Origin: Lepas anatifera
Taxonomy: Eukaryota > Arthropoda > Thecostraca > Lepadidae
Direction: 5' to 3'
Length of the DNA stretch: 64,000 bases
Assembly: GCA_034440635.1 (NCBI GenBank)
Contig: JAOTON010000466.1
Location: 248,001-312,000, forward strand
The notes below the pieces were generated by a model. It was not told the DNA's origin. It saw only the letters and a list, made by a program, of their open reading frames with translations, and ran no database searches. This document shows positions 1-64,000 of this stretch, one piece after another (the stretch's first letter is position 1; every line of letters starts with the position of its first letter). Made by a program: the position numbers and the translations under genes.

Positions 1-45
1 CTTGATTTGAAAACACGGTAGTCAAAGTCCATGTAAACTCTATGG

Positions 46-452
46 CTGTGGCGGATCCAGAAGGGAGAGACAAAAAGGCATTTAACCCCCCCCCTAAACG
101 GAAAAGTTTGGAGTATCGGAGTAAACTACGCTTTTGCCCCCTCCCCCACACACACACAGCGATCGACCTTCTTTTTGCCCCGACTCGTCTTGAGTTCATA
201 AGCGAGATTTTTGTTCCTTTAACTCTAAACTTCAAACAGAACCAGTCAACTTTAGTGTAAACATTGGACCATGGATAAAAACCAACCATCTTGTGCGTAT
301 ATTTATCACCCCGTCACGGTTTTGTTTGCCTTTCGCCTTGGATATCCCAAAAAGTTACCGTCAAGTTATATCGCAGCGAAATTTTTCACACCGTGACGTT
401 TTTTGTTGCGACTTTGGCTTGCCCCCAAACTGACCGGCTAGATCCGGCACTG
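46..452. mobile_element. hAT-like MITE, family CAGTGGCGGATC, copy 1
   Basis: Left end CTGTGGCGGATCCAG and right end CTAGATCCGGCACTG are inverted repeats with a few mismatches. The flanking 8-mers CTCTATGG and CTCAATGA match at six of eight positions, as for an aged target duplication. The interior (GGCATTTAA..., GCGATCGACCT...) is shared with copies at 15805 and 50133. Non-coding. Confidence 0.65.
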
Positions 453-2704
453 CTCAATGAGATGCCCTTGTCCACTCAGCAGGGCCTGAGCAGCTGGCAA
501 GATACATTTACTGCAGCAGGATCATGTCCCCAGTCGGCTGCCACGTGACTGGCACGCGCCCGGGGCGCAGAGGTACCGGTCACGCCGGTAAACAGGTGTC
601 CGTGTGCCAGTGGCGTGGCCAGGGGTGACCAGGCTATAGGCTCTCCTTTTTGTTCAATATTTCCTATCCACGTTCGTGAATGTATTCACTTTGACTTCAA
701 ACTGCAGATTTTCTGCTATCAACTACCTTGAAGAATTTCTGGCTATGCCACTGCTCCCGTCCCATTCACCAAAACATGAATGAACAGACCTGCCACAGCG
801 GCCACTCATGCGAATCCGGTACTGCCAGTGCCATCTATTGGTAAAGTTTTATAAAACTTGAAATAACTTTTTCGCCGAGCGTTTTTTGGTTTTGATTCTG
901 TATGGAAATTGTATAAAGGAGATAGCCGCAAAACTCTGTTGTTTCCGTTTTTCCGATTTTTAACCTGAATTTTTGGAAAACGCTTTCAAATTTCAGCTTC
1001 TCATATCTTTCTTATAAGGCAAAAATTCAAAAAAGTACAACAACAGGGTTGTGGAGACTGGCTCCTAGAACATATGCCCACCCACCCTGTTTCAATGATT
1101 ATATCATGTGAAAAGTTATTCAAACTTCAAGTTTGAGAAATTTGAAAAAGAAAGTCAAATTGTACAAAAATAAGAAATGAATCAGGCTTGAAAAACATCT
1201 GCCGTAACGATACACTTGTTATCTACTTATGGTGAAAACATCACGACGATAGCCACGTTACTTTACGAGATATTTCACGAAATATGCTCCCATAGAGTTA
1301 ACATTGATAACGCACCCTTAAGCATATTTTCAGACTTGGGTCAATAACTGTGCAGGAAATGGTGATACAACTTTTATTTTGATACCATTACGTTGAGATT
1401 GCTACTACGAGTCGATTATGAGTCGAATATGAGTATCGAGTCGACTATGCTAGATTAGATAGTGACCTTGACCTGACCTGATGTGTGACCTGATGTGTGT
1501 GATCAATGGTCGGGAATTATTGTCACCAGTTGAAAAAAAACAAATTTATAAATCAAAATCAACAGACTTCTAATTTTACAGGCCCAAAAATGTGTCCGTT
1601 ATTTACACTATCCACCAAAAGGTCCCAACCTTAATTGACAGCGATCTGATGAATTTCTCTTGAAATTCTTTTAAGTTTGTAATTTTAAAGTAATGTTGTT
1701 TCGGTCGTTACTTTTTCAAATATTATCACTTCTATTTCAAATTTCAAATTAAAGCAAATCGTTACCAAGAATCCTTAGCACCACGATCGAGATCACGAGA
1801 AGGTATCCCACCTCACATCGTGGGACTCCAACTGCCCCGAACCGGGCCACACCGGCACGTTAAATTCTACTATTTACTGCTACAAAATAATAATCCAGAA
1901 CTTATAAATCTCGGGGTTTTAGGGTGCTTCAGTTGCCAGGGCTATATAGCGAACTTATCAATCCCCACCCTGAAGATACCGTAAAAAGATATATCATCAC
2001 ATTGGAGCGATCATTACAGTAAACCCAGGGACCTGTTGGCCTAGTGGTTCTTACTTCATTGGCAACCACTTCAGAATGAGACACGTGATGAATAAGCAGC
2101 CAACTCACGTAAATGCAGCCGGATTAAACGTTTTCAAGGTTTAATTGGCCTCAAAATGGGTGTTGCATGCGCAATCCATAAAGTGAAGGATCCCGATATG
2201 TCCTAGCAAATAAGCTCTTCAGCAGCAAACCATTACAGTTAGAGACCTAATTTTTTGTGTGTCTCTTTAGAACATATTGCATAATGACATGACAAACAAA
2301 AACAGTAATCCGACAATAAACATCGATAAGAGAACTAACGGAAGCAATGTAAATAAGGACAAAATTGCAAAGTTTTGACTTTGCACGTGCAGCACGTGGA
2401 AACTGAAGGTAGGCCACCAGCCAGCTAAGGTTGTTTGAATTGGCCAGTGTCATATGTACCTGCTTCCCAAAAATTATAGCCATTGGGACGATGTTGCAGG
2501 CTCGACACACCACAACGTTATACTTTGAATCATCTGGTTTTTCTCTGGCACGTGGACTTTGCACCCCTGTTATAAAATATCCGCTGGATAGATTTTTGCG
2601 GATTTTTTATATGTTACGCCGCTATCAATTGCGAACACAACTGTGTATATTATGGAGGGCTAGAATTTTATGACATGTAAATGTTAACTTGACTGGACTA
2701 TTAC
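453..2704. other. Dynein intron, left edge of window; no gene seen
   Basis: Mostly AT-rich non-coding sequence belonging to the intron after E14. The only structure recognised is a relic of the AGGTCA-rich MITE family near 1318-1490. Short open frames here have no recognisable motif. Confidence 0.6.
1318..1490. repeat. Relic of the AGGTCA-rich piggyBac-like MITE
   Basis: Shares with 9240-9420 and 48756-48940 the blocks CAGACTTGGGTCAATAACT, CTTTTATTTTGATACCATTA and GTGACCTTGACCTGACCT. No terminal repeats survive. Confidence 0.6.
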
Positions 2705-2928
2705 CTAAACATTGGATCTTTGTCCAGAATAACGGCGGGATCAGCCTGTAGAACGCCGTTGATGCACTTGGAGAGATCGCGCAGGTTGAAGACGTAGTGG
2801 GACTTGGAGGGCGTGGGCAGGAGGTCCACGGTGATGCGGGTGTATATTTCCACCGCCGAGAGCACGATGGGGTCGGCTAGGGCCTTCACCGGCGGCGCGA
2901 ACCCGGTCAGAAAGCCGTGCACGATCGA
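2705..2928 (-). CDS. DNAH6: Dynein exon E14: AAA3 small subdomain
   Basis: Encodes [20 protein letters not shown], then [20 protein letters not shown] and [20 protein letters not shown], ending PMFR. Acceptor TGCCGCAG, donor GTAATA, phase 2. [19 protein letters not shown] is one of the best signatures of the family. The following exon is not found in 1-2704, so the gene continues beyond the left edge. Confidence 0.95.
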
Positions 2929-5900
2929 CTGCGGCAGACACGACAGATATAGAAATTATACAGTAGGGTTTGGGGCTATCTACGCACTAGCTGCCACGCA
3001 CTAACTGCCAGATTATATGGCGTCGCAAACTGCAGCTGGAAGGGTTTCACGGGAGCCAGATAATTCGTTGATCAGGGAATCCGCCGGGCCACGAAATCGG
3101 GTCGGAAGCGTGGAAAACGAGCACACTAACCACGGAGAGCTATAGAAATCATTCACTGCCAATATGAGACCAATAGAAGATAGAGTCAGAGATATGTGGC
3201 AAGAGATTAGTGCTCCGCGTGCCAAGGTTGCAAGAAAAACCACTGGAACTGTCCGCCTCTGATATGATTCATGTTTAGTTTACAGGGTCACAATTAAACA
3301 GAATTGGTCGCCAGATTCAGATAGTTATGTTAGTCTGGTAATATCTGGCTGGCCATACATAATAACATGTTTTCTTTTAATTTTCCAATACTGGTGCGAC
3401 ACGGACAGTTCCGCTGTATGATATGCACGTAATCAGGCAAGAAGACCATTACGTTCATTCACATCTCGTACTTGGACACCTGTCCCTGGAACTGACCCGG
3501 AATATATGGACCAGCGTGTTCTCGGCGGGCGGTGGGATGAGCAGCATGCAGAAGTGTCTGAGGAAGCGTCCGTTCAGCTCGTGCCGCCCTCCGCCGGGGG
3601 GCGCGCAGGCACAGCAGATGATCAGGTCGTCCAGCTGCTTCCAGAACAACTCCTTCCGGTCGTACAGGCCGCCAAAGTCCAGGAACTGTCTGTTAACGAC
3701 GGAGCGAGAATCAACCACGTGAGAGCATGAAATAAACATCAAAATACATGGAGACAATCCCAACGCATCAAACACAAACATATGAGAGATGAGAGGAAAC
3801 TGTTTGGGCGTCTTCACAACCACACCTCTTCGACCTGTTCAGCACTAACCTGAGTAGTTCGACGGGCGGCATGGCGCCGTATATCTCCGGCCGCGGCATG
3901 TTCACGTCGTCGATGAAGACGATGACCTTCTTCTCGGTGGGCGCGGCCAGCAGGGTGCGCCGCCGCCGCTCCATCTTGGACTCCACCACCTCCTGCGCGC
4001 GCATCGACGTGGTGTTGGCGGAGAAGTTGAAGAAGACGGGCACCACGCGGGCGCCCAGCTCCAGCAGCTGGAAACGCCCGATTATCGACTTTCCCACGCC
4101 TGCCGAAGAGGAAACGCCGCCGCGTGACGAGACGTGCCCGGACCGTGTCTCATGTAGCAAGACCAGTATAACCGATCAGTCCAAGGGACTGCGGGGTGGG
4201 GAACGACGTGGTGAGCAACAATCGCGAATTGGCTTTTGCATGTAAGGTGGAATTTAGCTTGATACGCGCGAACAAACTTAACGTTTCTTAAGAGAGAAGA
4301 TGAAGTATTAATGCCGAAGTTTCATTTTGAGAACCACTGATGATTCTAAGCATGCCAGAAATTGTATACCAAATACAGAGAACCTTTTCACTGGTTTCAT
4401 TGGCTCCTGCTACCGTGTAAAGAGCTTCTCTCCAATGTTAGGCACAATTTGCTCCACAAATTCTATTACGGAGAAGGCATTCACTTCATCAGGAGCGCCT
4501 GTCATCTGCCTCACGTACAGTCAGTTGCGAAAGTATCGTTCCGCTGCCGACCCACTAGTTTGAAAGTCACTGTACGCTGTAGCGCTGAGCCGGGCGAGTG
4601 GGCGGGCATTGGGCGATGACAGCTGAGGAGGAGTAGAACGCACGCCTCACACATTTTTGGTCAAGTTGAGGTCAGTTATACATGGGTGCTACAACTGCAG
4701 ATTAGAACTAAAATGGACGAAATGTTCGCATCACATGCCACCTGACGGGGTTTCTTTATGCCTCTCTTGAGATCTATAGAATTGGGATATTGCCAGGCGT
4801 GCACCAAGGATTTTCGTTTGGGGGCCCGGCAGACGAAGGGGGAGGGCTGATGGGAGGTGGCATGTTTGACAGGGCGTGACAGGCTACTGCAGGGGAAAAA
4901 TTGACCAGAGAGGGTACTTATCAGGTAAAAAGCAATACATATTTGTCGTATGGTGTAAAACGCAAGTGAAGGGGTCATAAGCGTCGCCACCGCGCAAAAA
5001 AGTGGGGGGGGCAGCCAAACTCCAACCTGATGCCGACAAAAAACTTTCCACGTCAGGACAAAAAACTGTCTGAATTTGGGCTCCTCGCTGCCTTCCGCAG
5101 CGGCTGGTTATAAGCATGGGCAGTTGTCTCCCATTTTGACTGAGATCAGTAAATTTTTGGCCGAAAAGTCGGGGACCAGGCCCCCCTGGCCCCCTTTTCC
5201 AACGCTTATGGAAGGTGATACAATTATTATAAACCTGGCCTGTGGTTGAATCACATATTGAGTGAATAATTCACCGGAGGGGAGACACACTGTGAGCAGG
5301 GGCGGTAAGGTGAAAGGAGAACTAGAACTAAAAGCCAGATCAAGCCTCATTTCTGCTCTTGATGGGTGCTTGCAGCGGTCAGTTATTACCAGAACCCACG
5401 TCGAGTGCCACGCCAGACATGGCCGATGGCCGGCACTTTAGAGTCGAAGCGTTTGGGGGAAGGGGGCCCGGGCCCGCTGGCCCTCTCCTTGGGTGCGCTA
5501 CTGGGTATTGCAGAGCGTGGCGGATTGAGGGGGTTAATCAAGGGTGACATTGACCTATCCCATTTCCACGGTTTTCTCTTATTTTCTTTGTAGAATTTTT
5601 TTAAGATTCTTAGGTCTGGTGTCCCCCAGACCACCAGTTCAAACTCGCAGGTAATTGTAAATTTCTTTGAATCAAAATCTCCCAACATTCTTGATTTTTT
5701 CCAGTTCGGGGATCAACCTAGAAACAGATATTTAGGGAAAATTGATGCTACCTTGGTATTTTAAATAAACTCTATACGAATTCAGACCTAAATATATATA
5801 TGCGTAATTACCGAAAGAAAGGCATCATCATCGAACGCATCATTTAAGATGCCTACTTTAATTGGACATCACTGTCACAGTTTGTCCATGGCGTATAGGG

Positions 5901-8900
5901 GGCATTCCATGACAGATCGACAAGTCGATAACACCCTCATATCTCAGATTTCGGTGTATGTTTTTGTGAGGGGGCTATTGATGAAGCTGATGACCATTTT
6001 TCTATTCATTTTGCTCCCTGACTTACGGATTGAAAATTTTAGCCTCGAGCATTTTGATCATATTCACTTACATGTCTTTTTTAAAGACGAAATTTTACCT
6101 GTATGATTTTAAAAATACCATGAAGACTTGATCTAGGTCTCTTAAGGATGAAATACGAATTTTGGCTCATGAGAAATATAATTCAAAAAATAAAATTTTG
6201 AATGTATTATACATTCTTGATTTTTTTCAAAATCTATGAAAAATTGTTTTTCTATGCCTTATTTTAAACTTTTTGAGGCTCATATAACTCTTTATACTTT
6301 TCTCTATAAGATTCAGCAATAAAAAGAATGGAGTCTTTAACCAATCGCGAGTTCTGAGTTCCCAAATGTCCCGATCGCCACTTTTGTGAGGTTCGTGCGC
6401 CAGCGCGGCCCGCTGTCGCTGCGACTATCAAACGTCTCTGGTCATGAAAAATACCTTCTTTTCCACGAATCCCACCATGACACTTGTGTCAACGATGGGA
6501 TTTGTGGGGCATGAGGGTAAGGATGTATTTAAAACAATAAATTGTAATTAATGTCCCATTTCTTAACACCCGCACTGGAGAGGGGTCTGACACTTACGCG
6601 CACTGGTGGGCCCCCTGAGGGCTCGGAAATTAAGAGACGTAGAAAAACTCCGGTTGGAGACTGGGTGGGAGCTATTGAAATCTATACTATGACCGATTTC
6701 GATTGACCTAGGTAAGTACCATCAAGTTCAAACGAGGTCATAAGGGTCATGTATGAGCCGTGCTGGGGATTTTTCTAGAAATGCTGTGATTAAGCGCAAA
6801 AAAGTTAAGAATGCACTAAAAACGGACCAAGGTCATAATGAGAACGTTCCAAAAATGTAAACTTAATTTTTGGGGTTAAGTCATTCAAGTTCATTGACCT
6901 ATAACGTCACAATATAACATATTCCCTATATTTACACCATGGCTAGCACCATAGCAACCGTTGGATGGGAAATGAGGATTGACCTTTACCCATGACATTT
7001 CACTTTGACCTGTGCCTTGACCTTTACATTGAGTTATCTTAACTTTGACGTCGTAGCATGGTATACGTCATACTGGGTAACGCCATGCGATCGGAAGCAC
7101 CGGACCAATGACTTTGAGAATGCTGGTATGACGTTGAACTGTGGGCTTGATCTTCATGTTGGGTGAACTTGACATATAACCTCATTTTATATGTAGACCT
7201 GTGTCTACTGTTGATGGACGAAGTGCGCTAGCACTATTGTTATCGGTGACGTCACTGTGCCGCATCCTGTGACGTCATCGTGAGCCTCTGCCGGCTAGAC
7301 AGCAGATGTCGCTCAAGTCTTCCGGGTGGAAACTGATTTTCTGAAAGATAGGTTTATTTGATTTCTAGGCTTATGTGGTGAACTTCTATTGTCAAATGTT
7401 AATACAACTAATTAGTCTCCGCACTTATTTTCACCGTGAGCATTTATTACTGCCCACATAACTTGCCCTTCCGGCTCTGCCCCGACTGCCGCCTGGCGGC
7501 CAGGTCAAGCGTTGACCCCGGGTCATTTCCGCTGCAGCATCGAGCGAGAGCGCACGTGTGTGTGCGGGTGACACCTTCCTGTGAACGTAAGTGTATTTGG
7601 AAATGCTGTTGCGACTATTTGATATTTGATATGGAATTGTAAACGAGTTTGCGTAAAACCTGATTGATTCTAACGGTGTTAAATTTAGATGTGATTTATA
7701 TTGGCTTGTGATTTATGATTTACTTGTGGTTCGCTGCGTTCTTGTCAAACGAGTGTTTGAATATTTGAAATGTTTCCCAGGGCAGAATTATGAAGATTTG
7801 AAGTCACGAGATGTTATAAAATAAAACCAGAAACGGCATCACTATTTTTGGAAAACCGAGACAGCGGAAGCAGATTGGGCATGCGGCTCATACCGACGGG
7901 GCCATAAGGAGACCCCGTCTACATTTTGGTGACAGCCGTCTATAAGTTGGTGACAGCGTCGGTCTACCAGTCTACATATATACCGCTATAACTTTGCCAG
8001 TCGGTCTTTGATGCACGCGCACTGGTACAACCGCGCGATTGCAGCGATCTCAAAATAAAGGGCTTACCTTTGAAAGTCTATAATTACAAAATTGGGGCCG
8101 ATTTTCAAGATAATTTAACCAATCGACCTGCCATTGGATATTCTCAAAAGTAGCTATTTAGCATTTTTGGCCACGAAGGGTTCTCCGGCCACCTTGAAAA
8201 AGTAGGTGAGGGCTTCCGAGGCTCCCCTCCAGTGTGCTTGTTATCACGCGCTGGTATGAGGTCCCAGGCCACCTTTACTAGCATGGGGGTACTCATCCCC
8301 CTACGATGTCAGCAACTATGCTTGGAAGGGAAAAGGAAAGCAGTGTTCCATTGCTTCCCTCGATCTCTACCAAAAATGCTTATACAACTTTTCGGTCAGG
8401 TCATTTTTGTGGTCTCGGAGGACAAGGTATGTTTCCATAAGAATACAACGGAAACTTAAATATTTTATCGTAATGGCTAACAAACTACAACAAGAGCAAA
8501 GTTATTGCCATCGTTAAAATGTATTTGCAGAAACAAAAACTACTCAAATTAGCTACTGAGCTCAGAAAATGCTTCGATAAGGCAATCACGAGAGAAGGAA
8601 CATTGAAGATTCACAAGTTCGTGCTGGTTAGTTCGAAGGTCATTATTGTGCATGAGCTCTCGAACGACGAGGGACAGAAGGTTCAAGTTTCACATTTAAT
8701 ATGTGAACTTCAATTGCGCCGCGGGATGGAGTCGATCTTCCGATCCGTTGGTCAGATCTTAACCCTCGCCCGGTGGGGGGGGGTTTGAACACCCCGTCGG
8801 TTTTTTCCGGCGGCAAGAAAAACGGCAGCGCCGTACTTGGCACAGCTTATCCTTGATCAAGTCCGCAACTTCCCGCCAAATTTTAAGGTTAAGTCATCTC

Positions 8901-11900
8901 AGGTCAGGTCACTAGTGCAGGTCAAGTAACCTCATCTCAAAAATGTTTAAGGTGGCATAAGTAAGAAATGGGGAATTCATCGAATTGAAACTTATACCAC
9001 ATAATGGGCCCACCAAGCGCTAAAACATCTATTCCGGGATTTTAATATCGATGACCTAACGACAAGTACAGATCATGACCTCTCCATTGGAAATGCATGG
9101 AATAAAAGATATTGGGTTGTATTTGTGTAGATACAACTGACAGTACCTTCATATTCTCAAAATCGTAGTACCTATCCTGTGCCCCTTTCCAGGTTCATTT
9201 TGCAATTTTTGACCCGTGACCTCTGAGAGGTCATCTGGGGGTATTTAAGCAGTTTTCAGACTTAGGTCAATAACTTTGCATGAAATGATGAAACAGCTTT
9301 TATTTTGATGTCATTGCGTTCAGGTTGCTATTGCAAGTCGATTGATATGCATATCGACTATCCTAGGTTAAAAAGTGACCTTGACCTGACCTGGGGTCAG
9401 GCCATTTTTGTGTTTTGACCTAGTATGGTCATATTCTACATCATTCGATTCGCCGTGACGAGAGAAAGCGAATGGTGCCCAAAAAAATGGTTCTAACTCA
9501 GCTCTCAGACGCTAGAGCACAAAAACTTTACCCAAAATGCCACTTTCTTTGACCTGTCATGACATGACCTCAATATTGAACTCAGCCAAAGAGTCACTAA
9601 GATAGTTTCTTCATGAATTTGTATGAGCTATCCAGCAGCATTCGCGTTTTTTCGCTATCCCGCATAGGGGCCAAGTTCGAAGGGGTTGTTCAAACACCCC
9701 ACCTACCGGGGCGAGGGTTAATAACAATATGACATATTTATGTCAAAAGGTACTCCTTGTGTTTCAGTGTTAGTTACGTGAACTAAAAAAGCACGGTTGT
9801 CATCACAACTAACTGTATGCAGCTAATGACATCATGATTGACTTTCCAGTGGTTTCAAAGACCATTCAGAAGAACACGTTCTAACATGTAATTCTGAACG
9901 AAAATAAAGTAAAGGACTTCGCTCCGCAGCCGTTCAGTCCCTGTAGGCTCACATATGATATGGTACTAGCAGACTAATGGTATCAAGCGGAATGGGTCTG
10001 TAATTTTTTAAGCCAGAGGGAGAACCATTTTTTTAATGGGCTGGATCGTGACTTGTCTCCACAATTATGGACATTTCCCCTCATTAAGGGATTTGTTGAA
10101 AAGAGCGGTACGTGGTTTGTAGATCAGTATCGCCGTTAGCTTCAAAGTACGAGGGGAATTCCGTCGGGACCTAGGGATTTATTGAAATTGAGTGAGTTTA
10201 GTTGGTTCAATAATTATTGGGGCTTATCGACGCACCAACTGCCACGGTCATATGGCGTCGCCAACTCTTTCCCTGTTGGAAGGGTTTCTCGGGAGCCAGC
10301 TTGCTCCTTGTTCAGGGAAGCCGCTGGGCCTTGAACCCAGGTCGGCTGCGTGGCAGCCAGCCTCGCTGACCACTCCACTACCGCGCCCCCAGTTTAGTTG
10401 GTTCAACACTTCTCGCTTGGCGATAACGATGTTGTTTAAAGGAGGGCTGATTTCTCTGTTTGTGTCCATGTGAGGCTGGGATTGATCATCGATGTGTGGC
10501 CTGAATAACGAAGCGCAATATTTGTTTCGCAAGCTTGCTTTCTCTGTGTCCTCGGAGACTAAATCGCCGGAGTCATAGACCAAAGGGGTTGTGATAGAAA
10601 GTTTCTGCCGTCCTATAATGGTTTTCAATGTATTGTGATATTGATAGGTTTTGGAGTGCTGCGGCGAGGAGCATGGTCATAAGTAGATATGGTGTTGGCT
10701 GGCCTGTCTCCTCGAATCCTAATCCTCGAATAATCTAAGTGTTTTTTTACATCCGGATTCGAGGAGACAGGCCAGCCGACACCTATCTATTGTGATATTG
10801 AGATGGATTTTGCTTAAACTGGACATGCGTCGCTAAATTTTTTGCACCATCCATCTTTCCCAGCCTTCCCCCTGTCACGCTTCTTAGCCAATTTGAATTG
10901 CGATTACATTTTCGAATGCTTCTTAAAACCTCCGATGTCACCCATCGGTTTCTCCCGCTGTTAATTTTCAATTGCCTTTTCATCTATCACCACTGATCAC
11001 CACGCTTATCGATGTCTATCCGTCTCTATTAATTCCGACCTCTTCTGTATGGACGCAACAAACCCAGTAGCATGCACCTGTCCGAGTTAGTCAAGGGCAC
11101 GCTCAGTACGGCTCCTCGCGCAGGCAAACCACAGCACAAAGGGGCAGCAGTTTGAAAAACAATACAGCACGCCCCGTGTTGACGAATTAACGTGCCTTAC
11201 ATTCGCGCGTCCCCAGCTATACAATGGTACAGTTACTGTGCAATTGGCTCTCTTATCACCCCTAAACGGCGCGCTTCCTTGCACCTGCTACCTCTTCGCC
11301 GGGTCACAAGAACACATTCTCCGCAATCCGATGCCGGCTCAACTCGCGCCGGCACCACCCGCTCAGGTCGCGCGACAGCGAGGGTCGTCTCCGCAGACCA
11401 CTCAGCTCCGTGTTCAGGTCACGTGACAGTGAGGGTCGTCCCCGCAGACCACTCAGCTCCGTGGCAGCAGGGGCGGCAGCATACAGAGACAACGGTAGGC
11501 AAACATACAATATAAAAGTATGAAAGACAGGTCCCCCAGTTAGATCTAACGCGGCACATACACTAATGATGACGATGGCGGAAAGGCCAGGCCTTCCGCT
11601 GATCTTAGCCTGGACGCGGTGCTGCATATGGCGCCGGGGTGACTCAATGCTCGCCCGAAATACGGCCCTTGAATGTGCAAAATGGAGGTCGGATAATTTA
11701 GAACCAAGGTTTCACAAACGTGCTAAATTTGGTATCAAATCTTTTTAAAGTCGCGCATCCCTAAACGTATGCAAAGGCGCTATCACAATCCAATAGGGTC
11801 TCAACTATCGCCCCTGAACGATGCGCTGCGTGACATCTGCTACCCTTTCGCTGGGTCACAAGGTTACATTGCCCGCATTCCGATGTCAGCCCAGCTCCAC

Positions 11901-14900
11901 CCCCTCAGGTCACATAACGGCGAGGGTCGTCTCCAACATGACAATGTGTGGAAAGCTAAACATGCTTGCTCCTAGAAGCATCATTTGATAGGTTGGCATC
12001 AGTATTCAGTTTTGGAAAAAAACTCCCAAGCTATGCACAGCCAACCCGGGTTCGAACCATCATGCTCTGTAAGAGAACGGAACATCCTACCCACTACTCC
12101 ACGGCTCCGCACGCTGCCGCCACCCCACTAGCCCGGACAGGCGACCCGTTTGGAGGTCACGTGACTCTGCCGCCAGTACCTCCGACTGATCGAGGACACT
12201 CGCGGTGACGGAATCTGGCGTTGAACGCTGGAGTGGGCCAGAAAGTAATTTCAAGAAAAGCACTGGCATCCCAAAATGTTATTGAAATCGATGTTTCGGA
12301 ACAGTTAAGATACAACAATCCGCTGTAACCACTGTGACGTCCCTATCATAGGTAAGATGGTGCTGCGAAGTGTCAAGAGACCGATCATATTGAGGGGCTG
12401 GCTCATCAGTCATTAATTGGTTTGAGTTCTGCATCCCTTGCACCTCATGGGTGAATTCAGGGAAGGCAAGTGAGGGCACTTGCTCCCTTCCCTAGATTGA
12501 GCCTCGACGCCCCTTAAATGGTCGCGGTTTCTCCTAAAATGTCAGTGGCGCCATGATAAACTTTCGTTTGCCACCCGTTTACTCTTTCCGTCAGGATGAA
12601 AATAAGCACCCCACGATAGGTCTTGGTTTATCACCCCTCCCCCTTCTGGCTTGGATGGCGACCCGCTTTCAATCATGCGTCCTCCCATAAGAAATCCTGT
12701 ATTTGCCCATTCTGCACCCCCGACAACCATGTTATCCCCCCCTCCTGCCAACTTTCTGGCAATAATATGACCTCTGCTCCCCCTCCGCCTCCTGGCAGTA
12801 ATACTAACCTAAAACACACGGTACTGCCTCCAATGGTATTTGGGATTCAGCTCTCAATAGTGGGGAGGGGAAACTTGGTGGCCCACCGCAGCGGAACCGA
12901 GAAATTACCATTATGGTGCTTCGCCTCGCACTGGATCACCCCACCCTCCCCGGCTGACCCCAGCCTCATCAGTCCGACCCGCTAACCGCTGGGGAGGTCG
13001 ACCAGCCGAACAGGCCACGCCCTCAGACATGTGGTTCCCAAACTTCATATTTCCGCCCGGTCGGACACCCCTGGAACGGAACGATACTTTCGCAACAGAC
13101 TGTACAATAAAAGTGGATCTATCAAACACGCTGCTTATATCCGACAGCCTCACGCATCAATTCGTTTTCCACAGTGAACAAGGAGACAAACCGGACCGGT
13201 CGAGGTTTAGCGGCGGAGTCGGCCACCCCACCTGTGGCTCCAGTGAACATGACGGGCGTGTTGACAGCCAGCAGCTTGTCCAGCAGGTAGCTGTAGCGCA
13301 CCGTGTCCACCGTCGGCACCACGATGTTGACGAACGACACCTCCGGGTCAAAGTGGAACGGCGGCACTATCCTCTCCCACGGGTCCATCTTCTTGCTGGC
13401 GTAATCCATCCGGAAGCTCCACAGGTCTGAGTGAGTTGGCAGCCTGTGGTCGAGACGAAATCCATACTATTTCAGGCTGAATAAAACAAGAGCGTATTCG
13501 ACCGCGAAAAGAAAATGTAAAGGCGTCGTGATTAGAGAAAACAATATCTGCCTAATTAAAAGATAAAAACATGTGGCCGGTGATATATGTTCAGCCATCT
13601 GTTGTACTGAAAAAGCCCTACCCAGCGCCCATTGTATATTTGACAGCTCGGATGCCCAGCAATTGTCCAACTTCAACACTGGACCAGGCGGGCACCTTCT
13701 GCCGCCGACAGAAGTCGACACACACCATGCTGCATCAGCCATGAGCCGACGCAGACTATCCGCCACAGTTGCCGACTCACTTGACCTCGGTGTTGTCCTC
13801 CAGCTGTTTGCGGACGAAGTTCTCGAACGGCTCCCGGTAGGGCTCGGTGAGGTTGCCGCCGACCGTCCACAGGTAGCTGAAGACAAACGTCTGCGCCAGC
13901 AGCTCGTTGAGGCGCAGCGGCTCGGAGACAGGGTTGAGGCCGCCCGGTCCGAACAGCAGGCTCGACATCAACTTGCACATCATCGCCGCCTTGTTCGCCT
14001 CCGCCTGAGAAGAGAAGGCGGCGGATGGCCGACCGGCGGGAGCGCACTGCAGGTGGCCCCACGCCGGAGCTCGGCCATTTGTTGACTTAACTGAACGCCA
14101 AATCTTTGTAAATAGCAGAGAGTAAATTCATAGGTCCGAGATGATATATTAAAGCAAATCACCACGTTGGCAGATATTTTTTACTCATGACCCTATTGGA
14201 CGATTTATACAGTCACACACTTACTTATAAGATACTATACATCGATTTAAAAGGGTTTATAAATATATCTAAAAGGGAAATTTTAGTGTACACTGTGATT
14301 CACGACGACAAAAGCCAAGAACGAAAAGAGACCAGCCGAAAAAGAACAAGAATGATTCATCATCACCGTCATCGTCACGCCTTGTTTGTTGTTTTCCATG
14401 TTTTTTTCACCGGATCCCTTCATCAAGTCCCACTACCTCACCCCATGGGTTGAGCGCGGCGCCTGTGGCGACCCTCCCCGGGGGTAATCCTTGTCCTTCC
14501 CCATCAACCATCCTATCCTTATCCTTATCCTACAGTGTGTTTTGCTTAAGTTGTCATTTATGTCCCTCATCTTCATTACGACCGGCGTCAGAATAGCCAC
14601 ATGCAAAGTGGAGATGCCGTGTATGTCAAATAAATAAATAAGAAAATTCTGAGGACAGCTTCTTCGTTCTTTTTGAGGAGGGGGCGGGGGGCTTTTTGGG
14701 TTTGGGGGCGCGCCACCCACTGTGATCATATAACGACCACTGCAGTTTTAGCAACATATCCAGACTCCGATGAGAGCGGTCTGACCTCCTTACACTAAAT
14801 GTGCTTAGTTATGTGACCTGTTGATTATTATGACAAGGTGAGTGGCTGTGCCAGTACTTGTAAGTTTTGTCTTCATGAATCAACTTAATGTTTTGTTAGT

Positions 14901-17900
14901 TGGGACCTGCTGACGATGAATAAACACGCATATGCACATGTGTATATATGTTATATACATAACACGGCCATCAATGAACTGCAGCTAAAGTCACACAAAA
15001 CCGTTGGATTTTCAGTTCCTGTTCCAAAGTTAGCGTTTGACGTGCGTGATCTGTAGGCTATTGTACCGTGGCCTGTTTCCAGTCCCAGGGCAGGTTTCCT
15101 GCTTACTTCACGTTATTATGCTCATTATAATATCCATCTGTTTCTTGCCTACCCTGGTCCGATGAAGCCATTGAGCATTCTTACGGAGAAAATCATGGCG
15201 AGTCAAAACTGTAGAAGTCAGAAATGATCCTAACTTGCCAGCGTTTGTTGCAGAGCAGATTTGAGGACGCCAATAAGTCGAATGAATCGTTAATTAGGAT
15301 CACCCTGTTCTGATTGATAACAGAGCACTGAAACGTAAAAGTTAAAACGCAGCACTAATAATACGTCACGTTTTAGGTATGAGATTCTCATGCTTGGTAG
15401 TGGTTCTCTCTTTAGTAGGTTCACTAAACTCTTCCACTTGAGTAATCTTCATTTCGTATAAAAAATATCAAATATTGAACAGTGTTAGTAACAGACAATA
15501 CCTTAGCTCTTCGAAATCATTGACCGCATACAAGGCTGAAGATCTCTTCTCTACCCAGGGCGAAGGGGTCCTGGATGGATTAACGCTGGCACGCAGGGGT
15601 GTAATTTTCCCAAAATCTTTGGGGGTGCTCAGCCCGTGGGGGCGGCATCCCTTAGGGGCGGCGGCGTTGCAGGGACGGCATCCCTTCATTGCACCAAATC
15701 TGTTATTCATCGCTTTCTAGCGCCTTTTATAGCACAGGGCACTTTCTATTTTCAATTTTGGGCAGGTATTATACAGCGTTTGCCAATTTTTGGCGACATC
15801 CCAACAGTGGCGGATCCAAGGGGAGGCAAAAAGGCATTTACCCCCAACGGAAAAGCTCGGGGCAAAACTATGTTTTTGCCCCCCCAAGTGATCGACCTCC
15901 TTTTTCCCCGACTCCTTTTAAGTTTATAAGCAAGATTTTGGTGCTTCAACTCTCAACTCACTCCAAACAGAACCAGTTAAGTTCAGTGTAAATATTAGGC
16001 CTTGGACTTGAAAAAGTATCGCGAGCCCATCTTTTCCATCCCGTGACGTTTTTTTTTTTTGCTTTTCGCCTCAAATACCCTAAATTATAGCGGCAAGTGA
16101 TAATGTAGCTTTCACGGCGTGACTTTTTTGCTTTTCCACTTTTGACTTTGGTTTGGTTTGGTTTACATATACGTCTTAAAAGAATCCAAATGAGTTGTAA
16201 ATTTATTCACGATTGAACTATATCAGTTTTGCGGAGTTAAACTTTACCTTCGGGATGGCAGAGTGGATGGAAATTGAAATGAAAGCAAAGGACTTAATCA
16301 CTACGTGAAAAGAAAGCAAAACACCGACAGCGCTCCAAGCAATGCGTGTATTATTTTGTAAATATTAACAAATATGCTAACTCCGCAGTACCCGTGCATG
16401 CCCTTTATTTTTTCCCTAGCGCCCTTTATTGTTTACCCTAACACACTGAGGCCGTAAGAATCAGTGCTGCATAACTGCCGAGGGCGGCAGTAATGGACCA
16501 AGAACGGCACAAATTAGAATGAAAGTGATAATCTGGGGGGCGACAGCGATTGGCCGGGTGAGCAAGAAACAGGGCAAAGTCATAAGTCGAGGGCGGCAGT
16601 GATCAGACAGGGGCATTAGCTATGAACTAGGAGCAGCGCGAATCAGAGGGGAAGTGATAAGGCGAGGGCAGCAGTGAGATACATAGATATATAGATAGAT
16701 ATTGAGTTCTCCATAATGCATGACTTTTCAGCCCTCAATCACAAGCACACATAGGAGTAAGCACCTTCGCAAACCAGGCAATACTTTACACAGCATGACC
16801 GTTGTAGATAAAAACAAGTCAGCTCATTTCTAGCCTATCCTCTTTCCCAAATGCCTGTTATACATATCCTACCGTTCCATGTTTCTATTCCCCCCCTGAA
16901 ACGAAAAGTTTGTTTGGCTTTTTCCGTTCTCATCCTTGGGAGTTCTAGCATATCGAGGTCGGTCCCGCGTGTGCTCCAGCTAGAGATTTTGGAGCGACGC
17001 GAAACTGACCGCGACAGTGCACTTCCAGAGTCGTCGGAGAGCACTCTTTTTATCATTGTATGTCACGTTTCTTCAGCAGATCAGGAAACGTCGGCTAACC
17101 CAGGGATTGGAGGACTGAAGTCACGTGCTCACGTTTGCTCAGTCCCTTTGCGATGCGTGCGCCAAAATTCAAAATTTTCTGGACGCGATGTTTTTGAGTG
17201 ACATTGCAGCCTCCCCATACAGTCATACAACACTATATATGTGGGAACACGAGGCTTGAACTAGTGCTTTTCTGGTTTCTGGTGTGATTTTGCAGCTCAG
17301 CGAGATGAGGGTGCCGTAACAGCGACGAGTTACTTGTGAGACTTGTTTTGCCCAGGCCAGGGCTGAGTCGTCGAAGACACCAAGGACCATAGCATATGAT
17401 GTTGTTTTGACAAGGCTGTTACCGAACTGAATAGTGAGTTTCGGGTCACACCGGTTCCAACTTGACTTTAAAACGAGAAGCTCAGTTTGCTTTGGTTTAC
17501 TTTAAGCTGATTTTGAGTGAACCAGTCGTGAGCTAGCCTTCGGGTACTTTCCACTCGCAGTTTTAGGTGACAGATATTTGCCCGAGTGTCTGAGTCTAGG
17601 AACTGTGCATCATCCACGTACATGGTGAGCTTGCCCGAAGACAAATGAGATGTCAGGTCATTTGTAAAGATAAAAACAACTTTGGTCCCAGGAGTGAGCC
17701 CTAGACCACGCCGTGCGTCAATGGCGGTGACCCAGCTCTGCCTCCATGGATCTTTGGAGTCCTATTTGACAGCCAGCACTTCAACCAGTACTGGTCTATA
17801 CCATACCACCCTAGCTTCTGGAGTAAGCGCGAGTGTTCCATGCTATCAAACGCGCGTAATATGCCAGCCGTTAAGAAGGTAGTGACGTGTCCCTGGTCCA

Positions 17901-20900
17901 TGCTGTCAGAGATGAAATTAACAGTTTCTAGCATTGCTGTTTCAGTTGAATGTCCCGATCTGAAACCGTGCTGGTTTTCGCACAGTATGTGGCTTTTCTC
18001 GAGATAGGACGGTGGTTGGAGACATAACACCCTCTTGCACAGTTTGCTACGGATGAAAATTGGCCTGGCGTTCCCGAGATCACTGCGGTTTCCTTTACAG
18101 AGTGGGATCAGTGAGGCCTCCTTCCACTGTGGATGTACCCCTCCAGTACGCAGTGAACAGCTGATGAAGTTATGAAGATGCGGACCAGTAACTGCGAAAG
18201 TTGATCTTAGCATCTGGATTGTAATGCCATCATTTCCACATGCACGTGAGCTGCACATGCGTTTCAGTGCATTCAATAATTCGGGAACGGCGACAAGCTG
18301 CACTCCGAAGGCGTCAGAGCAAACTCTCGGAGGTCGTCTCTTAGCTTTACCACTTGAGGCACAACGGAAAGTGATACTGCGACATCCCGGCCAGTTTCGA
18401 CAAAATGATGGTTGAGTTTGTTTGTCCAATGACGATCACTGAGATTGAGTGGCTCAGTCTTTGGCTCTGGTTTCTTCCTTGGCTCTGGAAGATGCCAGGA
18501 AGCATCTTCTTATATCGCTCCATGTTTTGGAGGAGTCGTTTCGGAAGTTGGTGAAATGCTCGGAGCTGGCCTGGAGCAGAGCTTTTTTGACGGCATTTCT
18601 GCACTCACGATAGGCTTTCAGTTTCTCTACGTCTCAACGGTCTCGGTCTCTCGCCTCTCTGGCTTGGTCCAGCCGCGTCATGCACTCCATCAGCTGTTCG
18701 TTGTTGTTAAGCCAGGGAGCAGGTGTCTTAACCGCATGGTTTTAAGAGGTATGTGCTTGTCAATTTGGGGCTGCCATAGTTCGTACCAGGCGTTCCATTT
18801 CTCAGTGACAGTTTCATCCTGGTATACTTGGCTCCAGTCTGCCTCAAGAAGGTCCAGACAGAGGTGAGGACTCGTGGCTGGTAGTTATGGACTAAGTGCG
18901 GTACGAATCAGGGCGGAAGTGATAAGTTGGGGAAGAGGTGGTATTGGTTAGCCGAGGGCGGCACGAATCAAGGCAAAGTGGATAAGCCGAAGACGGGAAT
19001 GGTGAGTCGTAGGTAGTAGTTATAAGCTACGGGGGAGGGGGACACGAATCAGGGCGGAACAGATAAGCTGGGGCAGGTACAGCGGATTCCGAGTGGCAGG
19101 GTGTGCAGTTGCACACCCTGAAAAAATGAGTGTGTGCAAAAGTATCTCTTTGCACACCCGGTTTTGACTTGGTCCGGAGAAGCGCCCCCGGATTTGGGCG
19201 GCGTCCCTGGCCTGCCACGAAAAAATCTGGCCTAAACACCGCCTACCTGAAGAGGTAGGACCCTCTTTGCGAAATAAAAACAGTTCATCTTGGGAAAATG
19301 ATGTCGGTGCCCCCCCCTGAGTGGGCGCCCTAGAGAGCCAAAGGCGCCCCCCCTGGGTAGGAAGGCGCCCCCTCCCGAAAATCTTGCACACCCACCCTAA
19401 AATGGAATCCACCATCTCTGAGCTGGGGGCGGCAGTCATGAGCCCAGGGCGGCACGAATTAGAGCGGAAGTGATAAGTCAGAGGCGGCATTCATTGGCCG
19501 AGGCAGTGGTGATGTGCTGGGGGTGGCATTAAGCAGGGCGGCAGTGATAAGGCGGGGATAGCACTGGTGAGCCACTGACAGCAGTGATGAGCCGGGTGCT
19601 GTTTGAAACAGGGCGGCAGTGATAAGTCAGGGCTGGCATGAATCAGGGTGGCAGTGATAGGCAGGAGACGGCAGTGATGAACCATGGCGGCATATATCAG
19701 GGCGGTAGTGATGAACCGGGGGCGGCATGAATCACAGTGGTAAGACGGAGGCGGAATGAATCAGGGCAGCAATGCTGAGCCAGTGTGCGACACATGAATT
19801 GGGGGTGCTCAAATCATGATGGGGGTGCTCGCACACCCGAAAGAGATAATAATTTCAGCCCTGGCTGCAGGGACGGCGGATTCCAGGGTGCAAGTGGTGC
19901 AGTTGCACCACTCGATTTTTTTCAAGTGGTGCAAAAGTATCTTTTTGCACCACTTGTTTTGGCTTTGTCCAGGAGGCGCCCCCCCCAGGCCTCAGCCGGC
20001 GCCCCCGGCCGGTCAGAGAAAATCAAGCCTAATTACCGCCTACCTGAAGAGGTAGGATCCTCTGTGAAAAAGACATTTTCATAAATGAATGACGCACCTT
20101 AACATCAAAACTGTGCCCTGGAAAGCAAAAGGCGCCCCCCCTTGAGTAAAGGCGCCCCTCTGGATAGCATAGGCGCCCTTGAAAAGCGTAGGCGCCTCCT
20201 GGACAGCTGAGGCGCCTCCGAAGAAGAGAAACGGCGCCCCTAGATATCACATGCGCCCCCTGGTTAGCACAGGCACCCCTTGACAGCAAAAGGCGCCCCC
20301 CCCGCAGAGAAAAGGCGCCCCCTGGACAACATAAGCGCCCTTTGATAAGAAAGGCGCCCCCTGGAGAGATAAGAGAGAAACCCCCCCCCTCCCGAGAACA
20401 ACGGCGGCAGGGACGGCGGATTCCGCAGGACAGGGTGTGCAGTTGCACACCTTGAAAAAATGATGGTGTACAATAGTATATTTTTGCACACCTGGTTTTG
20501 ACCTCGTACGGGGAGGCCCTCACGGATTTGGGTGGCACCCCCGGATTTTGCCGGCGCCCCCGGCCGGTCAAGAGAAAATCAGACACATCGCCTGTCTGAA
20601 GGGGTAGCCCTGGAAAGCAACTACGCCCTGGAAAGCAAAAGGCGCCCCCCTTGAGTAAAGGCGCCCCTCTGGATAGCATAGGCGCCCTTGAAAAGCGTAT
20701 GTGTAAAATAAAATACACTTTCAAATATGAATGGCGCCCCCTGACATCAAAGCTGCACCCTGGACAGCAAAAAGTGCCCACCCCTTGAGTAAAAGCGCCC
20801 CTCTGGATAGCAAAGGCGACCTCTAGACAGCAGAGGCGCCCCTGGACAGAAAAAGGCACCCCCAATTGAGGAGTAACGACGCCCCTGAATAGCATAGGCG

Positions 20901-23900
20901 CCCTCTGGTTAGCACAGGCACTCCTGTACACTAAGAGGCGCCCCCTCCCCCATAGAGCAAAGGCACCCCTCTGGATATCATAAGCTCCCTTTAATAGCAA
21001 TCGCTCTCCCTGGACAGCAGGGGCGCCCTCTGGATAGGATAGGCGCCCCCAAAACAGCAAATACGCCCTTTGATACCAAAAGCGCCCCATGGACAGAACA
21101 CACTCTCTGGATAGCATAGGCACCCCTGGACGGCAGAGACGCCCCTAAAGAAGAGCAACGGCACCCCGGGATAGCATATGCGCCCCTGGTTAGCACAGGC
21201 ACCCCTGGACAGCAAAAGGCGGCCCCGCCCCTGAGTAAAGGATCCGGGTCTCTGGATAGCATAGGTGCCCCTGGATAGCGCAGGCGCCTCCTGGACAGCA
21301 GAGACACCTCCGAAGAAGATCAACGGCGCCCCTTGATATCATATGCACCCCCTGGTTAGCACAGGCATCCCTGGATAGCAAAAGGCGCCCCCCCCGAGAG
21401 CAAAGGCGCCCCCTCTGGAAAGAATAAGCACCCATAGATAGGAAAGGCGCCCCCTGGAAAGGACAGCAGAAAATTTTTTTAGGAAAACTCAGTGGAGGGG
21501 GGCGGTGGAGATTTTCTTGTGCTGGCCATTATAATGTCTTCGAGGGATCAAACCCCCATTTGGAGGGGGGGCGTTAATAAAATTTAGACGTGCTAGTGTT
21601 AAAAAATGTCTCCTAATTTGTGTTATTCCATATTCTAAAGATTAGAGATGCTGCCCAGGACTGCGGGTTTTTTCAACGGAAAAAGGCCAAACCGGGTTTG
21701 CGAAAAGGCCAAAAGGTCCAAATTGTATTTGCACTAAAAAATCTTGTTTTTTATAAATTTCGTCCAAGTTCTTCCCAGTACGGCTGTTGGAGTCTGAGTC
21801 TCATTAAAGTCCTCAAGGGACTTGTCACGGAGACCCCGACCCCACCACCCGAACGAGTAACGCCCACAATGAAGGGTTGATTTAGAAGCCAAAGTTTAAC
21901 CTCCTACAAAGCACAGGGATGGCCGCCTCGCTCAGGTCACCCTCTCATCAGTCAGTTGCCAGCCGACCTACGTCGAGCAAACGATTGAGCGCCGGAGCGT
22001 CTCAGGGGAACCGATCTCAAGCCTGGACATGCACTGCCCCTGCATGCTTCTCAGCAGCGGGCCGGAGCCCGACGCTCTACCAACCGAGCAACCGGGGCGG
22101 CCAAATGGCCAAATAAATACCACAAAAGCCATATTTGAGGCTAAAAACGAACCCTACCGGGTGTCATAAACCCACAGAAAAAGGACGGAGCACTCTTGTA
22201 TCACTGCAGTGAACAGTGCACTGTATAAAACTAAATGTTGATAATTTGATATTGACTTGACGATATATTTTTAGCACACTGCCCATCTCATAAGAAGGCA
22301 GGAGTCCCCTTCCAATCCCGTGTGGCGACCCAATTATTTTATCCACATAACTAAACAATTTGTTAGCAGCATCAATTATCTTGGCCGCACCACTCCCCGC
22401 TAACATTTGATATCTTCCTGCTTTTTCTGTGAATTGTTTGCTCTTGAACAGTGACGGATCCATAGGCAGATCCAGGATTGCCAATCGGAGGGGAGCACCT
22501 TCCCGGGGGGCGCCACTTTTGACCGGAAAAACCTACCAGGTGGGCGTAAAATCCTATCGGTGAGCACCGATTTTCGCATCCTGGGGGAGAGTGGGAAGCG
22601 CCACTTCAGGCGAGTGCCATCGACCTTTCAGGGGGGCGCCGTGACCATTTCAGGGGGCGCCGAGGATCGATCGGAGGGCTGCATCTGCCCCTCCCCTTTG
22701 CCCCCTGGATCCGCGTATGGGCGGATCTAGAATTTTAGTAAGGTGGGGGGGGAACGAGGAGCCTCAAAGTGGGCACTTTACCATCAAATTTTCACCCAAA
22801 GGGCGCCTATGGTATTCGGTTTTCGGTTGCCGTCATTTTGGTGGATCGTATTTTTACAACGTCCTATCCCACCCTCTCCCAGCCATAACAGTTTGTACCA
22901 GCCAAGCAAGATGCCTATTTGGCGTGATATTTGAAACAATGAATTGCTAAACAGTTCAGTCCACACTTTTTTCGGCACCTCTTGAAAAATCTGTAAATGC
23001 CACTAGGTCATGGAGAAATTCAAGACACTTGGGAAGATGCAACAGCTGAACATAAAGGTATATATCTGAGGATTTTTCTGTTAGTGAAGAGGGGTTAAGT
23101 TTATTTTAATATCAAATATGATAAGCATCATTTTGCCTTTCCACGTGGCCAAGATTCGTAAGATAATGGTGAGAGGACATTGAAAATAATCGCAGCGAGT
23201 GTGAACCTGGCCTGTGCGCTGTCCAAGAAAATTACCTCAGCGGAAAAGCTTTAAGTTGTAGGAAACACAAACCGGACTTTAACCCACATTATTAATTGCT
23301 CCTAAAAAATAATGTTTGAACCAGATGGCAGACTCAAGGAGATATAAGGGAAGTTGAAACGTTAAGATAAACACAGAATGAAGTATGTGGGCATTTTCCA
23401 TCGACCTTTATCTATATTCTTCAATTCATCAGCATGGGAGAATTGATCTTGTGCGTGAAATTTCGGAGGTGTTAAGAGAATTTCGGTAGCCAAGTGATTG
23501 AATGCTGAAATAGATCATGCCATAGGCATGTGTGATTTGTGACATAAATGGGCCCTACTAGAATAAAAAGAAAACAGTTTCAACGTGTCCAAGTACTCTC
23601 TTGATAAATTGATAACTTTTTTCGTTTATTGGCTGTAATTTGCGCGTTTAATGATCATGTGCAGTGTTCAGATCGAAGTGAAAAGACCATTCAGATTGAT
23701 AAAACGAGTATATTTTATCACTGACCATCCACTTATACCATCAACCATCGCCTTCAGGTCAAGTTCAGGACTCATTTAAGAGAAGAGGTGAGCGTGCACT
23801 GTGCATGCCCAAATCGAGACACAGCCGCCCTCCCGATGGACAGACCGCGCAGAAATACGTCCTCGTCGCGTTTGATTTCGCGCACGCGTACGACGTAGTG

Positions 23901-26900
23901 GACCACCACCTGCTACGCGTTCGCCTGCTGTAGATGGGGCTGTCAAATTGCACGGTGGCCTGGATTTGGCAGTGACTCCGGGACCGAAGAGTCCAGGTGG
24001 AACTAAATGGCGTGCTTTCCAGTGAGCGCATTTTCCGAACTGGCCTGCCGTAAGGAAGTGTCTTATCGCCAGTTTTATTTTGTATGGGCGGCTCGGCTGG
24101 TAGACGCACTCTGCGCGGTTCCCGGATGCTCCCCTACATGTACGCCGATGATACGGCGGCTCTCTGCACGGGCAACAACATCCAAGTCGCCAAGGACCGG
24201 GCGCAATAAAGCTGCTGCTGGCACCCTCATGAAGTGGACCCGACAGCACAAAATGGTGGTATCAGGAGCCAAGATCCAAGTACTGGTGATGTCCCAGTTG
24301 GCTAGAGACGCCGATCCCTTCAATTTTAAGGTCGACGGGAAGTCTGTCACTGCTGGAGACACCCTACAGCTACTTGGCGTCACCATCGATCGGCTCCTCC
24401 ATTTCGGTCCACACTGTAAGAGACTGTGGGAGAAGGTCCACCCCCGCATCTCCCACCTACGTCAACTGTCCGGCTGCAACTGGGGGCTGCACGAACAGCA
24501 CCTCCGAACCGTCGCTACTGGCTACGTGAGAGGAGCGATGGAGTAAGCGGCCGCAGCGTGGCTCCACGCCACACCGCCATTTCATGTCGAGCTGCTGGAA
24601 CGCAAAATGAGAGCGTCGGCGCGTATCATCACAGGCTGCACCCACTCCACTCCCAGCCGAGTTAAGACTCCCCGCGTAGCGGCCAGAAGGAGGGTACTCG
24701 CGACCCGACTGCTGGTGAAATTCCATACCCTGCCGCCTGAAGACCCTCTGTGAAGACGTGCGGAGGCGACAGCGCCCTCTCGACTCTCCTCGGTGACCGG
24801 GTGGCGGCAGGTGGGCAAAGACATGTGGGATCAAGCAGGCATCTCCCTCCCCATCGGGTCTTTCCTTCCTCGACGTCTTCCACTGTGGGTATCAGGAGAG
24901 TGAGTCACATTTCAACTAGACGTGGGCCCACTGACATCAGGAGCGCCACCTGTCCGGAAGAAGCGAGTAGCTCTCCCCCACCTCGCTTCCCTGACTCAAT
25001 GTGCCACATGGGTGTGGACCGACGGGTCAGTGCACGGAGGGGTCACGAGCGGGGGAGCTGGGTCTTCATCGAGTCACCAGACAGAGCCCAGCATGAGCTC
25101 AGGCGACCAGCAGGCTCGCTCTGCTCGAGTTTTCAGGCTGAGATGGTAGCCATCCAAACTGCCTGTGTCTTCCTACTGGACTAATCAGTGCACACAGAAG
25201 ATCCAGTCATCTTCAGCATGGCCTGCCAAGGTGACGACGCATTATAGAAATAAAATGGCTTCAATGTCTGCAGATAAGACAGCGAATCGGTAAAAATCGC
25301 AAACTTCCTCACCATCAGCTTAGACACCTGGTCCAAACAGTAAAAAAAAATGGAGTACAGCTCTGAAGTAAAAATGGATCCTTCGTAAGGCAGACTAGAA
25401 AACTTCTCAACATCGTCACCAACAAATGCACGCCCTGTGCCATTGTCACTTTCTTTTGCAACCGTCTATATAGAAACAGACATGGTTTTCGAACGGCTCC
25501 GCAAGCAAGTTCATAAAATACTGGCGCGTCGGTTCAGGAGGCAAATTTTTACTTTGTTGGCGTAGGTTGTGTTCGTGTTAACTGTCGAGATGAGCTATCG
25601 TTCAATAACAGCTGCTTCATGTGGTTCGACGAGATTGCTGTCGATACCAGCCTGTGCCAGCCAGGCACAGACTCTCACTCCCTGGTGACGGGTTGCAAAA
25701 CGCGAGCCACTGTCTATCTGACTGAGGTAGGCGTCGCCAAAAAAATGTTTGGTATGTGGGGCGTGTTGGTGACTTATTTTAAAGGAAACGTGGCACCTTG
25801 GTAAAATCCTGGAATTTTGTGTAATTAGGCGTACTTTTAGCCGAAAATAATGAAACCACTCATGATTTCTCTGAAAAATGTACAACAAGCTCAATGCTTT
25901 TATTTTTAAAATACTCCTCTAGAAAAATGAATAAATATCTGCCTCTGGATGATGTCATGATCTGGCAACCACTACCATACTCGAAACACTTCAAGGGCTT
26001 CGATTGGCTGATGCTTATCGTGATGTCAGCATATGTCGTCACACCAGCAGCTCACAACAATGGCCGCCTGGCGAGAGGTACATGAGAGGTACATTTCGGG
26101 TAGGTTTTAGTTTTTTTCTACGGAAAAATCGAGTTCCAAGACAAATGATATATAGAGCACCTGGTTTTCCGATTTGCTTTACAACTTGGCTATCTTAGTT
26201 AAAATCACGTTCTAAAGGTGCCACATTCCTTTTAATGGCTTAATGCAAAGCGAGTATCTTACTGCGCATTTGTAGCGGTATTTCACTAATTTCCACTAGC
26301 ATGCTTATTATGGGTGAAGCTTGGAACGCTCCTGTTACTATTCTGATAGCGAGATGACGGACATATCGATAATCTTTTTCGCGGACTAAGGAGTGGCCTC
26401 ATACGCAAGCCCGGTCTGCGACCTGGGATAACCCCCCACCGGCGCAGGAAAGCCGCATGACAATGTGCTGAAATCAACCATATTTCATTCTCAATGTATC
26501 TCTTCATAAGCCTGTAGGTCAGTGCCATCATTCTTTTCTTTGAAATAAATAGTAAATATCCCGCAGTCAACCCCGGATTCGACCCGCGCACCCCTCATCA
26601 CGAGACAGGACCTCTAACCACTAGACCACTGCGCCACACTGTACCGACTCCCACTAACCCTACACCTGTGACCCGTCAGGAGGTCACTGGCCGGTATCAC
26701 GCAATCAAAACGATGCCGTGATCGTGGCGCCGGGTGTTGTGTTCGTACAGAAAAGGCATGGTATAAAGCTGCTTCTAGAAGACGAACCAAACATTAGATT
26801 CGCCTAGAATCACTTGTATCGGCGACTCAGGACCCTAAGCTAGCTTTATGCCAAATTGCATCCACTTCCATTCATTTTGAGGACTTAAAACCATGGTGAG

Positions 26901-29900
26901 AAGCAAACATGTTCCGAGAAATTTAGCTCCTTGAAATACCCTTTCGGACGAATTACTCGAAAGCCGTTGGAGATAAGTGGGTAGTGTAAATGAATTGAAT
27001 GACTGCTATTAATTTTCCTATTCAGCCATGTCAATTCTGAGCTTGTGGATGACATGTGCTCTGAACCGAAAAGCTGCAAATAAAAGGTTTTCTACTAAAA
27101 TTATATTTATACATATAAGACAAGGAATTTTATTATCACGATATCCATCTCCGAATATTATCAGGCGGAAGCAATGTTCTTTCATTATTTGAAATGAAAA
27201 GTCAAATCGGCGCATTAGATCGCGAGAGATTAAGATTTAAATGAAATGAGCAAAAATGTAGTCCTCCGGCAAAATGGCAAAAACTAGGTCAGAATTTTAC
27301 GTTTTCCACTGGAAACTATGCCTAAGCACAAGAAAATTGACGTAGCTGCCTCCACGTGGCTGTCTTTAAACTAACTGAAGCGTGCCTTCTGACATTTCGA
27401 GCTTACAAGTCGGCTGTCAAATTTCAATATCTTTTTGCTTGTACTAGAAATACTGCGTTTTGGCGTAATAAATATTGTCGGACCAGTTCGAACTTTTTTT
27501 CTTAGGTGGCCTTGTTGCTTATTCAAAAGGAGGCAAATTTCAAGTTCGTCGCTTAAGAAATAGAAATGATAAAAATGCAAAATTGAAAACATTTGTTCCA
27601 AAATTTCTCAAAAACTATTTTGAATTTAAATTCGGGGGTCTTAGTTTGGGCGTCTAGCGTAAAAGGGCAATCACCCTACACAATTGCAGAGCCCTGGTAT
27701 CAACTGTCAGAACCGCCAAACGGCCAGAATAGAGCCTCTTGAGAAATCTCAATCCGCTTCGCTCCATGGATTTCGTCATGCGGCTCTGACTCAGCCGTAC
27801 TCGATCTTCGGACGAATAAGTGATCTATACAGCATAAGAAGCTTATAACGTAGCGTATAACAATGAGCGTATAACGTGCGCATAACGTATATATAGGCGA
27901 TAAGCGTATAACGTGTATAGCATGAGAAAAATTTCTCTATCTGCACGGTATCTCATCCTCGTCAACACCTTCAGTATTTTCAGCGTATCGAAACATTTTT
28001 TGCGGAAATCCTTCAGGTGTGGCACATATGAAAGCTTATCGAGTGTGAGCCTGATAAATCTGGTTTCTGCTACAACGTCGCTCGGATTTCCGCGAATTTA
28101 CCAAATCGGGTATTCAGTCTCAATGTCTATTATAAAAGTGCATGCACTATGTCTTTGAACTTGAAAATTTCAGTCCATTGCGTGTGATCCATTGCTGCAA
28201 TATGTCAAGGCCAAGCTGCAGCCGCCTCTGCGCAGCTGCTGTAGTAGACACTGTCACACATATTGTGAAGTCTTCAACGAAAAACACGTGACGTATGTTT
28301 GCGGGAAGTGTCTGCAATATCATTGGTCATAACTGCAAACAAGGCTATGAATATCGCAGAATCCTGGGCTATGCTACTCTGTTGCTGATGCCAATCCGAT
28401 ACGACTGAGTTTACGCGAAATCTAAAATACCTATTTTTCGGAATATTAGAAATAAACCACCCCAAGTGGCCTCGCACGCCGAGTCCAAAGAGTTTCTGCA
28501 GAACGCCATTGGATAGCAAAGGCGCCCCCCAAGAGATGATGGCGCCCCCTGGGGAGGAAGGCGCCCCCTCCAGAAAATCTTGCACCACTTCTCGAAAATG
28601 GAATCCGCCGTCTCTGCCTGGCTGACACTAAAACAGTAAAAGCACGACAGCAACAGGCTACCATTTAATCGGTTTAGGGAATTCCTCCAATACGCAAACA
28701 TATAACGTGAGGCGGGACGGTGGGCATTTGGGTTAAAATATGCCGGGGACAGCATTGATGAGCCAGAGGCAGCATGGATTAGGGCGGCAATGATAAACCA
28801 GGGGCAGCAGTGATCAGCCGGGAGACGTTCCATCATCATATTTGGGTTTTAGGGCGCGTAGATATCTAGGATCATACGGCGCCCATAACACTACATAAAT
28901 TACATAAATATGGCATTTCCGCACACGTTTCAAACCAGGTGGCAAAACAGGTCAGGCTGCGAAAATTGTATCAGAAGATTATATAAAAGCATATATAAAT
29001 AAGTAAATACAATAAAATGAAATATAGACACTGAAAAATGGCAGTCAGTTTCCAACGACTCACTAGGGTCAGTGATAAGGTAACAAGAAACTCGACGTTA
29101 AGTAAAATTTGAAAGACTACTAGGATGAATATATGGCACTAAAACTAACGCTCCTCGGGTATGACTTGATGCCAGTCATATCCAAAGAAGGATGCTCCCC
29201 CAGAACGTTCACTGCCTCAGGAGACGTCAGTTATGAACCAGGGGCGGCAGTGGACAGTCAGGGGCGGCAGTGATCAAGCAGAGGTGGCATTTATCAGCCA
29301 GGGGGCGGCAGTTATCAGTCAGGAGGCTGCAGTTATCAGCCAGGGGGCGGCAGTATCAGTCAGGGGCGGCAGTTATCAGTCAGCGGGCGGCAGCGTTCTG
29401 CCAGGGGCGGCAGTGATCATCCAGGGGATGCAGTTAGCAGCCAAGGGGCGGCAGTTACCCGCCAGGGGGCGGCAATTAACAGCCAGAAGGCGGCAGTGAT
29501 CAGACAGTGGTGGCAGTTATCAGCCAGGAGGCGGTAGTTATCATTCAGGGGGCGGCAGTGACCAGCCAGGGGCGGCGGTTACCAACCAGGGAGCGGAAAT
29601 GATCAGTCAGGGGGCGGCAGTGAACATCCAGGGGGCGGCAGTGATCAGCCAGGGGGCGACAGTGATCAGCCAGGGGGCGGAAGTTATCGGTCTGGGGGCG
29701 GCATTTATCAGTGAGGGGGCGGAAGTGATCAGCCAGGGGGCGGCAGTGATCAGTCAGGAGCGTCGGTGATCAGCCAGGGCGGCAGTTATCAGTCAAGGGG
29801 CGGCAGTTATCAGTCAGGGGGCGGCGGTGATCCGCCAGGGGCGGAAGTTATCAATTAGTCTGGGGCAGCAGGTTTGAGTCAAGGGGCGGCAGTTATCAGT

Positions 29901-32900
29901 CAGGGGCGGCAGTTATCAGCCAGGGGGCGGCAGTGATCAGCCAGGGGGCGGCAGTGATGATTCGGGGAGCGACAGTGACTAACCAGGAGGGGCACGTATG
30001 TATATGGATGGAGAAATAAACCGGGGGCAGCTTTGATTAGCCAGAGCCGGCATGAATCAAGGCCGCAGTGATAAACCAGGGGTGTTAGTGCTGATCAGTG
30101 ATGAACCAAAGGAGGCAATAATCATTCAGGGAGGGGGCGGCAGTGATTAACTGTTGGCGGCAGTGATCAGGCGGGAGTGGCAGTGATGTGGTGTCACAAA
30201 TCAGGGCGAAAGTGATAGGCCACGCGGCATTGACGAGGCAGAGTTTGAATAAATCAGGGTGGAAATAACAAACCTCGGGACGGGAAAACTTGCCAGGGGC
30301 GGAATGAATCAGGACGGCAGTGATGAGATAGCGTGACACCGTTCTGGGCGGCGGTGGTAAGCCAGGGGCGGCACATGTATTGGGGGTGCTCAGCACATGA
30401 TTGGGGGTGCTTAAATTAGGATTGGGGGTGCTCGGGCACCCCCAAAGAGATAGAAAATTACACCCCTGCTGGCATGGCAATACAAGTTCTATACAAAGTC
30501 TATTGGATACCCAAAATCCAGGAAGGGTCCTAACCCTCGACCCCAACCCCGGGGATCTCCACCCATGGCCGCATTTAATTATCAGCGTTTGCTTTAAAGA
30601 ACAACGCGACTGTTGGCATGCAGCCTTAACCCGCCCCCGGTGGGCCTCCGAGCCACCTTACCCCGCAGGGGGACCGATTTCCATCTGCTGGACCCGTCTG
30701 CTCCTGCTGACTTGTCCGGCACATGGATAATTGGGTACGGGATGTGACGACACCCGCGACCCCAGTTGGCAGGATGGGTTTCGCCCCCGCCTTCGGGTAA
30801 GGGGCCAAATCGAAACTGCCATCCTCATCCTTTCTGAGCCTTCCTTATTTCAAATCCTAACAAATCTTCGTTCCTTGATTCCTACCGTCCTAAACTCCCT
30901 GTCTATCCAGTTTTTTCCCGTCTCCCCGGTTGTGCCGTGGCTGGCTGTGGCCTGATCTTTCGAGCACCTTTCCAGCGACGTGTTTTCTGGTTACCTGTGT
31001 TCTCTTGTTTAGTTAATTTTATTTAGTTTCTGTCCACTCCTTTATTTGATTTATGTTGCGGATGCTCAGTTTGCACTAGCAGCCTCATCTCTGAGGTGCT
31101 GCTGCCGTTTTAACGGTGTAGAGCGCCCACATGGGCCGGAATCCTTCCTTTCAGTGTTTCGGCCCATGCCCCGACGACTGGAGTCGGCCAGCTGATTCCC
31201 AGCTGGTCGGTCGGAAAAAAGGATGCTCCGTGTTCTTTCACCTTCTAAACCACTTTTTTGTCACTCTTTCTCATGTGTGTGTAATGAAAACGTACCTTAT
31301 CGTGCATGTTATTCAGCCTGTAAATTTGACGGCTGCTGGAGGTCTGCCGGCGCAAAAGAAGGCTGAGAAAAGGGCGAAGAAGAGAAAATTCTTCAAGGAG
31401 ACAAATCTAAAACAGGTGCGGCAAAATCGACACTTGAATCAAAACTGACCGCAGCCCCTTTATTTCCTCTGGAAGAAAAAACGTGACGTTTTTAGCTAGA
31501 CTCCTCCGGCGAAAGAGTTTCTCGTGATATTTCTATCAGGAGCCTTTGCTGAAGCTGGCTCCAAAAAACATTGTTATTGTGGTATCTGTGCATTTTCTGT
31601 GCACACTGAGTGAGATTAATCAATTTATCGCATAATAGCAGAAAGATCCAATACCACAATATTCTATGAAAATAAAAATATGTTAATTAATTCATGCCCT
31701 CAAGATTTAGCTATTTGTATGAGACAGGATCTGCAAACACGAATATATCCACTTAGACGACCAAATCGGAGACTGAAAAATTGGGCTGAAGACGAACGCC
31801 TGAGCCTTAGATCACCCAAGCAGATCAAGGTTACAATTCAGGCACCCCAGCACAGGAAATCATCACGATAACGGTCCCGAAGACAGCCACCTCCGGTCCC
31901 GAGAGGGGACCAGGTGGGACCTGGACGGCGGGGTCTGCGCAACGGCGCGGGCCTCCGCCACTAATCGGCTGTCCCCCAAACCGGAATCGCCATGGAGGCG
32001 GCCATCACGACCGGCGGCGGTCGGGTTCTCTTGTGTCAGGGCGGGGTAGCCCGGCGTATCTCGTTCTAGTCCTCCTCAAAGCCGGAGATATTGAAATAAA
32101 CCCAGGACCGACAAGATGCGGCGGCTGCCAGGCCGTCGTAGAAACTAGCTCAATAAGATGCGAACAATGTGAACAGTGGTTTCACATGCGATGTACTGAG
32201 CTCAGTCCAGCAGATTTGAACCGTCTGACTCGAAGAGGTGGGTCCTGGCTGTGTGTGGGGTGTACAAGGAGAAACACTGGCGGCCCGCAGCGTGTAACTC
32301 CCCACCGGCCCCCACAGGGACAAGTATCCCAAGGCATCGGTACAATTTGCGAAATCGCCATGCAGGCATAGCTGCTCCTCCTTCACCGGGAGCGTCTGCA
32401 GCGACCCGAGCCCCTAGTGCGCTCTCCAGATGACGTGGTGAGGCCACAGAGGCCCCAGGGAGTGCCTACTACAACGAGCCCACCATTATCAAGTGGATTG
32501 CCTTCCAACAGCTCAGGCCGACAATCGAATGCGTCAGCTCCTGGACCTTGCCGACCATCGAGACAAACTAGAATGGAAAGGGGCAGCCTTAGACTGCTTC
32601 AGTGGAATGCCGATGGTGTACTACCCAAGAAAGTAGAGCTTGAACATTACCTACATCTTCACAAGCCAGATGTGGTGTGCATACAGGAAACCAAGTTAAG
32701 ACAGGGGATTAACTTCACGATCCAAGGCTACAATGTCGTGCGCAAAGATCGCACTAGAGGACGCCGAGCTAACTCCGAGGCTGGCGGGGGCGTGGCGACT
32801 TTGATACGTGAGGGCATATCATTTAAGTGCTTAGAGCGCCCCTTCGTTGCGCCTGCTGACAAGACCACGGAATCAGTAGCAGTGGAGCTCCTGTCTGGCT

Positions 32901-35900
32901 CTCATTTAACCATTGTAAACGCTTATGTCCCCCCTATACGAACAGGAGCAACTGGAGATGATCGTATACAACATTTTGACCCAGACTATTGGCCACACAC
33001 TGAAAAAACCTTTATCCTTGCTGACATCAACGGTCATAGCCCACTCTGGGACCACCAGTTGGGGGAAGATGAGATTGGACGAAGTGTTGATGACTGGTGT
33101 GTCACTCACAACTTCCTGGCTGCCAACTCCGGAGAGCCCACGCGCCAGAGCAGGGCGCCTCCCTACACTCGTTCAACCCCAGACGTCACGCTTCATCATG
33201 CACGCTGGGAGAACCGGGTTGAATGGAGTACATTTGCAGACCTCTCCTCTGACCACCAGCCAATATTCATCACGGTGCAAACAGAAAGGGTAGATATCAA
33301 AAGCCGCCCCAGGCCCCGCTACAGCTACGCCAAGGCGGACTGGAGGCGCTACGCCGCGATTGTCGACGAGGGACTTGCTGCTCTACCCCCTGGAACGTTA
33401 ATAACACCAACGTAAAGGAGGCGGCACACCATTTCAGCCGGATCGTGACAAACGCAGCAAACACCGCGATTCCACGGGGCAGTCGCAGGACTCCCAAACC
33501 CTGGTGGACTGCTGAGGTAGATGCAGCGGTAAACCGAAGAAATCACCTCCGTACGATTTCAAGAGCCGACCCAAGCCAGGGGTCAGCCTGGGTTCACGCC
33601 ACTCGTGAGGTCAAGGCCCTCATAAAACGCGCTCGCCAGGAACACTGGAAGAGTTTCACTGGGAGGCTGAATATGCGCACAGAACCTGAAAAGGTTTGGC
33701 GCACGATCCGCTCTATCGACGGAAAGGAAAAAGGCGGCCGCCAAGATGAAGCGCTTCAAGTGAGGGGGAAAACCATCGACACTGACAGTAAGAAGGCTGA
33801 TGCGTTCATTAAGGAATATGCCAGAGTCAGTCACCTCCCGCCGCGAATTAAGAGGGATCGCCGATACAAACACTCTGTCACCCGCCACCTCCAAAAACCA
33901 TGTGACGGATGCAAAGGTGAGCGCACGGCTGCCTGCTGTGCTTTCAAAAGGAGCGAACTGGATGCCGCCCTCAAACGGCTCCCAGGCAAACGTGCTCCCG
34001 GGTTAGACGGTATCTCTAACGAGATGCTGGTACGCCTGTCTGACTCAAGCCGCAATAGGCTTCTGGACCTAATCAACCTGTCCTGGTTGCGGGGCGAGCT
34101 ACCATCGTGCTGGAGGAAGGCAGTTATCATTCCAATACATAAGAAGGGAAAGCCGAAGGGTGAGATTGGCTCTTACCGCCCAATCAGCCTGTTAAGCTGC
34201 GTTTCGAAGCTCTTGGAACGGCTGGTACAGGCGCGACTCATCCACCTCCTGGAGTCACGTGAGCTCCTCTCCCCGAACCAGGCTGGATTCAGAAAGCATC
34301 GCTCCACAGAGGACCAGGTGCTGCGGGTTACCCAGGCAGTAGCGGACAGTTTCCAACGCCGAGAAAGAACAGTCATGGTACTCGTCGACTTTTCGCGGGC
34401 CTTCGACAGGACCTGGAAGACAGGCATCATCTATAAGCTCGCTGCCATGGGCCTACCGCGCTGCTACACTGCCTGGTTCCGCGCCTTTCTTTCTGATCGC
34501 CAGGCGTGCGTCAAATACAACGGCAAGTGTGGCCGTTTCCGCTGTCTAAGGGAGGGAACGCCACAGGGTGCGGTCACCTCGCCAACACTCTTCCTATCAT
34601 ACATCAACGATCTGCCCACCCACATGCCCGGAGACGTCCAAACCTCTCTCTTCGCGGACGACCTGGCGATTTGGGCGTCTGACAAGTCGATCGTTAAAGC
34701 AGAAGAGAGGGTACAGCGAGCACTCGACAACCTCCTCGACTGGGCGGAGGAATGGAAGATGACGGTCAGCAGGGAGAAGACGGTGGGCACTATCTTCACC
34801 CTGGACCCAGCGGAGGCCCGTAGAGAGTGTGCCTTAACCCTCGGCACCTCCCAACTCCGACATGAGACTGCACCAACATTTCTGGGGATCAAGTATGATA
34901 GAACCCTGTCTTTCCACCAGCACACAGAAAACCTGAAAGCCAAAATGAAGAGGAGGAATGCTACTCTGCGAGCTCTCAGCGGCAAAAGCTGGGGTGCAGG
35001 GGCGTCTGACCTTCGCACTACCTATTTGGCTTTCGTCAGGTCATGTGCCGATTACGCAGCCGGAGGCTGGATGGCAGGGGTAGCAGCATCCAACTTGGAG
35101 CAGCTGGAGGTGGCACAGCGGCAGGCCTGTCGCACTATCACGGGTTGTCTACGGTCCACCCCTGTTTCAGCCCTAGAACGAGAAGCCAATGTAATGCCCT
35201 TTCACATCCGGCGGCATGAACTGGCAGCTGTTGCCGTACAGCGCCACATCAGGGGCCTTCCCGGAGACCCCTCCAGCCGATTCTGCTCTCAGAACGCCCA
35301 CGACAGCGACTCCGTCAGGATCGAGGTTGGGCCGACACCGGCCTGGCAACGTCCGTTGACGCAGGTCTGGCTGACCTCCCTGTGGATCCATTACAGGTAA
35401 TTCCACCGGCCGCACCATGGGAACCTCTCCTCAAGGCATCGACATCCGTCCCACCCTGCTCACGGCCACCAGCAGGACAGACCCAGCAGAGACCCGCCTA
35501 GCGGCTGCACAGGCAACTCTCGACCGACTGCCTCCCGCGGACGTGACAATCTACACCGACGGCTCCGCTACGGGTGGCACTGAGTTTGGGGAGGTGGAGC
35601 GGTAGTGATGCAAGGAGGTCGCCAAATGAAACACCTTAAAGTACCTGCCGGTAGGTTCACCTCAAGCTACAGAGCAGAACTGGCGGCATTGGATGCTGCC
35701 CTTGAGTTTCTCCATACCGTTGTTGAAGACTGGAGACCTGCCGAGGTGAGAGTGTGCACCGACTCCCATTCAGCTCTCTCCAAATTAGCTGAGGGCCCCG
35801 TTGCCCAGGCAGACACTCTCTCAAGCTCTGTGTGGCGGCACCTGAAAACACTAGCACGCAGGGGACCACACATCACCCTGCAGTGGGTGCCTGGACATGC

Positions 35901-38900
35901 CGGGCTACCGGGGAACGAACTGGCCGATGAGGTAGCACGGGACGCGGCGAACCTGGACCAAAGTCAGGCTCAGATAGATTTCCAATCGGCCAAAGGCTGC
36001 CTCCGTCGATACGTCCACAAAAAATGGACGGAACACATAGCACCTACTCGTTATGCGCAAGAGTGCGGTACCAAACGCCCTACTCTAGGAGACCGCCAGG
36101 GTCTCTCACGAAGGGAAAGTGTTGAGGTGGCGCGGTTAAGCACCGGTCATTCTCTTATTCTTCGCCACTACCGAAAGCGGATTGGACTAGACCCTGAGGC
36201 TACCTGCCCAGAGTGCAATGAGGAGGAGGAAACTCTACGACACTTGCTGACCCTGTGTCCTGCGCGCGCCATCCTACGTCGGGATATATTCGGCCGGGAC
36301 GACCCAACCATTCAGGAGGCCCTGGCCGACCGGCCCCGGCTTGTGATCTTCCTCCGGCGATTAGGGCGCCTATAACGAGGCGCCCTCCATATGAATACCT
36401 CTATTCGACGGCCGGAAAATCATCATCATCATCACGACTGGTAGATAGGATCCTGGGGGGTTGAGGCTCCCCTTGCTCGGAGCCTATTGCAGCGGGTGCC
36501 AACACGACCCCTTTGGCCTTGATGTCATGATCGGAACGGGGGTGGGCCGCCCGAGGCCTCCGCGGGCGGCCTAGCTAAGCCAGCAACGCCTGGCGTCCCC
36601 TGTCCAGCGGACCCGCGTTCACTCTGGGCTGAGGGAGGAAGGGGGGAGGCGATGCCTGACCAGGTTCAGATGTGAGCTGGCTCTGCTGGGTCTGCTACGG
36701 CATCGTCGCCCCTCCTACAGTCATCACGTTCCATCATTTTGGGAACCATAGGATGGCGGAGACATACACATCATACATGGAAAACCTTAAACATACCGAA
36801 ACAAATAACACCAACAACATACAGCAGGAATCCCGAACCGACAACAATGTTACGAGTCCTGGCGTGATATTTAGAGGCAAAGACATGTCATTGGCAAAAT
36901 TAACTCCTTTCCAGCGCAAGCATGCGGTTGAGGCTTGGGGTCGAGTGAAAACATGCCAGCAGAGGAGAGACGGCTCGATTATTGTCGAATATGAGAGTGT
37001 GGACGCTGCGCGCCGTGCATTGTCGTGTTCCGCTCTTACGTTCTGGGCCAGAGAGGGAGACAGCAAGGTCAGGCGTGAAGTTGCTGTTGAGGTACAGCCA
37101 TTCAGATTCCAACCGATATCTGAAGGTATTATTACGTGCCGTGAGCTCCATGGCCTAAGCGAGAAGGAAATTATGGATGGGTTAGAGGATGAGGGCGTGA
37201 CATAAGTGCACAGATTGGGAAACACAGACTCATTGGTGTTGACCTTTAGTTCAGAGAAAGTTCCAGACCGCATCTTTGTTGGGTACACTTCGGTCCCCGT
37301 CCGAATTTTTGAACCTGGCCCTCTCAGATGCTTTCGCTGTCATCGTTTCGGCCATGGGGCTAGGTCTTGTCGGGCTGATGCGCGATGTGGCAAATGTGGC
37401 GAGAAAGAGCACGATGGCGAATGTAAGACACCAGACAAGTGCGTGAACTGCAAGGGAAATCACGCGGCATGGAACCGAAAGTGTAACGTATACCAGAAAG
37501 AGAAACAAATAGCATCAATCAAAGTAAAGAACGGCGTGCCTTTCCCTGAAGCAAAGAGGTTATACGAGGCAAATCACCCCACTGTATCTTACAGGGACAA
37601 GGCAGCCTCCTCCTCCTCTATCTCACGATCACAAACGTCTCCAATCGGTGTAGGCTTGAGTCAGATCACCCTAGGCACTAAGGTCAGAGACCTGCTCGAC
37701 ATGACTGTTGGTGATCTCTTGCGAATTTTACTGCAGTTGCTGCCTTGTGCCGAGCGAGCAGACCCACCTTCTGAGCACCAATCGACCGCTCCATCACCGC
37801 CGTGTGAGCCACAGAGTGTCTCGATTCCCGCATCGAAATATCCTGCTGTGGGTGCACAGGAATCCACAACGCCCGTCCCACCGGCAGCTCCGGAGGTCTG
37901 TCCGAGGCCTTCCGAGGCCCTCCCCGGCGTTGGCCAGGAAGATACTGGGCCTGCTAGTGACGGGGAGCAGCCATGGATAGAGGTGGGAAAGGGAGGCAAA
38001 CCAAAACATCCTAGAGGTACCCCGCCAAAACCCAATTGTTCAGCTCCATCTATCGACCCACCAATTCCCCTCAGATCCGAAGATAGCGCTCAGGCGACTC
38101 GATACAAGCGCGTCGAGGCACCAAAAACCAAAATGGGACCGCCCCCTCTCCCTTCTCCTCCTCGACAGGCACCTCGATCACCACAAGGACCGGCCCCCAC
38201 TGCTCGTCCGCGTCCTCAGTTTAAACAGACGGAACCTCCTGTTGAAACTCCAGTGGGAAGCAGACCCGAGAAGCGTGGCCTCTCTGATACCCCCCGCTCC
38301 GAGTGGGCTAGAGAGCCCTCGGAGAAGACAGAGACTGCAAACCGAGTCAAAAGGCAGCAGATCCCGATCGTTGGGACCCAGCCCAACACTAACACTAGCT
38401 CCTGATCGTAGGAGTTCTGGTGGCGGTGTCCCCCCAGCTGGACATCGCGCGACCGACTATTTTTAGTTAATAACCCCTTTTTACAATCCATCCCCAGATA
38501 AACACAATTTTACAATGGAACTGCCGTGGGATTCGGACCAATATCACTGATCTCCAGACCGTCATTAGGGCTAAACACCCCTCAATAGTAGCTCTTCAGG
38601 AGACCAAGCTGGCACCAGGTATTCCATTTTCACTGCAGGGGTTCCAGATTTTTCGTAAAGATATGCAGCGTGATCCCGTTGCCCACGGTGGGGTTCTTTT
38701 GGCAGTGAGCCACATGGTGCCAGCAAAAGAGTTAATACTTACTACAGCTGTGCAGGCTATTGGAGCGCGTGTAAACCTATTTCGTAGGGAAATAAGTATA
38801 TGTTCCATATACCTGCCCCCTGGCAGAGGCATGCCCTTGTCACAACTGGAAACACTTATGTCTGAACTCCCACCGCCAGTCCTCCTACTGGGGGATTTTA

Positions 38901-41900
38901 ATGCGCACCACACTGTTTGGGATGCGATATTGTAAACACTCGAGGGCACCACCTTGAGCGCTTTATTACTCAACAATCACTGTGTGTTCTTAACACTGGG
39001 ACGGCAACACACTTTACACTCCCATCTGGTCGCGAATCGGCTTTAGACTTAAGCTTGTGCAGTTCACAGTTGAGTAGCCTCTTTGATTGGTCTGTGGGCG
39101 GCGACCCAATGGGAAGCGATCATTTCCCTATCTTTCTAGATTGTGAAAACGCGGCATTACTCGGAAGAAGGCCTCAACGATGGAACTTCCGCAAGGCAGA
39201 TATGCCAAAATTTCGGTCTTTGCTGGAGAGCTCCTTTGAGAGCATCTCAAGTGCGGAGGTGCTTACAATTGAACAGTTTTCTACACTTCTCTTAAATGCG
39301 GCCCACGCGTCCATTCCCAGAACGTCTGGCAAACCTCGCCGCCCCCCGGTACCTTGGTGGACAGACGAGTGCCGTAATGCGATCCGTTCACGCCGGAGGG
39401 CTTACAGGCGTTTCAAGGGCAACTCTACACAATCCCACTTAATTGAGTTAAGGCGAGCGCGAGCGATTTGCAGACGAACCATCCGTCTAGCAAAGAGAAA
39501 GCCGTGGCGTGACTTTGTTGGGAGGCTGAACAGAACAACTCCACTCACACAGGCATTCTCCCAAATCAGACGCATAGAAGGGAGGTCTAGGTCAACCCCT
39601 CTTCCCGTGCTAAACATTGGAGGCAGAGAAATTTCTGACACAGATGAGGTAGCGAACGCTCTCGGAAATGGCTTTGCTGAACGCTGCAAGTCCAGAGGAG
39701 AGGATTCACAGTTCATGCGGCTTACAGTCCTGTCGGAACAAAGACCAGTAGACTTCAAGAGAACAGTTAATCTTTCATATAACTCGCCTTTTCCCTAATA
39801 GAATTCATGTCAGGGATAGGGAACCTACGCAGCGTAGCGGAGGGGCCTGACTTAATCCATAACGATATGTTGAAATGTCTTCCTCAGTGCGCGCTGGATG
39901 CCCTGTTGACATCATTCAACTCCTTGTGGGAAAGTGGTGAATTTCCTACCGAGTGGCGAAACGCCATCATAGTGCCGCTTTTGAAACCGGGTAAAGAAGG
40001 ATCTGACCCGGCTCATTTTCGTCCCATCTCTCTGACATCCTGTCTGTGTAAGCTGTTTGAAAAGATGGTCAACGTTCGGTTTACGTGGTTTTTAGAAAGT
40101 CGTGGCATTTAAACAATGACCAGTGTGGCTTTCGCAAAGGAAGAAGTACGTCTGATCACCTTGTCTCCTTGGACACTTCTATTCGCTGCGCTTTCAAGGA
40201 AAGACGTCATGTCGGTGCTGTATTCTTTGACGTAGTTTCGGCATATGACACTGTGTGGCGACACGGAGTTGTTTTAAAGGCCTTTCAGTATGGGATTCGT
40301 GGCCAGATGGGATTTTTCATTAATAACTTCTTGACTGAGCGAACATTTAGGGTTAGAGCTGCCGCCCCAAGCAAGAAAAGCGTAAGCGACATCTGCCCAA
40401 CTTTTCAGGAGAGCGGTTTTTGTGTTGAAAATTATTGCGCATTTCTATAGGCTAATTTTAGGGAAATTTTTATACCATCTGAAAGAGAATTACGAGGAGA
40501 ATTTGGTGAGAAAAATTTCTTTTCGATCAAAACAAAACTTTTTGAAATATTTCTCGAGTATTTTTCTTGCGATAGCGGATGGAACAAATCGGACAACAAC
40601 TCGCGGAATAAAAAAGCGTACAGGACGTTTTCACAAGTCGAAAAACACAATGCGCTGTGGGAGCGAGAAACGCCCAAGGAAAAAAAGCGTATGTGACACT
40701 TACGCTTTTTTTAACTTTGGTATAACTGAAGGTATTCTAGAAATAAAAAGGTAACACTGTATACGCCTTTCTTGCTCTTCATGAATGGCACACATGTTTT
40801 TCTGGTACTGACAGTCATACGGTTTTCTCATTCAACCTTCACCTATTTTCATGCTCTTTTAACTATTCAAATGTTTTATCCTCTGACCATCTACGACATG
40901 TACACTAAAATAGCAATTAATAATAAAACTTACAAACTGGAGTAACATATTTTTGATAGTAACATATTTTAACATAATAACTTCCACCCTGGTGACGGTC
41001 TTTTACACCCTCCGCCTAAGACTTTCCAGGATGGCCGGAAAACGGTGCGCGTAGAGCCGTTGCACTTTGCATAGATGTTCAATGTTCTTTTGCATTCCCT
41101 GAAAATTTTACGTTCAGGTCATGTTAGGTCAAGTCACCACATCTCTATAAGTATTCAAAGTGGCACCAGTAACAGCATGTTTAATCTATTGATCCGAGGT
41201 TCATAGAACATCATAAGGTCGCCGAGTACAAGAATGTGTGGTTACGGAATTTTCCATATGGATGACCTAGGGTCATGTAGGGGCCATGACCTTCCCATTG
41301 GGTGAATTGTAAAATGCCTGTATTTCAGTCCTCACGGCTCAAATCAACTTCAAAACCTCAGGATCATGTGTTCGTGGCCAATTACTAAGGGTCACTTTGA
41401 CAATTTTGACCCGTAACCTAGTAATTCTGACTAATTTGTCTTTTAACTTGCGAGCAAGCAATGATACAGTTTTATTTGACCATCATTGTGTTTTTTTTGT
41501 CACTGCGAGTCCAATGGTGTACGCATGGGCGCCGAAAGCGGGGGGACGGGGGGACGCGTCCCCCCCTGTTGGCCAACCAGGGGGGACGTCCCCCCAAAAT
41601 TTTGGGTCAATAATCATCAAGGCTGTCAGTTACCGAATATGCTCAAAATTCGCCTCCCCGGTCAGCACCAGCCCGGGTCTGTCCCCCCCCCCTGCGAAAA
41701 TTCCGTGGCGGCGCCCCTGGGTGTACGGTATAGCCATACCAGGTCACTGAGTCAATTTTGTTTATGAGTTGATTTTGAAACGACCGCGGCGAACAGCGAA
41801 AATATTTAGCGTGCGAGTTGATCGGGATAGCACATGCTATGGGAGTTTTTCGAGCAACTCTGATGACCTAATTTTGTTCGAAAATAGACCTTTAAGAAAG

Positions 41901-42833
41901 ATCACGTCGTGTTGTAATCTGTAGGAAGAAGATGAGATGACGCCAAAATCGTTAAGAGATTCGTAATAAAGCGAAACGCAAAGTCTACACCCGATCAACT
42001 TGCGCTGTGTGGGGATTGACAGCACGTGACCAGATAAGGCTGTTGTATTCTAACAAAGACCTGATGTTGGCGTAGTATGACCTCAGAATATATTTCTGGT
42101 TGAATTTAGTCCATTTTAATTCGTCTAAAATGTCACAATAAAAAGGCCGAACGCACGGTTTGCCCGGCTAACGATGTTGGCCGAAAACGTGAGTTTGGTG
42201 TCTAATATAGTGCCAAGATCACGAATTTGTTCAAGGATTCAAGGACAACGTTGTCGAATGGTACTTTGTCTGAACAGGTGCGTGTCTGAGGGCCATTGTG
42301 AACGATTTGCACTTTATGGGATTTAGAATGAGACCTCACCTAATGGGTCACCTCAGCAAATGATCTGGGCCATGTTGTAGCAGCAGCCAGTCAGCTGAGA
42401 TTAATTTTACGGCAAATTTTGACGTCGTCGGCGTACATCAAACAGGATGGCTAAATTTCCAACGGAATGTCGTTTATGAATAAATAAAATATCAAAGGAG
42501 CAACCAAAGAAACTTCCGGAACACCTGGGGTAACTGGTATCCATTACGATGTTTTTCCGTTAACGATGACCCGCTGACGCCTGTTGGAGAGATATGAGAC
42601 GAATCGGTGAAGAGTAGAAGTCTACAAATGATAGGAATGTTTCAATTTATAAATGATCAGTTAATGGTTGACACTTTAAAAGGCAGCGTATGAAGAAAAA
42701 TGGCATCCGTCTGATATCCTTCCGATACTGCTCCCACGCCATGCTGAGGTATGTGGCAAAGTTGCCAGAGCGCCACTGACGAATATTTATGTATATATAT
42801 ATATTATATATATATATAAAAAATATATATTAA

Positions 42834-42884
<51 letters not shown>

Positions 42885-45800
42885 TTGCGACTGCACCATG
42901 CAGTGACGGATCCAAGGGGGCCCAGGGGGCCCGGGCCCCCTTAGCTCCCAAGCGCCCCAGTAGAGCTTAGCTCATATCGGGCGCCGAAGGCGCCCGATAT
43001 GGGTGGCGCGCCTGTACCCATCTCGTGCGCCAAGGTGGTAGATACCACTTATTCCACTTGAATTAACACATACTCCTTAAAACCATGGCAAAGCGCCCCT
43101 GCCCAAACATTAGACGCCTTTACTGGTCTTTTGCGCCCCAGTAAAATGTTGCAGATGAAATTTAGAAAGCTAACAAAAGCGCCCCGGCAAAGAAAAGGCG
43201 CCACTAGATAGCAAGATTGCGCCATGGGGAACTAATACACTCCTGAGTAGCCTAGGCGCCCCCTGGATGAAGCGCCCCCAGGTAGCCTAGACGCCCCCTG
43301 GATGAAGCGCCCCCAGGTAGCCTAGGCGCCCCCTGGATGAAGCGCCCTACGGATATCATATGCGCCCTTGGCTAGGAAAGGCGCCCCTGGGCAGCAAAGG
43401 CAAATCTTGGTAACATATGTACCCCGGACAGCATAAGCGTCCCTTAGATAGAAGTAGGCGCTTTAGGAAAATAAAATGCTCACCTTGGGTAGAAAAAGGC
43501 GCCCTTTGATAGCCTAGGCGCCCACTGAAAAAAGCGCGTTACGGATGTCATATGCACCCTTGGATAGCAAAGGCGCCCCTAGGACGGCACCCCTTCGATA
43601 GAAAATCCGCCTTTGGATAGCCTAGGCGCCCCCTGGATGAAGCGCCCTACGGATATCATATGCGCCCTGTTCTAGGAAAGGCGCCCCTGGGCAGCAAAGG
43701 CAAATCTTGGTAACCTAGGTGCTCTGGACAGCATAAGCGCCCCTTAGATAGAAATAGGTGCTTTAGGAATATGAAATGCTCACCTTGGGTAGAAAAAGGC
43801 GCCCTTTGATAGCCTAGGCGCCCACTGGAAAAAACGCCTTACGGATGTCGTATGCACCCTTGGATAGCAAAGGCGCCCCTGGACAGCAAAGACAACCCTG
43901 GATAACACAAGTGCTGTGGACAGCAAAGGCGCCCCTGGGTAGCAAAGGCGCCCCTAGGAAGGCACCCCTTCGATAGAAAAGCCGGCTTTGGATAGCCTAG
44001 GCGCCCCTGGATGAAGCGCCCTACGGATATCATATGCGCCCTTGGCTAGGAAAGGCGCCCCTGGGCAGCAAAGGCAAATCTTGGTAACATATGTACCCCG
44101 GACAAAATAAGCGCCCCTTACATAGAAGTAGGCGCCTTGGGAAAATAAAATGATCACCTTGGGCAGAAAAAGGCGCCCTTTGAAAGCCTAGGCGCCCACT
44201 GGAAAAAGCGCCCTACGGATATTATATGCACCCTTGACTAGGAAAGGCGCCCCTTGGCAGCAAAGTCAAATCTTGGTAACATATGCACCCCGTACAGCAC
44301 AAGCGCACCTTAGATAGAAGTAGGCGCTTTAGGAAAATAAAATGCTCACCTTGAGCAGAAAAAGGCGCCCTTTGATAGCCTAGGCGCCCACTGGAAAAAA
44401 GCACCCTACGGATATCATATGCGCCCTTGGCTAGGAAAGGCGCCCCTGGGCAGCGAAGGCAAATCTTGGTAACATATGTATCCCGTACAGCATAACCGCC
44501 CCTTAGATAGAAGTAGGCGCTTTAGGAAAATAAAATGCTCACCTTGAGCAGAAAAAAGCGCCCTTTGATAGCCTAAGCGCCCACTGGAAAAAACGCCCTA
44601 CGGATGTCATATGCACCCTTGGATAGCAAAGGCGCCCCTGGACAGCAAAGACAACCCTGGATAACACAAGTGCTGTGGACAGCAAAGGCGCCCCTGGGTA
44701 GCAAAGGCGCCCCTGGGTAGCAAAGGCGCCCCTGGGTAGCAAAGGCGCCCCTGGGTAGCAAAGGCGCCCCTGGGTAGCAAAGGCGCCCCTGGGTAGCAAA
44801 GGCGCCCTTAGGAAGGCACCCCTTCGATAGAAACCGGCCTTTGGATAGCCTAGGCGCCAACTGGAAAAAAGCGCCCTACGGATATCATATGCGCCCTTGG
44901 CTAGGAAAGGCGCCCCTGGGCAGCAAAGGCAAATCTTAGTAACATATGTACCCCGTACAGCATAAGCGCCCCTTAGATAGAAGTAGGTGCCTTAGGAAAA
45001 TAAAATGCTCACCTTGGGCAGAAAAAGGCGCCCTTTGATAGCCTAGGCGTCCACTGGAAAAAGTGCCCTACGGATATCATAGGCGCCCTTGGCTAGGAAA
45101 GGCGCCCCTGGGCATGGGCAGCAAAGGAAAATCTTGGTAACATATGTACCCCGTACAGCATAAGCGCCCCTTAGATAGAAGTAGGCGCTTTAGGAAAATA
45201 AAATGCTCACCTTGAGCAGAAAAAGGCGCCCTTTGATAGCCTAGGCGCCCACTGGAAAAAGCGCCCTATGGATGTCATATGCACCCTTGGATAGCAAAGG
45301 CGCCCCTGGACAGCAAAGACAACCCTGGATAACACAAGTGCTGTGGACGGCAAAGGCGCCCCTGGGTAGCAAGGGCGCCCCTAGGAAGGCACCCCTTCGA
45401 TAGAAAAGCCGCCTTTGGATAGCCTAGGCGCCCCCTGGATAAACTAGGAGCCCGAGAAGGAAAACGAGCGCCCCACTGGGAAATACAGGCTCCCTCTGTA
45501 TAACATAGATGCCCCTTATCCACCTTCAGCTGCCCTGGATTGGAGCAGCGCCCCCAAGAGCAAAGGCGCCCTTGGACAAAAAGCCGCCTCCTGGTATCAA
45601 AGGCGCTCCTAGATAACATATGCGCCCCTTAGATAGAAATAGGTGCTCCAGGAAAGCAAAATGCGCCCCTTGGTTAAGAAAGGTGCCCTTGGATAGCAAA
45701 GGCGTCCCTGGACAGCAAAGGCAAATCTGGGAAACATAGGTGCCCTGGACAGAATAGGAGCCCCTTAGATAGAAATAGGCACTTCAGGAAAATAAATGCA

Positions 45801-48800
45801 ACCCTTGGATAGAAAAAGTGCCCTTTGATAGTCCAGGCACCCACTGGATAAAGCGCCCACGGATATCATATGCACTTTTGGAGGCGCCACTGGACAGCAA
45901 AGACAACCCTGGACACAAGTGCTTTGGACAGCAAAGGTGCCCCTAGGAAGGCACCCCTTCGATAGTAAAGGCGCCTTTGGATAGCCTAGGCGCTCTCTAG
46001 ATAAACTAGGTGCTTGAGAAGGAAAATGAGCGCCCCATTGGAAAGTACAGGCTCCCTCTGTATAACATAGATGTCCCTTATCCATCTTCAGCTACCCTGG
46101 ATTGGAGCAGCGTCCCTCAAGAGCAAAGGCGCCGCTGGACAAAAAGGCGTCTCCGTATATCAAGGGCACTCCTAGATAATATATGCACCCCTTAAATAGA
46201 AATAGGCACTTCAGGGAAGTGAAAGGCGGCCTTTGGTTAGGACGGCGCCCTTGGACAGCCTAGGAGCCCTCTGCATAAAGCGCCCTACATATATCATATG
46301 TGCCCTTGGATAGCAAAGGCGCCCCTGGACAGCAAAGTTAACCCTTCTTGAAATAGATGATCTGGACAGCATAGGCGGTCATGGATAAACTAGGCGCCTG
46401 AGAAAGAAAACAAGCGCCTCACCTGAGAGTACAGGCGCCCCCAGGATATCATAGGTGTCCCTTTCCATCTTCAGCTTCCCTATTGTCTATGGTTTGGCAC
46501 ACCTGTCCGACAGTCGTGCGCTCTGTTACAGGGCTCGAGCACTCAATTTGAGCATGGACTGCCTTAAACCACATTTCGTTAACCTATAACTGAAGGCTTA
46601 GTGCTCCATCGCTGCAACCGGGTGTCTTTTTCAGTATGTGCGCCCCACTTCCGAGAACGCTGCCCTCACCAACCAGCAGTCCTCCCCGCTAAGCAGATGA
46701 GCGCCTCTTTCTGATAACTAGTCACTTTATTTCAGTGTTCGAGCGCCTTATTTCAGAATTTTTATTCTCCATCTATTTTGGGCTCCTCCTGGATTGCAGA
46801 CGCGCCCCCTCAAGTGCAAAGGCGCACCTGGATAGAAAAGTGCGCCCCATGTTTGCAAAGGCGCTCCAAGACAGCATATGCGCCGCTTAGATGGAAATAG
46901 GCACTCCATTAAAGTAAAATGTTCCCTTTGGGTAGCAAAGGCGCCCCTTAACAGCGAAGGCAGCCCCAGATAACAAAGGTTCTCTGGACAACATAGGTGC
47001 CCTTTAATAAACTGGTGCCGAAAGAGAAAAACAGCGCCTCACCGGAGACAAAAAGCACCCAGGATAACGTAGGGGCATGTATTTCAATCATGTCTGTGAT
47101 TGAAAAATACATCTAGACAGCATATGCGCCCCTGGATAGAAAGACACCCCCGGGCAGTAACGGCGCCCCTGGAAAGCAATAGTGCGCCCCTGTGGAGAAA
47201 AAACCGCCTCCTGAATAACCTAGGCACCGCCCCCGAAATATCAGATGCCCGTGGATAGAGCAGACTGCCTTGAATAAAACAGCGGCCCTGGATAGTAAAG
47301 GCGCCCTTTGATAGCATAAGCGTTCCTTAGCAACAATATGGGCGCTACATGAGCTCAAGGTTCACGCGCACCTAAGCCCAATAATAGAGCAATCAATCGA
47401 TGCCAAAGCATTCCTTAAAGCACGGGCGCCAAGCTTCCTGAGAAGTAAAGGCGCCTCTGGGTAGCAAAGGCGACCCTCGACAGTGGTGTAGGTATTCCTG
47501 AATAACAGCAGCGTCCCTTGATAAGAATAGCCCCAAGATGGCACAGGTACCCTGCTGATAGGAAAAGCGCCCCTGAATATCAGAGGCACCCTCTGAATGA
47601 GGTGCCCATGGACAGCATAAGGGCGCCCTATGTATAGCAAATTGCCGCCCCCTGGATAGCCTAAGCGCCCCTTGCATAGGGTAGGCGCCACTGGGTAGTA
47701 TAGGTTAACTTGAATAAAAATACGCCCCTAAATACCAAGGTGAACCTGGATAAGAAAAAGCTCCCCTTGGCCACTGGGTATCAAAGGCACCCCCGGAACA
47801 GCAAAGATGCCCCTGGATAGCTAGGTTGCGTCCATTGGGGAGCGAAGGCGCCCCTGGGTGGCACAGGGGCCTCATCGAAGCAAAGGCTCCTCCAGAGAGC
47901 ATAAGTGTCCCTGATGAGCACAGGTACTCCTGGACAGCCCCTAAATGACGTTGCATAATGTTACGACACCTATTATGACGCATGCAATTACATCAAAGTA
48001 AAGGTTATTCAGTGTTTAGATCCAGGTTACAGGTCAATTTTAAAGGTCACTGGCCTTGATGATCAATGCTTGATCAAAGGTCATTGGTAAGCTTGGGCAC
48101 AGCGCTAGTTATAGCGCAAATTAGGCCTAATTTGTTGGGTTGTGCCGTAATAGGTCAATGACCTTGAAGGACCTTGACCTCAAAAATTGCAGACATTGTT
48201 TAGAGCCTTCCCTTTTGGCCTCAGTCCTGTTCTAGAGTATTCACGCCCCATTCCGGCCCGTTGGGGGGGGTGCTTGAACACCCCCTTGAGGTCTCCCAGT
48301 GGCACGAAAAAACGTCGGCGCGAAGCGACACAGTACTTGTCACCCCTTATCATTGATCAATTCCGCAACTTTCCCTCAAAATTTAAGGTTGTGTCATCTC
48401 AGGTCAGGTCACCAGCGCAGTTCAAGTGACCTCATCCCAAAAATGTTTAAGGTGGCGTAAGTAAGAAAAGGGTGAACCTATCGAATTCAAGCTTGTACCA
48501 TATAATGGGCCCAAAAAGTACTAATAGATTTATCCCGGGATTTTTCCCATCGATGACCTAGGGACAGGTACGAATCATGACCTCTCCATTGAAAATGCAT
48601 GGGGTAAAACGGAAATTTGCCGAAAAATTGTTCTATGTCTGCAGACGCCGCTTGGAATACCTTCGGATTCCCCAAATCATAGTATCCTAGGCCTCTTTAT
48701 CGGTTCATGTTGCAAGTTTAGACATATTATCTCTGAGAGTTCATCTGGGGCTTCCTAAGCAGGTATTAAGACTTGGGTCAATTGCTTTGCAGGAAATATT

Positions 48801-51800
48801 GATAAAACCCGTATTTTGATACCATTTTTATTGCTATTGTGACTTGATTCATATGCATACTGACTATGCTAGGCTAGATGGTGACCTTGACCTACCCACA
48901 GGTCAGGTCATTTTTATGTTTTGACCTAGTATAGTCATAATATGCATTATTTGATGATTCGCCGTAACGAGAGGAAGCGAAGTGTGCCTAAAAATGATTC
49001 TAGCTCAACTCTGGCAGATGCTAGAGTATATAGACAGAGACATGTTGTAAGCTTTGTCTCGGGGAGGGACCCCAGCGCTGATCCCTGGAAAAATCTGCAA
49101 TGGCCCCCAGGGGCCCTCAGGGAGTCAGGAAATCTGGCGTGGGTGGAATCCGGTAGGAGGGATTTTGGGTCTCCAAAATCAGCTGAGGGGCCCGTGCCAG
49201 TTAGGGGGACCTAGATAAGGGCGCCCGACGAGCTCATTTGACCTCAGTGCCAACACAGGATTCTCAAGACCAGCGTGGGGTGCCTACCTATCTAAACGGT
49301 TTCTAAATGGGCTCAGGGACCCAAAACTAACCCAGGGGTTCAGTTTTCAACTCATGGGGCCCAGGCACTCTGAGGGGAACCTGCAGAAGCTTAGAAGGCC
49401 CATAAAACTAATAGGGCCAGACTAGCTGGGTGGCTCGCCGAACTAGTGCCCAGATACGCACAGCGGGCCCCAAACAAGCTGAAGGGATCTATATCAGTTA
49501 AACGAAAACGATACCAACCCAGGGGACAATGACCAGCTTAAGGGACACTAATCCAGCTTGGGGCTCAGAGCTCAGAGCTCCAGTTTTTAGCTCAGAGGGC
49601 CCAGGACCCGTTGATGGGGCCCTATATCAATAAAAGGGCCCCGAAAAGCTTAATTGGCTTCAGCGGCGACATATAGGTTTCAAGTTCAGTGTGAGAGCCT
49701 AGTTAACTAAAGCGGTCCTAGATCAGCTGAGGGGACTCGATATAAACTCAGGGAAGTCACCAAAAACTCAGGGGCCCAGGCCCGCAGAGGTTCTGCGGCC
49801 TATGAGGCTCAGGTTAGCGTTAATCGAGTATTTCAGTATGGAGCCGTTAGCCAGGACAACTGTGATAAGTGGAGGTGGTGGATACTACGCCCCAGTTTTT
49901 GCCATGACCGAAGATAACTGTATTATTTGCTCATCGTGCTTCAGTTAGCGTCAGTAGGTGCTTTCAGCATTTTCTACCAAGGTACCAGTCGTTAGCTGGC
50001 CCGAAATATGCTTGATGGTAAACGTGAAGATGTCATCACTAAGGGGAAGCCTTCATGAAAATAAGCATTTACAAATCCTTTTTTATACGCGTTTTTCATT
50101 GACACTGGCCGCCTTTTGGGTGGTAAATTGGCCAGTGGCGGATCCAGGGGGGCAAAAATGGCATTCCCCAAACGGAAAAGCTCGGGACAAAACTATGTTT
50201 TCGCCCCCAAAGCGATCGACCTCCTTTTTCCCCTACTCCTTTTTAGTTTATAAGCAAGATTTTGGTGTTTCAACTCTCAACTTCAAACAGAACATAATTT
50301 GATAAGATGTTCCCTGGCCTGTCCCCTCGAATCCGGAAATGTAAAAAACACTGAAGATTATATATTCGGGCACAACCCTTCATCAGAATCATGGAGTAAA
50401 TATCAATAATTCTCAGTTATAGTATAGCCAGCCTTTGGATAGGAAGAAGTATCTCGAGCCCTTTTTTGGGTTTTCGTCTGAAATACCCCAAAATTCTTCC
50501 GGCAAGTGATATAGGTGGCGCAGCTTTTGACTGCGTGACGTTTTTTTTTTGCTTTTCGACTGTGGCTTGTCCCTTCCAAACCGACCGGCTAGATCCGCGA
50601 CTGAAATTGGCGCCCCTCAGGTTCGGCGCCCCCCAGGTTTGGCGCCCTCCGAGCCTGGCCCCCCCTTAACGAAATCCTAGATCCGTCACTGGCACCATGT
50701 TTTATTCGGGAGCTATGCCCAAAAAAATAAACACCCCATAGTATGGGTAGCTCAATTGACCGCTAGCCAGGCTTGATCTCAACTGGGAAGCCACTATCGA
50801 TACGTGCTTACCATAGCTTTCAAATGGCTGCGGAAGCGCTTCCTATATAGCCTCTTAGATACAAAATCTCACTTAAAGATCGAACATGCTTCATATTTTG
50901 GTCACATGGTGTACACTGACGTCAAATGGTGTATGCTAAAATTCGCGAAGTGCAATGACCGGCAGCGCCTTACCTTTAGACCCGACAATAAAATGGATGA
51001 CACTGTAATGAAAGAACTATTCAAGCGCTTTCCTATGCCGGTAAGAAAACGTTTCTAGCTGTTTTAGTTCTTGAGATAGTCGAGGTTTCGTTAGTACCCT
51101 TCATTTACGCAGTTTTGACCATATTTGACCTCTGATGACCCCAATATTGACCTGACAAAAAAATGACCGAAGTAACTTCGACTGTATTTACGAAGAGCTT
51201 TCGATTGTTTTTCTGCTTCGTTCTAGCTTTCTTAGTATTTTAGTTCGAAGGGGGTCAAATATGACCGCCGCTCCAACCAGGGCGAAGGCGACTCCTACCC
51301 GCCACCGGGGCAAGGGTTTATAAAAATTGGGCGGCAATTTAGCTCTGACGTGCTCTCTACAATATGTCTAAAATTGTTGCAAGACAAATTTCGCGCCTGA
51401 CAAACAATAATCCATGACAACAGTTCATTTGACGACAAAATAAAAAGCGTAAGCCACTTCTACCACCATTCATGGGCGTTTTCGATAGGACACCCAAGCA
51501 AAAAAAGCCTATGTCCATACTTCTTCTTTACTTCTTCTACCATCTTTCTTCCGAGTAACGCACAGGCAAAAAAAGCGCACATCCCACGTGCGCTTTTTTT
51601 ACAGATTAAGGACCTTCTGCGGGCTCATGACGGAGAGCGTAAAGTCCCGTACGCTTTTCAAAAACATATTTGGCACCTTACCCTTATTTCGTTAGTGTGA
51701 CAGGGGTATGATTCTCCCAGGTAAGAGAAGCGTAACCAACACCTGTACGCTTTTTTAGCAATTTTTTCTTCGTAGGTTCGGCACTTACGCGAAAAAAGCT

Positions 51801-54800
51801 GTCCCTTACGCTTTTTTCTTTGAAATTGATATTTATCGATTAGATACGCTTTATCGTTTATAAAGATTTTCCTTCCTGCTAAATGGTTTTTCAGGACTGA
51901 GACCTATAAGCAGTATCATAAAATCCGCGATTTTTTTCTGATTCCAACGATACCAAATAACCCAAATCTCAAAAATGGCGCTTACGCTTTTCTTGCTTGG
52001 GGCGGCAGAGAGTTGGTGGCACATATTCTAATTTGTTCTTCCAGGAGGATGGCATCCCTCAGGCGAGCGTCCTCAGTATTGGGCTCTTCGCTTTAGCTAT
52101 CAATGATGCTACTGCTGCTATACCTCCGACGATAAAGTGTTCTTTGTTCGTAGATGATATTGGGATCTGGACAACGGCGTCTGGTTCGTCCTCACTCTCT
52201 CGCCAGCTTCAGCTCGCTGTAAATAGCTTGGATCGATGGTCTTCTCAAAACGGTCTGCGCTTCTCAACATCTAAAACAGTAGGCGTTCATTTTTGCCGCA
52301 AGCGTCGTTTGTGCCCAGAACCGAACATAACCCTCGCCCCACCGGGAAGGCCATCGATGGCCCCCCTAAGGTTTTTCCGGGATAGCAGAAAAACGACGAG
52401 GCGCAGCACCGCGGTTGAGGGCTCTACCTCTCACTGCATCATTTTCCCATCATCCCTGAAATTTTTTACCCCGGGTCACCCAAGGTCAGGTCACCAGACG
52501 AGGTCAACCAAGGTCACCTCACTTCACTTTAGAGCTCTGTAAGAGCTACATTTCAAAGTCGATCGATTTGAAACTTCCTACACTTCATGACCCCTCCAGG
52601 GTCTACAAGGTGTATATCCGGCATTTTTGATTTCGTGCCCTGAGGTCAGGTCACGAGGCGACCTCTCCCATTGGAAAAGCATGGGGAAAAGCTATTTCAT
52701 GATATAAAAGCCACAAAAATGATTGCAAATACTCAGACTGCTCAGAACAACGTTTTTGGACACCCTTTCACGGATCCCAGGGGTCATATTTGCCCTTTGA
52801 CTTTTCCAAGGTCATCCAAGGTCACCAGAGGTCAAAAACAGTATTTTGACAATAACTTTTGACCTAATTGAGCTAGAGCGGTGAAACAAACACCATCGTG
52901 TTTGTCTTGTCACTGGCTTTCATTTGATATACAACAAGGTCACTTTTTGACCTTTCGTGACCTCAGGTCATATTAGGTCACGAGGTGACCTCTGGCGGTC
53001 AAACCACTGGCGGGAGGTCTTTACGTTCCACATAGCGGAAAAAGTACTGGCAATTTGCTATCAAATGTACTTTACCAGGTCTCAATAGCTCTAATGGCAT
53101 AAGAGTTATGCCCAGTTTGCTTAATCATTGCATATTTGAGTGAAAATAGCCGATCTTGACCTAATTTGACCTCCGGAGGTCAAACCATTGACCTGAGCAC
53201 TAAAACATGCGAAGTAATTTCTTACTGAATTCACGCGAGCTTTCTATTGCACTTTGCAGATTTGCGCTAACGCCCATATTTTCGGAGTTAGAGGGGGGGC
53301 CATCGATGGCCCCCCGGTGGGGCGAAGGTGGCGCCGGACCCCCGGTGGGGCGCGGGATAACATTGAAAGGTAGCCCTATTCCATTCCAGACATCAGCTAA
53401 GTTCCTTGGTATCATATTCGACAAACGTTTAACGTATCACGCTCACTTACAGAACCTGCGAGATAGGTGTTTCAAGTCCTTGAACTGTCTTAAATGCGTT
53501 TCTCGGACATCATATGGGGCAAATCGTAAAACATTACTCATCCTCTACAGAGCTCTTATTAGGTCCAAGATGGACTACGCTTGCTTTGTTTATGATTCAG
53601 CAAATGAACCCGTAAAGCGTTGCCTCAACATGATCCACCACAGTGCTATTCGGATTTCCACAGGTGCGTTCCGCACCACTCCGATATCTAGTCTGCTCGT
53701 GGAAGCGAATGAACCGCCGTTAGCCATGCGGCGACGACTTCTTGGGCAGAGATATGTATATAAATTAGCGCAGTTTCCGAACCACCCGACGTATAGTGCT
53801 GTTTTCTCGCGCCAACTGATTCGCCTCTTTGACGGCGTTAGTAAAGGCCTCCCATTAGGTGTCAGAGGCCGGAATTTTGCCGTGGAATGTGCCGTGACAA
53901 AGCGAATCATTGCCCGCGTCGAACCATCGGAGATGCCTCGCTGGGAAATACTCCCACCAACAACGGACGCGACTCTCGCCCAGAGTGCTAAATCAGAAAT
54001 GAGTCCCCAACAATTGAAGGCTCTAACTCTTGAGCATATTTCACAATATCATCGACATGCAATGTTCTATACACATGGGTCGAAGACTGACACTGGGGTA
54101 GGTTGTTCGTTCGTTAACGGCACAACTTCTCGGACATTTTCACTTCCCCCTCTCGCTTCTGTTTTCACAGCAGAACTGACTGCTATCGACAAAGCTCTGT
54201 GCTTTTTAGATATTTCTGACCAAACAGATTTTGTCATTTTTACCGACTCGCTGAGTAGCATCCAAGCCTTACTGAGTTTCAATTCTAAGGACAATTTTGT
54301 TCAAAAGATGCAGCGCCACCTAACCTGTCTGGCCAAAGATGGAAAAATGTTACTTTGTGTTGGGTGCCCAGTCATGTGGGAATAGAGGGGAACGAGAGGG
54401 CGGACGCAGCCGTGAAGCGTGCCTCAAGCCGCCCCTGTACACGCAGGCTACCAATCCTGGCCCGAGACCTACTTCCCCATCTTTCTTTGTACCTTCGGAA
54501 TTCCTGGCAGCGCTGGTGGATGACGCACACGCACAATAAATTGCTAGAGATAAAGCCAGAGATTGGTGAGTGGCCCTGTTCATCGCGGCAATGCCGGCGC
54601 GAAGAGGTGGCACTCTGTCGATTACGCACTGGTCACACCCTGGCGACCCACCGATATCTTCTTTGCGGGGAGGCAAGACCACTCTGCCGACGCTGCCTAG
54701 AACCGCTGTCAGTCCGCCACGTACTGGTGTCGTGCCCTCACTATGACCTTGAAAGAGACAGGTACTTTGGCTCTCGAGAACAAGAACTGACATTGACTGA

Positions 54801-57800
54801 TTTGATAGGTAGGAATGCTGATATGATCAGCCAGATCCTCGATTTTCTCAGAGCTATATGTTTCACAGTCGTATATGACCCAGGGTGATTGCTCTGCTCA
54901 GGGGTGCAGAGTGTGGAGCTTGCTAGTGAGTGCTGACGTTTTACTGTGGATGTTTAATCTACGTAACTGTTTGTGTGCCCGGTGATGGGGATGGGAAAGT
55001 GGGAGATTTTCATTTTTACCAAGTATTTGTCTTACTGCAGAACTAACCACTTGAAACAGACCATAAACATGTATTCAGGAAGAGGTTATTAAAGGCATTG
55101 GCCTTAGTTGATCTGGGCGCTATATAACCACCAAGGTTGGTGCGCCCTTAAGCCCCAATAATCAATCAACCGAGCCACCTTCACCCTGGTGGGGGTGTTT
55201 AAACACCCCCTCGAACACGGTCCCTATGCAGGATAGCGATAAAACGCGAAGCTGGTGGATAGCTGATAAAAATTCATGAATAAACCAGGTTCGCCACTTT
55301 TTGGCTCAGGTCAATATTGAGGTCATGACAGGTCAAAGAAAGTGGCATTTTGAGTAGAGTTTTTGGGCCCTAGCGTCTGACAGAGTTGAGTTAGAATCAT
55401 TTTTATGCAGAATTCGCTTTCTCTCGTCACGGCAACCCGAATTATGTATGATATGACCATGCTGCTAGATCAAAACACAAAAATGACCTGACCTCAGGTC
55501 AAATCAAGGTCACTTTTTAACCTAGCATAGTCAAAATGCATATCAATCGACTTGCAATAACAATCCAAACGCAATGATATCAAAATAAAAGCTGTATCAT
55601 CATATCATGCAAAGTTATTGACCTAAATCTGAAAACCGCTAAGTAGCCCCAGATGACCTCTCAGAGGTTGCAGGTAAACAATCACAACATGAACCTGGAA
55701 AGGGGCCTAGGATACTAAGAATGGGAGAATATGAAGGTATTCTCAGCTGTATCTACACAAATACAGCACAATTTCTGTTTTCCCATCTATTTCCAATGGA
55801 CAGCTCATGGTCCGTACTTGACCTTAGGTCATCGATATGAAACAATCCCGGAGTATATGTTGTAGCACTCGGTGGGCCCATTATGTGGCATAAGTTTCAA
55901 TCCGATAGATTCAACTTTTTCTTACTTATGCCACCTTAAATATTTTTTGGAGGTGAGGTCACTTTACCTGCACTGGTGACCTGACCTGAGATGATCCAAC
56001 CCTAAAATTTTAGAAAAAGTGTCGAAATCGCTCAAAGATAAAGTGTGCCAAGTACGGCGGCGCTTCGCACCGCCGTTTTTTTCGAGCCGCCGGAAAAAAC
56101 CCGAGGGGGTGTTCAGGCACCCCCAGCGGGGCCAGGGGTTAATGTCGTAGTTATTGGGTCATTTTAAGAGCCTGGTCTGTGTAAGGTCGACGGAGGACAA
56201 GAAAAAAACATAAATAACAGTCACGTCATTTATAAGTGATAGAGAAACACTGAGCGATAATAGTTTTAGAACCGCATGCATTTCAAAGCTTCGTTTGGCG
56301 TTCCAAGTTCACGTCCTTACCTGGGGCATGGCCTGCACACACTTTTTGGCAGCGTACTGCAGGCCGTCCTCCACGTATTTCTCAAACATGTCCTGCAGGA
56401 AGGTGCGCATGTAGTCCTTGAGCTGTCCCGTGTTCTCCAGCTCGTCCAGCCACGACTTCACGTACGGCAGCCACTTCATCTCGCCCGAGTCCACAAACAC
56501 CATGCCGCACCTGCCGGTCACCCGGGGCAGGTGCGGGGCCGCGGCGGAGAGAAACGGCGGGCAGCAAGGACGCGGGCCATGGGAGGTTAGCAATGGAATA
56601 GGAGTCTGCGAGGCGTAGTACCACCATTCAGTACAATGGTCAGTTTCTACCGGAGATAAAATAGAACACGTCTTAAAGCAATTTATAGTAGTAACATTAT
56701 CATCTGCTAATTGTACTATATAATGCATCATGCGAACAACGCAGTTTTATCGCGCTTTCTTTCCTCAGCAGGGCTGGCATCCATCGTTGGAGACTTCACG
56801 TATCCTTACTAGGATCTACATACAACCCGCTCTCACTGTAATTAGCAGATCGTTATCGCATAACATTAGCTGTCAAACACCACAAGGCCGCACTCACCGG
56901 CTGACGGTGGCGGGAGAAGTTTGTGCCGAGTCTAACTCACCGGCTGACGGTGGCGGAAGAAGTTTGTGTAGAGTCTAACTCACCGGCTGACGGTGGCGGG
57001 AGAGGCCTGCGCCAGGTCTAACTCACCGGCTGACGGTGGCGGGGAAGTTTGTGCCGAGTCTAACTCACCGGCTGTCGGTGGCGGGAGAAGTTTGTGCCGA
57101 GTCTAAATCACCGGCTGACGGAGGCGAGAGAAGTTTGTGCCGAGTCTAACTCACCGGCTGACAGTGGCGGGAGAGGCCTGCGCCAGGTCTAACTCACCGG
57201 CTGACGGTGGCGGGGGAAGTTTGTGCCGAGTCTAACTCACCGGCTGTCGGTGGCGGGAGAAGTTTGTGCCGAGTCTAACTCACCGGCTGTCGGTGGCGGG
57301 AGAAGTTTGTGCCGAGTCTAACTCACCGGCTGACGGTGGCGGGAGAGGCCTGCGCCAGGTCTAACTCACCGGCTGACGGTAGCGGGGGAAGTTTGTGCCG
57401 AGTCTAACTCACCGGCTGTCGGTGGCAGGAGAAGTTTGTGCCGAGTCTAACTCACCGGCTGACGGTGGCAGGAGAAGTTTGTGCCGAGTCTAACTCACCG
57501 GCTGACGGTGGCAGGAGAAGTTTGTGCCGAGTCTAACTCACCGGCTGACGGTGGCGGGAGAAGTTTGTGCCGAGTCTAACTCACCGGCTGACGGTGGCGG
57601 GAGAGGCCTGCGCCAGGTCTAACTCACCGGCTGTCGGTGGCAGGAGAAGTTTGTGCCGAGTCTAACTCACCGGCTGACGGTGGCGGGAGAAGTTTGTGCC
57701 GAGTCTAACTCACCGGCTGACGGTGGCGGGAGAGGCCTGCGCCAGGTCTAACTCACCGGCTGTCGGTGGCAGGAGAAGTTTGTGCCAAGTCTAACTCACC

Positions 57801-60800
57801 GGCTGACGGTGGCGGGGGAGGCCTGCGCCAGGTCGTCCACCTCGAACACCATGCGCACGCCCGGCGTCAGCTTGATGCGCTCCGAGTTGGTGAGGCAGAG
57901 CAGCTTGTTGTCGTCCAGCACGGTGTTCATGTTCTCGATCCAGACGGCGTCCACCGGGCCGTCGAACACGATCCAGTGCTGGGCGTCCGTCTCGTCCTGA
58001 ACGACCCGGCCCAGTTACCGGCGGCCCACCCTTCGGAGAAATGGCATTCTACTGAAGCTATCAAGTATCCGGCACGTTGAAGGGCCGATTGAATGATAAC
58101 CGAGTTCAAAAGCATGATTAACAGGTGCACGGGAGACTTTGCACGGCTTAGAGACGCGGGCATGCTGACGAATGACTTACAGAGACGGCAGACCTGACGA
58201 GCCGGCCGAGGATGCCGTCCCTCCACTCCAGCGTCATCAGGTTCACCTCCCCGTACAGCTCGCCCATGGTGATCGACTTGGGGTTCAGAAACTCCACGAA
58301 CACCTTGTTGTAGACCTTGGATTCAAATCCATCCTCCTCCATTTTTGTCAATGACGACTGAAGAATCTAAAACGGAAACGTTGCAGATTGCAGATGATAC
58401 CAAGGGAATGGCGGAGGTTCAAGTGACATATGGTGACTCTCTCTTGGCCGGTTTTTGGTGCAACAATTATAGTCGGATTCTAAGTCAGCTCATAGTGCTC
58501 ATCTGGGGATGCAGGGCGACCTAAAAACGCCAACCACGAGATGATATATTTGATCTTAAGCTGTGACCCTGTTTTTGAGCAGCCAATCCATGAAAGCACA
58601 GTAATATCTGGAAATGTTTGATATAGGTATTTCATGTATTTCGTAGATCTTTCACCCATAGAATGTTTGCTGCTGAAGCTGCGTTTTTTAACAACCACTT
58701 GAAACCCCAATTCTATCATTTTCACACAATTATCCTGCAAAGAAGGCAAATCATGATCAGCCTTTAGACAATCCGTGTATGACATATAGCTTTGTGTTCC
58801 TTCCACTGCAATACAACGACACCTACATCCAAACCCTGGTAAATCGCGCCCCACATGGCCCGTCTCTCTGCGCTCGTTAGCGACTTGCCCTGTAGATGGT
58901 GGTTTTGCCGCCGCCGGAGCCGCCCACCAGCATCACGCCGTGCCGCACGATCATCGTCTCATGAAACTGGATCACCTGCCGATACCACTGCCTTGTGTCG
59001 CGGGCAGCACTAGGTGAAGGACTGGGCTACCTTCACTCATGGGGCAGCGGGGTTCGCTCAAGTTGACAGGAAGCTAAAATCAAGCTTACGTTCTGAGTCA
59101 GCAGCGATAGCGCGCAGGAAAACCATCAGCGTTATTGTTAGCGTCACGGCCTGAGCAGTTGCTGAGCCGTCGCCTGGTCTCTGGCACCTTTTTGATCTGG
59201 CACGGCTCGGCCTGTAGTTTCATGGAGGTCATGATCTCGATGATACACTCCTTCAGCTGGCCGTAGTCGATTTCAGGGATCACCGCCCCCGGGAACAGGT
59301 CATCCAGGATCGCCTGGCGAGGGTAGCGCAGGGCGATAGTCACAGTAAGTGGATACACACGGGAACCGAAAATAATACAGTGACCCGATCCGGGTGTCAT
59401 ACGCAACACCAATGGCTGTTAGATTCAATATCGTCGGAATCTTTAGGACGCCTGCAATGACATTCTCGAAGCCAACGAAATCCGGCAGCGCGACCAGTTC
59501 GGTAAAATGCATTCACCAGGCGCTGGGATCTTTTCTAAATCAGACCCATTCTATGCAAAGTAATGTCTTCAATTGTCTGTAGTGCCTGGTTTGTTTGAGA
59601 GCAATACAAAGAAAAATAACAATCAATGCACGTTCCACTTCGCACACGCCGGAAACGGTGTGTTGGGGGGGGGTTTGCGGATAGCTGATAGAAAATCCGT
59701 ATGATAGTTGTACTGTACCTTAAACAAGACTAAGTCATCGGAGAGGAACTTGGGCACGTTGGCGTCTCGCAGCGCTCTGATCAGTACAATATCCTCGTTG
59801 ATCTCGGGATTCTCGCGTTTCAGTCGTCCGGCCATCACCAGCACTGACTTCAGAGCCCTGTCAGTACGCCAACACGTCTCGCAGGCTTCAGCAATGGAGC
59901 TGCTCACATCATGTACGCGAAATACTGCAGCCTTACAAAACAGCTCGTTGGTTGGCAGCAAAAATGAAACGCAAATCGTTGATTGGGTTACGACCAATTG
60001 CGAACTGTAAGGGAACTATGTATCACACAGAATGTACGTTTTTATTGTTGGATTCTATTTACGGCAGTTTTTAATTCGCCACTAAATAGCATAAAGGTGC
60101 ACAATAAAACACTGCATGGTACTACCTCAGGCCCTTTAGCAAACATTCGTAATTGATCGCACACTCTCCAAAACCAGGGGACTATTCAGGCTTAAATTGA
60201 ACTGGTCCACACATATTTCGCTACAGGCCATCCTATACATAAGCCACACTGACCGCATGCCGAAGTCGTAGTGGCTCTGCTGAGAGAGCTGCTCTGAGCA
60301 CAGCCGGAACAGGTGCACCATCTTCTGCGCCAGGTTCTTGGACGACTCGAAACCCTCCGAGTACAGGATGACCTCAGCGATCAGAGCTGCAGGCAAGGTA
60401 GAGGGTCAGCGCAGGTGTCGGGAGCGTGCCAGGCGGAACTCGTGGCTGGAATATACCACAAGTCTCAACCCTCGGTACGGAGAAGCTCCGGTAGCAGATG
60501 TTTGTGTGTAGGATCAAGTCAACATTTCCCACGCAAATATATCGTATCAGTTAGAGACTAGTAAGCATCTCATCTGTCTCAGCCAGGAGGAACTGACCAT
60601 AGTCGGGCACCATCATGGAGATGGGTCGGAAGAGAGCCTTCAGGTTGTCGGGCAGCTCCGTCCGGCCGGCGTACCCTGGGTTCATGGTGATGAAGGCCGC
60701 GCAGGAGCGCACCAGCTTAATCTCCCTGCCCTCAAACATGAACCTGTCCCCAGCGGAAGGTGAATTCGTAGACGGAACCAGGTGTGTCGGCCATGGTACC

Positions 60801-61716
60801 AGCGATGTTTTGGCACCTCCAACGCACATGGACCAAAGGCGGGACCACTGACGGCTCCAGACCCGGCTTGTGCCAACCGTCTGCCCACGTACTCGGTCTA
60901 TGTAAGGATTTCTAGGTCAGGTTCACGCCTTACTCAGTTCACACCCGCTGAACACCACGCTCAGATCTGATTTCCGTTGGTTGTGTTCCTATACCAGACG
61001 GACATCGATTAGCGGCAGTAGGAACTTGGTATGAGCACAAGAAGTTGTAATTTTTCAATCGTAAGTATAACTTAACATTGGCTTTAAGTTTCTGTCTCGA
61101 AGCCAAAAATGTACTAGAAGTGCTTCTGGCCAGTCAATTTTGTACAGGATTAAGCCTTCCGCCTCCATCGTACGTGTGGCCTGCAGAAATATTTGATGAC
61201 AGTGGGGCATGGGGCAAAGGCGGATCCACAGGGGGAGGGGAAGGGCAAGGCGGGGAGGCACTTTTCCGCCCCGATCGAACTTCGGTGTCCCTTGAAATGG
61301 TAATGCTCTCCCCCTCCCCTAAACTGTCGCTTCTCACCTCTCTCATCCCTCAGGAGCATCAACGCCCCAGGGATAGAATTTTGCACCCAATTGATAGGTT
61401 TTTGGCGTCCCCCTGGTCAGAATGGTGCCTTTTCCGAGCATGTGCCGCCCCCTCCCCCCACTGGAAACCCTGGATCCACCTATGCAGTAGGGAACTTCCT
61501 GAGATATAAGACCAAGCACAGCGTTTGCTCTACAATATACATCTCATCTAGAGAGAGAGCAGCAGCGTACCGTGTGGCGCGGATGACCTTGGCGTTTCTG
61601 ATGGTGATAAGCTGCTGGGCGATCACAGACAACACCTCGATGTCGATTCGGTTAAACTCGTCGAAGCAGCACCAGGCGCCTGACTGAGCCAGACCAGAGA
61701 AGAACCGGCCCATCAT
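2705..61716 (-). CDS. DNAH6: Axonemal dynein heavy chain 6-like gene, internal part (14 exons)
   Basis: Motor region of an inner-arm axonemal dynein heavy chain, the ATPase that slides doublet microtubules in cilia and flagella. Exons in transcript order: 61716-61571, 60743-60598, 60386-60254, 59857-59719, 59313-59188, 58975-58889, 58366-58181, 57996-57800, 56510-56321, 14004-13781, 13443-13232, 4099-3850, 3689-3497, 2928-2705. All junctions keep the reading frame (phases 2,1,2,0,0,0,0,2,0,2,1,2,0,2) with AG acceptors and GT donors, except one GC donor. Landmarks are AAA1 Walker B CFDEFNR, AAA2 P-loop [11 protein letters not shown]3 P-loop GATGVGKS and AAA3 Walker [14 protein letters not shown]6 is preferred over DNAH1/3/7/12 because of [22 protein letters not shown] and the AAA2/AAA3 linker; this is recognition from memory, not a search. 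N-terminal tail, start of AAA1, AAA4-6 and stalk lie outside the window. No stop or frameshift is seen, so the gene looks functional. Confidence 0.93.
2957..3140 (-). repeat. tRNA-derived SINE, copy 1 (family shared with 10211)
   Basis: Diverged copy of the SINE at 10211-10390, recognised by GGCGTCGCAAACT, GGAAGGGTTTC and CGGGAGCCAG. It is flanked by the 9-bp direct repeat TATAGAAAT (2948-2956 and 3141-3149), as expected for target-primed retrotransposition. It lies in intron 13 in the sense direction of the host gene. Confidence 0.75.
3497..3689 (-). CDS. DNAH6: Dynein exon E13: AAA3 sensor region
   Basis: Encodes [20 protein letters not shown], then [20 protein letters not shown] and [17 protein letters not shown] followed by RFLRHF is the conserved AAA3 signature. 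Acceptor GTTAACAG, donor GTCAGT, phase 0. Confidence 0.95.
3850..4099 (-). CDS. DNAH6: Dynein exon E12: AAA3 Walker A and Walker B
   Basis: Starts [18 protein letters not shown], completing the AAA3 P-loop, continues with [20 protein letters not shown] and ends with [20 protein letters not shown] and PPVELLR. Both nucleotide-binding motifs are intact, so AAA3 should still bind nucleotide. Acceptor TTCGGCAG, donor GTTAGT, phase 2. Confidence 0.96.
4100..7208. other. Intron 11, upstream half; no gene seen
   Basis: No reading frame here has a recognisable domain. The segment 6720-7190 is rich in AGGTCA/TGACCT words like the MITE family elsewhere, but no terminal repeats were found. GC-rich inverted blocks at about 5170-5210 and 5450-5480 could be the ends of a small unidentified element. 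Confidence 0.5.
7209..7923 (+). mobile_element. Possible LTR-retrotransposon LTR
   Basis: Begins TGTTGATGGACG and ends GTCTACA, with AATAAA near 7821 and a GTAAGT donor-like site near 7588. It is followed by TTTTGGTGACAGCC, which resembles an LTR-element leader. No second LTR, no coding region and no target duplication were seen, so this is a tentative call. Confidence 0.35.
7247..7277. promoter_or_regulatory. Pair of perfect CRE palindromes TGACGTCA
   Basis: TGACGTCA occurs at 7247-7254 and 7270-7277, 23 bp apart. It is the full consensus site of CREB/ATF bZIP factors. The pair sits near the start of the putative LTR, where promoter or enhancer elements would be expected. Binding is not shown. 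Confidence 0.4.
7924..8762. other. Intron 11 stretch; no gene seen
   Basis: Non-coding. A frame at 8519-8788 has no recognised domain and runs into the MITE end that follows. Confidence 0.5.
8763..9717. mobile_element. piggyBac-like MITE, complete copy 1
   Basis: Ends CCCTCGCCC and GGGCGAGGG are inverted and are flanked on both sides by TTAA (8759-8762 and 9718-9721). TTAA duplication with ends starting CCCT is the signature of piggyBac. Length is 955 bp with no transposase. The subterminal stretch also forms an inverted repeat (GTTTGAACACCCC against GTTCAAACACCCC). The interior has many AGGTCA/TGACCT words. Relatives lie at 40987, 48250, 52331 and 55184. Confidence 0.85.
9722..10194. other. 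Intron 11 stretch; no gene seen
   Basis: Non-coding sequence between the MITE and the SINE. No repeat or domain recognised. Confidence 0.5.
10211..10390 (-). repeat. tRNA-derived SINE with 16-bp target duplication
   Basis: The 180-bp unit is flanked by the perfect direct repeat AGTTTAGTTGGTTCAA (10195-10210 and 10391-10406). On the minus strand it starts GGCGCGGTAGTGGAGTGGTC, a D-arm/A-box-like region, followed by the B-box-like GGTTCAAGGCC. Its 3' end GTTGGTGCG...TAAGCCCCAATAAT closely matches the 3' end of LINE B (55135-55164), suggesting it borrows that LINE's machinery. Confidence 0.85.
10691..10783. mobile_element. Short foldback element (hairpin MITE)
   Basis: Two 29-bp arms, 10691-10719 and 10755-10783, are inverted copies with one mismatch (key core TGGCCTGTCTCCTCGAATCC), separated by 35 bp. 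A related single arm, CTGGCCTGTCCCCTCGAATC, occurs near 50312. No target duplication was settled. Confidence 0.7.
10784..11237. other. Intron 11 stretch; no gene seen
   Basis: Non-coding; no repeat or domain recognised. Confidence 0.5.
11238..11935. repeat. Diverged direct duplication plus a 50-bp tandem
   Basis: The block at about 11245-11400 (CACCCCTAAACGGCGCGC, CGCCGGGTCACAAG, CCGATGCC) recurs at about 11805-11935 (CGCCCCTGAACGATGCGC, CGCTGGGTCACAAG, CCGATGTC). Inside the first block, 11366-11415 is repeated at once at 11418-11465 (AGGGTCGTC...CCGCAGACCACTCAGCTCCG). Confidence 0.6.
12040..12115 (-). repeat. tRNA-like SINE head
   Basis: On the minus strand this reads GGAGCCGTGGAGTAGTGGGT, an A-box-like start, and about 40 bases later the perfect B-box GGTTCGAACCC. 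No complete cloverleaf was confirmed, and the family differs from the SINE at 10211. Most likely a SINE or tRNA pseudogene. Confidence 0.5.
12116..13231. other. Intron 11 stretch next to E11; no gene seen
   Basis: Non-coding, partly C-rich. No recognised repeat. Confidence 0.5.
13232..13443 (-). CDS. DNAH6: Dynein exon E11: start of AAA3 and half of its P-loop
   Basis: Encodes [20 protein letters not shown], then [20 protein letters not shown] and VMFTGATG. The intron splits the AAA3 Walker A motif: GATG is here and VGKS is in the next exon 9.1 kb away. Acceptor ACCACAG, donor GTGGGG, phase 1. Confidence 0.95.
13781..14004 (-). CDS. DNAH6: Dynein exon E10: AAA2-AAA3 linker
   Basis: Encodes [19 protein letters not shown], then [19 protein letters not shown] and QLEDNTEVK. 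Acceptor TTCTCAG, donor GTGAGT, ends in phase 2. It is the first exon after the giant intron. [13 protein letters not shown] is the family motif preceding AAA3. Confidence 0.94.
14005..15593. other. Start of the giant intron 9 (its 3' end in the transcript)
   Basis: Non-coding except for a probable LINE tail at 14390-14640. The acceptor of E10 is at 14005-14006. Confidence 0.6.
14390..14640 (+). repeat. Probable 3' tail of a truncated non-LTR retrotransposon
   Basis: GC-rich sequence with CCTATCCTTATCCTTATCC, then a terminal GTCAAATAAATAAATAAG, the simple-repeat tail typical of non-LTR elements. There is no coding remnant, so the clade is unknown. Confidence 0.45.
15805..16150. mobile_element. 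hAT-like MITE, family CAGTGGCGGATC, copy 2, truncated
   Basis: Left end CAGTGGCGGATCCAAGG and the interior (AACGGAAAAGCTCGGG, GATCGACCTCC, GCAAGATTTTGGTG) match copies 1 and 3. The right end CTAGATCCG...CTG is missing; similarity stops near TTTGACTTTGG. Confidence 0.7.
16440..16700. repeat. Degenerate GGGCGGCAGTGAT minisatellite, block 1
   Basis: Repeats of the type GAGGGCGGCAGTGAT and GGGGCGACAGCGAT every 20-45 bp. Same family as 18880-19790 and 29220-30360. Confidence 0.6.
16701..17269. other. Unassigned stretch inside the giant hAT-like element
   Basis: Non-coding; no similarity to the other repeats in the window was noticed. Confidence 0.4.
17270..18870 (-). pseudogene. Dead CR1/Jockey-like LINE reverse transcriptase fragment
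   Basis: In minus-strand order it encodes degraded fragments: [19 protein letters not shown], then [48 protein letters not shown] and GVV-stop-GSLLGP. The catalytic box YVDD is at 17609-17620, followed by thumb-like sequence ([17 protein letters not shown]). These are reverse transcriptase motifs in the correct order. A TAG replaces the usual glutamine of VVQGS, and several frameshifts are present. Endonuclease and ORF1 are missing, so it is 5'-truncated. Clade is by motif style only. Confidence 0.8.
18880..19066. repeat. Degenerate GGGCGGCAGTGAT minisatellite, block 2a
   Basis: Units like AGGGCGGAAGTGATAAG and GCCGAGGGCGGCACGAATC. It continues at 19421 after a 347-bp hAT-like insertion. Confidence 0.65.
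19074..19420. mobile_element. Short hAT-like element with perfect 8-bp duplication
   Basis: Left end CAGGTACAGCGGATTCC, right end GGAATCCACCATCTCTG; flanked by AGCTGGGG on both sides (19066-19073 and 19421-19428). The 347-bp interior has the palindrome GTGTGCAGTTGCACAC and only a few GGCGCCCCCTGG units near the right end. It is a compact member of the family of the 8.7-kb element at 19868. Confidence 0.85.
19421..19790. repeat. Degenerate GGGCGGCAGTGAT minisatellite, block 2b
   Basis: Continuation of block 2a: AGGGCGGCAGTGATAAG, GCCGGGTGCTGTTTGAA, GGGGGCGGCATGAATCA and similar units of 20-45 bp, diverged. Confidence 0.65.
20110..21470. repeat. GCGCCCC minisatellite, array 1
   Basis: About 1.3 kb of diverged units of roughly 20-25 bp of the form GGCGCCCCTGGATAGCAAA. 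A second left terminus of the host hAT family (20408-20425) interrupts it. Long minus-strand open frames exist here only because the unit lacks stops. The array is internal to the hAT-like element at 19868. Confidence 0.8.
21471..21944. other. Unassigned stretch inside the hAT-like element
   Basis: Non-coding; nothing recognised. Confidence 0.4.
21945..22105 (-). repeat. tRNA-like SINE, another family
   Basis: On the minus strand it starts GGCCGCCCCGGTTGCTCGG then TTGGTAGAGCGTCGGGCTC, a clear tRNA D-arm and anticodon-side sequence. GATCGGTTCCCC further on may be a decayed B-box. The spacing is too long for a real tRNA. Confidence 0.5.
22461..22719. mobile_element. hAT-like MITE inserted in another hAT-like terminus
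   Basis: Left end CATAGGCAGATCCAGG and right end CCCTGGATCCGCGTATG are inverted repeats. Flanks GACGGATC (22453-22460) and GGCGGATC (22720-22727) match at seven of eight bases. The target was itself a terminus, CAGTGACGGATC at 22449, which resumes as TAGAATTTTAG after the insert. Length is 259 bp. Confidence 0.7.
22728..23784. other. Unassigned stretch inside the hAT-like element
   Basis: AT-rich non-coding sequence; no motif recognised. Confidence 0.4.
23785..25235 (+). pseudogene. Dead RNase H-bearing LINE fragment
   Basis: Fragments in order: [19 protein letters not shown] (motif A), [17 protein letters not shown], catalytic [13 protein letters not shown] (YADD at 24141-24152), [17 protein letters not shown] (thumb), [15 protein letters not shown], then an RNase H start [12 protein letters not shown] near 25014 and [17 protein letters not shown]. 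Multiple stops and frameshifts break it. The order RT, thumb, RNase H is that of the I/R1/LOA group of non-LTR retrotransposons. No endonuclease or ORF1 remains. Confidence 0.8.
25236..26556. other. Unassigned stretch inside the hAT-like element
   Basis: AT-rich, non-coding; nothing recognised. Confidence 0.4.
26557..26640 (-). repeat. tRNA-like SINE head
   Basis: Minus strand: GTGGCGCAGTGGTCTAGTGG then TTAGAGGTCC, an A-box-like start, and GGGTCGAATCCGGGG, one base off a B-box. Lower-coordinate sequence may be the SINE body, but its end was not found. Confidence 0.5.
26641..28499. other. Unassigned stretch near the right end of the hAT-like element
   Basis: Non-coding. A few GGCGCCCCC units at 28520-28575 precede the right terminus, suggesting the minisatellite once reached both ends. 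The palindromic GCGTATAACG words near 27850-27925 were noted but not assigned. Confidence 0.4.
29220..30360. repeat. GGGGCGGCAGTGATCAGCCAG minisatellite, main block
   Basis: Roughly 750 bp (29225-29975) of fairly regular 21-23-bp units such as CAGGGGGCGGCAGTTATCAG, then about 400 bp of diverged units. It lies just inside the right terminus of the giant hAT-like element; blocks of the same family (16440-16700, 18880-19790) lie towards the left terminus. Confidence 0.85.
30469..31869. other. Spacer between the giant hAT-like element and LINE A
   Basis: Pyrimidine-rich non-coding sequence. A frame at 31131-31448 ends in a lysine-rich stretch ([14 protein letters not shown]) but has no recognisable domain. 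It may include untranslated leader of LINE A or of another element; nothing certain. Confidence 0.4.
31811..32371 (+). pseudogene. LINE A N-terminal part: 2A-like peptide and PHD finger
   Basis: The frame is open from 31811 to a TAG at 32369 and has no clear ATG; a GTG sits at 32033. It encodes [17 protein letters not shown] and then a PHD-type zinc finger C-x2-C...[12 protein letters not shown]...C-x2-C (GSWLCVGC). The hydrophobic run before the 2A motif is leader-like. In another frame (32251-32433) [12 protein letters not shown] resembles the basic linker of such elements, suggesting two compensating frameshifts near 32300 and 32400. PHD fingers in LINE ORFs may bind histone tails; that is family inference. 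Confidence 0.75.
32095..32127 (+). other. 2A-like ribosome-skipping motif GDIEINPGP
   Basis: Residues GDIEINPGP match the 2A consensus D-V/I-E-x-N-P-G-P. In active 2A peptides the ribosome fails to form the last Gly-Pro bond and releases two proteins from one reading frame. 2A-like motifs are known at the N-termini of some non-LTR retrotransposons. Coordinates are approximate; activity is not shown. Confidence 0.7.
32372..33415 (+). pseudogene. LINE A endonuclease (AP/exonuclease III type)
   Basis: Domain order: [11 protein letters not shown] (metal-binding N), [12 protein letters not shown] (catalytic E), [23 protein letters not shown] (Y), [15 protein letters not shown] (D and N), and [11 protein letters not shown] (final D-H). 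All key residues of an apurinic-like endonuclease that nicks target DNA for reverse transcription are present. The frame is the same as the PHD part, separated by the TAG at 32369, and it ends at a stop at 33413 because of a frameshift before the RT. Confidence 0.9.
33445..35400 (+). pseudogene. LINE A reverse transcriptase
   Basis: An open frame of about 650 codons. Motifs in order: [59 protein letters not shown] (motif A, catalytic D), [15 protein letters not shown] (motif B), [10 protein letters not shown] (motif C, FADD at 34651-34662), and [15 protein letters not shown] (thumb). The RT core itself is undamaged. It carries out target-primed reverse transcription in the family. Upstream and downstream frameshifts disconnect it from endonuclease and RNase H. 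Confidence 0.93.
35417..36375 (+). pseudogene. LINE A RNase H and C-terminal zinc knuckle
   Basis: RNase H motifs: [10 protein letters not shown] (first D, frame ending at 35605), then after a frameshift [16 protein letters not shown] (E), [12 protein letters not shown] (second D) and [18 protein letters not shown] (final D). All four catalytic acids are readable across two frames. It is followed by a C-x2-C-x8-H-x4-C knuckle (CPEC at about 36205 to the C at about 36255). RNase H would remove RNA from the RNA-DNA hybrid. Confidence 0.9.
36753..38405 (+). pseudogene. LINE B ORF1, gag-like with three CCHC knuckles, one stop
   Basis: ATG at 36753 (MAETYTSYM) starts a frame broken only by TAA at 37203-37205; the same frame continues to 38405 (about 550 codons). 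After the stop come [20 protein letters not shown] and three zinc knuckles: [27 protein letters not shown] and [15 protein letters not shown]. The rest is proline-rich and basic. Such ORF1 proteins bind the element's RNA. The single premature stop suggests it died recently. Confidence 0.88.
38498..40358 (+). pseudogene. LINE B endonuclease and first half of reverse transcriptase
   Basis: Endonuclease motifs: [49 protein letters not shown], and after a frameshift near 38920 [11 protein letters not shown]. The RT begins with [45 protein letters not shown] and [14 protein letters not shown] (motif A). Frameshifts lie near 38920, 39800 and 40100. The frame TERTFRVR is cut at 40358 by the 11.65-kb element and resumes at 52013 with VGGTYSN. 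Confidence 0.9.
40680..40712. repeat. Left subterminal hairpin of the 11.65-kb element
   Basis: AAAAAAAGCGTA (40680-40691) pairs with TACGCTTTTTTT (40701-40712) across a 9-base loop: a perfect 12-bp stem. Similar half-sites occur at 40608 (AAAAAAGCGTA) and in the terminus itself. Confidence 0.8.
41524..41719. mobile_element. Short hAT-like MITE with GGCGCC ends
   Basis: Ends CATGGGCGCC and GGCGCCCCTG are inverted with one mismatch; GGTGTACG flanks both sides perfectly (41516-41523 and 41720-41727). The 196-bp interior has GGGGGGACGCGTCCCCCC palindromes. Its right end GGCGCCCCTG equals the core of the nearby minisatellite unit. Confidence 0.85.
41850..42640 (-). pseudogene. Dead Jockey/CR1-like reverse transcriptase fragment
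   Basis: Minus-strand remnants: QRVIVNGK, then [20 protein letters not shown] and INDIP (motif B, usually GVPQGS), followed by [15 protein letters not shown] with YADD at 42424-42435. Downstream pieces such as [10 protein letters not shown] and KFVILALY correspond to the thumb. Several stops and frameshifts. Closest in style to Jockey or CR1 elements; only about 0.8 kb survives. Confidence 0.75.
42789..42881. repeat. (TA)n microsatellite
   Basis: About 90 bp of nearly pure TA dinucleotides with a short AAAATATATATTAAAATTTT interruption; abuts the left duplication of the hAT-like element at 42901. Confidence 0.95.
44688..44801. repeat. Six perfect 19-bp units inside array 2
   Basis: GCGCCCCTGGGTAGCAAAG is repeated six times without change, with a seventh diverging unit at 44802. 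This is the youngest, most homogeneous part of the array. Confidence 0.95.
47341..47401 (+). repeat. Short LINE B-like 3' tail
   Basis: GGGCGCTACATGAGCTCAAGG, then TTCACGCGCACCTAAGCC and CAATAATAGAGCAATCAATC, parallels the LINE B end at 55115-55170. Only about 60 bp is present, inside the minisatellite: either an extreme 5' truncation or part of a SINE. Confidence 0.6.
48250..49035. mobile_element. piggyBac-like MITE, left three quarters
   Basis: GGGGGGGGTGCTTGAACACCC, then AAGGTTGTGTCATCTCAGGT, AAAAATGTTTAAGGTGGCGT and GTGACCTTGACCTACCCACA follow the complete copy at 8763 block by block. Similarity stops near GATGCTAGAGTAT and no right end is seen. The left terminus is diverged. Confidence 0.7.
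49036..50124. other. Unassigned segment inside the hAT-like element
   Basis: Non-coding; the first part is rich in GGGGCCC and CAGCT words at irregular spacing, possibly a worn-out repeat. No gene seen. Confidence 0.4.
50133..50603. mobile_element. hAT-like MITE, family CAGTGGCGGATC, copy 3
   Basis: Left end CAGTGGCGGATCCAG, right end CTAGATCCGCGACTG, flanked by AAATTGGC on both sides (50125-50132 and 50604-50611). Interior matches copies at 46 and 15805, plus a segment near 50300-50430 that resembles an arm of the foldback element at 10691. Confidence 0.88.
51317..52008. repeat. Right subterminal region of the 11.65-kb element
   Basis: Repeated half-sites AAAAGCGTA / TACGCTTTT: 51441, about 51625-51660, 51727-51756, 51786-51815 and the terminus. 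A perfect 13-bp stem is AAAAAAAGCGCAC (51568-51580) with GTGCGCTTTTTTT (51588-51600). No open frame of note. Clustered subterminal motifs are often transposase binding sites; that is inference here. Confidence 0.75.
52009..52330 (+). pseudogene. LINE B reverse transcriptase, motifs B and C
   Basis: Resumes the RT with [20 protein letters not shown] (motif B, normally IPQGS) and [17 protein letters not shown] (motif C; FVDD at 52147-52158 in place of the usual YADD or FADD). It is followed by [19 protein letters not shown] and ends PEPNI at the MITE insertion. The frame is intact over the whole segment. Confidence 0.9.
52331..53356. mobile_element. piggyBac-like MITE inside LINE B, ATAA target
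   Basis: Ends CCCTCGCCCCACCGGG and CCCGGTGGGGCGCGGG are 16-bp inverted repeats with one mismatch. ATAA flanks both sides (52327-52330 and 53357-53360). Removing the element and one ATAA restores [12 protein letters not shown] in LINE B. The target is ATAA, not TTAA. The interior is dense in AGGTCA/TGACCT, for example AAGGTCAGGTCACC. No coding capacity. Confidence 0.9.
53357..54891 (+). pseudogene. LINE B thumb, RNase H and zinc knuckle
   Basis: [19 protein letters not shown] (thumb) is followed by a long linker and RNase [44 protein letters not shown], and after a frameshift near 54360 [18 protein letters not shown]. The first catalytic aspartate is replaced by histidine (codon 54074-54076), so the RNase H should be inactive. 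A C-x2-C-x7-H-x4-C knuckle ([17 protein letters not shown]) and a stop at about 54888 end the ORF. Confidence 0.88.
55184..56138. mobile_element. piggyBac-like MITE, inverted copy
   Basis: Carries in reverse the blocks of the copy at 8763: TTTCTCTCGTCACGGCAACC, AAGGTCACTTTTTAACCTAG, TGCAAAGTTATTGACCTAAA and CAGATGACCTCTCAGAGGT. Ends CCCTGGTGGGGGTGTTT and GGGGCCAGGG are inverted. Flanking TTCA and TTAA are only similar, so the exact ends are uncertain by a base. It landed immediately after the LINE B tail. Confidence 0.8.
56321..56510 (-). CDS. DNAH6: Dynein exon E9: end of AAA2
   Basis: Encodes [20 protein letters not shown] and then a helical stretch ending CVQAMPQ. Acceptor CCGGCAG, donor GTAAGG, phase 0 at the 3' end. 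The next exon is about 42.3 kb downstream; CVQAMPQ joined to [13 protein letters not shown] fits the usual AAA2/AAA3 linker, so no intervening exon is needed. Confidence 0.93.
56889..57833 (-). repeat. DNAH6: 43-bp minisatellite built from the E8 5' splice site, 22 units
   Basis: Twenty-two tandem units of 43 bp (one of 42). On the minus strand each has 34 bases of E8 coding sequence ending CCCGCCACCGTCAGCCG, then the donor GTGAGTTAG. The unit at 57791-57833 is the real exon end; the other 21 lie in intron 8. Two versions alternate: B (GAGGCCTGCGCCAGGT on the + strand, at 56975, 57146, 57318, 57576, 57705, 57791) identical in this part to the exon, and A (GAAGTTTGTGCCGAGT, all others). Reading past any donor meets TGA at once, so only the outermost donor gives functional protein. 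Confidence 0.95.
57800..57996 (-). CDS. DNAH6: Dynein exon E8: AAA2 Walker B; 3' end seeds a minisatellite
   Basis: Encodes [20 protein letters not shown], then NSERIKLTP and finally [12 protein letters not shown]. It holds the AAA2 Walker B region. The exon ends AGCCG (phase 2) at donor GTGAGT. Its last 34 bases together with the first 9 intron bases form the repeat unit of the 43-bp minisatellite that fills the adjacent intron, so the true donor is the first of 22 near-identical donors met by the spliceosome in transcript order. Confidence 0.94.
58181..58366 (-). CDS. DNAH6: Dynein exon E7: AAA2 core
   Basis: Encodes [20 protein letters not shown] and later [20 protein letters not shown], then the [15 protein letters not shown] stretch. 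Acceptor TTTTAG, donor GTAAGT, phase 0 on both sides (62 codons). [12 protein letters not shown] is a strongly conserved AAA2 motif of axonemal dyneins. Confidence 0.95.
58883..58888 (-). promoter_or_regulatory. GC-type 5' splice site GCAAGT of intron 6
   Basis: E6 ends CAGG and is followed by GCAAGT; apart from the C it matches the donor consensus. GC-AG introns are a known minority class spliced by the U2 machinery and usually have strong flanking consensus, as here. Confidence 0.85.
58889..58975 (-). CDS. DNAH6: Dynein exon E6: AAA2 P-loop, GC splice donor
   Basis: A 29-codon exon reading [20 protein letters not shown] then GGGKTTIYR, the Walker A motif of AAA2. Acceptor CGGCAG at the 5' end. 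The 3' end is TACAGG followed by GCAAGT, so the intron uses a GC donor instead of GT. No GT in the next bases would keep the frame, while the GC site joins YR to ILQSSL exactly as expected for the family. Confidence 0.9.
59188..59313 (-). CDS. DNAH6: Dynein exon E5: start of AAA2
   Basis: Encodes [20 protein letters not shown] and then [15 protein letters not shown]. Acceptor CGCCAG, donor GTGCCA, both junctions in phase 0 (42 codons). DLFPG with a following DYG marks the entry into AAA2. Confidence 0.93.
59719..59857 (-). CDS. DNAH6: Dynein exon E4: AAA1-AAA2 link
   Basis: Encodes [19 protein letters not shown] followed by [20 protein letters not shown]. Acceptor TGACAG, donor GTACAG, phase 0 at the 3' end. 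LKREN and [14 protein letters not shown] are the usual axonemal dynein signatures between AAA1 and AAA2. Confidence 0.94.
60254..60386 (-). CDS. DNAH6: Dynein exon E3: AAA1 small subdomain
   Basis: Reads [20 protein letters not shown], then [17 protein letters not shown]. Acceptor CTGCAG and donor GTCAGT. Ends in phase 2; the join to E4 reads [24 protein letters not shown] is typical of axonemal heavy chains; cytoplasmic dynein differs here. Confidence 0.94.
60598..60743 (-). CDS. DNAH6: Dynein exon E2: AAA1 sensor I region
   Basis: Reads [17 protein letters not shown] and then [20 protein letters not shown], one of the most conserved stretches of all dynein heavy chains. Acceptor ACAG lies at 60744-60747 and donor GTCAGT follows position 60598. 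The exon ends in phase 1; the split codon with E3 gives MMVPDYALIAEV. Length is 146 bp. Confidence 0.95.
61215..61484. mobile_element. Possible hAT-like MITE in intron 1
   Basis: CAAAGGCGGATCCACAGGG at the left and CCCTGGATCCACCTATG at the right are inverted and resemble the ends of the MITE at 22461. No convincing 8-bp duplication was found. Interior is G-rich and non-coding. Confidence 0.45.
61571..61716 (-). CDS. DNAH6: Dynein exon E1: AAA1 Walker B region
   Basis: Begins [11 protein letters not shown] after an acceptor GACAG and ends in phase 2 before donor GTACGC. It carries the AAA1 Walker B motif [11 protein letters not shown] and continues [20 protein letters not shown]1 is the main ATP-hydrolysing site of dynein; its P-loop must lie in an exon upstream of the window. 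The next exon restores the codon to give RATRFMFEG. Family residues in this stretch are conserved, including the Walker B aspartate and glutamate. Confidence 0.95.
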
Positions 61717-61986
61717 CTGTCGGCGGCACGGGACGTAAGAAAGGAAGGGGTCACCAGGGTAGGGACAGACCAACATGTCTGGAGGTTTTTGACAAAACCG
61801 TTCGGTGCCATGCTTGAGGGTGGTCTGCCTATGACAATCAGAGGAGCATCGACGAGCACTATACATTGCAACAAAAAAACTATAGAGGCTTGATGTACAT
61901 ACATGCTGACAGGAATGATCCAGCCAGTTAGTTTGGGGAGGGGGCCTATGTCAGCTTCAGGCTAAAAAACGTTGGGCGGCGCTTAA
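61717..61986. other. Intron upstream of E1; no gene seen
   Basis: Non-coding sequence from the E1 acceptor to the MITE at 61987. The intron runs to the right edge, so the preceding exon lies outside the window. Confidence 0.7.
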
Positions 61987-62375
61987 CCCATTAACGCCCA
62001 GCGGGTCATTTTTGTCCTCTGACTTTGACAGGCTGCAGAATCGGTACCAGTGAAGTGATCTTCATGTTTATGATATGGATGTGTGTTTCAGAGCGTGGAA
62101 AAGGTGGAAAAATGTATTTGAAAATTCTAGGTTTTTATGGGAAGATTTTGGTGGAACTTATTTCGGCGAGGTTTTGGTCAGCGTGAGATAGCTCTGCAAA
62201 TTTTGTTTCTCGCAATAACATATGGAAAGCTGAAAAGGGTTTGCATGATTGACATTAAGCCAAGACCACTAGGAGTCAGATGGTGAAGAAGGAGTAAGAT
62301 TTTCTTGAACGGCTTTGCCATGAGACATCGTCAAATATGAAGCGGACAAAAATGACCCGCTGGGCGTTGCGGACA
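61987..62375. mobile_element. MITE with 25-bp perfect inverted repeats
   Basis: The arm at 61993-62017 (AACGCCCAGCGGGTCATTTT...) is the exact inverse of 62344-62368 (...AAAATGACCCGCTGGGCGTT). TTAACCCATTAACG at the left resembles a TTAA target with CCCATT ends, pointing to piggyBac, but the matching outer right bases have decayed. About 0.39 kb, non-coding. Confidence 0.75.
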
Positions 62376-64000
62376 TCTGCGGGCCGCTGAAAATGAGGAA
62401 AAGGATGTGTCCTGTCCTCCCGTCTGGTGCGTTAGGTGCACAGTGTTACCTAGAGGGAAGGGAGGCATTGTGGGTCCTGCGAATGCAGGGTTGCCAGTTT
62501 ATATATTTTTCATCAAATCTGAAGATTTTTAGTGCAATGTCGATACGTTTGGAAACTTTGAAGTTCATGAAATGTTTCCTACCGTTTTCGGGGTCTGCCT
62601 TATTTTGGGAATGATTATCACATAATTTTAACGGAAACATGCAAGATGGTTCCAGTATTTTGCAAAGGCGTTATTAAATACAATTTTCAGGGGTTTTGAA
62701 AACTTATCGAAATTTTAGCACTGACTAAAAGCTAGCAGAGCCTTGTCTTTTCCCCTCGATGGATTGTGTGTAGTGGATAGAGAGAATAGGGAACAGTAGC
62801 GGATTGAGGACTTCATTGGGTGGTGGGGGGGGGTTAGGGGTCTCGAGCCTCCCTCGCCATGGCCTCGGAACAGCCCTCAGTAATGCATTTAGGTACTATA
62901 GGCACACTGACATTTCGGTAGGGGGGGCTTGAGCCTTCCTAGCCCCTTGTGTCCACTAATGATTGAAAGCCAATGACCAGCTTACAAAAATGAGTTGGAA
63001 ATTATCGCGGCCGCCGCACTGGTTTGTTTTGACGAGATGGTGCAGTGTCAAACGTCTGGAGCAGTATAAAACGGGTGAAAGCTTGGGAAGTTCTAGAACT
63101 TCTGTCTAAAGCGCAACTAACACTATTTTTGCTTGGTTCTAGTCAAGTGAAACTACCATGAGTGAACATCCCGGGGTTTAGGAGGAGGGGTCAAGACCTG
63201 CCTGTATTTTTGTCTCCCACAGACTTTGTGTAGGGCTTGGATTGCAGTGCCAGAGTTAAACCATCCAGAACCCCTCCTGGATCGAGAAGAAATCTCCAGC
63301 CATGGAGACATAAAAATATCGAAAGCATAGTTGCTAGCAATGCCACAGATCAAATGTTTTGCAGGAAAAGAAGCAAAATAAGTTGTTTTAAGTGCGCAAG
63401 ATAGCGGAGCGGATCAAGTGCATATCATAATCATACCATCACAAAATATATCAGTCATGAGGATGAGAAAGATGAAGAGCTGACCAGCGTTACAATGACC
63501 AGTGGCATGCCTGGAAATGTGGAGGTTCACATTTATGCAACTATGAAAAGCGCTACTTGTTCCAAAGAAAAGTTGGAAAGATGGAAATGGACCCGTTTGG
63601 AGATTTGGAGATAAATCAAGCTAATGTGCACCGCGTGGGGGAGCTAATGGATTGAGTTTTCAAAACTTTTCATCTGTATGCTGAATATTACGATTTCTCG
63701 TTGAAAGCTCAGTGAGCATCAGTCACAAAGTCTGGGAGGTGGAGAAGGAAGGGGGTAGAGACAAAGGAAACAGTTTCCCAAAACCTTTGATATTCACAAA
63801 TATTCTTAAAATACTATGATGTTCACAATTTTAGTCTATCCCCGCAAATCATCAGTCTAGGTTAACCACGTTTGTATACTATTTGCAAATATGCTGTTAG
63901 TGTTGTCTTTAATTAAACCTTAAGAGCATAGAACTGTCTAAACATTTTACTATGGCCTATATGCAAGAGGAAATAAAACACTTCACAGACCTGCAGTAAA
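62376..64000. other. Dynein intron, right edge; no gene seen
   Basis: AT-rich non-coding sequence with two G-rich runs (62820-62850 and 62920-62935). No dynein exon or repeat of the other families was recognised. Confidence 0.6.

Follow-up and report, generated by a model that had tools for sequence, protein, structure and literature searches.

A minisatellite of near-identical splice donors at an exon-intron boundary of a DNAH6-type dynein gene in Lepas anatifera

Most studies of donor choice set two sites in competition. In a dynein heavy chain gene of Lepas anatifera, the array described here presents 21 donors with the same core in nearly even 43-nt steps, and an immediate stop separates the true site from the others. 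Which of these donors is expected to be used, what would follow from using another, and how could such an array have arisen within a working gene? The locus would be a natural test of how the spliceosome chooses among nearly identical sites, and it is useful because the competition between donors can be tested directly: should the number of units differ from one individual to another, the RNA of a few animals would provide a measure of how well exon definition shields the gene from decoys. It is also an example of a coding gene that may tolerate a minisatellite beginning inside an exon.

The dynein gene and its donor array

The features below lie in the window, the whole 64-kb stretch of DNA that was analysed.

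58181..61716, minus strand: exons E1-E7 and the introns between them (tblastn and splice-site reading)
57800..57996, minus strand: exon E8, 197 nt (tblastn and splice-site reading)
56511..57799, minus strand: intron 8, with a length of 1289 nt if the true donor is used and 387 nt if the innermost is
56321..56510, minus strand: exon E9, 190 nt (tblastn and splice-site reading)
3563..14010, minus strand: another four exons of this gene (located by tblastn at 14010-13780, 13493-13230, 4103-3795 and 3691-3563)
56892..57834, minus strand: 22-unit minisatellite, each unit made up of ~35 coding bases from the end of E8, the donor GTGAGT and a TA filler; the first unit is the true E8 exon end
57794..57799, minus strand: true (outermost) donor GTGAGT (donor-pattern scan and splice-site reading)
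57106..57111, minus strand: the sole mutated donor, GTGATT (donor-pattern scan and U1 pairing)
56892..56897, minus strand: innermost donor GTGAGT, adjoining unique intron sequence (GCGG...)

The gene was assigned to the DNAH6 type of axonemal dynein heavy chain. A PDB search with 435 residues returned DNAH6 for all of the top three sequences (E about 1e-202 vs 1e-163 for the next sequence), identity to Biomphalaria DNAH6 was 70% across E1-E9, and the Pfam domains AAA_6 and AAA_5 were matched. Judged by these comparisons, DNAH6 appears to be the closest relative among the dynein heavy chains. Exons E1 to E9 (61716 to 56321) agree in phase and together form 450 open codons, and these results bear out the proposal of the sequence-only reading that E8 is a dynein exon. 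Seven of the eight introns within E1-E9 start with GT and one with GC, and E9 ends at GTAAGG. An intron of ~42 kb separates E9 from the four downstream exons, whose true ends were placed by eye and the last of which was followed to 3563 only. No stop was seen within the read parts of all thirteen exons. Given nine exons in frame and four more downstream, the locus seems to have been maintained as a gene.

The array itself was confirmed. TRF reported a single array of period 43 at 56892-57816, with 21.5 copies, 89% matches and a score of 1479, and the pattern CCGGTGA[GT]T on the minus strand marked 22 donor-bearing units, with first donor bases at 57799, 57756 ... 56897. The spacing was 43 bp in 20 of the 21 steps and 42 bp in the remaining one, so that no unit was overlooked between those counted. 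All 22 units kept CCGGTGA, and 21 of them kept CCG followed by GTGAGT, the exception being the GTGATT of unit 57111. The innermost unit passes straight into unique intron sequence (GTGAGTGCGG...). The number of units claimed by the sequence-only reading thus stands, as does the shared donor in 21 of the 22 units; the regular step fails once, at 42 bp, and the claim that every copy repeats the same upstream context does not hold, since 16 of the 22 units belong to a diverged type B. Other tandem repeats are also common in the window, for which TRF listed 36 rows.

Choice among near-identical donors

The ability of U1 to distinguish the true donor was evaluated by duplex energy. The true donor and 19 decoys shared a value of -9.4 kcal/mol, the innermost donor reached -10.5 and the GTGATT unit -5.4. 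The other eight donors of E1-E9 gave -4.3 to -7.9 in seven cases and -11.5 for E9, and the true array donor therefore pairs more strongly with U1 than seven of the eight. Because pairing is near-equal along the array, sequence hardly marks the true donor, and position must decide. A special RNA structure at the donors was considered and rejected: the 22 donors had an average unpaired probability of 0.22, a value that does not stand out from the other 236 GTs in the gene region (mean 0.38, sd 0.16; 19% as low or lower). When both unit types were folded alone, the donor sat in a small hairpin.

Considering the position of E8, we think it probable that the outermost donor is used through exon definition, that the 21 inner copies are mostly silent decoys, and that any leakage is likely to go to nonsense-mediated decay (NMD). 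U1 could bind 21 near-equal sites in the array. With E8 at 197 nt, an upstream intron of 184 nt (the shortest of E1-E9) and at least 387 nt of intron after it, the donor nearest the exon's own acceptor would be favoured, and the unused inner donors would be removed along with the intron. Occasional decoy transcripts would probably be cleared by NMD. If the outermost donor is favoured, growth of the array merely lengthens the intron, and the array could therefore grow without destroying the gene.

The closest experimental data are human, and the animal here is not. In the available part of that study (PMC9225289), the upstream donor was the only one used in each of five minigenes that carried two identical strong donors under exon definition, and near-equal donors showed a genome-wide upstream bias where the intron before the exon was short and the one after it long. 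These findings on near-equal donors point to the outermost site, and the array may thus be nearly silent. The same source also holds counterpoints: before matching for strength, the downstream donor is favoured in ~60% of human alternative donor events overall, large exons are skipped once both donors are weakened, and GC-rich exons with short introns lean to intron definition (the GC3 of the dynein gene is 0.86). The slightly better U1 pairing of the innermost donor is a further point against the outermost choice. Selection of the innermost donor by intron definition was considered and is less probable, given the 387 nt or more of intron that would still be left.

A natural precedent is the human gene IFI6 (6-16, G1P3), where a minisatellite is reported to supply multiple splice donors (Turri et al. 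1995, through the papers that cite it). According to the accessible text of PMC4526556, two downstream repeat units of IFI6 act as donors and three mRNA species result, which indicates that donor use stays near the exon. If IFI6 is a guide, some decoy use is to be expected.

The consequence of decoy use was then read from the sequence. When E8 was extended to each inner donor and joined to E9, all 21 joins had TGA as the 67th codon of E8, right after ...SPATVSR, and this immediate stop arises whichever frame the extension has. The stop that the sequence-only reading placed directly after the first copy was thus recovered for all decoys. Its statement that a decoy adds 43n bases is accurate for most of them; the four innermost add 43n-1, owing to the one 42-bp unit. 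An alternative donor that leads to a premature stop is one mark of NMD-coupled donor choice, and by conceptual translation all 21 decoys would show it. On the whole, the interpretation given by the sequence-only reading appears partly supported.

Such uniform stops also suit a different role, in which decoy use would be frequent and the amount of dynein mRNA that escapes NMD would be tuned by the number of units. We regard this as unlikely. Direct use of each of the 21 decoys would indeed lead to TGA, U1 pairing is near-equal across the donors, and Hps1 provides a precedent for alternate donor choice coupled to decay: in the available text of PMC4222953, the upstream donor of Hps1 exon 18 yields full-length protein and the downstream donor leads to decay. 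However, Hps1 has two unequal donors and a known regulator, whereas the dynein array has 22 near-equal donors and no known regulator, and the sequence analysis found no sign of regulation. The two-donor minigenes of PMC9225289, as far as its available part goes, prefer the outermost site. Conservation around the donors is a hint only. Columns -6..+8 were variable in 1 of 15 cases vs 10 of 22 elsewhere (A/B columns excluded, p=0.012), but the narrow donor window (-3..+6) gave 1 of 9 vs 10 of 28 (p=0.16), and the windows were picked after inspection.

Unit types and the history of the array

The units fall into two types. Six of the 22 are exon-like (type A: the true exon end and five inner units) and the other 16 are of the diverged type B, in the order ABABBABBBBBABBBABBBABB from the exon inwards. 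The A and B consensus sequences differ in six columns of the upstream half of the unit. The six are packed into 12 of the 43 columns (simulation p=0.0025), a clustering that could stem from a conversion tract or from constraint on the donor half. Identity between units peaked at lag 4 (0.926; permutation p=0.02, uncorrected and one of eight lags), a block structure that fits block exchange, ordinary slippage and unequal exchange.

The possibility that B units are a fossil of an older exon or of a paralogue was assessed against the window and the listed homologues, and rejected. With up to 3 mismatches allowed, a 20-base B-type piece had 16 matches in the window, every one within the array, and 100 shuffles gave 0; no B-like sequence occurs outside the array in the 64-kb window. 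The B units read TSPATVSR. Among the best 120 of 4357 homologues, 109 contain ATVSR, and these read ASPATVSR in 109 of 109 cases and TSPATVSR in none; the remaining 11 of the 120 had no ATVSR match. ASPATVSR is thus near-invariant among these homologues, and type B looks derived, given that B-like sequence is confined to the array within the window and that the homologues read ASPATVSR.

Since the last unit abuts unique intron, the seed was probably a duplication of ~41 bp (GACCTGG...GTGAGT plus the TA filler) around the original donor, which would have produced two units. One unit would then have diverged to type B, after which slippage or unequal exchange could have amplified both types, a small block at a time.

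The same features could be those of a plain neutral minisatellite without effect even on decoy splicing, of an unexpressed gene copy, or of an assembly error in unit number. We consider this family of explanations quite unlikely. The 36 TRF rows agree with it, and the lag-4 structure suits slippage and unequal exchange. On the other side, the examined exons show no frame break and E1-E9 are ~70% identical to Biomphalaria DNAH6, which makes a dead copy unlikely, and the private changes carried by units 57111, 56940 and 57756 argue against simple duplication of a consensus.

Acceptor-like signals and comparison with known systems

Each unit also contains a pyrimidine-rich tract and a CAG that ends 3 nt upstream of the donor, giving the look of an acceptor, CCG and a donor. 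The tract holds 12-14 pyrimidines of 17 in the units vs 6-13 at the nine acceptors of the gene. Of the window's 53 GTRAGT sites on both strands, a CAG of this kind lies within 10 nt of all 21 in the array (the true donor plus 20 decoys) and of none of the remaining 32. A transcript spliced into a unit CAG and then out of the donor beside it would gain CCG, that is one arginine, with the frame kept. The claim that only the outermost donor gives functional protein is consequently valid for direct decoy use and does not extend to this two-step path.

The intron could, on this basis, be removed in hops, each unit serving as a compact acceptor-CCG-donor and contributing one arginine codon. The juxtaposition, which is confined to the array among the GTRAGT sites of the window, and the preserved frame speak for such a ladder; yet we find it highly improbable. 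The pyrimidine test is loose, since 13 of the 107 YAGs in the gene region pass it (only three of them genuine acceptors, and one the end of E8 itself), and the initial hops would excise introns of 40 and 83 nt, where the shortest in E1-E9 has 184 nt. In addition, AG and GT stand 3 nt apart, whereas true recursive and dual-specific sites have no spacer; in a recursive splice site GT directly follows AG, and here a donor would still follow, after 3 nt. If the ladder were true, extra arginines would lie beside the near-invariant ASPATVSR of the dynein motor, and array length would set both protein polymorphism and expression.

IFI6 is among the closest known systems. Like IFI6, the dynein array is a minisatellite spanning an exon-intron boundary with a consensus-like donor per unit (GTGAGT in 21 of 22 units). 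It differs in having 22 units of 43 bp, an acceptor-like signal in each unit and a dynein gene as its host, and in that direct use of any decoy would lead to an immediate stop, whereas the decoys of IFI6 give protein isoforms. Given the IFI6 precedent, donor minisatellites are an already known kind, and the present array is a striking natural example of it.

The polyubiquitin gene UBC carries a tandem array of AGGT dual-specific sites that serve as both donor and acceptor (PMC10809524, available text). Splice signals are repeated once per tandem unit in both genes. However, the dynein units read CAG-CCG-GTGAGT, with AG and GT 3 nt apart in every unit and hence no AGGT, and they are noncoding beyond the first. 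Unlike the intron-within-repeat arrangement of UBC, the acceptor (56511) lies outside the array, 386 nt past the last donor.

Tandem repeats at exon-intron boundaries of human duplicated genes (PMC2812944) and intron gain through tandem duplication (PMC4974935) are described in the accessible parts of these sources. In those cases, as here, a tandem duplication touching a splice site alters intron structure; the dynein array, in contrast, lengthens an existing intron and creates no new one. Minisatellites near alternative splicing are reported for C. elegans in the available part of PMC4039745. In the open-licence literature, no dynein heavy chain minisatellite tied to splicing was found, and a search for VNTR splice sites at an intron boundary had no match, IFI6 being known through citing papers.

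Apart from splicing, U1 also guards long transcripts against premature cleavage and polyadenylation (telescripting), and although the dense, strong predicted U1 sites lie upstream of the ~42-kb intron, we find it barely credible that the 22 sites serve as such a shield.

Across the window, Rfam gave no match at gathering scores. The window contains one tRNA-Gly, and a reverse transcriptase for which four unnamed hits score above the best named relative, from the barnacle Amphibalanus amphitrite (54% identity over 84%).

Introns of the dynein gene and a predicted tRNA

In the DNAH6-type axonemal dynein heavy chain gene (minus strand), the intron after the sixth exon of the nine-exon run, E6, is of the GC-AG type; the GC donor that closes E6 reads AGG/GCAAGT at 58888-58887 (-). 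Intron 9, downstream of E9, is crowded with retrotransposon pieces and tandem repeats.

14005-56320 (-), dynein intron 9, length ~42 kb
10315-10387 (-), predicted tRNA-Gly (gcc) in an intron of the dynein gene, which may be a gene or the head of a SINE

Retroelements

31811-36375 (+), non-LTR retrotransposon whose long reading frames match RVT_1 and RNase_H
36660-39798 (+), reading frames resembling a second non-LTR element, by eye
51961-54888 (+), third retroelement, broken

By eye, the first frame of the 31811-36375 element (31811-32371) seems to carry a 2A-like motif, GDIEINPGP, and a zinc-finger-like stretch. Zinc-knuckle-like and endonuclease-like stretches were likewise seen by eye in the frames at 36660-39798 (+), which look like a second non-LTR element. 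The broken third retroelement has an RVT_1 match (51961-52542) and a below-threshold RNase_H match (54289-54888).

Other tandem repeats

29228-29955, tandem array, 35 copies of the 21-bp unit CAGTTATCAGCCAGGGGGCGG
43247-45722, dense tandem repeats, in part higher-order, from ~19-bp CCCCTGGATAGCAAAGGCG units

Units similar to those of 43247-45722 appear again at 20150-21391.
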